A DNA stretch of 45,317 nucleotides, taken from NCBI GenBank assembly GCA_029884335.1, contig JAOUIA010000026.1, forward strand, positions 1 through 45,317. Reading direction: 5' to 3'. A program made the translations under genes and the position numbers. This stretch comes from Betaproteobacteria bacterium. Its GTDB lineage: Bacteria; Pseudomonadota; Gammaproteobacteria; Burkholderiales; Casimicrobiaceae. The notes under the pieces are model-generated. The model was not told where the DNA came from, searched no databases, and saw only the letters and a list, made by a program, of their open reading frames with translations. This document shows, one piece after another, positions 1 through 45,317 of this stretch. The stretch's first letter is position 1; every line of letters starts with the position of its first letter.

Positions 1-233
1 GCGAGCTGGCACGCGGCCGACACGCGACCGCGGTGTATCGAGACCTGGCAAGGAGGCCGCAGTGAGCGCGGCGCGCGACAGCGAGGCACGGAGGGCGCGT
101 CGCCGCGCGAGCTGGCACGCGGCCGACACGCGACCGCGGTGTATCGAGACCTGGCAAGGAGGCCGCAGTGAGCGCGGCGCGCGACAGCGAGGCACGGAGG
201 GCGCGTCGCCGCGCGAGCTGGCACGCGGCCGAC
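1..233. repeat. 106-bp tandem direct repeat, 2.2 copies
   Basis: Two units that look identical (1-106 and 107-212) are followed by the first 21 bases of a third (213-233). Each full unit contains the ribosome-binding-site-like AAGGAGG (50-56 and 156-162) six bases before a GTG codon (62 and 168), so a translation start region has been duplicated. The period is not a multiple of three, so the two GTG codons are in different frames, and neither is in frame with the permease downstream. The array begins at the first base of the window, so more copies may lie to the left. It could be a true tandem duplication or an assembly artefact at a contig edge. Confidence 0.9.
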
Positions 234-274
234 GGCTGGATCGCGGCGGGTCGAGGCGGCGCGTGGAGGCCGCA

Positions 275-304
275 GTGACGCGGCGGGCAATCCGGTGGGC
301 GTGA
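275..304 (+). other. possible 9-codon minicistron coupled to the permease start
   Basis: After the repeat array a third, diverged copy of the start module appears: GGAGG at 265-269 and GTG at 275. This frame reads only nine codons and ends with TGA at 302-304, which overlaps the GTG at 301 (GTGA), one of the two candidate permease starts. It may act as a leader that couples translation into the permease. The same frame is open back to the window edge, so it could instead be the tail of an upstream gene. Nothing shows that a peptide is made. Confidence 0.3.
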
Positions 305-1131
305 CGGCGCACGTCTACGAGCCGCGCGGCGCGGGCCGCGCGCTGGAGACGCTGGCCGCGTGGACGCTCGGCATACTGTGGCTGCTGCCGCTGGTGTATG
401 CCGTCTGGACGGCGTTCCACCCGGCCGAGTTCTCGACGCGCTTCGTGCCGTCGGCGCCGCTGACGCTCGCCAACTTCGCCAAGGCGTGGAACGCCGCGCC
501 GTTCGCGCGGTACTTCGTCAACACGGTGGCGCTGGTGACGATGGTGCTGGCGGCGCAGCTGGTGCTGGTGACGCTGGCCGCGTACGCGTTCGCCCGCTAC
601 CGCTTCCCCGGCGAGAACGTGCTGTTCGCGCTGGTTCTGGTGCAGCTCATGATCATGCCGGACGTGCTGATCGTGGAGAACTACCGCACGATGAGCGCGC
701 TGGGCATCAAGGACACGATCCTCTCGATCGGGCTGCCGTACATGGCCAGCGCGTTCGGCATCTTCCTGCTGCGGCAGACGTTCAAGCAGGTGCCGAAGGA
801 GCTCGACGAGGCGGCGCGCGTCGAGGGCTGCTCGGCGCTGCAGACGCTGTGGAAGGTCTACGTGCCGCTGGCCCGGCCGACGTACCTCGCCTACGCGCTG
901 GTGTCGGTGTCGTACCACTGGAACAACTTCCTCTGGCCGCTCATCATCACCGAGTCGGTCGAGTCGCGGCCGGTGACCGTCGGCCTGCAGGTGTTCGCCT
1001 CCACCGACCAGGGCATCGACTGGTCGATCATCACGGCAGCCACGCTGCTGACCTCCGGGCCGCTGCTCGTCGCCTTCCTGCTGTTCCAGCGGCAATTCGT
1101 CCAATCGTTCATGCGGGCCGGCATCAAATGA
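295..1131 (+). CDS. carbohydrate-type ABC transporter permease (MalG/UgpE family)
   Basis: This is an inner-membrane permease subunit of an ABC importer of the binding-protein-dependent sugar or glycerol-3-phosphate type. About six hydrophobic segments are visible, the first near residues 20-40. The cytoplasmic EAA loop is clear: EAA at 172-174, Gly178 and Pro191, the coupling site for the ATPase. Length (278 residues) is normal for the family. The start is either GTG 295 or GTG 301; 301 overlaps an upstream TGA and has a weak GGTGGG ahead of it. The stop overlaps the next gene's ATG (ATGA). The partner permease, ATPase and binding protein would lie to the left, outside the window. The substrate cannot be read from the sequence. 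Confidence 0.88.
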   Translation: MGVTAHVYEPRGAGRALETLAAWTLGILWLLPLVYAVWTAFHPAEFSTRFVPSAPLTLANFAKAWNAAPFARYFVNTVALVTMVLAAQLVLVTLAAYAFARYRFPGENVLFALVLVQLMIMPDVLIVENYRTMSALGIKDTILSIGLPYMASAFGIFLLRQTFKQVPKELDEAARVEGCSALQTLWKVYVPLARPTYLAYALVSVSYHWNNFLWPLIITESVESRPVTVGLQVFASTDQGIDWSIITAATLLTSGPLLVAFLLFQRQFVQSFMRAGIK

Positions 1132-1985
1132 AGATACTCACCTGGAACGTGCAGTGGTGCCGCGGCATCGACGGCCGCGTCGATCCGGCGCGCATCGTCG
1201 CGGAGGTGAAGCGCCTCGCCGACGCCGACGTCGTCTGCCTGCAGGAAGTGGGCGACAACTACGCCGACCCCCGGCTGCCGGGCAGCGACGGCTCCGATCA
1301 GTTCCGCGCGCTCGCCGCGTTGATGCCGGGGTACGCGGCGGTCGAGGGGGTGGCCACCGACCAGCCGGGCGAGCGCGGGACGCGGCGGCGCTTCGGCAAC
1401 CTCATCCTCTCGCGGTTGCCGGTGAAGCAGGTCTATCGCTGGCTGCTGCCGCTGCCCTGCGAGCCCGGCGTGGCCGGCATGCCGCGCATCGCGGTGGAGG
1501 CGGTCCTGGCCGCCCCGTTCGGCGACCTGCGCGTGATCACCACGCACCTCGAGTGGTACTCGATCGTGCAGCGGCGCGCGCACGTCGAGGAGCTGCGCCG
1601 CATCTATTCGGACGGTCACGCGCATGCGCGCGACGGCCGCGTGATCATGGGCGCCGACAAGGGTCCCTTCGAGACGCTGGTCCGCCCGAAGGCGACGGTG
1701 ATCTGCGGCGACTTCAACCTCGAGTACGCGAGCGACCTGCACGCCCGGATGGTGGCGCCTTTCGGCGACGGGACGCCGGCGCTGGCGGACGCGTGGGACG
1801 TGCTGAACCCCGGCCAGCCGTACCCGGCGACTTTCTGCATCCACAACGTGATGCCGGGATACGGCCAGCTGCACTGCGACTTCTTCTTCGTCGACCCCGA
1901 GGTGCGCGCGCGGCTCGCCGGCTGGCAGATCGACCAGCAGACGCAGGCGTCCGATCACCAGCCGGTGATCCTCACGCTGCGCTGA
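1128..1985 (+). CDS. endonuclease/exonuclease/phosphatase (EEP) family hydrolase
   Basis: This 285-residue protein has the metal-dependent phosphodiesterase fold shared by ExoIII, DNase I and sphingomyelinases. Family motifs appear in order: TWNVQW at residues 5-10 (metal-binding Asn), LQEV (metal-binding Glu), GDFN (catalytic Asp/Asn) and a C-terminal SDHQPV (catalytic His). No signal peptide is seen, so it is probably cytoplasmic. The ATG overlaps the permease stop by four bases, so the two are translationally coupled. The context suggests cleavage of an imported phosphodiester, for example a glycerophosphodiester, but that is inference. A nuclease role cannot be excluded. Confidence 0.85.
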
Positions 1986-2004
1986 GATCCCGCGCGGTCG
2001 AACG

Positions 2005-5000
2005 ATGAGCAGCACCGCCTTCGCCGCCTGGGCCGCGCGCGGCCGGCCGGCGATCGCGTTCGTCGTGCATGGCTGGGGCGGCGGCGTGCGCCGCCACGTC
2101 GAGGACCTGGCCGCGCTGTTGCGGCCCGACGTCGACGCGGTGTACGTCGAGCCGGCGGGCGGCAACGTGGTGCGGGTACGCTTGCCCGGCGTCGCTGCGC
2201 ACGCGCACTTCGCGTTGCCGGCGGATCTCGGCGAGCTGGCGCGCGCGCTCGCCGCGCTGGGCGTCGCGCGGCTGCACTATCACCACGTGCAGGGGATGCC
2301 GCAGTCGATCCTCGACCTGCCGCGGGCGACGGGGCTCGCCTGCGACGTCACGCTGCACGACTACCTCGCGATCTGCCCGCAGCTGCATCTCGCCGATGCC
2401 TCGGGGCGCTACTGTGGCGAGCCGGGCGAGGCCGGTTGCACCGCTTGCCTGATCGAGCGTCCCGCGCCCTGGCCGGTCGGCATCGCGGCGTGGCGCGCTG
2501 CCTTCGCCGCGCTGCTCGGCGGAGCGCAGCGCGTGATCGCACCGTCGCACGACCTCGCCGCGCGGATCGGCCGTCGCCTGCCCGGCGTCACGATCGACGT
2601 GTGGCCGCACTCCGAGATGGCGCAGGCGGCGCCGCCGGTCGCGCGCGTCGCCACGCTCGGCACGCTGTCGCACGAGAAGGGCCTCGACGTCGTCATCGCC
2701 TGCGCGGGCCACGCGCAGGCGCACGACCTGCCGATCGCGTTTCGCATCATCGGCGCAGTGGGCGCCGACGTACCCGTGCTGCCGGCGTCAAGGCTGTCGA
2801 TCGCGGGCGAGTTCGCCGAAGCCGACCTCGCGCCGCTGCTCGCCGCCGAGCGCCCGGACGTGCTCTGGTTTCCGGCACAGGTGCCCGAGAGCTACTCGTA
2901 CACGCTCTCGATAGCGCTGGCCTCGGGCCTGCCGATCGTCGCCTCGGACCTCGGCGCGTTCCCCGAGAGGTTGCGCGGACACCCGGGGTCGCGCGTCGTG
3001 CCCTGGAACGCGCCTGCGGAAGCGTGGGTCGTCGCCCTGCTCGCCGCCGCGCCGACGCGCGAGGTCGCCAGGGGCACGAGCGTGGGCGCCGATCCGCGCG
3101 AATACCGCTCGCGCTACCTTGCACCGCTTGCCGACGTGTCGCCGCCGCGCCCTCCGCTCGAGCTGGCGGATACCCGCTTCGTCCCGCCTGCTGCGGCGAC
3201 GCACGCGTACTCGCTGGCCGACCTCGTGCGCGAGGGCGTGCGCCTCGGCAAGCGCGAGGCGCGCGAGGCGCTCGCGCAGCGCGCGGTCGAGGCCGACGTC
3301 GAGGCTGCCGCGCTCAGATCGCAGGTGGCTTCGCTCGAGTCGCAGGCCGCGGCGCTCGCCGCGGAAGTGGAGGCGGAGCGACGCGAGACGGAGCAGGCGC
3401 GCGAGCGCATCCGGGAGCTCGAGACATCGACGACCTGGCGGATGACCGCGCCCGTGCGCGCGGCCGTGCACGGTGCGAAGGTGGCCGCGACGCGCGCGCG
3501 CGCCGGATGGCATGGCCTGCGCTACCTGCCGCAGCGCGCCTCGCTCGCGATGACTGTGCTCCGCGACGAGGGGCCGGGCGCACTGGCGGGGCGCGTGGCA
3601 CGGAAGCTGCGCGGCGGCACGCGCTTCCGCCCCGAGCGCAGGGTCGAGTACCGCCAGGCGGAGGCGATCGTGCCGCTGGCGTTCGCGCCGTCGCCGCATC
3701 CGCGCGCGTCGATCGTCATCCCGGTCTACGGCAAGCCGCTGCTCACGTTCACCTGCCTCGCGAGCGTGCACGCTCAGACGCGGCACGAGGACGTCGAGGT
3801 CATCGTCGTCGACGACGCATCGCCCGAGCCGATGGCCGAAGCGCTCGCCGCGGTCGGCGGCATCCGCGTCGAGCGCAACGCGACGAACCTCGGCTTCGTC
3901 GGCAGCTGCAACCGCGGCGCCGGGCTCGCGCGCGGCGAGTACGTCGTGTTGCTCAACAACGACACGATCGTCACGCCCGGCTGGCTCGAGGCGCTGCTCG
4001 ACGTATTCGAGCTGCGCGCCGACGCGGGGCTGGCGGGCGCGAAGCTCGTCTACCCGGACGGCCGGCTGCAGGAGGCGGGCGGAATCGTGTGGCGCGACGG
4101 CTCGGCGTGGAACGACGGCCGCGACGGCGATCCCGACCAGCCCGAGCACAACTACCTGCGCGAGGCCGACTACTGCTCCGGCGCCTGCCTCGCCATCCGC
4201 CGCGACTTCTTCAAGGCGCTCGGCGGCTTCGACGTCCGCTACGCGCCCGCCTACTACGAAGACACCGACCTCGCGTTCAAGGTGCGCGCCGCCGGTCGCA
4301 AGGTGTACTACCAGCCCGCGGCGACGGTCGTGCACTTCGAGGGCAGCACGTCGGGCACCGACGAGGCTGCCGGCGTCAAGCGGCACCAGGCGGTCAACCG
4401 CGCGGTGTTCCGCGAGAAGTGGGGCGCCGTGCTCGCGGGCCACCGCCCCAACGGCGTCGAGCCCGGACTCGAACGCGATCGCGGGGCGAAGCGGCGGGTG
4501 CTGGTCGTCGACGCGTGCATGCTCACGCCCGACCAGGACTCCGGCTCGGTGCGCACGCTGGCGATGCTCGAACTCATGGTCGAGGCCGGATGCAAGGTCA
4601 CGTTCGTCGCCGACAACCTCGAGCACCGGCAGCCGTACGTGCGGATGCTGCAGCAGCGCGGCGTCGAGGTGCTGTTCCATCCCTACGTGCGCTCGGCCGG
4701 CGACGTGCTCGTCGAGCGCGGCCGCGAATTCGACATCGTGCTCGTCGCCCGTCACTACATCGCGGCCAAGCACGCCGCGACGATTCGGCAGTTTGCGCCG
4801 CGGGCGCTCTTCGCCTTCGACACCGTCGACCTGCACTTCCTGCGGGCGGAGCGGCTGGCCGAGCTGGAAGGCGGCGCCGCGGCGAAGTCGGCCGCGCACG
4901 CGCGCCGCGACGAGGAGCTCGACCTCATCCGCCGCGCCGACGTCACGATCGTCGTGTCGAGCGTGGAGCGCGACGTGCTGGCCCGGCTCGCGCCCGACGC

Positions 5001-5637
5001 GAAAGTGCTGCTGCTGTCGAACATCCACGAGCCGCTTGCCGGGAGCAGGCCGTTCGCCGAGCGCGAAGGCCTGGTCTTCATCGGCGGCTTCCAGCACCCG
5101 CCCAACGTCGACGCCGTGCTGTGGTACGCGCGGGAGGTGCTGCCGCTGCTGCGCGAGCGGCTGCCTGGGGTGCGGACCTATGTGGTCGGCAGCAAGGTGC
5201 CGGCGACGATCCGCGCGCTCGCCGCGCCCGACCTCGTGGTGACCGGCTACGTGCCCGACGTCGCGCCGTTCTTCAGCGGGTGCCGCGCGTCGATCGCCCC
5301 GTTGCGCTACGGCGCGGGCGTCAAGGGCAAGGTCAACCTGGCGATGAGCTACGGCCTGCCGGTCGTGGCGACCTCCGCCGCGGTCGAGGGCATGCACCTC
5401 GTGGCGGGCGAGGACGCGATGGTCGCCGACGAGCCGCAGGCATTCGTCGACGCGATCGCGCGCGTGTACGCCGACGAGGCGCTGTGGACGAGGCTCTCCC
5501 GCGCCGGCGTCGAGAACGTCCGCCGCCACTTCTCGCGCGCGGTCGCGGCGCGGGCGCTTGACGAGATCTATGCGCTCGCCGATGCGCGGCGGAAGCAGGA
5601 TCCGAAAGTTGGGTCAGGCTCGACTTTCCGGAAGTAG
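2005..5637 (+). CDS. three-domain glycosyltransferase (GT-B, coiled coil, GT2, GT-B)
   Basis: This 1210-residue protein probably builds a surface polysaccharide or glycan. Residues about 10-390 form a GT4-like GT-B module ([14 protein letters not shown] near the start, [10 protein letters not shown], then a donor-site segment around [13 protein letters not shown]). Residues about 395-480 are a charged Glu/Ala/Arg coiled coil ending in [12 protein letters not shown], a phrase common in multidomain O-antigen enzymes. Residues about 565-800 form a GT2 module ([35 protein letters not shown]). Residues about 830-1200 form a second GT-B module ([28 protein letters not shown]). The last ten or so residues are encoded by a REP-like element, so the natural C-terminus may have been altered. 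No transmembrane segment is evident. Confidence 0.9.
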
Positions 5638-5750
5638 GAAAGTGGGGTCAGACTCGACTTTCCCGGCCCGCTGCGCCAGAAGGTCTTGTCTTGCCGGGAG
5701 CATGCCCGCCCCGTGGCGCGCCCTGGAAAGTCGAGTCTGACCCTACTTTC
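5604..5750. repeat. REP-like palindromic element, three copies
   Basis: Three 26-base copies lie at 5604-5629, 5638-5663 (both direct) and 5725-5750 (inverted). Each copy begins GAAAGTNGGGTCAG and ends CTCGACTTTCC, so its ends can pair (GAAAGT with ACTTTC). Copies 2 and 3 face each other across about 60 bases and could form a larger stem. The elements sit between convergent genes. Copy 1 encodes the end of the glycosyltransferase, whose TAG is at 5635-5637, and copy 3 contains the TAG of trmB (5743-5745). They may act as a bidirectional terminator or be a RAYT-mobilised REP family. No transposase is in the window. Confidence 0.85.
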
Positions 5751-6438
5751 GGCGGAAGAGGAGATCGAAGACCGCATGGCCGAGCGCGACGCCGCGCCGC
5801 TCGAACTTCGTGGGCGGCCGCCACGCCGGGCGCGGCGCGTAACCCTCCGCGGTGTTGGCGAGCAGCGGCTCGGCGGTGAGCGTACCGAGCATTTCCTGCG
5901 CGTAGTCCTCCCAGTCGGTGGCTGCGTGCAGGTAGCCGCCGGCGGCGAGCCGGAGCGCGAGCGCGTGCACGAACGGCGCCTTGAGAAGTCGTCGCTTGTG
6001 GTGGCGCGTCTTCGGCCACGGGTCGGGAAAGTAGACGTGCACGCCGGCGAGCGAGCCCGGCCCGATCATGTGCTCGACGACCTCGACGGCGTCGTGGCGG
6101 ATCACCCGCACGTTCGCCAGGCCGAGTTCGCCGACGCGCTTGAGCAGCGCCCCGACGCCCGGCGAGTGCACTTCGATGCCGACGAAGTCGACTTGCGGGT
6201 GCGCCTGCGCGATCGCCGCGGTCGTCTCGCCCATTCCGCAGCCGATCTCCAGCACGACTGGCGCGCGCCGGCCGAACGCAGTGGCACAGTCGAGCGGCTT
6301 GCGCGCGAAGGGAATGCCGTAGCGCGGCGTCAGTTCGTCGAACGCGCGCTGCTGCGCGGAAGACATGCGGCCCTGGCGCAGCACGAAGCTGCGCACCGGC
6401 CGGCGCGGCGCCGCGCCCGCATCGCCGTCCCCGCTCAT
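5743..6438 (-). CDS. trmB: tRNA (guanine-N7-)-methyltransferase
   Basis: TrmB uses S-adenosylmethionine to methylate N7 of G46 in the variable loop of tRNAs. The 231-residue protein has the Rossmann SAM motif [10 protein letters not shown] at 64-73, the acidic end of strand 2 (GIEVHSPG), and the family signature [14 protein letters not shown] from residue 137. C-terminal family residues TDWEDYA and PTKFERRG are also present. Length is typical. Its stop codon lies inside an inverted REP-like copy, and the final Arg-Arg-Lys is encoded at the element border. It follows thiS-thiG and the exported-protein gene with a four-base gap, so it is probably the last gene of that transcript. Confidence 0.96.
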
Positions 6439-6442
6439 CGTG

Positions 6443-7084
6443 CTAGCGCTTGGCCCAACCCGGCTGGCCGACCTTGCGCTCGAGCGTCCCGGTCGTGCCG
6501 GCAGCGGTCGTGAAGTCGACGACGAGCGTCGTCGCGTCCTTCCACTTGACGCCGGCGTCGGTCCACGATTCGTCGGGCGTCCACTCCGCCTCTCGCACCA
6601 CGCTCTCGCGCGAGACGCGCCAGAGCGTGAGCCGGTTCTCGCAGCGCTTCGCGCAGAAGTCCGCCGTCACCAGCCGCGCGCGATCGGGCGAGACGAAAGG
6701 CTCGGAAGGGAGATTCGTGCGCCGTCCGGTCGCCCGCTGCAGCAGCACGAAGCCGGCGTCGTCGTCGCGCTGCGTCCACAATACGACGGCGTTGAGCTCG
6801 TTCGAGTAGTCCCACAGCGCGTAGCTCGTGCCGCCAGAGAGCGTGTCGACGTCCTCGAACGTCGTGCTGCCGCTCGGGAACAGCGACACCTTCAGCGCGT
6901 TGCCGTCGCGCATGGCGAGCCCCGGCAGGCGCTTGATCTGCTGCGCCTCGACGAGCCGCATGCAGTGGGCCGGTCCCTCGGCATCGTTGCACAGCTTCGC
7001 GACGTCGTCCGCAGCGAGCGGAACGGCGCCCGCGGGGTGCGCGCACAGCGCGGCGAGCGCCGCGGCGGCGAAGGCGCGGCGCAT
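6443..7084 (-). CDS. exported protein of unknown function
   Basis: I do not recognise a named family. The 213-residue protein begins with a clear signal peptide ([20 protein letters not shown], cleavage near residue 20), so it is probably periplasmic. The mature part has four cysteines, [10 protein letters not shown] early and CAKRC late, that could form disulfides. The rest alternates short hydrophobic strands with polar turns ([27 protein letters not shown]), which suggests a beta-rich fold. Its ATG overlaps the thiG stop by one base (TGATG), so the two are coupled. Thiamine-related function is not implied; it is probably a lineage-specific passenger between thiG and trmB. Confidence 0.75.
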
Positions 7085-7908
7085 CAGCCGATCAGGCCCG
7101 ACGTGGGCGAGCTGGGGCTCGCCGCGTAGAGCTTGCGCGGCATCCGCCCGGCGAGGAACGCCTCGCGGCCGGCCTCGACGGCGAGGCGCATCGCGCGCGC
7201 CATGCGCACCGGGTCCTTCGCCAGCGCGATGGCGGTGTTCATCAGCACGCCGTCGCAGCCGAGCTCCATCGCGACGGCGGCGTCGGAGGCGGTTCCGACG
7301 CCGGCGTCGACGAACACGGGGACCTTCGCCTGCTCGACGATGAGCCGCAGGTTCCACGGGTTGAGGATGCCCATGCCCGAACCGATCAGCGAAGCGAGCG
7401 GCATGATCGCGCAGCAGCCGATCGCCTCGAGCTCGCGCGCCACGATCGGGTCGTCGGAGGTGTAGACCATCACGTCGAAGCCGTCGGCGACCAGCGTCTC
7501 GGCGGCGCGGATCGTCTGGCGCACGTCGGGGAACAGCGTGTCCTTGTCGCCGAGCACCTCGAGCTTGACCAGCTTGTGCCCGTCGAGCAGCTCGCGCGCG
7601 AGCTTCAGCGTGCGCACGGCGTCCTCGGCCGTGTAGCAGCCGGCCGTGTTCGGCAGGTAGGTGAATTCGGCGGCGGGAAGCGCGTCGAGCAGCGAGGGCG
7701 CGTTCGCATCCTGGCCGATGTTCGTGCGGCGGATCGCGACGGTGACGATCTCGGCACCGCTCGCGACCACGGCCTCGCGTGTCTGCGCGAAGTCGCGGTA
7801 CTTGCCGGTGCCGACGAGCAGCCGCGAGCGGAATGCGCGACCGGCGATGACGAGCGGGTCGGCGCCGGCGGCCGCGGGCGCCATCGGGGGGACGTGCGGG
7901 GCGTTCAT
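7084..7908 (-). CDS. thiG: thiazole synthase
   Basis: ThiG builds the thiazole phosphate ring of thiamine from 1-deoxy-xylulose 5-phosphate, dehydroglycine and ThiS-thiocarboxylate. The 274-residue TIM-barrel protein shows [10 protein letters not shown] at 31-40, [11 protein letters not shown] at 55-65, PNTAGC at 86-91, VKLEVLGD with the probable Schiff-base lysine at 115, and GSGMGILNP at 176-184. ATG 7908 was chosen because the conserved core begins about 17 residues later; the frame continues upstream but without homology. It lies 29 bases after thiS. No thiO/thiH or TPP riboswitch was noticed nearby. Confidence 0.97.
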
Positions 7909-7937
7909 GGAAGGGAATCTTACCCCTCCCGAAGGGT

Positions 7938-8138
7938 TCAGCCGCCGCCGACCGCGCCGACGATCTCCACGCGATCGCCCTCCGCCAGCATGGCCGTCGC
8001 CCAGCGGCTCCTCGGCACCACCTCGCCGTTGACCTCGACCGCGATGCGCTTGCCCTCGAGCGCCATGTCGCGCACCAGGGCGAGGATGGTGGCGGGCTCG
8101 GCCTGCTCGCGGGGGCGGCCGTTCACGGTGCAGCGCAT
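7938..8138 (-). CDS. thiS: sulfur carrier protein ThiS
   Basis: This 66-residue ubiquitin-like protein ends in Gly-Gly-Gly, the tail that ThiF adenylates and that is converted to the thiocarboxylate feeding ThiG. The beta-grasp pattern is visible: MRCTVNGRP at the start, a hydrophobic helix, [15 protein letters not shown], then [13 protein letters not shown]. It starts nine bases after the anti-sigma gene and precedes thiG by 29 bases. A methionine start and a product under 70 residues are normal for the family. The activating enzyme (ThiF/MoeB) must be encoded elsewhere. Confidence 0.95.
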
Positions 8139-8147
8139 CCGGGGATT

Positions 8148-8348
8148 CTAGCTTCGGTAGCGCCGCATCGACTCGCGCAGCAGCGCCATCTGGCGCTCGA
8201 ACGCGGCGCACGCATCGCAGGCCGCGAGGTGCAGGGACAGCCGGAAACGCTCGAAGCGGGTCGGCGGCCGTTCGGCGAGCTGCGAGACGAGCCGCGTGAC
8301 TTCGCGGCAGGAGACGAGGTGGCCGAGGGCGCGGGCGAGGATGTTCAT
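8148..8348 (-). CDS. small zinc-binding anti-sigma factor (zf-HC2 type)
   Basis: This 66-residue protein has the ZAS-type zinc motif: Cys14, then His40, Cys44 and Cys47 (HLAACDAC). Such proteins bind and inhibit a cognate ECF sigma factor, often in a redox-dependent way. No transmembrane helix follows the zinc domain, so it would be a soluble cytoplasmic form that could respond to thiol stress. ATG 8348 overlaps the sigma gene's TGA by four bases, which supports a sigma/anti-sigma pair. An in-frame start at 8390 exists but would overlap the sigma gene more. Confidence 0.82.
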
Positions 8349-8968
8349 GGCTGGCGGGCGGCATCGTCGAACCAGCGCCGCTGCAGGCACTCGCGCAGCG
8401 ACATCCGGGCCCGGTAGAGCATCACCCAGAGGTTGTTCGCGGTGATCGCCAGTTCCTTACAGATCTCGTCGCTGTCGAGCTCCATGACCTCGCGCATCAC
8501 GAACGCCCGCGCCGTGTTCGGCGGCAGGCGCTCGAGGCAGGCCTCGAGCACCTCGAAGAACCGCCGCTGGCCGAGGGCCGCCTGCGGGTCGCCCCACTCG
8601 GACGGCGGGGCCGCCCAGGCGCCGTCGGCGCGGAAAAGCCCGTCCAACTCGTCGACGTCGGCCTCCACGGGAAGCGACGACTCGAACACCGGCTCGCGCC
8701 GGCGGCGGCGGATCGCGTCGACGACCTTGTGCTTGAGGATGCCGGTGAGCCACGTGCGCAGGCTGGAGCGGCCGTCGAAGCCCTCGCGCCCGGCAAGGGC
8801 CGCGACGAGCGTCTCCTGCACCGCGTCCTCGGCGGCGTCGCGGTCGCGCAGCTGCAGCGCGGCGACGCGCATGAGGTAGCCGCGCTGCGACTCGACGCCC
8901 GCGGCAAACTCCCCGGCGTCCATGGCGCTGCGCGCCGCGCCCGCCGGGCGTTCGCGATCCTCTCGCAC
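8345..8968 (-). CDS. ECF-type sigma-70 family RNA polymerase sigma factor
   Basis: This 207-residue protein has sigma region 2 ([13 protein letters not shown], then the -10 recognition helix around [20 protein letters not shown]) and region 4 ([20 protein letters not shown], then a helix-turn-helix [22 protein letters not shown]). Regions 1 and 3 are absent, as expected for ECF factors. The GTG start at 8968 has a GGAGGAGG (8973-8980) in the right place; an internal ATG 15 codons later is possible. It forms a two-gene unit with the anti-sigma gene. Targets are unknown; the gene follows nqrM by 46 bases in the same direction. Confidence 0.92.
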
Positions 8969-9014
8969 CGGACCTCCTCCCGTGCCGATCTTACGGCAAC
9001 GGGAGCGAGCCGAG

Positions 9015-9224
9015 TCAGCGGGACGCGGTCCCGCGTTTCCGGTTCGGGCAGTCTTCGCAGGAGAGCTTGCGTCCGTCCGGTCCCGTCACCGGCGCGCCGC
9101 CGCAGGAGCCGCGCAGGCACGGTCGGCGGAAGATCGCGCCGACGGCCATCGCCAGCACGGCCAGGCCGACGAGCGCCAGCGCGGCGGCGAACACGGGGAG
9201 GAGCGCGGCGACGTCCATAGGCAT
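9015..9224 (-). CDS. nqrM: Na+-NQR maturation protein NqrM
   Basis: NqrM is a small membrane protein needed to assemble the iron centre between NqrD and NqrE. This 69-residue product has one N-terminal transmembrane helix (about 8-30) followed by a cysteine-rich tail with Cys36, Cys41, Cys56 and Cys59 and the family phrase CLRGSCGG. The ATG at 9224 overlaps the apbE stop by one base (TAATG), so it is coupled to apbE. A second ATG two codons later is also possible. Its place at the end of nqrABCDEF-CBS-apbE supports the assignment. Confidence 0.9.
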   Translation of the reverse strand: MPMDVAALLPVFAAALALVGLAVLAMAVGAIFRRPCLRGSCGGAPVTGPDGRKLSCEDCPNRKRGTASR

Positions 9225-10273
9225 TACGCCAGCCGCGTGCCGCCGAGCCGCGCGAACGCCGGGCTCGCCGACGGCACCAGCCGCGCGGCGTCGCGCACGA
9301 TGAAGTAGGCGGCGATGCCGTTTCGCGCGGCGAACGCGGCCGCGCGCTCCGGCCCCATGACGAACAGCGCTGTCGCCATCGCGTCGGCGTACGCGCAGTC
9401 GCTCGCCGCGACGCTGACGGAGGCGAGCGCGTGGACCACGGGAGCGCCTGAGGCCGGGTCGATCTCGTGGCTGAAGCGCCTGCCGTCCTGCTCGAACCAG
9501 ATGCGGTAGTCGCCGGAGGTGGCGAGCGAGAGCCCGGCGAGCGGGACCAGGAAGTGCGCGCGCGGCGGCATCGCGTCCGGCTGCTCGATGGCGATGCGCC
9601 ACGGCACGCCGTCGCCGTTGAGTCCGCGGGTGCGCACCTCGCCGCCGGCCTCGACCATGTAGCGCTCGAGGCCGAGCGCGTCGAGCGCCGCGGCGGCGCG
9701 GTCGACCGCATAGCCCTTCGCGATGCCCGAGAAGTCGAGCGCCGTGCCCGCGCGCGCCTTGGTCGCGCTGCGCGTCGCATCGTCGAGCACGATGAGGTTG
9801 TAACCGATGCGCGGCGCGAGGCCGGCGCGCTCGGAGGCCGGGACCACGCGATGCGCTCGCCCGGGGCCGAAGCCCCACGCGTCCACCGCGGGCGCGACCG
9901 TCGCGTCGAAGGCGCCGCCCGTCGCGCGGGCCACGCGCTGCGCGAGCGACAGCACGGCGTAGGTCTCGGCGGAGAACCCGAACGGCACGCCCGCGGCGTG
10001 GCGCTTGAAGCGCGCGAGCTCGGAGTCGGGCAGCCACGTCGACATCTGCGCCTCGACGCGCGCGATCGCCTCGCGCACGGCGTCGGCGGCTCGCGCGGCG
10101 AGCGCGTCGTCCACGCTCCCGGCGAGCTTCACCGTGTAGCTCGAGCCCATCGCGGGACCGCCGAAATGCGGCGCGGCGGCGCGCGGCCGGCTCTCGCCGC
10201 AGGCGGCGAGAAGGGAGGCGCTGCCGAGCGCGGCGATGAGCGTGCGGCGGCGGGGGGAGATGAGGGCGTCCAT
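9224..10273 (-). CDS. apbE: FAD:protein FMN transferase
   Basis: ApbE transfers FMN from FAD onto threonine in the S(T)GAT motifs of NqrB and NqrC. This 349-residue protein starts with a Tat/Sec-like basic N-terminus (SPRRRTLIAALGS) and a lipobox LAAC ending at Cys25, so it is probably a periplasmic lipoprotein. Core motifs include MGSSYTVKL, ALDFSGIAKGYAVD, YMVEAGGEVRTRG and the C-terminal ADAMATALFVMG. It lies 13 bases after the CBS gene and overlaps nqrM. The two target motifs are present in the NqrB and NqrC of this operon. Confidence 0.96.
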   Translation of the reverse strand: MDALISPRRRTLIAALGSASLLAACGESRPRAAAPHFGGPAMGSSYTVKLAGSVDDALAARAADAVREAIARVEAQMSTWLPDSELARFKRHAAGVPFGFSAETYAVLSLAQRVARATGGAFDATVAPAVDAWGFGPGRAHRVVPASERAGLAPRIGYNLIVLDDATRSATKARAGTALDFSGIAKGYAVDRAAAALDALGLERYMVEAGGEVRTRGLNGDGVPWRIAIEQPDAMPPRAHFLVPLAGLSLATSGDYRIWFEQDGRRFSHEIDPASGAPVVHALASVSVAASDCAYADAMATALFVMGPERAAAFAARNGIAAYFIVRDAARLVPSASPAFARLGGTRLA

Positions 10274-10286
10274 CGTCGCTTCTCCG

Positions 10287-10742
10287 TCAGGCGTGCTTGG
10301 CGCCGCCAGCGCGCACGGCGGCCTCGAAGCGGCCCTCGCCGTGCACGATCAGGTGGTGGGCGAGGTCGCGGATCGACACCAGCCCGTGCACCCGGGGACC
10401 GTCGATCACCAGCAGGTGGCGGAAGCGCTGGACCCACATCAGCGCGAGCGCCGCCTCGATCGTCGTGCCGGGGGAGACGAAGTGCACGTCGCGCGTCATC
10501 ACCAGGGACACCGGGGTCGCCTTCGGGTCGAGCCCCGCGTGCACCACGCGCACGAGCAGGTCCCGCTCGCTGAAGATGCCGGCGACGAGGTCGTCCTCGG
10601 ACATCAGCAGGACGGCGCCCACCTTGCGCTCGGCCATCGTCGCGACGGCTTCCGTCACGGTCGCGGAAGCGGGGGCCGTGATCAGGTCGTCGACGCCGCG
10701 GCCGCTGATCACCTCGCCCACCGTCTGGTTCGCCATCGTCAT
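10287..10742 (-). CDS. tandem CBS-domain protein in the nqr operon
   Basis: This 151-residue protein consists almost entirely of two CBS domains, about residues 15-70 and 78-135. Recognisable pieces are TVTEAVATMAERKVGAVLLM, GIFSERDLL, FVSPGTTIEAALALM and GLVSIRDLAHHLI. CBS pairs bind adenosine ligands such as AMP, ATP or NAD(H). ATG 10742 is chosen because a strong GGAGGTGA (10753 to 10746) precedes it by six bases; ATG 10754, which overlaps the nqrF stop, is the alternative. It has no catalytic domain, so a regulatory role on Nqr or nearby metabolism is plausible but unproven. Confidence 0.9.
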   Translation of the reverse strand: MTMANQTVGEVISGRGVDDLITAPASATVTEAVATMAERKVGAVLLMSEDDLVAGIFSERDLLVRVVHAGLDPKATPVSLVMTRDVHFVSPGTTIEAALALMWVQRFRHLLVIDGPRVHGLVSIRDLAHHLIVHGEGRFEAAVRAGGAKHA

Positions 10743-10753
10743 CGTCACCTCCA

Positions 10754-11977
10754 TCAGCCGAAGTCGTCGAGCATGATGTTCTCGCGGTCGACGCCCAGCG
10801 AGAGCAGCATGTCGATCACGGCCTTGTTCATGACGCCCGGCCCGCACATGTAGTACTCGACGTCCTCGGGGGCGGGGTGGTCCCTGAGGTAGCTGTCGAG
10901 CAGGACCTTGTGGATGAAGCCGGTCTTGCCCTTCCACTCGTCCTCGGGCAGCGGCTCGGAGAGCGCGAGCGTCCAGCGGAAGTTCGGGTACTCGCGGGCA
11001 AGCGCGTCGAACTCCTCGACGTAGAACGCCTCGCGCAGGCTGCGCGCGCCGTACCAGTACGAGATCTTCCGCTTGCTGTGCAACCGCAGCAACTGGTCGA
11101 AGATGTGCGAGCGCATCGGCGCCATGCCCGCGCCGCCGCCGATGAAGCACATCTCCGCGTGCGTCTCGCGGGCGAAGAACTCGCCGAACGGTCCGGACAC
11201 GGTGACCTCGTCGCCCGGCTTGAGGTTGAAGACCCACGAGCTCATGAGGCCCGGCGGGATGTCCGTCTTGTAGCCCGGCGGGAACGCGATGCGGATGGTG
11301 AACAGCAGGACGCCCTTCTCCAGCGGGTAGTTCGCCATCGAGTAGGCGCGCTGGATCGGCTCGGCGCACACCGAGCGGAAGCGCCACAGGTCGAACTTGT
11401 CCCAGTCGCCGCGGTACTCGGGCTCGATGTCGAAGTCCCTGAACTCGACGGTGTGCGCCGGGCACTCGATCTGCACGTAGCCGCCGGCGCGGAACGGCAC
11501 CTCCTCGCCTTCGGGAAGCGCCAGCTTGAGCTCCTTGATGAACGTGGCGACGTTGCGGTTGCTGATCACCCTGCAGCGCCACTTGCGCACCTCGAAGACC
11601 TCGGGCGCGACCTCGATGCGCATGTCGCGCTTGACCTTCACCTGGCAGGCGAGCCGGCAGCCGCGCTTCGCCTCGCCGCGCGAGATGTACCCGGTCTCCG
11701 TGGGCAGCAGCTCGCCCCCGCCTTCCTTCACCACGACCTCGCACACGCCGCAGGCGCCCTTGCCGCCGCACGCGGAGGGGATGAAGATGCCCTTCTCCGC
11801 CAGGGCGCCCAGCAGCGTGTTGCCGGCGGGGACCTTCAGCGCCTTGGCCGGGTCGTCGTTGACGGTGATCGTCACGTCGCCGTGCGCGACCAGCTTGCGC
11901 TTGGCCACGAGAAGCGTGGCCACCAGCAGCAGCACGACCAGCGTGAACATGACGATGCCGGCGAGGATCTCGATCAT
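10754..11977 (-). CDS. nqrF: Na+-translocating NADH:quinone reductase subunit F
   Basis: NqrF oxidises NADH and passes electrons through FAD and a [2Fe-2S] centre into the complex. The 407-residue protein has one N-terminal membrane helix (about 3-25), then a ferredoxin domain with Cys70, Cys76, Cys79 and Cys111, positions that match the well-studied Vibrio NqrF as I recall it. The FAD domain holds RAYSMANYP (RxYS motif) and the NADH domain [18 protein letters not shown] and the C-terminal MCGPGVM. It ends one base into the CBS gene region and follows nqrE by 13 bases. Confidence 0.98.
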
Positions 11978-11990
11978 GGTCGCGGCGTCG

Positions 11991-12605
11991 TCAGATCTGG
12001 ATTCCGGAAAAGACCATGAACGCGAGCGACATCAGCCCTGCCGTGACGAACGTGATGCCGATGCCCTTCAGGCCCGTCGGCACGTCGGAGTACGCGAGCT
12101 TCTCGCGCACCGCAGCCATCGCCACGATCGCCAGCATGAAGCCGATGCCCGAGCCCAGCCCGTAGACGACGCTCTCGGCGAACGTGTACTCGCGCTCCTG
12201 CATGAACAGGGACCCGCCGAGGATCACGCAGTTCACCGCGATCAGCGGCAGGAACACGCCGAGCGTGGCGTAGAGCTTCGGCGCATAGCGGTCGACGGCC
12301 ATCTCCACGACCTGCACCGCGGCGGCGATCGTGCCGATGAACAGGATGAACGAGAGGAACGCGAGGCTCACTTTCGCGAACGCCGGCGACAGCCACGCGA
12401 GCGCGCCCTCGCCCAGCAGGTGGCGCAGGATGAGGTTGTTGAGCGGCACCGTCAGCACCTGCACGAACACCACGGCGGCGCCCAGCCCGAGCGCGGTCTC
12501 CACCTTCTTCGAGCAGGCGAGGAATGAGCACATGCCGAGGAAGTAGGCGAGCGCCATGTTCTCCAGGAACACGGCGCGCACGAAGAGGTTGAGGAAGTGC
12601 TCCAT
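11991..12605 (-). CDS. nqrE: Na+-translocating NADH:quinone reductase subunit E
   Basis: NqrE is a six-helix membrane subunit that with NqrD holds an iron centre and forms part of the electron path across the membrane. The 204-residue protein is almost wholly hydrophobic. Family stretches include [20 protein letters not shown] at 8-27, [14 protein letters not shown], and [15 protein letters not shown]. Cys26 and the Cys in NCVILGG are the two conserved cysteines expected to ligate iron. Length is close to that of the Vibrio protein. It lies 15 bases after nqrD and 13 before nqrF. Confidence 0.97.
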
Positions 12606-12620
12606 GGAGGGCGCCTCGCG

Positions 12621-13265
12621 CTACTCCTTGTCCTTCAGGTGCGGGTAGCGCGTCTTCACCGCCCAGACGAACAGCGCGACGAGGAACAGCGCCGAGGGCG
12701 CGAGCAGCATCAGGCCGTTCGGCTCGTACCAGCCGCCGTCCTGCACGAGCGGCAGCACCTGGTAGCCGAGCAGGCGCCCGGCGCCGATCAGCTCGCGGGC
12801 GGCGCCGATCAGTATCAGCACGACGCCGTAGCCCAGCCCGTTGCCGATGCCGTCGAGGAACGACAGCCACGGCGGGTTCTGCATGGCGAAGCCCTCGGCG
12901 CGGCCCATCACGATGCAATTGGTGATGATAAGGCCCACGAAGACGGACAGCTCGAGCGACAGCTCGTAGAAATACGCCTTGAGGACCTGGTCGACCATGA
13001 TGACCAGCGAGGCGATGATCGTCAGCTGGACGATGATGCGGATGCTGCCTGGCGTGTGGTTGCGCACGAGGCTCACTGCGAGGTTCGCGAACGCGGCGAC
13101 GAGCGTCACGCCGACTGCCATCACGAGCGCCTTGTCGAGCCGCGTGGTCACCGCGAGCGCCGAGCAGATGCCGAGCACCTGGATGGCGATCGGGTTGTTG
13201 ACGAGGACCGGCGTGGCCAGCGTGCTGCGCTCGACCTTGCCCAGCAGGGCGTCGGACACTCTCAT
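12621..13265 (-). CDS. nqrD: Na+-translocating NADH:quinone reductase subunit D
   Basis: NqrD is the inverted-topology partner of NqrE. The 214-residue hydrophobic protein has [20 protein letters not shown] near the N-terminus and [15 protein letters not shown], with the two conserved cysteines that share the iron centre with NqrE. ATG 13265 is chosen because homologues begin just before this conserved stretch and a GAAGGGG lies upstream; an in-frame ATG at 13310 would add 15 residues without homology and overlap nqrC. It precedes nqrE by 15 bases. Confidence 0.96.
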
Positions 13266-13302
13266 GCGCGCCCCTTCGCTCGCCCCTTGCCCCGCAGGCC
13301 GC

Positions 13303-14097
13303 TCATGCAAGGTCTCCCTGACGGAACCGCTTGAGGTACGGCCCGTAGCCCTTCTCCGAGAACCAGAACGCCATCAGCCGCGTGACCGCGTTGCTGGTGA
13401 TCGTGGCGCCGGACAGGCCGTCGATACGGTGCGGATCCTTGTCGGGCGGCCCCGCGCGGCCCTTGATGACGGTGAGCTTCGGCTCCCAGCCGGCGTCGTA
13501 GGCGCGGCGGCCGTGCCACAGCGCCTGCCACTTCGGGTTGCCGATCTCCCCTCCCAGCCCCGGCGTCTCCTTCTGCTCGTAGAACGTGAGCCCGCGCACC
13601 GTGTTGCCGTCGGTGTCGAGCGCGATGAAGCCGGAGACCATGCCCCACATGCCGCCGCCTTCCACGGGCAGCACGACCAGCTCGACCTTGCCGCCCTTTG
13701 GCGCGACGTAGTAGACGGCGCCGACGTTGGGCAGCCGCGACAGGCCCGCGTTGTTCGGCGGCGCAGTGTGCGAGAGCGCGTTGTCGTTGCGCACCTTGCG
13801 CTGATCGTACGACTTGGGGTCGACGCCCGGCAGCTCGGCCTTCGCCCCGGTGCGCAGGTCGACGAGGCCCACGCGGATGTTCTCGGCGAACAGGCGGTCG
13901 ATCTCGGCCGCGGTGAGCGCTTCGCCGGGCCTGGCGAGCCCGGCGGCGATCAGCACGTTCTTCTGCCGGTACTGCCGCGCCTCGGCCTCCTGCTTCGCGG
14001 AGAGACCCACGGCCGACAGCGCGACGACGAATGCGCAGACGACGCAGACCGCCGCCGCGAACAGCACCGTGTAGCGCGTCGACTCAAGCTTCGACAC
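13303..14097 (-). CDS. nqrC: Na+-translocating NADH:quinone reductase subunit C
   Basis: NqrC carries a covalent FMN in the periplasm. The 264-residue protein has one N-terminal membrane anchor (about 11-33) and a soluble domain ending in the flavinylation motif [13 protein letters not shown], with Thr232 as the acceptor for ApbE. TPGLGGEI near 178-185 is also typical of the FMN-binding domain. It starts with GTG at 14097, overlapping the end of nqrB by 14 bases. Length matches the family. Confidence 0.97.
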
Positions 14098-15316
14098 GGC
14101 GCTTCGCCCTCCGCTTGATGTTCGCCTTCACGAGGTAGTAGTCGATGATCGGCGCGATCACGTTCATGAACAGGATCACCAGCATCGTCGATTCGGGGTA
14201 GGCCGGATTCACCACCCGGATCAGCACGATGAGCGCACCGATGAACGCGCCGTAGATCCACTTGCCGCGGTCGGTGAACGGCGAGGTGACCGGGTCGGTG
14301 GCCATGAACACCGTCCCGAACGCCCACCCGCCGGCGACCATGTGCCACCAGAACGGCACCGCGAAGTACGGATTCGTCGCCGAACCGATCGCGTTGAACA
14401 GCGAGGCCATGCCGATCGTGCCGAGCGTCACACCGGCCATCGTCCGCCACGAGCCCACGCCGGTGGCGATCAGGATCACCGCGCCGATGGCGCAGGCGAG
14501 CGCGGAGGTCTCGCCCATCGAGCCGGGCTCGATGCCGACGAACGCGCGCCACCATCCCTCGGAGGAGAGGGCCAGCGGCTCGGTCGCCTGCCGCCACTGC
14601 GCGAGCAGCGTCGCGCCGGAGAAGCCGTCGACGGCGTGCGCGGGCAGCGCAGCGGTCCACACCTGGTCGCCGGACATGAACGCCGGGTAGGCGAAGAAAA
14701 GGAACGCACGACAGGCCAGCGCCGGGTTGACGAAGTTCATCCCGGTGCCGCCGAAGAGCTCCTTGGCGAAGATCACGCCGAAGCTCACGCCGACGGCCAC
14801 CTGCCACAGCGGTATCGTGGGCGGCAGGATCAGCGCGAACAGGATGCCGGTGACGAAGAAGCCCTCGTTGACCTCGAGCTTGCGCACGATCGCGAAGCCC
14901 ACCTCCCAGGACAGCCCGACGACCATCGTCACGGCGTAGACGGGCAGGAAGTACAGCGCGCCGTGCACGAAGTTCGCGACCAGGCTGTCGGGCGAGTAGC
15001 CCGTGCCGACGAGCCGGATGACCCAGTGCCGCCAGCCGTCGAGGCCTGCGACCTTCGCGGGGTCGAGCGCAAGGTTCGCCTGGTAACCGGTGTTCCACAT
15101 CGCCATCAGCGCGCAGGGGATCGCGGCGATGACGACGATGATCATCATGCGCTTGAGGTCGAGCGCGTCGCGCACGTGCGCGCCGCCCTTCGTGCGCGAG
15201 GCGGGCGCGTAGAAGAACGTGTCGGCAGCCTCCCACAGCGGGTAGAGCTTCTCGTAGCGGCCGCCCTTCTCGAAGTGGTGGCCGACGCGGTCGAGCAGCG
15301 CGCGGAACGCCTTCAT
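14084..15316 (-). CDS. nqrB: Na+-translocating NADH:quinone reductase subunit B
   Basis: NqrB is the large membrane subunit that carries covalent FMN and riboflavin, contains the quinone-reduction site and is linked to Na+ movement. The 410-residue protein has about ten hydrophobic segments. The flavinylation motif GFSGAT puts the acceptor at Thr236, the same number I recall for Vibrio cholerae NqrB, and Gly140 in the quinone-site region is also kept. It starts with ATG 15316, 85 bases after nqrA, and overlaps nqrC by 14 bases. Confidence 0.98.
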   Translation of the reverse strand: MKAFRALLDRVGHHFEKGGRYEKLYPLWEAADTFFYAPASRTKGGAHVRDALDLKRMMIIVVIAAIPCALMAMWNTGYQANLALDPAKVAGLDGWRHWVIRLVGTGYSPDSLVANFVHGALYFLPVYAVTMVVGLSWEVGFAIVRKLEVNEGFFVTGILFALILPPTIPLWQVAVGVSFGVIFAKELFGGTGMNFVNPALACRAFLFFAYPAFMSGDQVWTAALPAHAVDGFSGATLLAQWRQATEPLALSSEGWWRAFVGIEPGSMGETSALACAIGAVILIATGVGSWRTMAGVTLGTIGMASLFNAIGSATNPYFAVPFWWHMVAGGWAFGTVFMATDPVTSPFTDRGKWIYGAFIGALIVLIRVVNPAYPESTMLVILFMNVIAPIIDYYLVKANIKRRAKRRVEA

Positions 15317-15401
15317 GCGCTCGTCCCGCCGCCTGCCGCCGACGCGGCCGCGCCGCTACCCCCCGGGGAGCACGGCAAGCCCTGGGGTGCCCCGGCGGCC
15401 T

Positions 15402-16775
15402 TCATGCCTCGCTCTCTTCCTTGCGCAGCCGCTCGAGCATCTCGCGCAGCAGCGGCCCCCACTCGGTCTTGCCGGGGTCGACGAACGTGGCCAGCGCCAG
15501 GTCCTCCTCGTCGAGCTCGAGCACACCGAGCGCCTCGGCGCGCTCGACGTCCTTCGTCGCCAGCGCGCGCAGCAGAAACGTCGGCAGGATGTCGAACGGC
15601 ATCACGCGCTCGTAGCTGCCTATGGGCACCATCGCGCGTGGCCCCCCGTTGGTCGTCGTGGTCAGCGCGAGTCCATGGCGGAAACGGCCGAGCACGACGT
15701 TCCACACCGAGTACTTGTCGCGCCCCGGCGTGATGTAGCCGAACAATTCGCGCTCGGTCGCCTCGGGAACGACGGCGACCTGCTGATGGTAGCGGCCGAG
15801 GAATCCCTCGACCGGCCCCATGGCCGTTCGCCCGCCGAGCACCGAGCCCGAGATCACGCGCTGCGGGCCGGGCAGCGTCTCGCCGGCGGTCAGCTCGTCG
15901 AGCGAGGCGCCGAGCCGCGTGCGCAGCATCCGCGGACGCGCGGCGCCGGGGCCGCCGATCGAGACGACGCGCGCGACGTCGGGCCGGCCGGTCGCGACCA
16001 GCTCGCCGATCGCGGCGACATCCTGGCAGCCGACGTGCCACGCCCGGCGGTGGTGATCGACCGGATCGAGCAGGTGGATGTGCAGTCCCGCGGTGCCGGC
16101 GGGATGCGGGCCGGCGAACGCGACGCGGCGGATGCGCGGGTCGGCGGGCAGCCGCGGGTCGAGGCTCTCCGGCGTGCACACGTAGACAGGCCCGTCGGTG
16201 AGCTTCGCGAGCAGTGCCACGCCGTCGGCGAACGCTTCCTCGCGGCCCGCGAGCACGAGGCCGACGTCGGGCGCGTGCGGATGCGTGTCGATCGCCGTGA
16301 CGAAGACGGCGCGCGGCTTCGTCTCCGGGGAGGGCACGTGCGAGAACGGTCGCTCGCGCAGGCTCGTCCACAGCCCGGACTCGAGCAGCAGCGCGATCGC
16401 CGCGGCGCGGTCCAGCGCGGCGACCGGGCGCCCGGCGAACGATGCCGGCCTTTGCGCGCGTTCCGGGTCGCCGTCCGCGGTCGCGTCCACGCGGATAACG
16501 AGCGACTGGAAAGCCCTGCGCTCGCCGCGGTTCACGGCTTCGATCGTTCCGGCGGCCGGCGCGACGAAGAGTACGCCCGGGTTCTTCTTGTCCTCGTAGA
16601 GCGGCTGGCCGCGGACCACCGCGGAACCGGCTTCGACGCGCAGCGACGGCCGCAGCCCCAGCGAATCGGCGCCGAGCAGCGCGACGCGCTCGCACGCCCG
16701 CGCGGCCTCGAGCGTCCGGGCGGGCGCTCCGGCCAGCGGAAGGTCGAGGCCCCTGCGGATGCGGTGCGGCGTCAT
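15402..16775 (-). CDS. nqrA: Na+-translocating NADH:quinone reductase subunit A
   Basis: NqrA is the cytoplasmic subunit tied to ubiquinone/inhibitor binding. The 457-residue protein starts with IRRGLDLPLAGAP and shows VAPAAGTIEAVNRGERRAFQ, typical of the RnfC/NqrA barrel, plus GYITPGRDKYS and PIGSYERVMPFDILP near the C-terminus. It has no Fe-S cysteine motifs, which separates it from RnfC. It is the first gene of nqrABCDEF. The 118 bases upstream hold an FNR-like palindrome, a -10 element and a large hairpin. Confidence 0.98.
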   Translation of the reverse strand: MTPHRIRRGLDLPLAGAPARTLEAARACERVALLGADSLGLRPSLRVEAGSAVVRGQPLYEDKKNPGVLFVAPAAGTIEAVNRGERRAFQSLVIRVDATADGDPERAQRPASFAGRPVAALDRAAAIALLLESGLWTSLRERPFSHVPSPETKPRAVFVTAIDTHPHAPDVGLVLAGREEAFADGVALLAKLTDGPVYVCTPESLDPRLPADPRIRRVAFAGPHPAGTAGLHIHLLDPVDHHRRAWHVGCQDVAAIGELVATGRPDVARVVSIGGPGAARPRMLRTRLGASLDELTAGETLPGPQRVISGSVLGGRTAMGPVEGFLGRYHQQVAVVPEATERELFGYITPGRDKYSVWNVVLGRFRHGLALTTTTNGGPRAMVPIGSYERVMPFDILPTFLLRALATKDVERAEALGVLELDEEDLALATFVDPGKTEWGPLLREMLERLRKEESEA

Positions 16776-16786
16776 GCTCCCCTTTT

Positions 16787-16831
16787 CGCTCGACGGCCCC
16801 CCTATCCTACCGGGGGGCCGTGGATCGAGCG
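16787..16831. terminator. large two-part hairpin between malic enzyme gene and nqrA
   Basis: An inner perfect 9-bp stem (16794-16802 with 16812-16820, CGGCCCCCC and GGGGGGCCG, loop of nine) is flanked by an outer perfect 7-bp stem (16787-16793 with 16825-16831, CGCTCGA and TCGAGCG), with TGGA bulged on one side. It has no following T-run on the minus strand. It may reduce read-through from the malic enzyme gene, or form the start of the nqrA leader, since the predicted nqrA transcript begins near 16821. Confidence 0.7.
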
Positions 16832-16869
16832 TAATTATCCGGCCGGAAGCGGGGATTGACGGAGGTCAA
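16828..16869 (-). promoter_or_regulatory. putative FNR/CRP-family site and promoter for nqrA
   Basis: TTGACGGAGGTCAA at 16856-16869 is a perfect inverted repeat with four central bases. On the minus strand TACGCT at 16833-16828 fits a -10 hexamer, separated by 22 bases from the site. If transcription starts near 16821 the palindrome is centred near -41.5, the class-II activator position of FNR-family proteins. The half-site TTGAC differs from the classic FNR half-site TTGAT in its last base. Inference only; no regulator gene is in the window. Confidence 0.6.
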
Positions 16870-16893
16870 CCGCACCGACCCCCGTCGTTGCCG

Positions 16894-18561
16894 TCACGCG
16901 TATTCCGGATAGTGCGGATCGTACATGTGGCCCTCGACGTACGCCACCAGGTCCGCCGGCCGCTGCTTGCGCGCGAGGCCGCTCGCGTAGGCTACGTCGG
17001 CGACCGCCGCGGCGATCAGCGCCGAGACGTGGCGCACGGCCGACAGCGGCGGGTAGAGGCTGCCCTGCGCAAGGTCGTTTTCGCTCACCGTCGTCGCGAG
17101 CGTGCGGGCGGCCGCCATGAACATCGCGTCGGTCGCCTTCGTCGCTCCCGAGACGATCAGGCCCAGCCCCACGCCGGGAAAGATGTAGGAGTTGTTGCCC
17201 TGCCGCGGCACGAAGTGGCGGCCCCTGACGCTCGCCGAGGGGAACGGGCTGCCGGAGGCGAACAGCGCGCGGCCCTCGCTCCACCCGTAGGCCTGCTGCG
17301 CCGTGCACTCCGAGCGGGAGGTGGGGTTCGACAGCGCGAACACGATCGGCCGCTCGTTGAACGCGGCCATGGCGCGCACGACTTCCTCGGTGAACGTGTT
17401 GGGGGTCGCCGCCACGCCGATGATCGCCGTGGGCTTCAGCGCGTTCACGGCCGCAGGAAAGTCGTGGACAGGCGCGTGATCGTGCGCGTAGGGCTGCTTG
17501 TGCGAGGCGAGGTCGGTGCGGCTCGCCACGACGAGGCCCTTCGAGTCGACCAGCCAGCAGCGCCGCCGGGCTTCCGCCTCGCCGAGGCCGTCGTCGACCA
17601 TCGCCTGCACCAGGAGGTCGGAGATGCCGGTCGCCGCCTCGCCCGCCCCCAGGCAGAGGATCGTCTGGTCGCGCATCGGCTTGCCGGTGACGCGCAGCGC
17701 CGAGAAGATGCCCGCGGCGGTGACCGCGGCCGTGCCCTGGATGTCGTCGTTGAAGCAGCAGATGCGGTCGCGCCACTTCGCCAGCAGGCGGAACGCGTTG
17801 TGGTTGGCGAAGTCCTCGAACTGGACGACGACGCCGGGGAACACCTCCTGCGTGGCCTCGATGAACTCGTCGACCAGCTCGTCGTACTCGGCGAGCGTCG
17901 CCCGGGGCCGCGCCACCCCGAGGTACAGCGGATCCTTGAGCAGCTTCGGGTTGTTGGTGCCGACGTCGAGCACGACCGGAAGGCACTTCACCGGGTCGAT
18001 GCCCGCGCAGGCGCTGTAGAGCGCGAGCTTGCCGATCGGGATGCCCATGCCGGAGGCGCCGAGGTCGCCGAGGCCGAGGATGCGCTCGCCGTCGGTCACG
18101 ACGATCATCGCGACCTCGTGGTGCATCCAGTTGCGCAGGATCTGCGCGACGCGGCCGCGGTCGTCCAGCGACACGTACATGCCGCGCGGCCGGCGGAAGA
18201 TGTGCCCGAACTCCTGGCACGCGAGCCCGACGGTGGGCGTGTAGACGATCGGCGTCATCTCGTCGGGGTACTGCGTCAGCACGCGGTAGAACAGCGCTTC
18301 GTTGCGGTCGTGCAGCGACTCCAGCATGATGTACTTCGCCAGCGGGCTCTCCAGCCGGTGGAAGTTCTCCATGACGCGGGCGACCTGCGAGTCCTGCGTG
18401 GAGATGCGCGGCGGCAGCAGGCCGCGCAGCCCGAGCGCGTCGCGTTCGACGTCGGTGAACGCGGTGCCCTTGTTGAGCGTCGGCTCGCGCAGCAGCGCGG
18501 CGCCCCGCGGGAACCACGAGGGGATCGGCGTGTGCGGGTGGGGCGTGACGCGGGCGTTCAT
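16894..18561 (-). CDS. NAD-type malic enzyme
   Basis: Malic enzyme decarboxylates malate to pyruvate with reduction of NAD(P)+. The 555-residue protein matches the long bacterial/mitochondrial type. Motifs include YTPTVG at 107-112 (catalytic Tyr), GASGMGIPIGKLALY with the catalytic Lys178, the metal-binding CFNDDIQGTAA at 269-279, a nucleotide-binding LGAGEAATG at 304-312 and FALSNPTSRSE near the C-terminus. The cofactor cannot be decided by eye. It is followed by the nqr promoter region and preceded by a ferredoxin gene. Together with NifJ it would route malate to acetyl-CoA. Confidence 0.96.
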   Translation of the reverse strand: MNARVTPHPHTPIPSWFPRGAALLREPTLNKGTAFTDVERDALGLRGLLPPRISTQDSQVARVMENFHRLESPLAKYIMLESLHDRNEALFYRVLTQYPDEMTPIVYTPTVGLACQEFGHIFRRPRGMYVSLDDRGRVAQILRNWMHHEVAMIVVTDGERILGLGDLGASGMGIPIGKLALYSACAGIDPVKCLPVVLDVGTNNPKLLKDPLYLGVARPRATLAEYDELVDEFIEATQEVFPGVVVQFEDFANHNAFRLLAKWRDRICCFNDDIQGTAAVTAAGIFSALRVTGKPMRDQTILCLGAGEAATGISDLLVQAMVDDGLGEAEARRRCWLVDSKGLVVASRTDLASHKQPYAHDHAPVHDFPAAVNALKPTAIIGVAATPNTFTEEVVRAMAAFNERPIVFALSNPTSRSECTAQQAYGWSEGRALFASGSPFPSASVRGRHFVPRQGNNSYIFPGVGLGLIVSGATKATDAMFMAAARTLATTVSENDLAQGSLYPPLSAVRHVSALIAAAVADVAYASGLARKQRPADLVAYVEGHMYDPHYPEYA

Positions 18562-18577
18562 GATCGCTCCTCTTCCT

Positions 18578-18823
18578 CTAGTTGTGCAGCGATTCGTACT
18601 TGGCCTGCAGCTGTTCCTTGGTCTCGGCGTGATCGGGGTCGGGGACGATGCAGTCGGCGGGGCACACGCTGATGCACTGCGGCTCGTCGTGCGCGCCCAC
18701 GCACTCGGTGCACTTCGCCGGGTCGATGACGTAGATCGGCGATCCGGCGGCGATCGCCGTGTTCGGGCAGGGCTCGACGCAGGCGTCGCAACCTGTGCAG
18801 TCGTCCGTGATCTTGAGGGCCAT
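18578..18823 (-). CDS. 2[4Fe-4S] ferredoxin (Alvin type)
   Basis: This 81-residue low-potential electron carrier has two cluster motifs: Cys9, 12, 15 and 19, then Cys38, 41, 50 and 54. The second motif has eight residues between its second and third cysteine, and a charged helix follows (AETKEQLQAKYESLHN); both are marks of the Allochromatium-type ferredoxins. It sits 16 bases before the malic enzyme gene and in the same direction as nifJ and the nfn fusion, so it may be the ferredoxin that NifJ reduces and Nfn oxidises. Confidence 0.95.
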   Translation of the reverse strand: MALKITDDCTGCDACVEPCPNTAIAAGSPIYVIDPAKCTECVGAHDEPQCISVCPADCIVPDPDHAETKEQLQAKYESLHN

Positions 18824-18869
18824 GGCAGTTCTCTCCGGGTGGCTTGGGGTGGGTGGCGGCTGTTCGCCC

Positions 18870-18902
18870 CCGCCGTCGTCCGCGCGCAGGCGGGAACGGC
18901 GG
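18870..18902. repeat. decayed palindromic element between DHOD-like and ferredoxin genes
   Basis: CCGCCGT at 18870-18876 and ACGGCGG at 18896-18902 form a 7-bp stem around GCGCAGGCGGGAA. The inner sequence resembles the stem-loop at 23598-23615, so this is likely an eroded copy of the same dispersed repeat family. It lies in the 91-base gap between the two genes and may shape mRNA stability there. Confidence 0.5.
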
Positions 18903-18914
18903 CGCGAGCGATGC

Positions 18915-19918
18915 TCAGGCGAACGCGCTGGTGTAGGACTTGAGGGCCTTCATGTAGTTGGCGCGCTCGAAGGCGTCGGGATCGGGGCAGGCGCGCTGGC
19001 TGAGCGAGCCCTTCATCTGCGCCACCGACTCGTACTCGCGCTCGCGCATCCACGCCTCGACGCCGCGCACGAGCGTGCCGACGTGCTGCGGGCCGTGCTT
19101 GAGCAGGCTGCTCGCGACCATCACGCAGTCGGCGCCGGCGAGCAGGAGCTTCAACACGTCGTCGGGCGTGTGCGCGCCGCCGGTCGCGGCGAGGCTCGCC
19201 TGGACGCGGCCGTGCAGGATGGCGATCCAGCGCAAGCTCAGGCGCAGCTCGTCGGACGTGGACAGCACGAGGTGCGGGGCGACCTCCAGCTCGTCGAGCA
19301 TGATGTCGGGCTGGACGAAGCGGTTGAACAGCACGAGCCCCGACGCGCCCGCCGCGACGAGGCGCACGGCCATGCCGGCCATCGCGCTGAAGTACGGCGA
19401 CACCTTGACGGCCACCGGGATGCGCGTGGTCGCGCGCACGGATGCGACGAGGTCGAGGTAGCGCTTCTCGACGCCGTCGGCCGTGTCGGCCGGGTCGGCC
19501 GCGAGGAAGTAGACGTTGAGCTCGATCGCGCTCGCCCCGGCCTCCTCGCACTGCTTCGCGATGCGCGTCCAGCCCCCCGGCGTGTGGCCGTTGAGGCTCG
19601 CGATCACCGGCACCGAGAGCGCCTTGCGCGCGTCGCCGATCAGCTTCAGGTAGTTCGCGGTGCCGGTCTCGTGCGCGCGGACCTCCGGGAAGAACCCGCG
19701 CGCCTCGGGCGAGAGCTCCGCGCCGTAGAGCATGAGGTCGTGCGTAGCCATCTCCTCGTGCTCGATCTGCTCCTCGAACAGCGACGGCAGCACCACCGCG
19801 CCCACGCCGGCGTCCTGCAGGCGCTTCAGGCTGTCGAGCGAGCCGGTGAGCGGCGAGGCCGAGGCGACGACGGGGTTGGCGAGCGGAAGGCCGAGGTACC
19901 CGCTCGAAAGATCGACGC

Positions 19919-19922
<4 letters not shown>
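18915..19922 (-). CDS. dihydroorotate dehydrogenase-like FMN flavoprotein
   Basis: This 335-residue protein has the FMN TIM-barrel fold of class-1 dihydroorotate dehydrogenases: GLPLANPVVASASPLTGS near the N-terminus, VIASLNGHTPGGW, VAVKVSPYF, and a phosphate-binding region around GADCVMVASSLL. The usual orotate/FMN motif NxSxPN is not present; the equivalent place reads ELNVYFLAADP. Pyrimidine synthesis is therefore doubtful. Its ATG overlaps the nifJ stop (ATGA), so it is made with pyruvate:ferredoxin oxidoreductase. The true substrate is unknown; a redox partner of NifJ or ferredoxin is possible. Confidence 0.88.
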
Positions 19923-23545
<3,623 letters not shown>

Positions 23546-23597
23546 GATGGTCTCAGTTTCGTGCGCGGCCTGCCGGCGCTCGCACACCACGGCGTCG

Positions 23598-23662
23598 TTC
23601 CCGCGCAGGCGGGAACCCAGAGTCGTTCGGCGAAAGACGCTGGCCCCCCGCCTGCGCGGGGG
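23598..23662. repeat. paired stem-loop repeat between nifJ and rubrerythrin-like gene
   Basis: Two hairpins lie in the 153-base gap: TTCCCGC/GCGGGAA at 23598-23615 and CCCCCGC/GCGGGGG at 23645-23662, each with a four-base loop. Outside the stems GTCGTT and GCGACGA form a further inverted match, so the pair looks like a mirror-image unit. The motif resembles a very common proteobacterial dispersed repeat built on TTCCCGCGCAGGCGGGAA. It may be a BIME-like or MITE-like element and could set expression ratios inside this transcript. Confidence 0.75.
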
Positions 23663-23698
23663 CGACGAATGCGTTGTCGCGCACTTGCGCCGGGCTCG

Positions 23699-24334
23699 TC
23701 ACAGCAGCCCGCGCTTGCCGGCTTCCCACTGGCGGAACTCGGTGGTCAGCAGCTCGACGTGCTCGCGCTCCTCGGCGGCGAGCTCGCGGTAGAGCTCGCG
23801 CTCGACCGAGCCCTCCGGGGCCTTCTCGCCCTCGCGCGCGAAGAAGTCCACGGCGCGCTGCTCGAACGCGATCGCGATGCGGAACAGGTTCGCCGGGTCC
23901 TCCGGCTTGCGGTCCACGCCGGCGAAGATCGCGGCGCGGTCGATCTGGAAGTCGGCCGACGGCGGGGGCAGCTCGGCGTGGTAGCGCTTCGCCAGCGTGG
24001 CCATGTGCTCCTGCTCCATCGCCGCGAAGCGGGCGAACAGGTCGCCGAGCAGCGGGTCCTTCGCGTCCCGCGACGCGCGCTGGTAGAACGCGTGGCCGCC
24101 GAGCTCGATCTCGAAGGCCTTGCGCACGGCCTCGAGCGCCGCGTCGCCCTCGACGCCGCCGCGGTCGAGGAGCTCGAGCCTGCCCTTGCAGTAGGGGCAC
24201 AGCCCGTAGGGAAACGCGAAGCCCTCGGAGACCTTGTGGCAGGAGGCGCAGCGCCACGTCAACTCGACGCCGGCGCAGCAGACGTAGGGCTCCTCGTCCT
24301 CGAGCGGACGCTGGCAGCGCGGGCAGATGCTCAT
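23699..24334 (-). CDS. rubrerythrin-like ferritin-fold protein with N-terminal zinc ribbons
   Basis: The 211-residue protein starts with a cysteine-rich module (Cys4, 7, 19, 20, 29, 32, 46, 49) that looks like two zinc-ribbon or rubredoxin-like knuckles. A four-helix ferritin-like domain follows, about 60-205, with repeated Glu and Glu-x-x-His patterns (EIELGGHAFYQRA, MEQEHMATLAKR, AIAFEQRAVDFF, LAAEEREHVELL) that could hold a di-iron site. Rubrerythrins remove peroxide in anaerobes, which would protect NifJ and Nfn. The ATG overlaps the nfn-fusion stop (ATGA). The domain order is reversed from classical rubrerythrin, where the rubredoxin part is C-terminal. Confidence 0.85.
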   Translation of the reverse strand: MSICPRCQRPLEDEEPYVCCAGVELTWRCASCHKVSEGFAFPYGLCPYCKGRLELLDRGGVEGDAALEAVRKAFEIELGGHAFYQRASRDAKDPLLGDLFARFAAMEQEHMATLAKRYHAELPPPSADFQIDRAAIFAGVDRKPEDPANLFRIAIAFEQRAVDFFAREGEKAPEGSVERELYRELAAEEREHVELLTTEFRQWEAGKRGLL

Positions 24335-26700
24335 GAGCGGACCTCGGCGGTGGCATGGGTTGGGACGGGGGCCGCCCCCGGCGGCGCCCACGCATCGGCG
24401 TGCTCCTGGGTCACCGGCCAGACGGACTTGCCGCCGGCGAGCCACGCGCCGATCGCCTTCGCGGCGCGGCGTCCGGCGCCCATCGCGAGGATGACCGTCG
24501 CGGCGCCCGTCACGATGTCGCCGCCGGCGAACACGCCCGGCACGCTGGTCGCCTGCGTGGCCGCGTCGGCGACGATGTAGCCCCACTTGTTGAGCTCGAG
24601 GCCCGGCGTGGACTTGGTGACGATCGGGTTCGCCTTGGTGCCGAGCGCGTAGATCACCGTGTCGCACTCGAGCTCGACGAACTCGTCGAGCGGCACCGGC
24701 CGCCGGCGCCCCTTCTCGTCGGGCTCGCCCAGCGTCATCTTCTGCACCTTCATGCCGCGCACGCCGCCCTCGTCGTTCACCAGGATCTCGACGGGCGCGT
24801 GCAGGAAGAAGAACTCGATGCCCTCCTCCTTGGCGTGGCGCAGCTCCTCGATGCGCGCGGGAGCCTCCGCCTCGGTGCGCCGGTACACGCAGCGCACGGT
24901 CGGCGTGCCGAGCCGCTTGGCCACGCGCAGGCAGTCCATCGCGGTGTTGCCCGCGCCGATCACGACGACGCTCTTGCCGAGCGTGATCGGCGTGTCGAGG
25001 AACGGGAACTTGTCGCCGCCCATCAGGTTGACGCGGGTGAGGAACTCGTTGGCCGAGTAGACCTGGCCCGCGAACTCGCCGGGGATGCCGAGGAACGCCG
25101 GCGCGCCCGCGCCCGCGCCCACGAACACCGCGTCGAAGCCCATGTCGGCCATGAGCTGCGGCACCGAGAACGTCTTGCCGACGACCTTGTTCGTCTCGAA
25201 GCGCACGCCCATCGCCTTCAGCGTGTCGACCTCGCGGCTGATGATGTCGCGCGGCAGGCGGAAGCTCGGGATGCCGTACTGCAGCACGCCGCCGACCACG
25301 TGCAACGCCTCGTAGACGGTGACGTCGCAGCCGTACCTGGCGAGGTCGGCGGCGACGGCCAGCCCCGACGGCCCGGAGCCCACGATGGCGACCTTGCCGA
25401 GCCTGCGGGCGACCTTCGGCGGCGTGGCGGCGGGGCCGTGCGCGTTGTCGCCGACGAAGCGCTCCAGCCGTCCGATGGCCACCGCCTCCATCGGCGTCTT
25501 CTTGTTCTTCGCGATGACGCACTGCGCCTCGCACTGCGACTCCTGCGGGCACACGCGGCCGCACACCGAGGGGAACAGGTTCGACTCGTTGATGACGGCG
25601 AGCGCGCCGTTCATGTCCCGCACCAGCAGGTGGCGGATGAAGCGCGGGATGTCGATGCCGACCGGGCAGCCCTCGATGCAGGTGGGCTTGCTGCACTGGA
25701 TGCAGCGCTCGGCCTCGGCGATCGCGTCGGCCATCGAGTAGCCGAGGTTCACCTCCTTGAAGTTGCGCGAGCGCTCGAGCGCGTCGCGCTCCGGCATCTT
25801 CACCGCGTGCGGCGCCAGGTCCTTGTACTTCTTGTAGTTGCGCTTGCCCTCGACGAACAGCTGCTGCTCGACCCGGCAGACGTGCGCGTAGTCGTCGGTC
25901 GCCTTCGACTCCTCGCCCCGGAAGCGCTTCTGCCGCAGCATCAGCTCCTTGAAGTCGACCTGGTGTCCGTCGAAGTCGGGGCCGTCCACGCAGGCGAACC
26001 GGATCTCGTCGCCGACCGTGACGCGGCAGGAGCCGCACATGCCCGTGCCGTCGACCATGATCGCGTTGAGCGACACCATCGTCTTCACGCCCGACGGCCG
26101 CGTGGTCTCGACGCAGGCGTTCATCATCGGCAGTGGGCCGATGGCGACGGCGAGGTCTGGCCGGTCGCGCGCGACGACGTCGGCCAGCGCCGCGGTCACG
26201 AAGCCGGGGCGGCCGTAGCTGCCGTCGTCGGTGCAGACGATCAGCTCGTCGCAGTACTTCGCGAACTTCTCCTCCCAGAACACGAGGTCCTTCGTGCGGA
26301 AGCCGATGATCCCGGTCGTCCGGTTCCCGGCTTCCTTGAACGCACGAAGCTGCGGGTAGACCGGGGCGACGCCGAGGCCGCCGCCGACCAGCACGACGTG
26401 CCCGGCCTTGCCCACGTGCTGCGGCAGGCCCAGCGGCCCCACGAAGTCGGCGAACTCGTCGCCTTCCTTGTAGTGGTCGCGCATCTCCAGCGTCGTCTTG
26501 CCCAGCGCCTGGATGACCATCGTGATGGTGCCGCGCTCGCGGTCGAAGTCGGCGACGGTGAGCGGGATGCGCTCGCTGCCCTCGTGCAGCCGCAGCATCA
26601 CGAAGTGGCCCGGCTCGGCCGAGCGCGCGACGTCGGGCGCCTCCACTTCCCAGAGGAACGTGGTCTCCGAGAAGGCTTCGCGGCGGAGGATCCTGGTCAT
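24331..26700 (-). CDS. fused NfnS-NfnL type ferredoxin/NAD(P)H transhydrogenase
   Basis: Residues 1-280 match NfnS/SudB (DHOD electron-transfer subunit family): FAD part with GHFVMLRL, NAD(H) part with LVGGGLGVAPVYPQL at 104-118, and a [2Fe-2S] site at Cys222, 225 and 237 with Asp217 nearby. Residues 300-789 match NfnL/SudA (glutamate synthase small-subunit family): cysteines 333, 336, 341, 345 and 380, 384, 390, 394 for [4Fe-4S] clusters, an FAD fold GSGPSGLAVAADLA at 441-454, an NADPH fold VIGAGNTAMD at 580-589 and AGGDIVTGAATV near 725. Separate NfnAB enzymes couple Fd(red)+NADH to 2 NADPH by electron bifurcation. Here both are one chain. Database names may call it DHOD/glutamate synthase; no GltB partner is near. 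Confidence 0.93.
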   Translation of the reverse strand: MTRILRREAFSETTFLWEVEAPDVARSAEPGHFVMLRLHEGSERIPLTVADFDRERGTITMVIQALGKTTLEMRDHYKEGDEFADFVGPLGLPQHVGKAGHVVLVGGGLGVAPVYPQLRAFKEAGNRTTGIIGFRTKDLVFWEEKFAKYCDELIVCTDDGSYGRPGFVTAALADVVARDRPDLAVAIGPLPMMNACVETTRPSGVKTMVSLNAIMVDGTGMCGSCRVTVGDEIRFACVDGPDFDGHQVDFKELMLRQKRFRGEESKATDDYAHVCRVEQQLFVEGKRNYKKYKDLAPHAVKMPERDALERSRNFKEVNLGYSMADAIAEAERCIQCSKPTCIEGCPVGIDIPRFIRHLLVRDMNGALAVINESNLFPSVCGRVCPQESQCEAQCVIAKNKKTPMEAVAIGRLERFVGDNAHGPAATPPKVARRLGKVAIVGSGPSGLAVAADLARYGCDVTVYEALHVVGGVLQYGIPSFRLPRDIISREVDTLKAMGVRFETNKVVGKTFSVPQLMADMGFDAVFVGAGAGAPAFLGIPGEFAGQVYSANEFLTRVNLMGGDKFPFLDTPITLGKSVVVIGAGNTAMDCLRVAKRLGTPTVRCVYRRTEAEAPARIEELRHAKEEGIEFFFLHAPVEILVNDEGGVRGMKVQKMTLGEPDEKGRRRPVPLDEFVELECDTVIYALGTKANPIVTKSTPGLELNKWGYIVADAATQATSVPGVFAGGDIVTGAATVILAMGAGRRAAKAIGAWLAGGKSVWPVTQEHADAWAPPGAAPVPTHATAEVRS

Positions 26701-26878
26701 GGCTGGGCCTTCGTGAGGGGCTTGTCGGACGCGGGCGGGAAGAAGTCGGGCAGGCTGCGACCGCGCGCCTGAGCGCACGCCGCCCGCGACGCGACCGCCG
26801 TGACTCCGGCCCCGGCGGCACCGCCGTGTTCGCGGTACCGGGCGGCGACGCCTTCGCCGCCGTTTCTGCTTAATGCGA

Positions 26879-26920
26879 ATGCTCAAGCCCCGCGGTGGAA
26901 TGCCGGTTGATTGAAGTCAA
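26879..26920 (-). promoter_or_regulatory. putative FNR-family site for the nfn-nifJ operon
   Basis: TTGATTGAAGTCAA at 26907-26920 has one classic FNR half-site (TTGAT) and one GTCAA half. On the minus strand GAGCAT at 26884-26879 sits 22 bases downstream, a possible weak -10 with the key A and T. That would give a leader of roughly 170 bases before the nfn start. The orientation is inferred from the -10 spacing only. Confidence 0.45.
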
Positions 26921-26966
26921 CTGCCGGCGCGGGCCCGGTGCCGGGACGCCGCTCATCTCCGGGGCG

Positions 26967-26980
26967 TTGATGGCCGTCAA
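26967..26980. promoter_or_regulatory. additional FNR-family-like palindrome
   Basis: TTGATGGCCGTCAA at 26967-26980 begins exactly 60 bases from the first site in this region, about six helical turns. No -10 element is seen at the class-II distance on either strand, so it may be an upstream (class-I or auxiliary) site for either operon, or a repression site. Confidence 0.45.
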
Positions 26981-27077
26981 TTGTGCAACGCAGCAGCCGC
27001 CGGCTGTCCGGAAATGCGAAGCCCTGCGCAACCGGCCGGCGCCCCGGTGCCGGCGGGCGACCGGTTGCCGGATTCCT

Positions 27078-27118
27078 TTGATGGCGGTCAACACCCTGCC
27101 GGCGGGGGCCGCTAACGT
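27078..27118 (+). promoter_or_regulatory. putative FNR-family class-II promoter for frdCAB
   Basis: TTGATGGCGGTCAA at 27078-27091 is followed after 21 bases by TAACGT (27113-27118), a good TAnnnT -10 hexamer. A start near 27125-27126 would place the palindrome centre at about -41, the class-II position for FNR-family activators. The frdC ATG is at 27181, giving a leader of about 55 bases with TAAGGAG as the ribosome binding site. The arrangement is nearly identical to that before nqrA. Confidence 0.62.
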
Positions 27119-27180
27119 GCCTTGGTCGGGTGCCGTGCGGTCGTCGGATTGCGCCCGCCCAGCCAACCTAAGGAGCCGAC

Positions 27181-27954
27181 ATGGCGTCGACGAGCCCCAC
27201 GATCGCCGGCGTAGGCCTCGCCGATCGCCCCCGCGCGAGCCGGGTCCCCGCCCGCCTCGACCTGCTGCAGAGCTTCACCGGCGGCGTGCTGGCCCTGTTC
27301 ATGTGGGGCCACATGTTCTTCGTGTCCACGATCCTGGTCAGCAAGGACTTCATGTGGACCGTGACGAGGATGTTCGAGGGCTACTTCATCTTCGGGAAGC
27401 CCTACCCGGGCATCGTGTCGGTGATCGTGTTCGGCATCCTCGTGATGTTCGTCGCGCACGCGTTCCTCGCCGTGCGCAAGCTGCCGATCAACTTCCGCCA
27501 GTGGCAGATGTACCGCGGCCACATGAAGGTAATGAAGCACGAGGACACCACGCTGTGGTGGGTGCAGGCGATCACCGGCTTCATGCTGTTCTTCCTGGTG
27601 ACCGTCCACCTCTACCAGATGCTGATGCACCCGGGGCTGATCGGCCCGTACGAGTCGGCCGACCGCGTGTGGAGCGGCCGCTGGTGGCCGCTCTACCTCG
27701 TCATGCTGTTCGCCGTCGAACTGCACGGGGGCATCGGCCTCTACCGGCTGGCGGTGAAGTGGGGCTGGTTCGAGCGCGGCGACGCGGACGCCACGCGCTC
27801 GGCGCTCAAGAAGGCGAAGTGGGCGCTGACCGTGTTCTTCCTGGCGCTCGGGCTCGCCACGCTGGGCGCCTACATGAAGATCGGCTACGAGCACGCGGAC
27901 CGCGCGGGCGAGCGCTACGTGCCCGCGTCGGTGCAACAGGGAGCGGTCAAATGA
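27181..27954 (+). CDS. frdC: fumarate reductase dihaem cytochrome b subunit (Wolinella type)
   Basis: FrdC anchors quinol:fumarate reductase and carries two haems b. The 257-residue five-helix protein matches the Wolinella succinogenes subunit closely from memory: [46 protein letters not shown]. Haem ligands fall at His44, His93, His143 and His182. Glu66 (quinol site) and Glu180 (E-pathway proton route) are also kept, all at the same numbers I recall for Wolinella. A menaquinol-linked fumarate reductase is more likely than a succinate dehydrogenase, but direction cannot be read from sequence. It overlaps frdA (ATGA). Confidence 0.96.
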
Positions 27955-29978
27955 AGGTCGTCTACACCGACGTGCTGGTGATCGGCGGGGGACTTGCCGG
28001 CCTGCGGCTCGCCATCGCGGCCAAGCGCCGCGGCCACGACGCGCTGATCCTGTCGCTGGTCCCGCCGAAACGCTCGCACAGCAAGGCGGCGCAGGGCGGC
28101 ATGCAGGCATCGCTCGGCAACGTCATCAAGGGGCAGGGCGACAACGAGGACGTGCACTTCGAGGACACGGTGCGCGGCTCGGACTGGGGCGCCGACCAGG
28201 AGGTCGTGCGCATGTTCGTCAACACCGCGCCCAAGGCCGTGCGCGAGCTGGCGGCATGGGGCGTGCCGTGGAGCCGCGTGCGCCGCGGCGACCGCACGGT
28301 CGTGATCAACGGCCAGAAGGTGACGATCACCGAGCGCGACGAGGCGCACGGGCTGGTCGCGCAGCGCGACTTCGGCGGCACGAAGAAGTGGCGCACCTGC
28401 TACGTCTCCGACTGCACCGGCCACGCGATGCTGCAGGCGGTCGGCGACCAGGCGATCGCCGCGTCTATCCCGGTGCACGAGCGGACCGAGGCGCTGGCGC
28501 TGATCCACGACGGCGGGCGCTGCTACGGCGCGGTGGTGCGCGACCTCGTCACCGGGGCGCTGTCGGCGTACGTCGCCAAGGCGACGGCGATCACCACCGG
28601 CGGCGCGGGGCGCCTGTACCGCGTGACCACCAACGCGGTCATCTGCGAGGGCATCGGCCACGCGATCGCGCTGGAGACCGGCGTGGCGGCGCTCGGCAAC
28701 ATGGAGGCGGTCCAGTTCCACCCGACGGGCATCTTCCCGGCCGGCATCCTGGTGACCGAGGGCTGCCGCGGCGACGGGGGGCTGCTCAAGGACGCCGACG
28801 GCCACCGCTTCATGCCGGACTACGAGCCGGAGAAGAAGGAGCTCGCCTCGCGCGACGTGGTCTCGCGCCGCATGGAGGAGCACATCGCCAAGGGCAAGGG
28901 CGTCAAGTCGCGCTTCGGCGAGCACATCTGGCTCGACATCACGCTGCTGGGCGAGCACCACATCCGCCACAACCTGCGCGAGGTCTTCGAGATCTGCCAC
29001 TACTTCCTGGGTGTGGACCCGGTGAAGGAGATGATCCCGGTGAGGCCCGCGCAGCACTACACGATGGGCGGCGTGCGCACGAAGCCCACCGGCGAGAGCC
29101 CGACGCTCAAGGGCCTGTTCTCCGCCGGCGAGGCCGCCTGCTGGGACATGCACGGCTTCAACCGGCTGGGCGGCAACTCGGTGGCCGAGACCGTCGTGGC
29201 CGGGATGATCGTCGGCGAGTACGTCGCCGACTTCTGCGACCGCTCCGAGAACGACGTGAGCATCCCGACCGGAGTCGTGCGCGGGTTCCTCGAGCGCGAG
29301 CAGGCGAAGCTCGACCGGCTCGTGCACGGCGGCGGCACCGAGGACGCCGCGGCGATCCGCGCGCGCATGCAGGAGATCATGACGGCGAAAGTCGGCATCT
29401 TCAGGCGCGGCAAGGACCTCGAGGAGGCCGTCGACGAGCTGCAGAAGCTGCTGGTGCGCAGCCGCAGCATCGGCCTGCGCTCGCGTGTGCCGGGGCCCAA
29501 CCCGGAGCTGGTGATCGCCTACCGCACGCAGAAGATGCTCAAGCTCGCGCTGACCGTCGCCTACGGGGCCCTCACGCGGACGGAGAGCCGCGGCGCGCAC
29601 TTCCGCGAGGACCACCCGCGGCGCAACGACGTGCAATGGCTGAAGCGCACGCTCGCGACGTGGAAGAACGAGACGGACACGCTGCCCGCGCTCGACTACG
29701 AGCCGCTCGACGTCAGGCGCATGGAGCTGCCGCCGGGCTGGCGCGGCTACGGCGCGAAGGACTACGCCGACCACCCGGACACGGCGGCGCGGCAGGCCGA
29801 GGTCGACGCGATCAAGGAGAAGCACGAGGACCGCTTCGAGCGCCAGCGCGCGCTGATGCCCTACGCGCACCTGCTGCCGAAGAGGCTGCAGGGTCGCAAC
29901 GAGCGCATCGACGAGCGCTTCCCGCCCGCGGAGCCGAACGGCACGCCGGAGTCCGAGTTTGCCTGGGAAAGCGAGTGA
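27951..29978 (+). CDS. frdA: fumarate reductase flavoprotein subunit
   Basis: FrdA reduces fumarate to succinate at a covalent FAD. The 675-residue protein has the Rossmann start [10 protein letters not shown], the FAD-linking His43 in [68 protein letters not shown] with catalytic Arg, HYTMGGVRT, and [18 protein letters not shown]. The first 50 residues align without gaps to the Wolinella protein as I remember it. It follows frdC with an ATGA overlap and precedes frdB by nine bases, the same CAB order as in Wolinella. Confidence 0.97.
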
Positions 29979-29987
29979 GGTGAGGAC

Positions 29988-30794
29988 GTGACGACGACGA
30001 CCATCGTGAAGGCCCCCTCGACGACCCCGGCCCCCTCGGCGACCGCGGCACGCTCCGGAGGTGTGGCGACTGGCACGAAGATCCGCGTGCACGCGCTGCG
30101 CTACAACCCGCAGGAGCCGGGCAGCGTTCCGCGCATGCAGACCTACGAGCTCGAGCAGTCGGAGGGCATGACGCTGTTCATCGCGCTCAACGAGATCCGC
30201 GAGACGCAGGACCCGACGCTGCAGTTCGACTTCGTCTGCCGCGCCGGCATCTGCGGCAGCTGCGCGATGATGGTCAACGGCCGGCCGACGCTCGCCTGCC
30301 GCACGCTCACCCGCGACGTCGGGCCCGACATCACGCTGGCGCCGCTGCCCGTGTTCGAGCTGATCGGCGACCTGTCGGTGAACACCGGCAAGTGGATGCG
30401 CGGTACCAGCGAGCGGCTGCAGGCGTGGCTGCATGGCGACGCGAAGGCGCGCGACATCAACCGGCTCGAGGAACGCATGGAGCCGGAGCTGGCCGAGCAG
30501 CTGAACGAGCTCGACCGCTGCGTGGAGTGCGGCTGCTGTGTTGCCTCGTGCGGCACCGCCCGCATGCGGCCGGACTTCGTCGGCGCCGTGGGCATGGCGA
30601 AGATTGCGCGCTTCCGCCTCGACCCGCGCGACAAGCGGACCGACGACGACTACTACGAGCTGGTGGGCACCGACGACGGCGTGTTCGGCTGCATGTCGCT
30701 GCTCGCCTGCCACGACGTCTGTCCGAAGGACCTGCCGCTGCAGACGCAGATCGCGTTCCTGCGCCGGAAGATGGCCGGGAAGGGCTGGGCCTGA
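29988..30794 (+). CDS. frdB: fumarate reductase iron-sulfur subunit
   Basis: FrdB relays electrons from haem to FAD through three clusters. The 268-residue protein has [2Fe-2S] ligands Cys84, 89, 92 and 104, and the C-terminal [4Fe-4S] and [3Fe-4S] ligands in [11 protein letters not shown] (178-188), Cys235, Cys241 and Cys245. Conserved phrases are [25 protein letters not shown] and [14 protein letters not shown]. The start is GTG 29988 with GAGGTGAGG upstream. The first 30 residues form a Pro/Thr/Ala-rich extension not expected in the Wolinella subunit; a later start has no well-spaced ribosome site. Confidence 0.96.
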
Positions 30795-30805
30795 CCTGAC
30801 GCCTG

Positions 30806-30822
30806 CCCGGGCGCCGCCCGGG
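30806..30822 (+). terminator. GC-rich hairpin after frdB
   Basis: CCCGGGC (30806-30812) and GCCCGGG (30816-30822) form a perfect 7-bp stem with a three-base loop, 11 bases after the frdB stop. No T-run follows, so this is at most a weak or Rho-assisted terminator. It may instead protect the frd mRNA end. Confidence 0.4.
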
Positions 30823-30923
30823 TCGAGGTTGCCCGGGATCAAGGTTTCGCTGCGCGCGGCGCCGCGCGCGTGCGCGCGTGTCCAGAATGGTAAGGAACGG
30901 CCGCGCGGCCTGGCAGAGCATCG

Positions 30924-30953
30924 TTTCGACATCCGGCGCGCGCCGGATCGAAA
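30924..30953. promoter_or_regulatory. 30-base palindrome just upstream of aspA
   Basis: A perfect 18-base palindrome (30931-30948, ATCCGGCG then CGCGCCGGAT) is extended by TTTCG (30924-30928) and CGAAA (30949-30953), with AC unpaired on the left. It ends only a few bases before GAAGGAG and the aspA ATG at 30970. It could be an operator, or an mRNA hairpin that gates ribosome access. Confidence 0.6.
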
Positions 30954-30969
30954 GTGAAGGAGTTGCGCA

Positions 30970-32373
<1,404 letters not shown>

Positions 32374-32833
32374 CTAGGACATGCCCGGCGCTCCGCGACG
32401 GTCCGGTGGAGAAAAAGGCGCATGCCGAGTGACAGCTTCGTGGCGGGCCGGATCCGGATGGAAGCAAACAGACAGGACAAGCCCGGCGGGAAAGAGGACA
32501 AGCCCGGCGGGAGACAGGACAAGCCCGGCGCTCCGCGACGGTCCGGTCAACGAAAAGACGCATGCCGAGTGACAGCTTCGTGGCGGGCCGGATCCGGATG
32601 GAAGCAAACAGACAGGACGAGCCCGGCGGGAGTCAGGACGGGCCCGCCGCTCGCGACGGTCCGGTGAACGAAAAGACGCATGCCGAGTGACAGCTCCGTG
32701 GCGCGGCTCGAACCGCACGGAAGGAGCGCCGTCGGCGGCCCGCGCGACGAAATGGCGCCTGCCGGCTGAAGGACCGCCTCGGGCGGTCGGGGTCGCCGGC
32801 TCGCGGCGACCTGTCTGAACGCAAGGAACACCG
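32374..32833. other. 460-bp intergenic region between aspA and dcu transporter
   Basis: Apart from the tandem repeats (to about 32720) the region holds two successive GC hairpins before the transporter gene. These are GACCGCC/GGCGGTC at 32772-32788 with a TCG loop and GGTCGCC/GGCGACC at 32791-32811. No convincing -35/-10 pair or FNR-like palindrome was seen. A short open frame through the repeats exists but has no start region or homology that supports it. The hairpins may form a leader or terminator for the downstream gene. Confidence 0.6.
32376..32720. repeat. compound tandem repeat: 119-bp unit with nested 21-bp units
   Basis: Three units follow the aspA stop. Unit A spans 32376-32515 (140 bases), unit B 32516-32634 (119 bases), and a diverged partial unit C starts at 32635 and fades near 32720. 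Each starts with AGGAC then GCCCGGCGCTC-like sequence and contains GCATGCCGAGTGACAGC and GATCCGGATGGAAGC. Each ends in 21-base subrepeats starting AGGACAAGCCCGGCGGGA (starts at 32474, 32495, 32516; and 32614, 32635). Unit A has one extra 21-base copy, which explains 140 versus 119. The copies are regular and adjacent, without the unique spacers of CRISPR arrays. Confidence 0.88.
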
Positions 32834-34159
32834 ATGACACTCTCGATCGTCCTGCAGTTCGCCGTAGTGCTGGCGGCGATCTGGATGGGCTCGCGCTACA
32901 GCGGGGTCGGCCTCGGCCTGTGGGGCGCGGTCGGATTGCTGATCCTGGTCGTGGCCTTCGGCGTGAACCCGACCTCGCCGCCGGTCGACGTGATGCTGAT
33001 CATCCTCGCGGTGATCATGGCCGCGTCGGTGATGGACGCGGCGGGAGGCATCGACTTCCTGGTGCGCATCGCCGAGCGCATCATCCGCGCCAACCCGAAG
33101 TACGTGACCATCGTCGCGCCGCTGACCACGTGGTCGTTCACGTTCGTCGCCGGCACGGGACACATCGTCTACCCGCTGCTCCCGGTGATCTACGAGACCG
33201 CGCACCAGAGCGGCATCCGTCCCGAGCGTCCGATGGCAGTGGCGACGATCGCCTCGCAGCAGGCGATCACCGCGAGCCCGGTGGCGGCCGCGACGGCGGC
33301 GATGATCGGCCTGTTCAGCGAGAAAGGCCTCTCGCAGTGGGGCCTGCCCGAGATCCTGATGATCTGCGTGCCCGCGACGCTGACCGGCGTGGTCGCGGCG
33401 GCGATCGTCTCGATGTTCGTCGGCAAGGACCTGAAGGACGACCCCGAGTACCAGGCGCGGTTGAAGTCAGGACAGGTTCCCGCACCGAAATCCGCGGAAG
33501 AGCGGCCGCCGCTCAAGGCCTCCGCGAAGACCTCGGCGTACCTGTTCCTCTGCGGCGTGGCGCTGGTCGTGTTCTTCGGGTTCTTCCCCGAGTACCGCAA
33601 GCTTCCCGGCGCCAAGGGGCCGCTCGCGATGCCGATCGTCATCGAGATCGTCATGATGGCGGTCGCGGCGATCATGCTGCTCGCGACGAAGATCAACGTC
33701 GACGAGGTGCCGAAGACCGCGACGCTGCGCGCCGGGGTCGTCGCCGTGATCGGCATCTTCGGCCTGGCGTGGCTCGGCGACAGCTTCATCGCCGCGCACC
33801 AGAACGTCATCGTGCCGGCGATCGGCGAGTGGGCGAAGGCCGCCCCCTGGACGTTCGCGTTCGGCCTGTTCTTCGCCTCGGTGCTGCTGTACAGCCAGGC
33901 TGCGACGACCCGTGCGCTGATGCCGCTGGGCATGGCGCTCGGCATCCCGCCGCAGTTCCTGATCGCGATGTTCCCGTCGGTCAACGGCTACTTCTTCATC
34001 CCGACCTACGGCTCGCTGATCGCGGCGATCAACTTCGACCTGTCCGGCACGACCAGGATCGGCAAGTACGTGCTCAATCACTCGTTCATGATCCCGGGCA
34101 TCGTCGCCACCTCCGTCGCCGTGATCACGGGCCTGTTCCTGGCGCGCATCATGTTCTGA
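32834..34159 (+). CDS. anaerobic C4-dicarboxylate transporter (DcuA/DcuB family)
   Basis: Dcu carriers exchange external fumarate, malate or aspartate for internal succinate during fumarate respiration. The 441-residue protein has about ten hydrophobic helices and family stretches PPVDVMLIILAVIMAAS, RIIRANPKYVTIVAPL, AGTGHIVYPLLPVIYE, GIRPERPMAVATIASQ, and the C-terminal FDLSGTTRIGKYVLNHSFMIPG. Length equals the Escherichia coli proteins. DcuA and DcuB cannot be separated safely by eye. The position after frdCAB and aspA strongly suits an antiporter for anaerobic C4 metabolism. Confidence 0.94.
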   Translation: MTLSIVLQFAVVLAAIWMGSRYSGVGLGLWGAVGLLILVVAFGVNPTSPPVDVMLIILAVIMAASVMDAAGGIDFLVRIAERIIRANPKYVTIVAPLTTWSFTFVAGTGHIVYPLLPVIYETAHQSGIRPERPMAVATIASQQAITASPVAAATAAMIGLFSEKGLSQWGLPEILMICVPATLTGVVAAAIVSMFVGKDLKDDPEYQARLKSGQVPAPKSAEERPPLKASAKTSAYLFLCGVALVVFFGFFPEYRKLPGAKGPLAMPIVIEIVMMAVAAIMLLATKINVDEVPKTATLRAGVVAVIGIFGLAWLGDSFIAAHQNVIVPAIGEWAKAAPWTFAFGLFFASVLLYSQAATTRALMPLGMALGIPPQFLIAMFPSVNGYFFIPTYGSLIAAINFDLSGTTRIGKYVLNHSFMIPGIVATSVAVITGLFLARIMF

Positions 34160-34199
34160 TCCGGGCGCCTCACGGGACCGCTTCCTTCGGGAACGATGC

Positions 34200-35480
34200 A
34201 TGGACACTCGAGCTTCGCACACCGAGCCGCGCCGACCATCGTGCCGGTGGCGGCGGCTTGCTGCCGTGGTGGCAGCCGCGCTCGTCGCGGGCGCCGCTTG
34301 CGGGCAGGGAATCGTTCCCGGCGATCTGCCGAAGGAAGGCTTCCGGCTGCCCGGCGGGATCGAGCCCGTCGTGCAACTGCGCACCTACTACTTCGACCAG
34401 GAGAGCACGTCCGGCACGCCGAGCGAGGCGTGGGCGCTGGGCGGCTGGTTCGGCCTGCGCAGCCCGTGGTGGGGCGACGTCTTTCAGGCCGCGCTCAACT
34501 TCTATACGTCGCAGCCGCTCTACGCCCCCGACGACAAGGGCGGGACCAGGCTTCTGCGTTCCAACCAGGACGCGATCAACGTGCTGGCAGAGGCGTTCGG
34601 CGCCGTCCGCTTCGCGGGCCAGACCCTCACCATGTACCGGCAGCTGATCAACCGGCCGTTCATCAATCCGCAGGACAACCGGATGGTGCCGAACACGTTC
34701 GAGGCATACACGCTCTCCGGGACCGTCGACGCGGTGTCGTACATCGGCGGCTACATCACGAAGGAGAAGGTCCGCGACAGCGAATCGTTCCGCTGGATGT
34801 CGAACGTCGCCGGCGGCAGCGGCGACCAGACGGGCGTCGCTTTCGCCAGCGCCACGTGGAACTTCGTGAAGAACGGCTACGTTCGCGTCGACGAGCAGCA
34901 CACCTTCGACGTCTTCAACACGTTCTACGCTGACGTCCGCTTTCCCCTCCAAATCGACGACCAGACGAGCGTCGCCCTCGGCGCGCAGTACTATCCGCAG
35001 TCCTCCGTAGGCGCCGAGCAGCTCGGCTCGTTCTCGACGTGGGGCTATGGGCTGCAGGCGACGCTGAGCTACGGGCCAGTCGGCGCGCAGCTCTATTGGA
35101 CGCAGACCGGCAGCGATCGCGACACGCTCAATCCGTACGGCAGCCACGCGTCGTACCTCGACATGATGCAGGTGTCGTTCAACACCGCGGGCGAGAAGGC
35201 CTGGGGCATCGGCGCCAATGTGGACTTCGCGAAGGTCGGCGCGCCCGGACTCACCGCCGCGGCCATGTATGCCTCGGGCCACGACCGCCTGGACTACACG
35301 ACCGGCGCGCCGATGCCGGATCGCAGCGAGACCGATGTCCGCGTCGACTATGCGTTTCCCAAGGGCTCGCTGCTGGAGGGCTTCGTCGCCACGTTCCGCT
35401 ACTCGTGGCTGCGTCAGGACGGCGCGCCGCAGACCGGCACGCAACTGCGGGCCTACGTCAACTATGCGGTGCGGTTCTAG
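34200..35480 (+). CDS. OprD-family outer-membrane porin
   Basis: The 426-residue protein starts with a basic N-terminus and hydrophobic signal sequence (cleavage near AACGQG, about residue 35) and ends in phenylalanine, the outer-membrane assembly signal. The mature part has many alternating amphipathic strands with aromatic girdle residues (RTYYFDQES, YIGGYITKEKVRDSESFRWMS, GVAFASATWNFVKNG). The SESFRWMS region and overall length fit OprD porins, which pass amino acids and carboxylates. It follows the Dcu gene by 40 bases, so it may provide outer-membrane entry for the same substrates. Substrate choice is inference. Confidence 0.8.
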   Translation: MDTRASHTEPRRPSCRWRRLAAVVAAALVAGAACGQGIVPGDLPKEGFRLPGGIEPVVQLRTYYFDQESTSGTPSEAWALGGWFGLRSPWWGDVFQAALNFYTSQPLYAPDDKGGTRLLRSNQDAINVLAEAFGAVRFAGQTLTMYRQLINRPFINPQDNRMVPNTFEAYTLSGTVDAVSYIGGYITKEKVRDSESFRWMSNVAGGSGDQTGVAFASATWNFVKNGYVRVDEQHTFDVFNTFYADVRFPLQIDDQTSVALGAQYYPQSSVGAEQLGSFSTWGYGLQATLSYGPVGAQLYWTQTGSDRDTLNPYGSHASYLDMMQVSFNTAGEKAWGIGANVDFAKVGAPGLTAAAMYASGHDRLDYTTGAPMPDRSETDVRVDYAFPKGSLLEGFVATFRYSWLRQDGAPQTGTQLRAYVNYAVRF

Positions 35481-35583
35481 GCTCGAGCCGCCTGCGGATC
35501 GATGATCGAACCAGTGGGCGCTCGACGCCCGCGAAGGCAGGCGCACTGCCCCGGCGGGGCGCGAGCGGCAACGAGGAGGAGAT

Positions 35584-36846
35584 GTGTTCAGGAAGCTCAC
35601 CACCTGGATCCTGATCGCGGCTGCAGCGGGCGTCGTCGCCGGCTGGATCGGCCACGCGACCGCGGTGGATGCCGCCGCCACGGCATCGCTGGCCGGCTAC
35701 TTCTCGATCCTCTCGGACGTCTTCCTGCGGCTCATCAAGGTCATCATCGCGCCGCTGGTGTTCGCGACGGTCGTGTCGGGCATCGCGGGCATGGGCGACG
35801 CGAAGGCGGTGGGGCGCATCGGCGGCAAGGCGCTCGCGTGGTTCATCACCGCGTCGCTCGTGTCGCTGCTGCTCGGCATGGTGCTCGCCAACGTCCTGCA
35901 GCCAGGCAGCGGGCTCGCGCTGGCGCTGCCCGACAAGGACGCGGCAACCAACCTCAAGACCGGGGGCCTCAACCTGCGCGACTTCGTCGCCCACATGGTG
36001 CCGCGCAGCTTCTTCGAGGCGATGGCCGCCAACGAGATCCTGCAGATCCTGATCTTCTCGTGCCTCTTCGGCTTCGCGCTGGCGTCGATGAAGGCGGAGC
36101 CCGCGCAGACCATCGTGAAGGGCTGCCACGAGCTCGTCGGCGTGATGCTCAAGGTCACCGACTACGTGATGTGGGTCGCGCCGCTCGGCATCTTCGGCGC
36201 GATCGCGGCGGCGATCACCACGCAGGGCCTCGGAGTCCTGGCGACCTACGGCAAGTTCATCGGCTCCTTCTATACCGGCATCCTGCTGCTCTGGGCGATC
36301 CTGATCGGCGCCGGCTTCGCGGTGCTCGGGGCGTCGGTATTCCGGCTGCTGCGGGAAGTGCGCGACCCGCTCTTCGTCGCGTTCACCACGGCGAGCAGCG
36401 AGGCGGCCTACCCGAAGCTGATGGACGGCCTGGGGCGCTTCGGCGTCAACGACAAGGTGAGCTCGTTCGTGCTGCCGCTCGGCTACTCGTTCAACCTCGA
36501 CGGCTCGATGCTCTACCAGTCGTTCGCCGCGCTGTTCATCGCGCAGGCCTACGGCATCGAGCTGTCGTTCGGCACGCAGGTCACGATGCTGCTGGTGATG
36601 ATGGTGTCGAGCAAGGGCGTGGCGGGCGTGCCGCGGGCGTCGCTCGTCGTCGTCGCGGCCGTGCTGCCGACGTTCGGGCTGCCCGAGGCCGGGCTGCTGC
36701 TGATCCTCGGCATCGACCAGTTCCTGGACATGGGCCGCACGGCGACGAACGTCATCGGCAACAGCATCGCGACCGCGGCCGTCGCCAAGTGGGAGGGGCA
36801 GCTCGCGCCGTCGGGCGAGGAACGCTCGGAGGCGCGCGCGGCCTGA
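35584..36846 (+). CDS. dicarboxylate/amino-acid:cation symporter (DAACS family)
   Basis: This 420-residue inner-membrane carrier belongs to the GltP/GltT/DctA family that couples uptake of glutamate, aspartate or C4-dicarboxylates to Na+ or H+. Signatures are LIKVIIAPLVFATVVSGIAG, the hairpin-1 serine stretch TTASSEAAYPK, the TM7 motif NLDGSMLY, hairpin 2 SSKGVAGVPRAS and TM8 DMGRTATNVIGNSIATAAVAK. In TM8 the Arg that contacts the side-chain carboxylate and the Asn of the cation site are kept. The start is GTG 35584 with GGAGGA just before it. It is followed by the binding-protein gene after four bases. Confidence 0.94.
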   Translation: MFRKLTTWILIAAAAGVVAGWIGHATAVDAAATASLAGYFSILSDVFLRLIKVIIAPLVFATVVSGIAGMGDAKAVGRIGGKALAWFITASLVSLLLGMVLANVLQPGSGLALALPDKDAATNLKTGGLNLRDFVAHMVPRSFFEAMAANEILQILIFSCLFGFALASMKAEPAQTIVKGCHELVGVMLKVTDYVMWVAPLGIFGAIAAAITTQGLGVLATYGKFIGSFYTGILLLWAILIGAGFAVLGASVFRLLREVRDPLFVAFTTASSEAAYPKLMDGLGRFGVNDKVSSFVLPLGYSFNLDGSMLYQSFAALFIAQAYGIELSFGTQVTMLLVMMVSSKGVAGVPRASLVVVAAVLPTFGLPEAGLLLILGIDQFLDMGRTATNVIGNSIATAAVAKWEGQLAPSGEERSEARAA

Positions 36847-36850
36847 CGCC

Positions 36851-37756
36851 ATGCGCCGCGTCCTCGTCCTCGCGCTGTCCTGCGCGGCCCTCGCGGCTGC
36901 AGCGCCCGCCCGTGGCGCCGATCCTCCGCCGGGCGCGCTGACCGGCACGCTCGCGCGCGTCGCCCGTGCGGGCATCGTGAAGCTGGGCTACCGCGAGGAC
37001 GCGGCGCCGTTCTCGTTCGTCTCGAAGGCCGGTGTGCCGGCGGGCTACTCGATCGACCTGTGCCGCGAGGTGGTGGAGGCGATCCGCGAAGCGGTCGGCG
37101 CGCGCCGCGTCGGCGTCGAGTTCGTGCGAGTCACCGCCGCCGACCGCATCGACCGCGTGGCGCGCGGCGAGGTCGACCTCGAGTGCGGCTCGACCACGAA
37201 CACGGGGGAGCGCCGCGCGCGCGTCGCGTTCTCGCCGACGATCTTCGTCGCCGGCACCAAGCTGGCCGTGCCGCGCGGCAGCCGCGTGCGCTCGCTCGCG
37301 GATCTCGCCGGGCGGGCCGTCGCCGTGGTCCGCGGCACGACGAACGAAGCGGCGCTGCGCGAGGTCGTGCGGATGCGCCGCCTCGCCATCGAGCTGGCGA
37401 TCGTGGACGATCTCGCACAGGCGTTCGCGCTGCTCGACGCGGACAAGGTGCAGGCGGTGGGCGGCGACGACATCCTGCTGCTCGGCGAGGCGGTGCGCGC
37501 GGGCAGGCGGGCAAGCTACGCGATCGTCGGCGAGTACCTGTCTTTCGAACGTTACGCCATCGCCTTCGCGCGCGGGGATCCCGACCTTGCGGCGCTCGTC
37601 GACGCGGCGCTGCGCGGGCTCGCGACGACGGGCGAACTTCGTGGGATCTACAACAAGTGGTTCGTGCGGACGTTGCCCAACGGCGAGCGGCTCGGCCTGC
37701 CGATGAGCGCGGAGCTGCGGCGCACCTTCGAGATCCTGGGCCTGCCGCCGGAGTAG
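36851..37756 (+). CDS. GltI-like periplasmic amino-acid-binding protein
   Basis: The 301-residue protein has a signal peptide (MRRVLVLALSCAALAAAAPA, cleavage near ARGA) and the type-II solute-binding fold of the glutamate/aspartate receptors. Recognisable parts are GIVKLGYREDAAPFSF, GYSIDLCREVVEAI, LECGSTTNTGERR (a hallmark of GltI) and ERYAIAFARGDPDLAALVD. It lies four bases after the symporter gene. No ABC permease or ATPase gene is next to it, so it either serves a transporter elsewhere or acts as an orphan receptor for the symporter locus. Confidence 0.92.
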   Translation: MRRVLVLALSCAALAAAAPARGADPPPGALTGTLARVARAGIVKLGYREDAAPFSFVSKAGVPAGYSIDLCREVVEAIREAVGARRVGVEFVRVTAADRIDRVARGEVDLECGSTTNTGERRARVAFSPTIFVAGTKLAVPRGSRVRSLADLAGRAVAVVRGTTNEAALREVVRMRRLAIELAIVDDLAQAFALLDADKVQAVGGDDILLLGEAVRAGRRASYAIVGEYLSFERYAIAFARGDPDLAALVDAALRGLATTGELRGIYNKWFVRTLPNGERLGLPMSAELRRTFEILGLPPE

Positions 37757-37759
37757 GCC

Positions 37760-37866
37760 GGCCCCGTCCGCCGTTGGAAGGCTCGCGGCGCTTGTGGTAA
37801 GTTGCCTACGCCCGCGCCGCGAGCGCGCGGCTTTGCCCGCGAAGTCCGCGCGAGGCGGACGGGGCC
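37760..37866. repeat. 13-bp perfect inverted repeat upstream of mrpE
   Basis: GGCCCCGTCCGCC at 37760-37772 and GGCGGACGGGGCC at 37854-37866 are exact inverse copies 81 bases apart. The left arm starts three bases after the binding-protein stop; the right arm ends four bases before the GGAGGAG of mrpE. Between them TTGGAA (37774-37779) and TAAGTT lie 18 bases apart and could be a promoter. Read-through RNA could fold into a long stem next to the ribosome site. Confidence 0.6.
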
Positions 37867-37883
37867 TCCCGGAGGAGTCCGCG

Positions 37884-38357
37884 ATGGTCGTCGTGGCGGC
37901 GTTCGTGCTGCAGTTCGTGTTCTGGCTACTGCTGTCCGGCGTGTTCACGCCGTTCCTCGTCGCGGCGGGCGCGGGGTCGGCGATCGCCGTCGTCTGGTTC
38001 GCGCGGCGCATGGACATGGTCGACGTCGAGTCGTTCCCGCTGGTGATGTGGCGCACGACGTTCCACTACTGGCCCTGGCTGCTCAAGGAGATCTGCAAGT
38101 CGGGCTGGACCGTCACGCGCATCGTGCTCGACCCGAAGCTGCCCGTCTCGCCGACGCTGGTGCGCTTCCGGCCGCTGCAGCGCACTCCGGTCGGCCTCGT
38201 CACGCACGCGAACTCGATCACGCTCACGCCCGGCACTATCACCATCGAGGCCACGCCGGAGGAGTTCCTGGTGCACGGACTGACGCGCGACGGCGCGCAC
38301 GGCTGCGTGGACAGCGAGATGGACCGCCGTGTCGCGGCGCTGGAGGGCGCGCCGTGA
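37884..38357 (+). CDS. mrpE: Mrp/Mnh cation:proton antiporter subunit E
   Basis: MrpE is a small subunit of the multi-protein Mrp Na+(K+)/H+ antiporter. The 157-residue protein has two N-terminal hydrophobic segments and the family stretch RTTFHYWPWLLKEICKSGWTV, followed by TLVRFRPLQRTPVGLVTHANSITLTPGT. ATG 37884 is chosen because GGAGGAG lies at 37871-37877; an in-frame GTG at 37794 would add 30 residues without homology. It is the first gene of the cluster and overlaps mrpF (TGATG). Confidence 0.94.
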   Translation: MVVVAAFVLQFVFWLLLSGVFTPFLVAAGAGSAIAVVWFARRMDMVDVESFPLVMWRTTFHYWPWLLKEICKSGWTVTRIVLDPKLPVSPTLVRFRPLQRTPVGLVTHANSITLTPGTITIEATPEEFLVHGLTRDGAHGCVDSEMDRRVAALEGAP

Positions 38358-38632
38358 TGTTCGCCGCCGCGGCGCTCGCGTTGCTGGTCGCCGTGGCGCT
38401 CGCCATCGTGCGCGCTGTGCGCGGCCCCACGGTGTTCGATCGCGTGCAGGCGGGCAACACGATCGGCACGATCGCCATGATGCTCATGGCCGTGATGGGC
38501 TTCCTCGCCGGGCGCCCTGAGTTCCTCGACCTCGCGATCGTCTACGGGCTGCTCAACCTGGTCGGCACCATCGCGGTGCTCAAGTTCTTCCGCCGCGGCG
38601 ACCTCGGCGCGCCCGCCGACGGGGAGACATGA
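38357..38632 (+). CDS. mrpF: Mrp/Mnh antiporter subunit F
   Basis: The 91-residue protein has three hydrophobic helices and the MrpF phrases VRGPTVFDRVQAGNTIGT and FLDLAIVYGLLNLVGTIAVLKFF. Length is typical. The ATG overlaps the mrpE stop by one base and its own stop overlaps the mrpG ATG (ATGA), so E, F and G are translated as a coupled block. Confidence 0.94.
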   Translation: MFAAAALALLVAVALAIVRAVRGPTVFDRVQAGNTIGTIAMMLMAVMGFLAGRPEFLDLAIVYGLLNLVGTIAVLKFFRRGDLGAPADGET

Positions 38633-38967
38633 CGGTGGGCGCGCAGCTTGTCGTCGACGTCGCGAGCTGGGCGCTGCTGCTCGCGGGCGGCTTCTTCAGC
38701 GTCGTCGGCGCGTTGGGCCTGCTGCGCCTGCCCGACTTCTTCACCCGCATGCACGGCGCCAGCGTCACGGACACGCTCGGCGCCGGGCTGATCCTGCTGG
38801 GGCTCGTGCTGCAGGCGGGGCTCACGCTGGTCGCCGTGAAGCTCCTGTTCCTGGCCATCTTCATCTTCTTCGCGAGCCCCGCGGCGACGCACGCGTTGGT
38901 CAAGGCGGCGCTTGCGCGCGGCGTGAAGCCGCAGCTCGCGCCGGAGGATCCGACATCGAAGCCCTGA
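38629..38967 (+). CDS. mrpG: Mrp/Mnh antiporter subunit G
   Basis: The 112-residue protein has three hydrophobic helices and the MrpG motif GLLRLPDFFTRMHGASVTDTLG, with FIFFASPAATHALVKAAL at the end. It is coupled to mrpF by a four-base overlap. The next reading frame (MbhD-like) is open across its stop codon, so that gene may also overlap it. Confidence 0.94.
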   Translation: MTVGAQLVVDVASWALLLAGGFFSVVGALGLLRLPDFFTRMHGASVTDTLGAGLILLGLVLQAGLTLVAVKLLFLAIFIFFASPAATHALVKAALARGVKPQLAPEDPTSKP

Positions 38968-38987
38968 TCATCAACGCGCTGCTGACG

Positions 38988-39497
38988 ATGATGGCGGTCC
39001 TGGTGGTGGCCGTCGCCGTCCAGCGCAACCTGTTCTCCGTGGTCGTCCTCACCGGCATCTACAGCTTCCTGATGGCCTCGGTGCTGGTTGCGCTGGACGC
39101 CGTCGACGTCGCGATGACCGAGGCGTCGGTGGGCGCCGGCATCTCGACGGTGCTGCTGCTGGGCGCGCTCTACCTCGTGCGAGCCGACGAGGCGAAGCCG
39201 ATGCACCGTCCGCTGCTGCCGCTTCTCGTTTCGGTCGGCGTGGGGGCCGCGCTGGTCTACGGCACGCTGGGCCTGCCGGCGTTTTCCGACCCGAGCGCGC
39301 CGATCCACACGCACGTCGCGCCGCGCTACCTGAACGACGCGCTGCGCGAGACCGGGGTGCCCAACGTCGTGACCGCCGTGCTGGCCAGCTACCGCGGCTA
39401 CGACACGCTCGGCGAGACGACGGTCGTGTTCACGGCGGGGGTGGGAGTCGTGGCTCTGCTGCGCCGCCGGCGCCGCAGGGGGGGAGGCGGGGAGTGA
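38988..39497 (+). CDS. MbhD/MbhE-like antiporter subunit (C-terminal part of MrpA)
   Basis: The 169-residue protein has the DUF4040/MbhD segment (TGIYSFLMASVLVALDAVDVAMTEASVGAGI) followed by an MbhE-like part (GLPAFSDPSAPIHTHVAPRYL, then a C-terminal helix). In classical Mrp systems these form the end of the long MrpA; here they are a separate protein. ATG 38988 is the first standard start, but hydrophobic codons (LIINALLTM) continue in frame upstream, back to a CTG at 38964 that overlaps the mrpG stop. The true start may be non-canonical. It overlaps the next gene (GTGA). Confidence 0.85.
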   Translation: MMAVLVVAVAVQRNLFSVVVLTGIYSFLMASVLVALDAVDVAMTEASVGAGISTVLLLGALYLVRADEAKPMHRPLLPLLVSVGVGAALVYGTLGLPAFSDPSAPIHTHVAPRYLNDALRETGVPNVVTAVLASYRGYDTLGETTVVFTAGVGVVALLRRRRRRGGGGE

Positions 39498-39922
39498 AGA
39501 ACGACCTCGTCCTGCGCGTCGTCGCGAAGCTGTTCACGCCGTTCGTGCTGCTGTTCGCCCTCTACGTCCAGTTCCACGGCGAGCTCGGCCCGGGCGGCGG
39601 GTTCCAGGCCGGCGTGATCGTGGCGGCGGCGGTCATCCTGTACGCGATCGTGTTCGGCCTGCCGGCGGCGCGTCGCCTCGTCCCCGACGCGATCGTCGAG
39701 TCGATGATGGCAATCGGCGTGCTGATCTACGCTGGCGTCGGGGTCGCAGGGCTGCTGCTGGGCGGCGCCTACCTCGACTACTTCGTGCTCGACCGCGATC
39801 CCGTGCACGGACAGGAGCGCGGGATCTTCTGGGTGGAGATCGGCGTGGCGATCACGGTCTCGAGCGTGATGCTCAAGATCTTCGCGATGTTCGCGTCGCG
39901 CGGGCACGACCCGGACGAGTAG
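39494..39922 (+). CDS. mrpB: Mrp/Mnh antiporter subunit B
   Basis: The 142-residue protein has four hydrophobic helices and the MrpB motif LYVQFHGELGPGGGFQAGVIVAA, plus a C-terminal part FWVEIGVAITVSSVMLKIF. GTG 39494 overlaps the preceding stop by four bases. Length is normal for MnhB. Confidence 0.94.
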   Translation: MKNDLVLRVVAKLFTPFVLLFALYVQFHGELGPGGGFQAGVIVAAAVILYAIVFGLPAARRLVPDAIVESMMAIGVLIYAGVGVAGLLLGGAYLDYFVLDRDPVHGQERGIFWVEIGVAITVSSVMLKIFAMFASRGHDPDE

Positions 39923-39925
39923 GCG

Positions 39926-40282
39926 ATGGGCCACTACGCCTACTTCGTCGCCATCTTCCTGATGGTCGCCGGCCTCTACGTGACGGTCGCGCGCGGCAAC
40001 CTCGTGAAGAAGCTGATCGGCCTGTCGATCTTCCAGACCTCGGTCTACCTGCTCTACATCGCGCCGGGCAAGCTGATCGGCGCCACGGCGCCGATCGTCG
40101 CGCCACAGTACGCCACGTACTCCAACCCGCTGCCGCATGTGCTCATCCTCACCGCGATCGTCGTCGGCGTGGCCACGCTGGCGCTCGGCCTCGCGCTCGT
40201 GGTGCGCATCCGCGAGGCCTACGGGACCGTCGAGGAAGACCAGATCCTCGCGGAGGACGAGCGGCGGGACGCGGACGCGTGA
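39926..40282 (+). CDS. mrpC: Mrp/Mnh antiporter subunit C
   Basis: MrpC is a NuoK-like three-helix subunit. The 118-residue protein has LVKKLIGLSIFQTSVYLLYI and NPLPHVLILTAIVVGVATLALGLALV, both typical of MnhC/NuoK. It begins three bases after mrpB and overlaps the next gene by four bases. Confidence 0.95.
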   Translation: MGHYAYFVAIFLMVAGLYVTVARGNLVKKLIGLSIFQTSVYLLYIAPGKLIGATAPIVAPQYATYSNPLPHVLILTAIVVGVATLALGLALVVRIREAYGTVEEDQILAEDERRDADA

Positions 40283-41757
40283 TGCTCGATCACCTGCCCG
40301 CGCTGCAGGTCGTCGTCCCGCTGATGAGCGCGCCGATCATCGTCCTGCTGCGCCGCCCGGGCGCGGCGTGGCTCATCTCGACCCTGGCGAGCTTCGTCGC
40401 CTTCGCAATCGCGGTGGCGCTGGCGCTGCGCGTCGCGGAGACCGGGACGGTGTCCTACGCGATGGGCAGCTGGCCGCCGCCGTGGGGCATCGAGTACCGC
40501 GTCGACGCGCTCTCGGCGTTCATGCTGGTGCTCGTGGCCGGCGTGGCGGCCCTCGTCATGCCCTACGCGCGGCGGAGCGTCGCCGCCGAGGTGGCGGAGC
40601 ACCAGGCCTACCTGTTCTACGCGATGTATTGCCTGTGCGTCGCCGGGCTTCTCGGCATGACGATCACTGGCGACCTTTTCAACGTGTTCGTCTTCCTCGA
40701 GATCAGCTCGCTGTCGACCTACGTGCTGATCGCGCTCGGGCGCGGGCGGCGTGCGCTGCTCGCCGCCTTTCAGTACCTGATCGTCGGCACGATCGGCGCG
40801 ACGTTCTACGTGATCGGCATCGGCCTCCTGTACCTCGTCACCGGCTCGCTCAACTTCGCCGACGTCGCGCAGCGCCTCGCCGGCATCGGCGAGCTGCGTC
40901 CGGTGCTGGCCGCCCTGGCGTTCATCACCGTCGGCCTCGGGCTCAAGCTCGCGCTGTTCCCGCTGCACCAGTGGCTGCCCAACGCGTACGCCTTTGCGCC
41001 GTCCGTGGTCACGACCTTCCTCGCGGCGACCGCGACCAAGGTGTCGGTGTACGTGCTGGTCCGCTTCTACTTCCTCGTGTTCGCGCCATCGCAGGCGCTG
41101 GAGGGCGTGCCCGTCGGCGGCGTGCTGATCGCGCTCTCGGCGGCCGCCATCGTCGCCATGTCGCTCGTCGCCGTGTTCCAGCCCGACCTCAAGCGCATGT
41201 TCGCCTACTCCAGCGTGGCGCAGATCGGGTACGTCACGCTCGGTCTCGGCATCGCCAACGAGGCCGCGCTCACCGGTTCGCTGGCGCATCTCGTCAACCA
41301 CGGCGTCACGAAGAGCGCGCTGTTCCTGCTCGTCGGCGGGATCGTGCTGCGCGGCGGGGACGCGTCGTTCGCGAGCCTGGCCGGCCTGGGGCAGCGCATG
41401 CCGTGGACGTCGTTCGGCATCGGCGTCGCAGGCCTCTCGCTCATCGGCGTGCCCGCGACGGCGGGCTTCACGTCCAAGTGGTACCTGATAGCGGGGGCAG
41501 CGGAGCAGGGAAGCTGGTGGATCGTCGCCCTGGTCGTCGCCGGATCGCTGATCGCCGTCGCGTACGTCTGGCGCTTCGTCGAGGCCGCGTACCTCGCTCA
41601 GCCTCCTGCGGGCGCAGCGGCCGGTGAGCCGCCATTGTCGATGAGGGCCTCGGAGGCGGTTGCGGTGGCCTTGTGCGTCGTGCTCGGTCTCGTCACCGCG
41701 TTCAACATCGGCTTCGCGCGCCGCGCCGTCGGCCTGCTGCTTGGAGGCGCAGGGTGA
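40279..41757 (+). CDS. mrpD: Mrp/Mnh antiporter subunit D (first NuoN-like subunit)
   Basis: This 492-residue membrane protein is a NuoL/M/N-type proton-conducting subunit with about 14 helices. The TM5 glutamate is Glu140 (FNVFVFLEISSLSTY), and the central lysines are Lys222 (GLKLALFPLHQWLP) and Lys253 (ATKVSVYVL), the residues that carry protons in this family. FQPDLKRMFAYSSVAQIGY is also present. It overlaps mrpC and the second D-like gene (GTGA). It best matches canonical MrpD. Confidence 0.94.
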   Translation: MMLDHLPALQVVVPLMSAPIIVLLRRPGAAWLISTLASFVAFAIAVALALRVAETGTVSYAMGSWPPPWGIEYRVDALSAFMLVLVAGVAALVMPYARRSVAAEVAEHQAYLFYAMYCLCVAGLLGMTITGDLFNVFVFLEISSLSTYVLIALGRGRRALLAAFQYLIVGTIGATFYVIGIGLLYLVTGSLNFADVAQRLAGIGELRPVLAALAFITVGLGLKLALFPLHQWLPNAYAFAPSVVTTFLAATATKVSVYVLVRFYFLVFAPSQALEGVPVGGVLIALSAAAIVAMSLVAVFQPDLKRMFAYSSVAQIGYVTLGLGIANEAALTGSLAHLVNHGVTKSALFLLVGGIVLRGGDASFASLAGLGQRMPWTSFGIGVAGLSLIGVPATAGFTSKWYLIAGAAEQGSWWIVALVVAGSLIAVAYVWRFVEAAYLAQPPAGAAAGEPPLSMRASEAVAVALCVVLGLVTAFNIGFARRAVGLLLGGAG

Positions 41758-43214
41758 GCGCCGAATCGCTCGCGGCGCTCGCGCCGATGGTGCCCGTCGC
41801 GGCCGCCGCGCTCGCGGCGCTCCTGCATCGCGCGCCCAACCTGCGCGAAGCGGCATCGCTCGCCGCCGGGGCGGTCCTCCTTGCCTGCATCGGCGCGCTC
41901 GTCGGCCCGGTGCTCGCGGGCGAGCGCCCCGAGTTCGTGCTGGTCGAGATGCTGCCGGGCCTCGATCTCGCCTTCCGCGTCGAGCCGTTCGGCCTGCTCT
42001 TCGCGCTGATCGTCGCCGTGCTGTGGCTGCCCAGCACGCTCTACTCGATCGGCTACCTGCGGGCGAACGGGGAGGCGAAGCAGAGCCGGTTCTTCGCTTG
42101 CTTCGCGCTCGCGATCGCAAGCGCAATAGGCGTGGCGTTCGCCGGCAACCTGCTCACGCTCTTCATGTTCTACGAAGCGCTGACGCTGGTCACGTGGCCG
42201 CTGGTGACGCACCACGGCGACGAGGAGGCGCGCCGGGGGGGCCGCACCTACCTCGCCCTGCTGATCGGCACGTCCACCGCGCTCTTCCTGCCCGCGATCG
42301 TGGCCACGTGGGTCGCCGCGGGCACGCTGGACTTCACGCCGGGCGGAATCCTCCGCGGCCGGGTCTCCTACGGCATGGGCACCTTCCTGTTGCTGCTGTT
42401 CGCCTTCGGCATCGGCAAGGCGGCGCTGATGCCGCTCCACCGCTGGTTGCCGGCCGCGATGGTGGCGCCCGCGCCGGTGTCCGCGCTGCTCCACGCAGTG
42501 GCGGTCGTGAAGGCCGGCGCCTTCTGCGTGGTGAAAGTCGTCGTCTACGTGTTCGGCGCGGATGGCACGGTGGCCGACTTCACGCCGCTGGTCACCGTCG
42601 CTGCGTTCACGCTGGTCGCCGCGTCGGTCGTGGCGCTGCGCGCGGACAACCTGAAGCGCCGCCTCGCGTACTCGACGGTGAGCCAGCTCGCCTACGTGGT
42701 GCTGGCGGTCGCGCTCCTCGCGCCGCTGTCCGTAGCCGGCGCGGCGATGCACGTCGTGGCGCACGCGGCGGGGAAGATCACGCTTTTCTTCGCCGCCGGT
42801 GCCGTCTACACGGCTGCGCACAAGACGAAGGTGAGCGAGCTCGATGGCGCGGGCCGCCGGATGCCGTGGACGTTCGGCGCGTTCGCCGTCGCGTCGCTGT
42901 CGATGATCGGCCTGCCGCCGGCCGTGGGCGTGGCGAGCAAGTGGCTGATCGTGGCAGGCGCAGCGCAGGCGGAGAACGCCCTCGCGCTCGCCGCGCTCTT
43001 TGCCGGCACGCTGTTGTCGGCGGGCTACCTGCTGCCGGTCGTCTACCGCGCGTTCCTGCGCGCGCCGGCCGCGGGGGATTCGCCGCACGGAGAAGCGCCT
43101 GCGACGATGGTGGTTGCGCTCGTCGCCACGGCGACGCTGACGGTGGCGCTGTTCTTCCGCCACGACGTGCCGCTCTCGCTGGCGCGAGGCCTGCTCGAGG
43201 GGATGCGGCCATGA
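41754..43214 (+). CDS. second NuoN/MrpD-like antiporter subunit
   Basis: The 486-residue membrane protein has the same architecture as its neighbour: TM5 Glu141 (LFMFYEALTLVTW), Lys222 (GIGKAALMPLHRWLP) and Lys253 (VVKAGAFCVVKVVVY), then NLKRRLAYSTVSQLAY. GTG 41754 overlaps the mrpD stop. An in-frame start upstream would lie inside mrpD and is less likely. It may stand in for the N-terminal NuoL-like half of MrpA, which is not found as such in this cluster. Confidence 0.9.
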   Translation: MSAESLAALAPMVPVAAAALAALLHRAPNLREAASLAAGAVLLACIGALVGPVLAGERPEFVLVEMLPGLDLAFRVEPFGLLFALIVAVLWLPSTLYSIGYLRANGEAKQSRFFACFALAIASAIGVAFAGNLLTLFMFYEALTLVTWPLVTHHGDEEARRGGRTYLALLIGTSTALFLPAIVATWVAAGTLDFTPGGILRGRVSYGMGTFLLLLFAFGIGKAALMPLHRWLPAAMVAPAPVSALLHAVAVVKAGAFCVVKVVVYVFGADGTVADFTPLVTVAAFTLVAASVVALRADNLKRRLAYSTVSQLAYVVLAVALLAPLSVAGAAMHVVAHAAGKITLFFAAGAVYTAAHKTKVSELDGAGRRMPWTFGAFAVASLSMIGLPPAVGVASKWLIVAGAAQAENALALAALFAGTLLSAGYLLPVVYRAFLRAPAAGDSPHGEAPATMVVALVATATLTVALFFRHDVPLSLARGLLEGMRP

Positions 43215-43462
43215 AGGCGCACTGGCTCGACCGGCCCGGCGCGGCGCGCCGCGCGTGGATCGCGTTCGCAGTCGTGCTCTCCGCGAGCGTGCTCGCCCAG
43301 CTCTTCATCGCCGTCGAGCCGCACTTCGCGGCCGAGGGCTGGTTCGGCATGCCGGCGGTCGTCGGCGTCGGCGCGTGCGCCGCGATGGTGCTGTTCGCGA
43401 AGCTCGTCGGCGCCATGCTCAAGCGTCGCGACGACTACTACGGCGACGGGAGCGGCGAGTGA
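43211..43462 (+). CDS. small two-helix membrane protein of the Mrp-like cluster
   Basis: I do not recognise a named family. The 83-residue protein has two hydrophobic segments (about 17-33 and 46-66) with a basic N-terminus and a C-terminal RRDDYYGDGSGE. It is coupled on both sides: its ATG overlaps the preceding stop (ATGA), and its stop overlaps the next GTG (GTGA). This tight fit suggests a real accessory subunit of the antiporter. Confidence 0.75.
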   Translation: MKAHWLDRPGAARRAWIAFAVVLSASVLAQLFIAVEPHFAAEGWFGMPAVVGVGACAAMVLFAKLVGAMLKRRDDYYGDGSGE

Positions 43463-45147
43463 GCGGGGTGCTGGCGCACCCGGCGCTCGCGCTCTTCGTC
43501 GGGGCGGCGCTGGTCGCCGTCCTCAAGGGCCGGTTGCGCTCGACGGTCGCGCTCGCCGCGCCGCTCGCGGCGCTCGCGCTCGTGCTGCGTGCCGGCGACG
43601 GCGTGCACGCCGTGTGGACGTTCGCGGGCGCCGAGCTCGTTCCGTTCGCCGCCGACCCGCTGTCGCGCCTGTTCGGGATCATCTTCGCGATCATGGCCTT
43701 CGGCGGCGCGCTGTTCGGCCTCGACCAACCGCGGCGCGTCGAGATGCCCGCCGCGCTTCTCTACGCCGGGGCGGCGCTCGGCGTGGCGTTCGCGGGCGAC
43801 CTCGTCACCGTCTTCCTGTTCTGGGAACTGATGGCGGTCGGCTCCACGCTCGTGATCTGGAGCGTGGCGACCGCCGAGGCGTATCGGGCCAGCCTGCGCT
43901 ACCTGATGGTGCACCTGGCCGGGGGCACCGTGCTGCTGCTCGGCGTCGCGGTGCACTACGTCGCATCGGGAACGCTCGCGTTCCGCGCGTTCGACGCCGG
44001 GTCCCCGGGGTACTGGCTGATTCTCGCCGGCTTCCTCGTCAACGCCGGGGCGCCGCCGCTCTCCGCGTGGGTGGCCGACGCGTATCCGGAGGCGAGCTTC
44101 AGCGGGACGGTGTTCCTCTCCGCGTTCACGACGAAGATCGCGGTCTATGCGCTGCTGCGCGGCTTCGCCGGCGAGCCGCTGCTGGTGTGGATGGGGCTGT
44201 ACATGGTCTTCTACGGCATCGTCTACGCGCTGCTGGAGAACGACATGCGGCGCATCCTCGCCTACAGCATCGTGAACCAGGTCGGCTTCATGGTCACGGG
44301 CATCGGCATCGGCACGGCGATGGCGCTGAACGGCACGGCGGCGCACGCGTTCACGCACATCCTCTACAAGGGGCTGCTCCTGATGTCGGCGGGCGCCGTG
44401 CTGCACGCCACCGGGCGGCGCAAGTGCAGCGAGCTCGGCGGGCTGTTCCGCTCGATGCCGGTCACGACCCTGTGCGGCATCGTCGGCGCGCTCGCGATCT
44501 CGTCCTTCCCGCTCACCTCGGGCTTCGTGTCGAAGTCGATGATCAGCCAAGCCGCGGGCGACGAGCACCTCGTGTGGGTGTGGCTGGCGCTCGCGGCGGC
44601 CTCGGCCGGCGTGTTCCTGCACGCCGGGATCAAGTTCCCCTGGTTCGTCTTCTTCCAGAAGGACTCCGGGCTGCGGCCGCCGGACCCGCCGCTCAACATG
44701 CGGCTCGCGATGATCCTCTTCGCTGCGCTCTGCCTGGCGCTGGGCGTGTGGTACGAGCCGCTGTACGCGCTGCTGCCGTTCCCGGCCGACTACGTGCCCT
44801 ACACCGGCTGGCACGTCGTCGGGCAGCTTCAGCTCCTGCTGTTCTCGGGGCTCGCGTTCTTCGCGCTGCTGCCGCTGCTCAAGCGCACGCCGACGATCAC
44901 GCTGGACGTCGACTGGCTCTATCGTCGGGCCCTGCCGGCAATCGTCGCCGCAGCCGAGCGTTCCCGGCGCGTCGTCGCTCGCGGCTGGCACGCGGGGTGG
45001 TCGAGCGCCGTCGAGGGCGTCGCCGCGCACGTGCACCGCACGCATGGGCCGGAAGGCATCATGGCGCGTACCTGGTCGGTGCGCAGCATGGGGCTGTGGA
45101 TGCTCGCGCTGCTGCTCGGGCTGCTGCTGATCGGGTTCGCCGCCTGA
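43459..45147 (+). CDS. third NuoN/MrpD-like antiporter subunit with C-terminal extension
   Basis: The 562-residue membrane protein has TM5 Glu123 (VFLFWELMAVGSTLVIW) and Lys226 in FLSAFTTKIAVYAL. In the broken TM7 helix, where the two sister proteins have Lys222, it has Asn195 (FLVNAGAPPLSAW). About 60 residues after TM14 (TLDVDWLYRRALP onward) lead to one more C-terminal helix, a layout reminiscent of NuoL-like tails. GTG 43459 overlaps the small-protein gene. It ends the cluster; whether it moves protons or has a structural role is open. Confidence 0.9.
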   Translation: MSGVLAHPALALFVGAALVAVLKGRLRSTVALAAPLAALALVLRAGDGVHAVWTFAGAELVPFAADPLSRLFGIIFAIMAFGGALFGLDQPRRVEMPAALLYAGAALGVAFAGDLVTVFLFWELMAVGSTLVIWSVATAEAYRASLRYLMVHLAGGTVLLLGVAVHYVASGTLAFRAFDAGSPGYWLILAGFLVNAGAPPLSAWVADAYPEASFSGTVFLSAFTTKIAVYALLRGFAGEPLLVWMGLYMVFYGIVYALLENDMRRILAYSIVNQVGFMVTGIGIGTAMALNGTAAHAFTHILYKGLLLMSAGAVLHATGRRKCSELGGLFRSMPVTTLCGIVGALAISSFPLTSGFVSKSMISQAAGDEHLVWVWLALAAASAGVFLHAGIKFPWFVFFQKDSGLRPPDPPLNMRLAMILFAALCLALGVWYEPLYALLPFPADYVPYTGWHVVGQLQLLLFSGLAFFALLPLLKRTPTITLDVDWLYRRALPAIVAAAERSRRVVARGWHAGWSSAVEGVAAHVHRTHGPEGIMARTWSVRSMGLWMLALLLGLLLIGFAA

Positions 45148-45317
45148 CGCGCGCAGCCGAGGCGCATTTCCGGCCGCGCCGTCGCGCGGTCCTTGAGGCG
45201 CGTCAACTCGTAAGCGGCAACACGGGCCGCGTGTTGACCGCGCTCAATCCCCGGGGCCCGTGACGGCGGAATATCGTCGTTGACGCGCCCGATGCGCGTC
45301 GTGCAAGTCAAGGATCG
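45148..45317. promoter_or_regulatory. palindrome-rich control region at the window edge
   Basis: No gene is seen in these 170 bases. Two 14-base palindromes share the TTGA-N6-TCAA core: TTGAGGCGCGTCAA at 45193-45206 and TTGACCGCGCTCAA at 45234-45247. Their starts are 41 bases apart. A third inverted repeat, GACGCGC/GCGCGTC, lies at 45282-45300. The region probably controls a gene beyond the right edge, perhaps under the same regulator as nqr and frd. These two sites are less symmetrical at the fifth base than those before nqrA and frdC. Confidence 0.5.

What the first reader, a model, noticed from the sequence alone, without database searches (positions are those of the whole stretch)
16856..34159. 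Candidate sodium-linked fumarate/aspartate respiration island
Within about 30 kb lie genes for aspartate uptake, aspartase, a C4-dicarboxylate exchanger, a dihaem fumarate reductase, malic enzyme, pyruvate:ferredoxin oxidoreductase, a ferredoxin, an Nfn-type transhydrogenase, Na+-NQR with its maturation factors and, beyond 37884, an Mrp-like antiporter. Each part is known; their linkage in one GC-rich proteobacterial locus with shared FNR-like sites suggests a co-selected module in which NADH oxidation by NQR and fumarate reduction are joined through quinone and Na+. Linkage does not prove joint use.
Basis: partly seen in the sequence, partly recalled or inferred. Interest (0 to 1): 0.7.

Follow-up and report, generated by a model that had tools for sequence, protein, structure and literature searches.

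The report
Anaerobic fumarate-respiration gene island
This bacterium carries one gene block, probably switched on without oxygen, that could let it live on aspartate or fumarate; some relatives keep the block with different enzymes doing the same jobs, although most of them seem to lack a known way to make the membrane electron carrier it needs.

Summary
The block has Na+-NQR with ApbE, malic enzyme, ferredoxin, single-chain PFOR, a fused NfnAB, and, divergently, a Wolinella-type dihaem quinol:fumarate reductase (QFR), aspartase and Dcu. Three exact FNR-type sites lie between the two arms; the whole genome has 14. FNR-type sites precede frdC in 18 of 22 loci examined.

Comparison supports co-selection. 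One same-genus genome keeps the whole block. Several other genomes keep malic enzyme, a pyruvate:ferredoxin enzyme, a flavoprotein and an NADH:quinone dehydrogenase beside frdCAB, but fill the slots differently (complex I for NQR, PorGAB for NifJ, GltD-PorD for NfnAB). NQR is on another contig in three frd genomes; Mrp, OprD and SDF are linked only in the window.

Unexpected is the quinone. Of 21 frdCAB genomes in 100 relatives, none has RquA or MqnA/D and 3 have MenD, yet 13 have MenA, found otherwise only in 2 genomes with MenD and MenB. The own genome has MenA, but no MenD, MenB, MqnA/D or RquA was found: the precursor may be scavenged or made by an unrecognised route. Best reading: FNR-type-controlled aspartate/fumarate dismutation. 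New variant of a known kind.

The parts
9224..10273 (-). apbE, FAD:protein FMN transferase (NQR flavinylation)
   Evidence: PF02424 E 9e-82; PRK10461 below its cut-off; an apbE match stands next to nqr in all 7 genomes with a strong NqrA match, at 31% identity in G056
10287..10754 (-). CBS-domain protein between apbE and nqrF
   Evidence: PF00571, two stretches
10754..11977 (-). nqrF
   Evidence: TIGR01941, 667 bits, cut-off 295
11991..12605 (-). nqrE
   Evidence: PF02508
12621..13310 (-). nqrD
   Evidence: PF02508
13303..14097 (-). nqrC, with SGAT flavinylation motif
   Evidence: PF04205; motif
14084..15316 (-). nqrB, with SGAT flavinylation motif
   Evidence: PF03116 E 1e-97; motif
15402..16775 (-). 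nqrA
   Evidence: TIGR01936, 474 bits, cut-off 321; PDB 8a1u, 7xk3
16856..16869 (.). FNR-type site TTGACGGAGGTCAA about 80 bp upstream of nqrA
16894..18561 (-). malic enzyme (oxaloacetate-decarboxylating, PRK13529)
18578..18823 (-). 2[4Fe-4S] ferredoxin, YfhL family
   Evidence: NF033683, 119 bits, cut-off 86
18915..19922 (-).
   Evidence: PF01180; 88% identical in G015, 48% in G025
19919..23545 (-). nifJ, single-chain pyruvate:ferredoxin oxidoreductase
   Evidence: TIGR02176, 1740 bits, cut-off 911
   Evidence: PF02915; 87% identical in G015
24331..26700 (-). nfnAB, fused NfnS+NfnL (NADH-dependent ferredoxin:NADP+ oxidoreductase type)
   Evidence: PDB 5jca_S over residues 1-266, 4ylf_B over 301-761
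26907..26920 (.). FNR-type site 1, TTGATTGAAGTCAA
26967..26980 (.). FNR-type site 2, TTGATGGCCGTCAA
27078..27091 (.). FNR-type site 3, TTGATGGCGGTCAA
27181..27954 (+). frdC, dihaem cytochrome b of a Wolinella-type QFR; H44, H93, H143, H182, E66, E180 present at the same numbers
27951..29978 (+). frdA flavoprotein
   Evidence: PRK08626, 1116 bits, cut-off 663; PDB 2bs2_A 932 bits
29988..30794 (+). frdB iron-sulfur subunit
   Evidence: PRK13552, 407 bits, cut-off 264
30970..32373 (+). aspA, aspartate ammonia-lyase
   Evidence: PRK12273 over cut-off; TIGR00839 672 bits, cut-off 681
32834..34159 (+). dcu, anaerobic C4-dicarboxylate transporter
   Evidence: TIGR00770, 490 bits, cut-off 331
34200..35480 (+). 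OprD-family porin (not conserved with the island)
   Evidence: PF03573; window only
35584..36846 (+). SDF-family dicarboxylate/amino-acid symporter, specificity open
   Evidence: PF00375; below DctA and GltP cut-offs
36851..37756 (+). SBP_bac_3 solute-binding protein, Glu/Asp-type but below cut-off
   Evidence: two partial 68-70% matches (25% and 32% of its length) after dcu in G015
37794..45147 (+). Mrp/Mbh-type cation antiporter genes (E, F by eye, G, MbhD/E, B by position, C, three antiporter-like subunits); not conserved with the island
   Evidence: window only

Best explanation
The block is an anaerobically induced aspartate/fumarate dismutation and respiration module. Dcu and AspA supply fumarate. 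The oxidative arm takes malate to pyruvate (malic enzyme, NADH) and to acetyl-CoA (PFOR, reduced ferredoxin); NfnAB with the local ferredoxin balances Fd, NADH and NADPH. NQR oxidises NADH, reduces quinone and pumps Na+. The Wolinella-type QFR oxidises the quinol and makes succinate, which leaves through Dcu. Two divergent arms share a promoter region with three FNR-type sites. Shown here: gene content, domains, key residues of FrdC and the NQR flavin motifs, sites, conservation, functional replacement. Inferred: the direction of each reaction, co-expression, Na+ as coupling ion. The quinol is most likely a naphthoquinone completed by MenA, whose precursor source is unknown.
For: Whole block apbE to dcu conserved in G015, 64-95% protein identity. 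Functional replacement over 26 loci: NADH:quinone dehydrogenase genes in reach of frd in 9 (nqr 3, nuo 6), malic enzyme in 8, PFOR in 8 (G025's nifJ at -27 kb), NfnAB or GltD-PorD in 7 (G025's gltD-type match at -24 kb), aspA in 16, dcu in 13. FNR-type sites upstream of frdC in 18 of 22 loci; background 0.0225 per kb. Other genome-wide FNR-type sites lie before nrdD, nuoA, an unfused nfnA and an mtrA/mtrB-like pair. FrdC 54% identical to Wolinella FrdC without gaps, all four haem histidines, E66 and E180 kept. Strong NqrA matches (E below 1e-25) in 6 of 21 frd genomes against 1 of 79 others, Fisher p 2.8e-4; in the own genus 3 of 3 against 0 of 19. A separate SdhA-like gene exists in the genome (C106), so the QFR is not the only complex II.
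Against: frdCAB is present in only 3 of 22 genomes of the genus. NQR is on another contig in G009, G025 and G039. Fused NfnAB is not associated with frd (2 of 21 against 4 of 79, p 0.60). Genus g6 and G066 show only frdCAB with or without aspA-dcu, several on short contigs. Of the 22 loci examined for FNR-type sites, 4 have none: G009 and G057, and the named contigs L004 and L006. No known complete route to a low-potential quinone was found in the genome. The own genome also has nuoA behind an FNR-type site (C33), so NQR is not the only NADH dehydrogenase available. No expression data; own-genome fumarase and acetate-branch genes and an FNR regulator were not searched for.
Confidence: 0.65

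Rival explanations
1. The QFR draws on ubiquinol, or works mainly as a second succinate dehydrogenase. NQR would then feed the ordinary UQ pool and the linkage would be regulatory, not a dedicated fumarate-respiration chain.
For: No MenD, MqnA/D or RquA found in the own genome and none of these in 18 of 21 frd genomes.
Against: The enzyme is the menaquinol type with E66 and the haem ligands kept (roles recalled); a separate SdhA-like gene is present; FNR-type sites; MenA is enriched in the frd genomes. UQ is about 70-80 mV too positive for fumarate (established knowledge, not tested).
Confidence: 0.15
2. The island serves reductive carbon assimilation (PFOR, malic enzyme and fumarate reductase running in the reductive direction) or is an internal electron sink during anaerobic aromatic degradation, not respiration on external aspartate or fumarate.
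For: PFOR, NfnAB, malic enzyme and QFR can all run that way (established knowledge). A TPP-binding gene, 2-oxoacid:ferredoxin beta-subunit-like by eye, stands beside a second NfnA with an FNR-type site; an enoyl-CoA-hydratase-family gene near another site resembles a benzoyl-CoA-pathway hydrolase by eye.
Against: aspA and dcu are the most widely conserved partners of frdCAB (16 and 13 of 26 loci), which points to external C4 acids.
Confidence: 0.13
3. Two unrelated neighbouring units (redox/NQR arm and frd-asp-dcu arm) that happen to be divergent; linkage is inherited proximity without joint use.
For: The frd-asp-dcu part occurs alone in g6 and, without dcu, in G009; NQR clusters occur on other contigs in G009, G025 and G039; fused NfnAB occurs without frd in G001, G014, G024 and G030.
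Against: Different genomes have the same set of jobs beside frd with unrelated enzymes, which inheritance of one arrangement does not explain; three FNR-type sites in the shared intergenic region.
Confidence: 0.07

Closest known systems
SNFR (NQR-QFR) sodium-translocating NADH:fumarate oxidoreductase of Prevotella bryantii (PMC8516057; abstract, section list and two passages seen)
   Same: NQR plus a type B QFR (frdCAB) described as one Na+-pumping NADH:fumarate unit; menaquinone as carrier there
   Different: Here in a betaproteobacterium-like genome, genetically linked with malic enzyme, PFOR, NfnAB, aspA and dcu; no physical supercomplex tested; no complete MK route found in this genome
Wolinella succinogenes QFR (PDB 2bs2, 1qlb; organism name recalled)
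   Same: FrdC 54% identical without gaps, all ligand and proton-path residues named above present
   Different: Host group and quinone supply differ; linked here to NQR genes
Rhodoquinone/RquA fumarate reduction (PMC5953543; passages and section 8 read)
   Same: Another way for UQ bacteria to reach fumarate reduction; rquA often close to respiratory genes including complex II there, and close to an SdhA-like gene in at least 3 of the 6 RquA genomes here (G019, G045, G077)
   Different: No overlap with frdCAB in this sample: 0 of 21 frd genomes have RquA (with only 5 RquA genomes over cut-off this is not significant, p 0.58)
DHNA-dependent menaquinone completion in Porphyromonas pasteri (PMC9704088; passages read)
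   Same: The two final genes that turn DHNA into menaquinone, without the upper pathway
   Different: Shown there by growth tests; here only gene presence

Membership tests
Epsilonproteobacterial-type (type B, dihaem) QFR | FrdA, FrdB and FrdC each over the curated equivalog cut-off | tested here: met
Epsilonproteobacterial-type (type B, dihaem) QFR | Four haem-ligating histidines and the E66/E180 residues of FrdC (roles recalled) | tested here: met
Epsilonproteobacterial-type (type B, dihaem) QFR | Oxidises a low-potential quinol in vivo | not testable with these tools
   No MenD, MqnA/D or RquA found; MenA found
Na+-NQR | Six subunits NqrA-F in order | tested here: met
Na+-NQR | FMN attachment motifs in NqrB and NqrC, and ApbE nearby | tested here: met
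Na+-NQR | NqrM maturation factor | tested here: inconclusive
   Motif scan of the window negative, motif from memory; rest of the genome not searched
NfnAB | NfnS and NfnL modules with DHODB-type [2Fe-2S] and Fer4_20 domains | tested here: met
NQR-QFR (SNFR) supercomplex | Physical association and Na+-coupled NADH:fumarate activity | not testable with these tools
   sequence only
FNR/ANR regulon | Palindromic TTGAY-N4-RTCAA at promoters, above chance (consensus recalled) | tested here: met
FNR/ANR regulon | Binding by an FNR-family protein of this organism | not tested
   regulator not searched for in the own genome
Complete Men pathway | MenD and MenB in the own genome | tested here: not met
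   MenD best about 60 bits against cut-off 244; no MenB at E 1e-60; genome 95.6% complete
Futalosine pathway | MqnA/MqnD family PF02621 | tested here: not met
Rhodoquinone pathway | RquA (NF038261) | tested here: not met
   none at E 1e-20
MenA (DHNA prenyltransferase) | TIGR00751 over cut-off and inside the clade of MenA from MenD-positive genomes | tested here: met
   156 bits, cut-off 102; below the stricter NF004751 cut-off, 224 vs 264; tree

The most novel reading that the evidence does not exclude
In this order the Wolinella-type QFR is served by a naphthoquinone whose head group does not come from a complete known pathway. Of 21 frd genomes 13 have MenA over cut-off; 10 of these 13 lack MenD, and none has MqnA/D. 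G015, G039 and G066 lack MenD too but have MenB with a MenE-like gene. Either they live on DHNA or o-succinylbenzoate released by neighbours, which would tie their anaerobic respiration to cross-feeding, or an unrecognised upper route makes the precursor. Three frd genomes without MenA over cut-off (G025, G042, G069) carry instead a cassette of three radical-SAM genes and a MenA-like UbiA prenyltransferase, with a PqqD-like gene beside it in G069; on the frd contig, within about 17 kb, in G025 and G042. It is a candidate for a further low-potential quinone.
Probability: 0.3. Interest if true: 0.75.

Novelty: new variant of a known kind. Interest (0 to 1): 0.52.

Why it matters
If true, it shows an anaerobic energy module put together from interchangeable parts: the jobs are kept beside fumarate reductase, the enzymes are not. 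It turns 'which quinone do ubiquinone bacteria use for fumarate' into a direct test, because most of these genomes show no complete menaquinone route and no rhodoquinone gene, yet many keep MenA with a menaquinol-type reductase. DHNA feeding or quinone profiling would decide it. Cross-feeding dependence might also make such bacteria hard to isolate (inference).

Tried and rejected
Rhodoquinone: expected at first, rejected for these genomes because RquA was found in none of the 21 frd genomes. Menaquinone by the futalosine route: rejected. A complete Men route: rejected for 18 of 21. A hand search for RquA among own-genome methyltransferases settled nothing by itself: 39 of 40 matches to PF08241 were scanned, 10 of them singly and the rest only through a table capped at 25 of 85 families. 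It gave the NCBIfam accession used.

Mrp and OprD/SDF as part of the module: dropped, since they are window-only next to frd; in G015 dcu is followed by SBP-like matches and two PF00939 transporters. NqrM: not found in the window. That G057 has an island plus complete MK synthesis: dropped, as MenA is there but no MenD or MqnA/D over cut-off. Weak MenA-like matches as evidence: dropped, since below the cut-off they occur in 7 frd genomes but also in 11 of the others.

For NqrA I counted only matches with E below 1e-25 (7 of 100). The tool's own tally was 26 at E 0.001 and 11 over the cut-off; the four extra ones over the cut-off score near 25 bits over part of the model. The malic-enzyme match of G046 (27% identity) was not counted.

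First MenA tree had three mis-framed rows and is replaced, where the long branches of G009 and the radical-SAM group may be placed wrongly. Papers: no report of this linkage showed in the listings, and no betaproteobacterial MenA-without-MenD case in the 12 listed of 105 and 12 of 50; the library is open-licence only, so this is a weak negative.

Full report
What is there. The window is a whole 45,317-base contig of a 3.66-Mb genome, 95.6% complete. The five named contigs with a related frdA are MAGs called Aquincola, Betaproteobacteria, Leptothrix, Candidatus Binatia and Desulfobulbus. Three of the five are betaproteobacterial, so I place the genome, by inference, near Burkholderiales. On the minus strand, in reading order, lie nfnAB (fused), a rubrerythrin-like gene, nifJ, a DHO_dh-family gene, a YfhL-type ferredoxin, malic enzyme, nqrABCDEF, a CBS gene and apbE. 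On the plus strand lie frdCAB, aspA, dcu, an OprD porin, an SDF carrier, a binding protein and Mrp genes.

The reductase. FrdC aligns without gaps over 229 residues to Wolinella FrdC, 124 identical, with H44, H93, H143, H182, E66 and E180 all present (residue roles recalled). FrdA scores 932 bits to 2bs2_A. The genome has a separate SdhA-like gene at C106.

Regulation. TTGATNNNNRTCAA occurs at 14 distinct places in the genome, three of them within the about 480-bp intergenic region between nfnAB and frdC; the reversed pattern gives none. By Poisson arithmetic of mine, three in that one region has a chance near 1e-9. A degenerate palindrome precedes nqrA. Of the other 11 places, four lie before nrdD, nuoA, an unfused nfnA and an mtrA/mtrB-like pair; the rest are less telling. 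Upstream of frdC, 18 of 22 examined loci have a TTGAYNNNNRTCAA site within 600 bp against a background of 0.0225 per kb in the same loci; G009, G057, L004 and L006 have none, and G043, G066, G084 and L002 were not examined.

Distribution. Among 100 genomes (own included), 21 have a frdA ortholog: 20 at 73% identity or more, and G080 with a partial match (83% over 161 residues). The listed matches of the other genomes are SdhA-like, at most 44%. In the own genus it is 3 of 22. NqrA at E below 1e-25 is in 7 of 100: 6 of the 21 and 1 of the 79 (Fisher p 2.8e-4). These genomes are related, so p-values are only a guide; inside the genus NQR is in 3 of 3 frd genomes and 0 of 19 others. Fused NfnAB at 70% identity or more is not tied to frd: 2 of 21 against 4 of 79.

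Neighbourhoods. Over 26 loci (21 genomes, 5 named contigs) NADH:quinone dehydrogenase genes are in reach of frd in 9: nqr in G000, G015, G057; complex I in G025, G039, G042, G069, L002, L003. Malic enzyme is in 8, a PFOR in 8 (nifJ in G000, G015 and, 27 kb away, G025; porGAB in G035, G039, G042, G057, G069), NfnAB or GltD-PorD in 7, aspA in 16, dcu in 13. The GltD-type partner carries a PorD domain in G057. G057 adds a class I fumarase and MenA in the same run. Several loci are cut by contig ends (among them G035, G043, G080, G082, G084, G086, L002, L004), so absences there mean little. OprD, SDF and Mrp stand beside frd only in the window. In G015 two PF00939 carriers follow dcu instead. Against linkage: NQR is on another contig in G009, G025 and G039, and genus g6 (11 genomes) shows only the frd(-asp-dcu) part.

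Mechanism. The enzymes form a dismutation: aspartate gives fumarate; one part is oxidised through malate, pyruvate and acetyl-CoA, giving NADH and reduced ferredoxin; the rest is reduced to succinate with electrons passed from NADH through NQR and quinone. Reaction directions, fumarase, the acetate branch and Na+ coupling are inferred.

The quinone. PF02621 (MqnA/D) is over cut-off in 0 of 100. MenD over cut-off is in 5 of 100: G040, G046, G082 (frd genomes) and G061, G067; nearly all genomes give weaker matches, which I take for other TPP enzymes. RquA over cut-off is in 5 of 100, none of them frd genomes, with G063 just below; with so few this lack of overlap is not significant (p 0.58). MenA over cut-off is in 15: 13 of the 21 frd genomes, and G061 and G067 (p 2.5e-9). 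Eight of the 13 are from one genus, g6, so the independent cases are fewer; in the own genus it is 2 of 3 frd genomes and 0 of 19 others. Matches below the cut-off occur in 7 frd and 11 other genomes and are not used. MenB over cut-off is in 8: the five MenD genomes and G015, G039, G066, with a MenE-like gene next to it in these three; it is below the MenE cut-off, and in G039 cut by the contig end. The own MenA (C27:38119-38946) falls in the MenA clade that includes MenA of MenD-positive genomes. So the own genome has the shape of a DHNA user, MenA plus a UbiE-family methyltransferase (best E 1.7e-115 among 39 proteins, cut-off not shown), as described for Porphyromonas pasteri (PMC9704088, passages). 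Incompleteness may hide a gene in one genome, but hardly in 18; G057 and G066 are rated 100% complete and G069 99% in one contig.

What is known. NQR and type B QFR working as one Na+-pumping unit are described in Prevotella bryantii (PMC8516057, abstract and passages). RQ and rquA linkage to respiratory genes: PMC5953543 (section 8). [quoted passage not shown] I found no report of this linkage in the listings of the searches made.

Verdict. A real, partly conserved module of known parts behind FNR-type sites; new variant of a known kind; the quinone supply is the open and most interesting question.

Noticed in passing
L084:11466-15470 (G042), L059:12712-16682 (G025), L234:7515-11718 (G069): Cassette of three radical-SAM proteins and a MenA-like UbiA prenyltransferase, with a PqqD-like protein beside it in G069; on the frd contig in G042 and G025. 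No cut-off reached among the NCBIfam matches shown. Only fetched loci were searched, not the own genome.
   Followed up: partly
   Followed up: no
L120:4534-8450 (own C44): A multihaem cytochrome and an MtrB/PioB-type outer-membrane barrel behind a perfect FNR palindrome; possible extracellular electron transfer. A similar pair, by eye, stands by the radical-SAM cassette of G069.
   Followed up: partly
L116:154-4200 (own C16): A second, unfused NfnA/NfnB pair with a TPP-binding gene that looks like a 2-oxoacid:ferredoxin beta subunit, and an FNR-type site.
   Followed up: partly
window 23699-24334: The ferritin-like gene directly after nfnAB fits NCBIfam PRK12775, whose name adds a ferritin domain and which nfnAB matches only over positions 1-783 of 1006.
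   Followed up: partly
L232 and L108 (G009 C52:70000-102900): NQR of G009 stands between a [NiFe]-hydrogenase (by eye) with a MenA-like gene and complex-I/Mrp-like antiporter subunits at 28-33% identity.
   Followed up: no
window 10287-10754; L121, L126: CBS-domain genes recur next to the island and next to FNR-type sites elsewhere in the genome (those outside the window named by eye).
   Followed up: no
L125:12757-15085 (own C89): Enoyl-CoA-hydratase-family gene and a dehydrogenase that look by eye like benzoyl-CoA-pathway enzymes, beside an FNR-type site.
   Followed up: no
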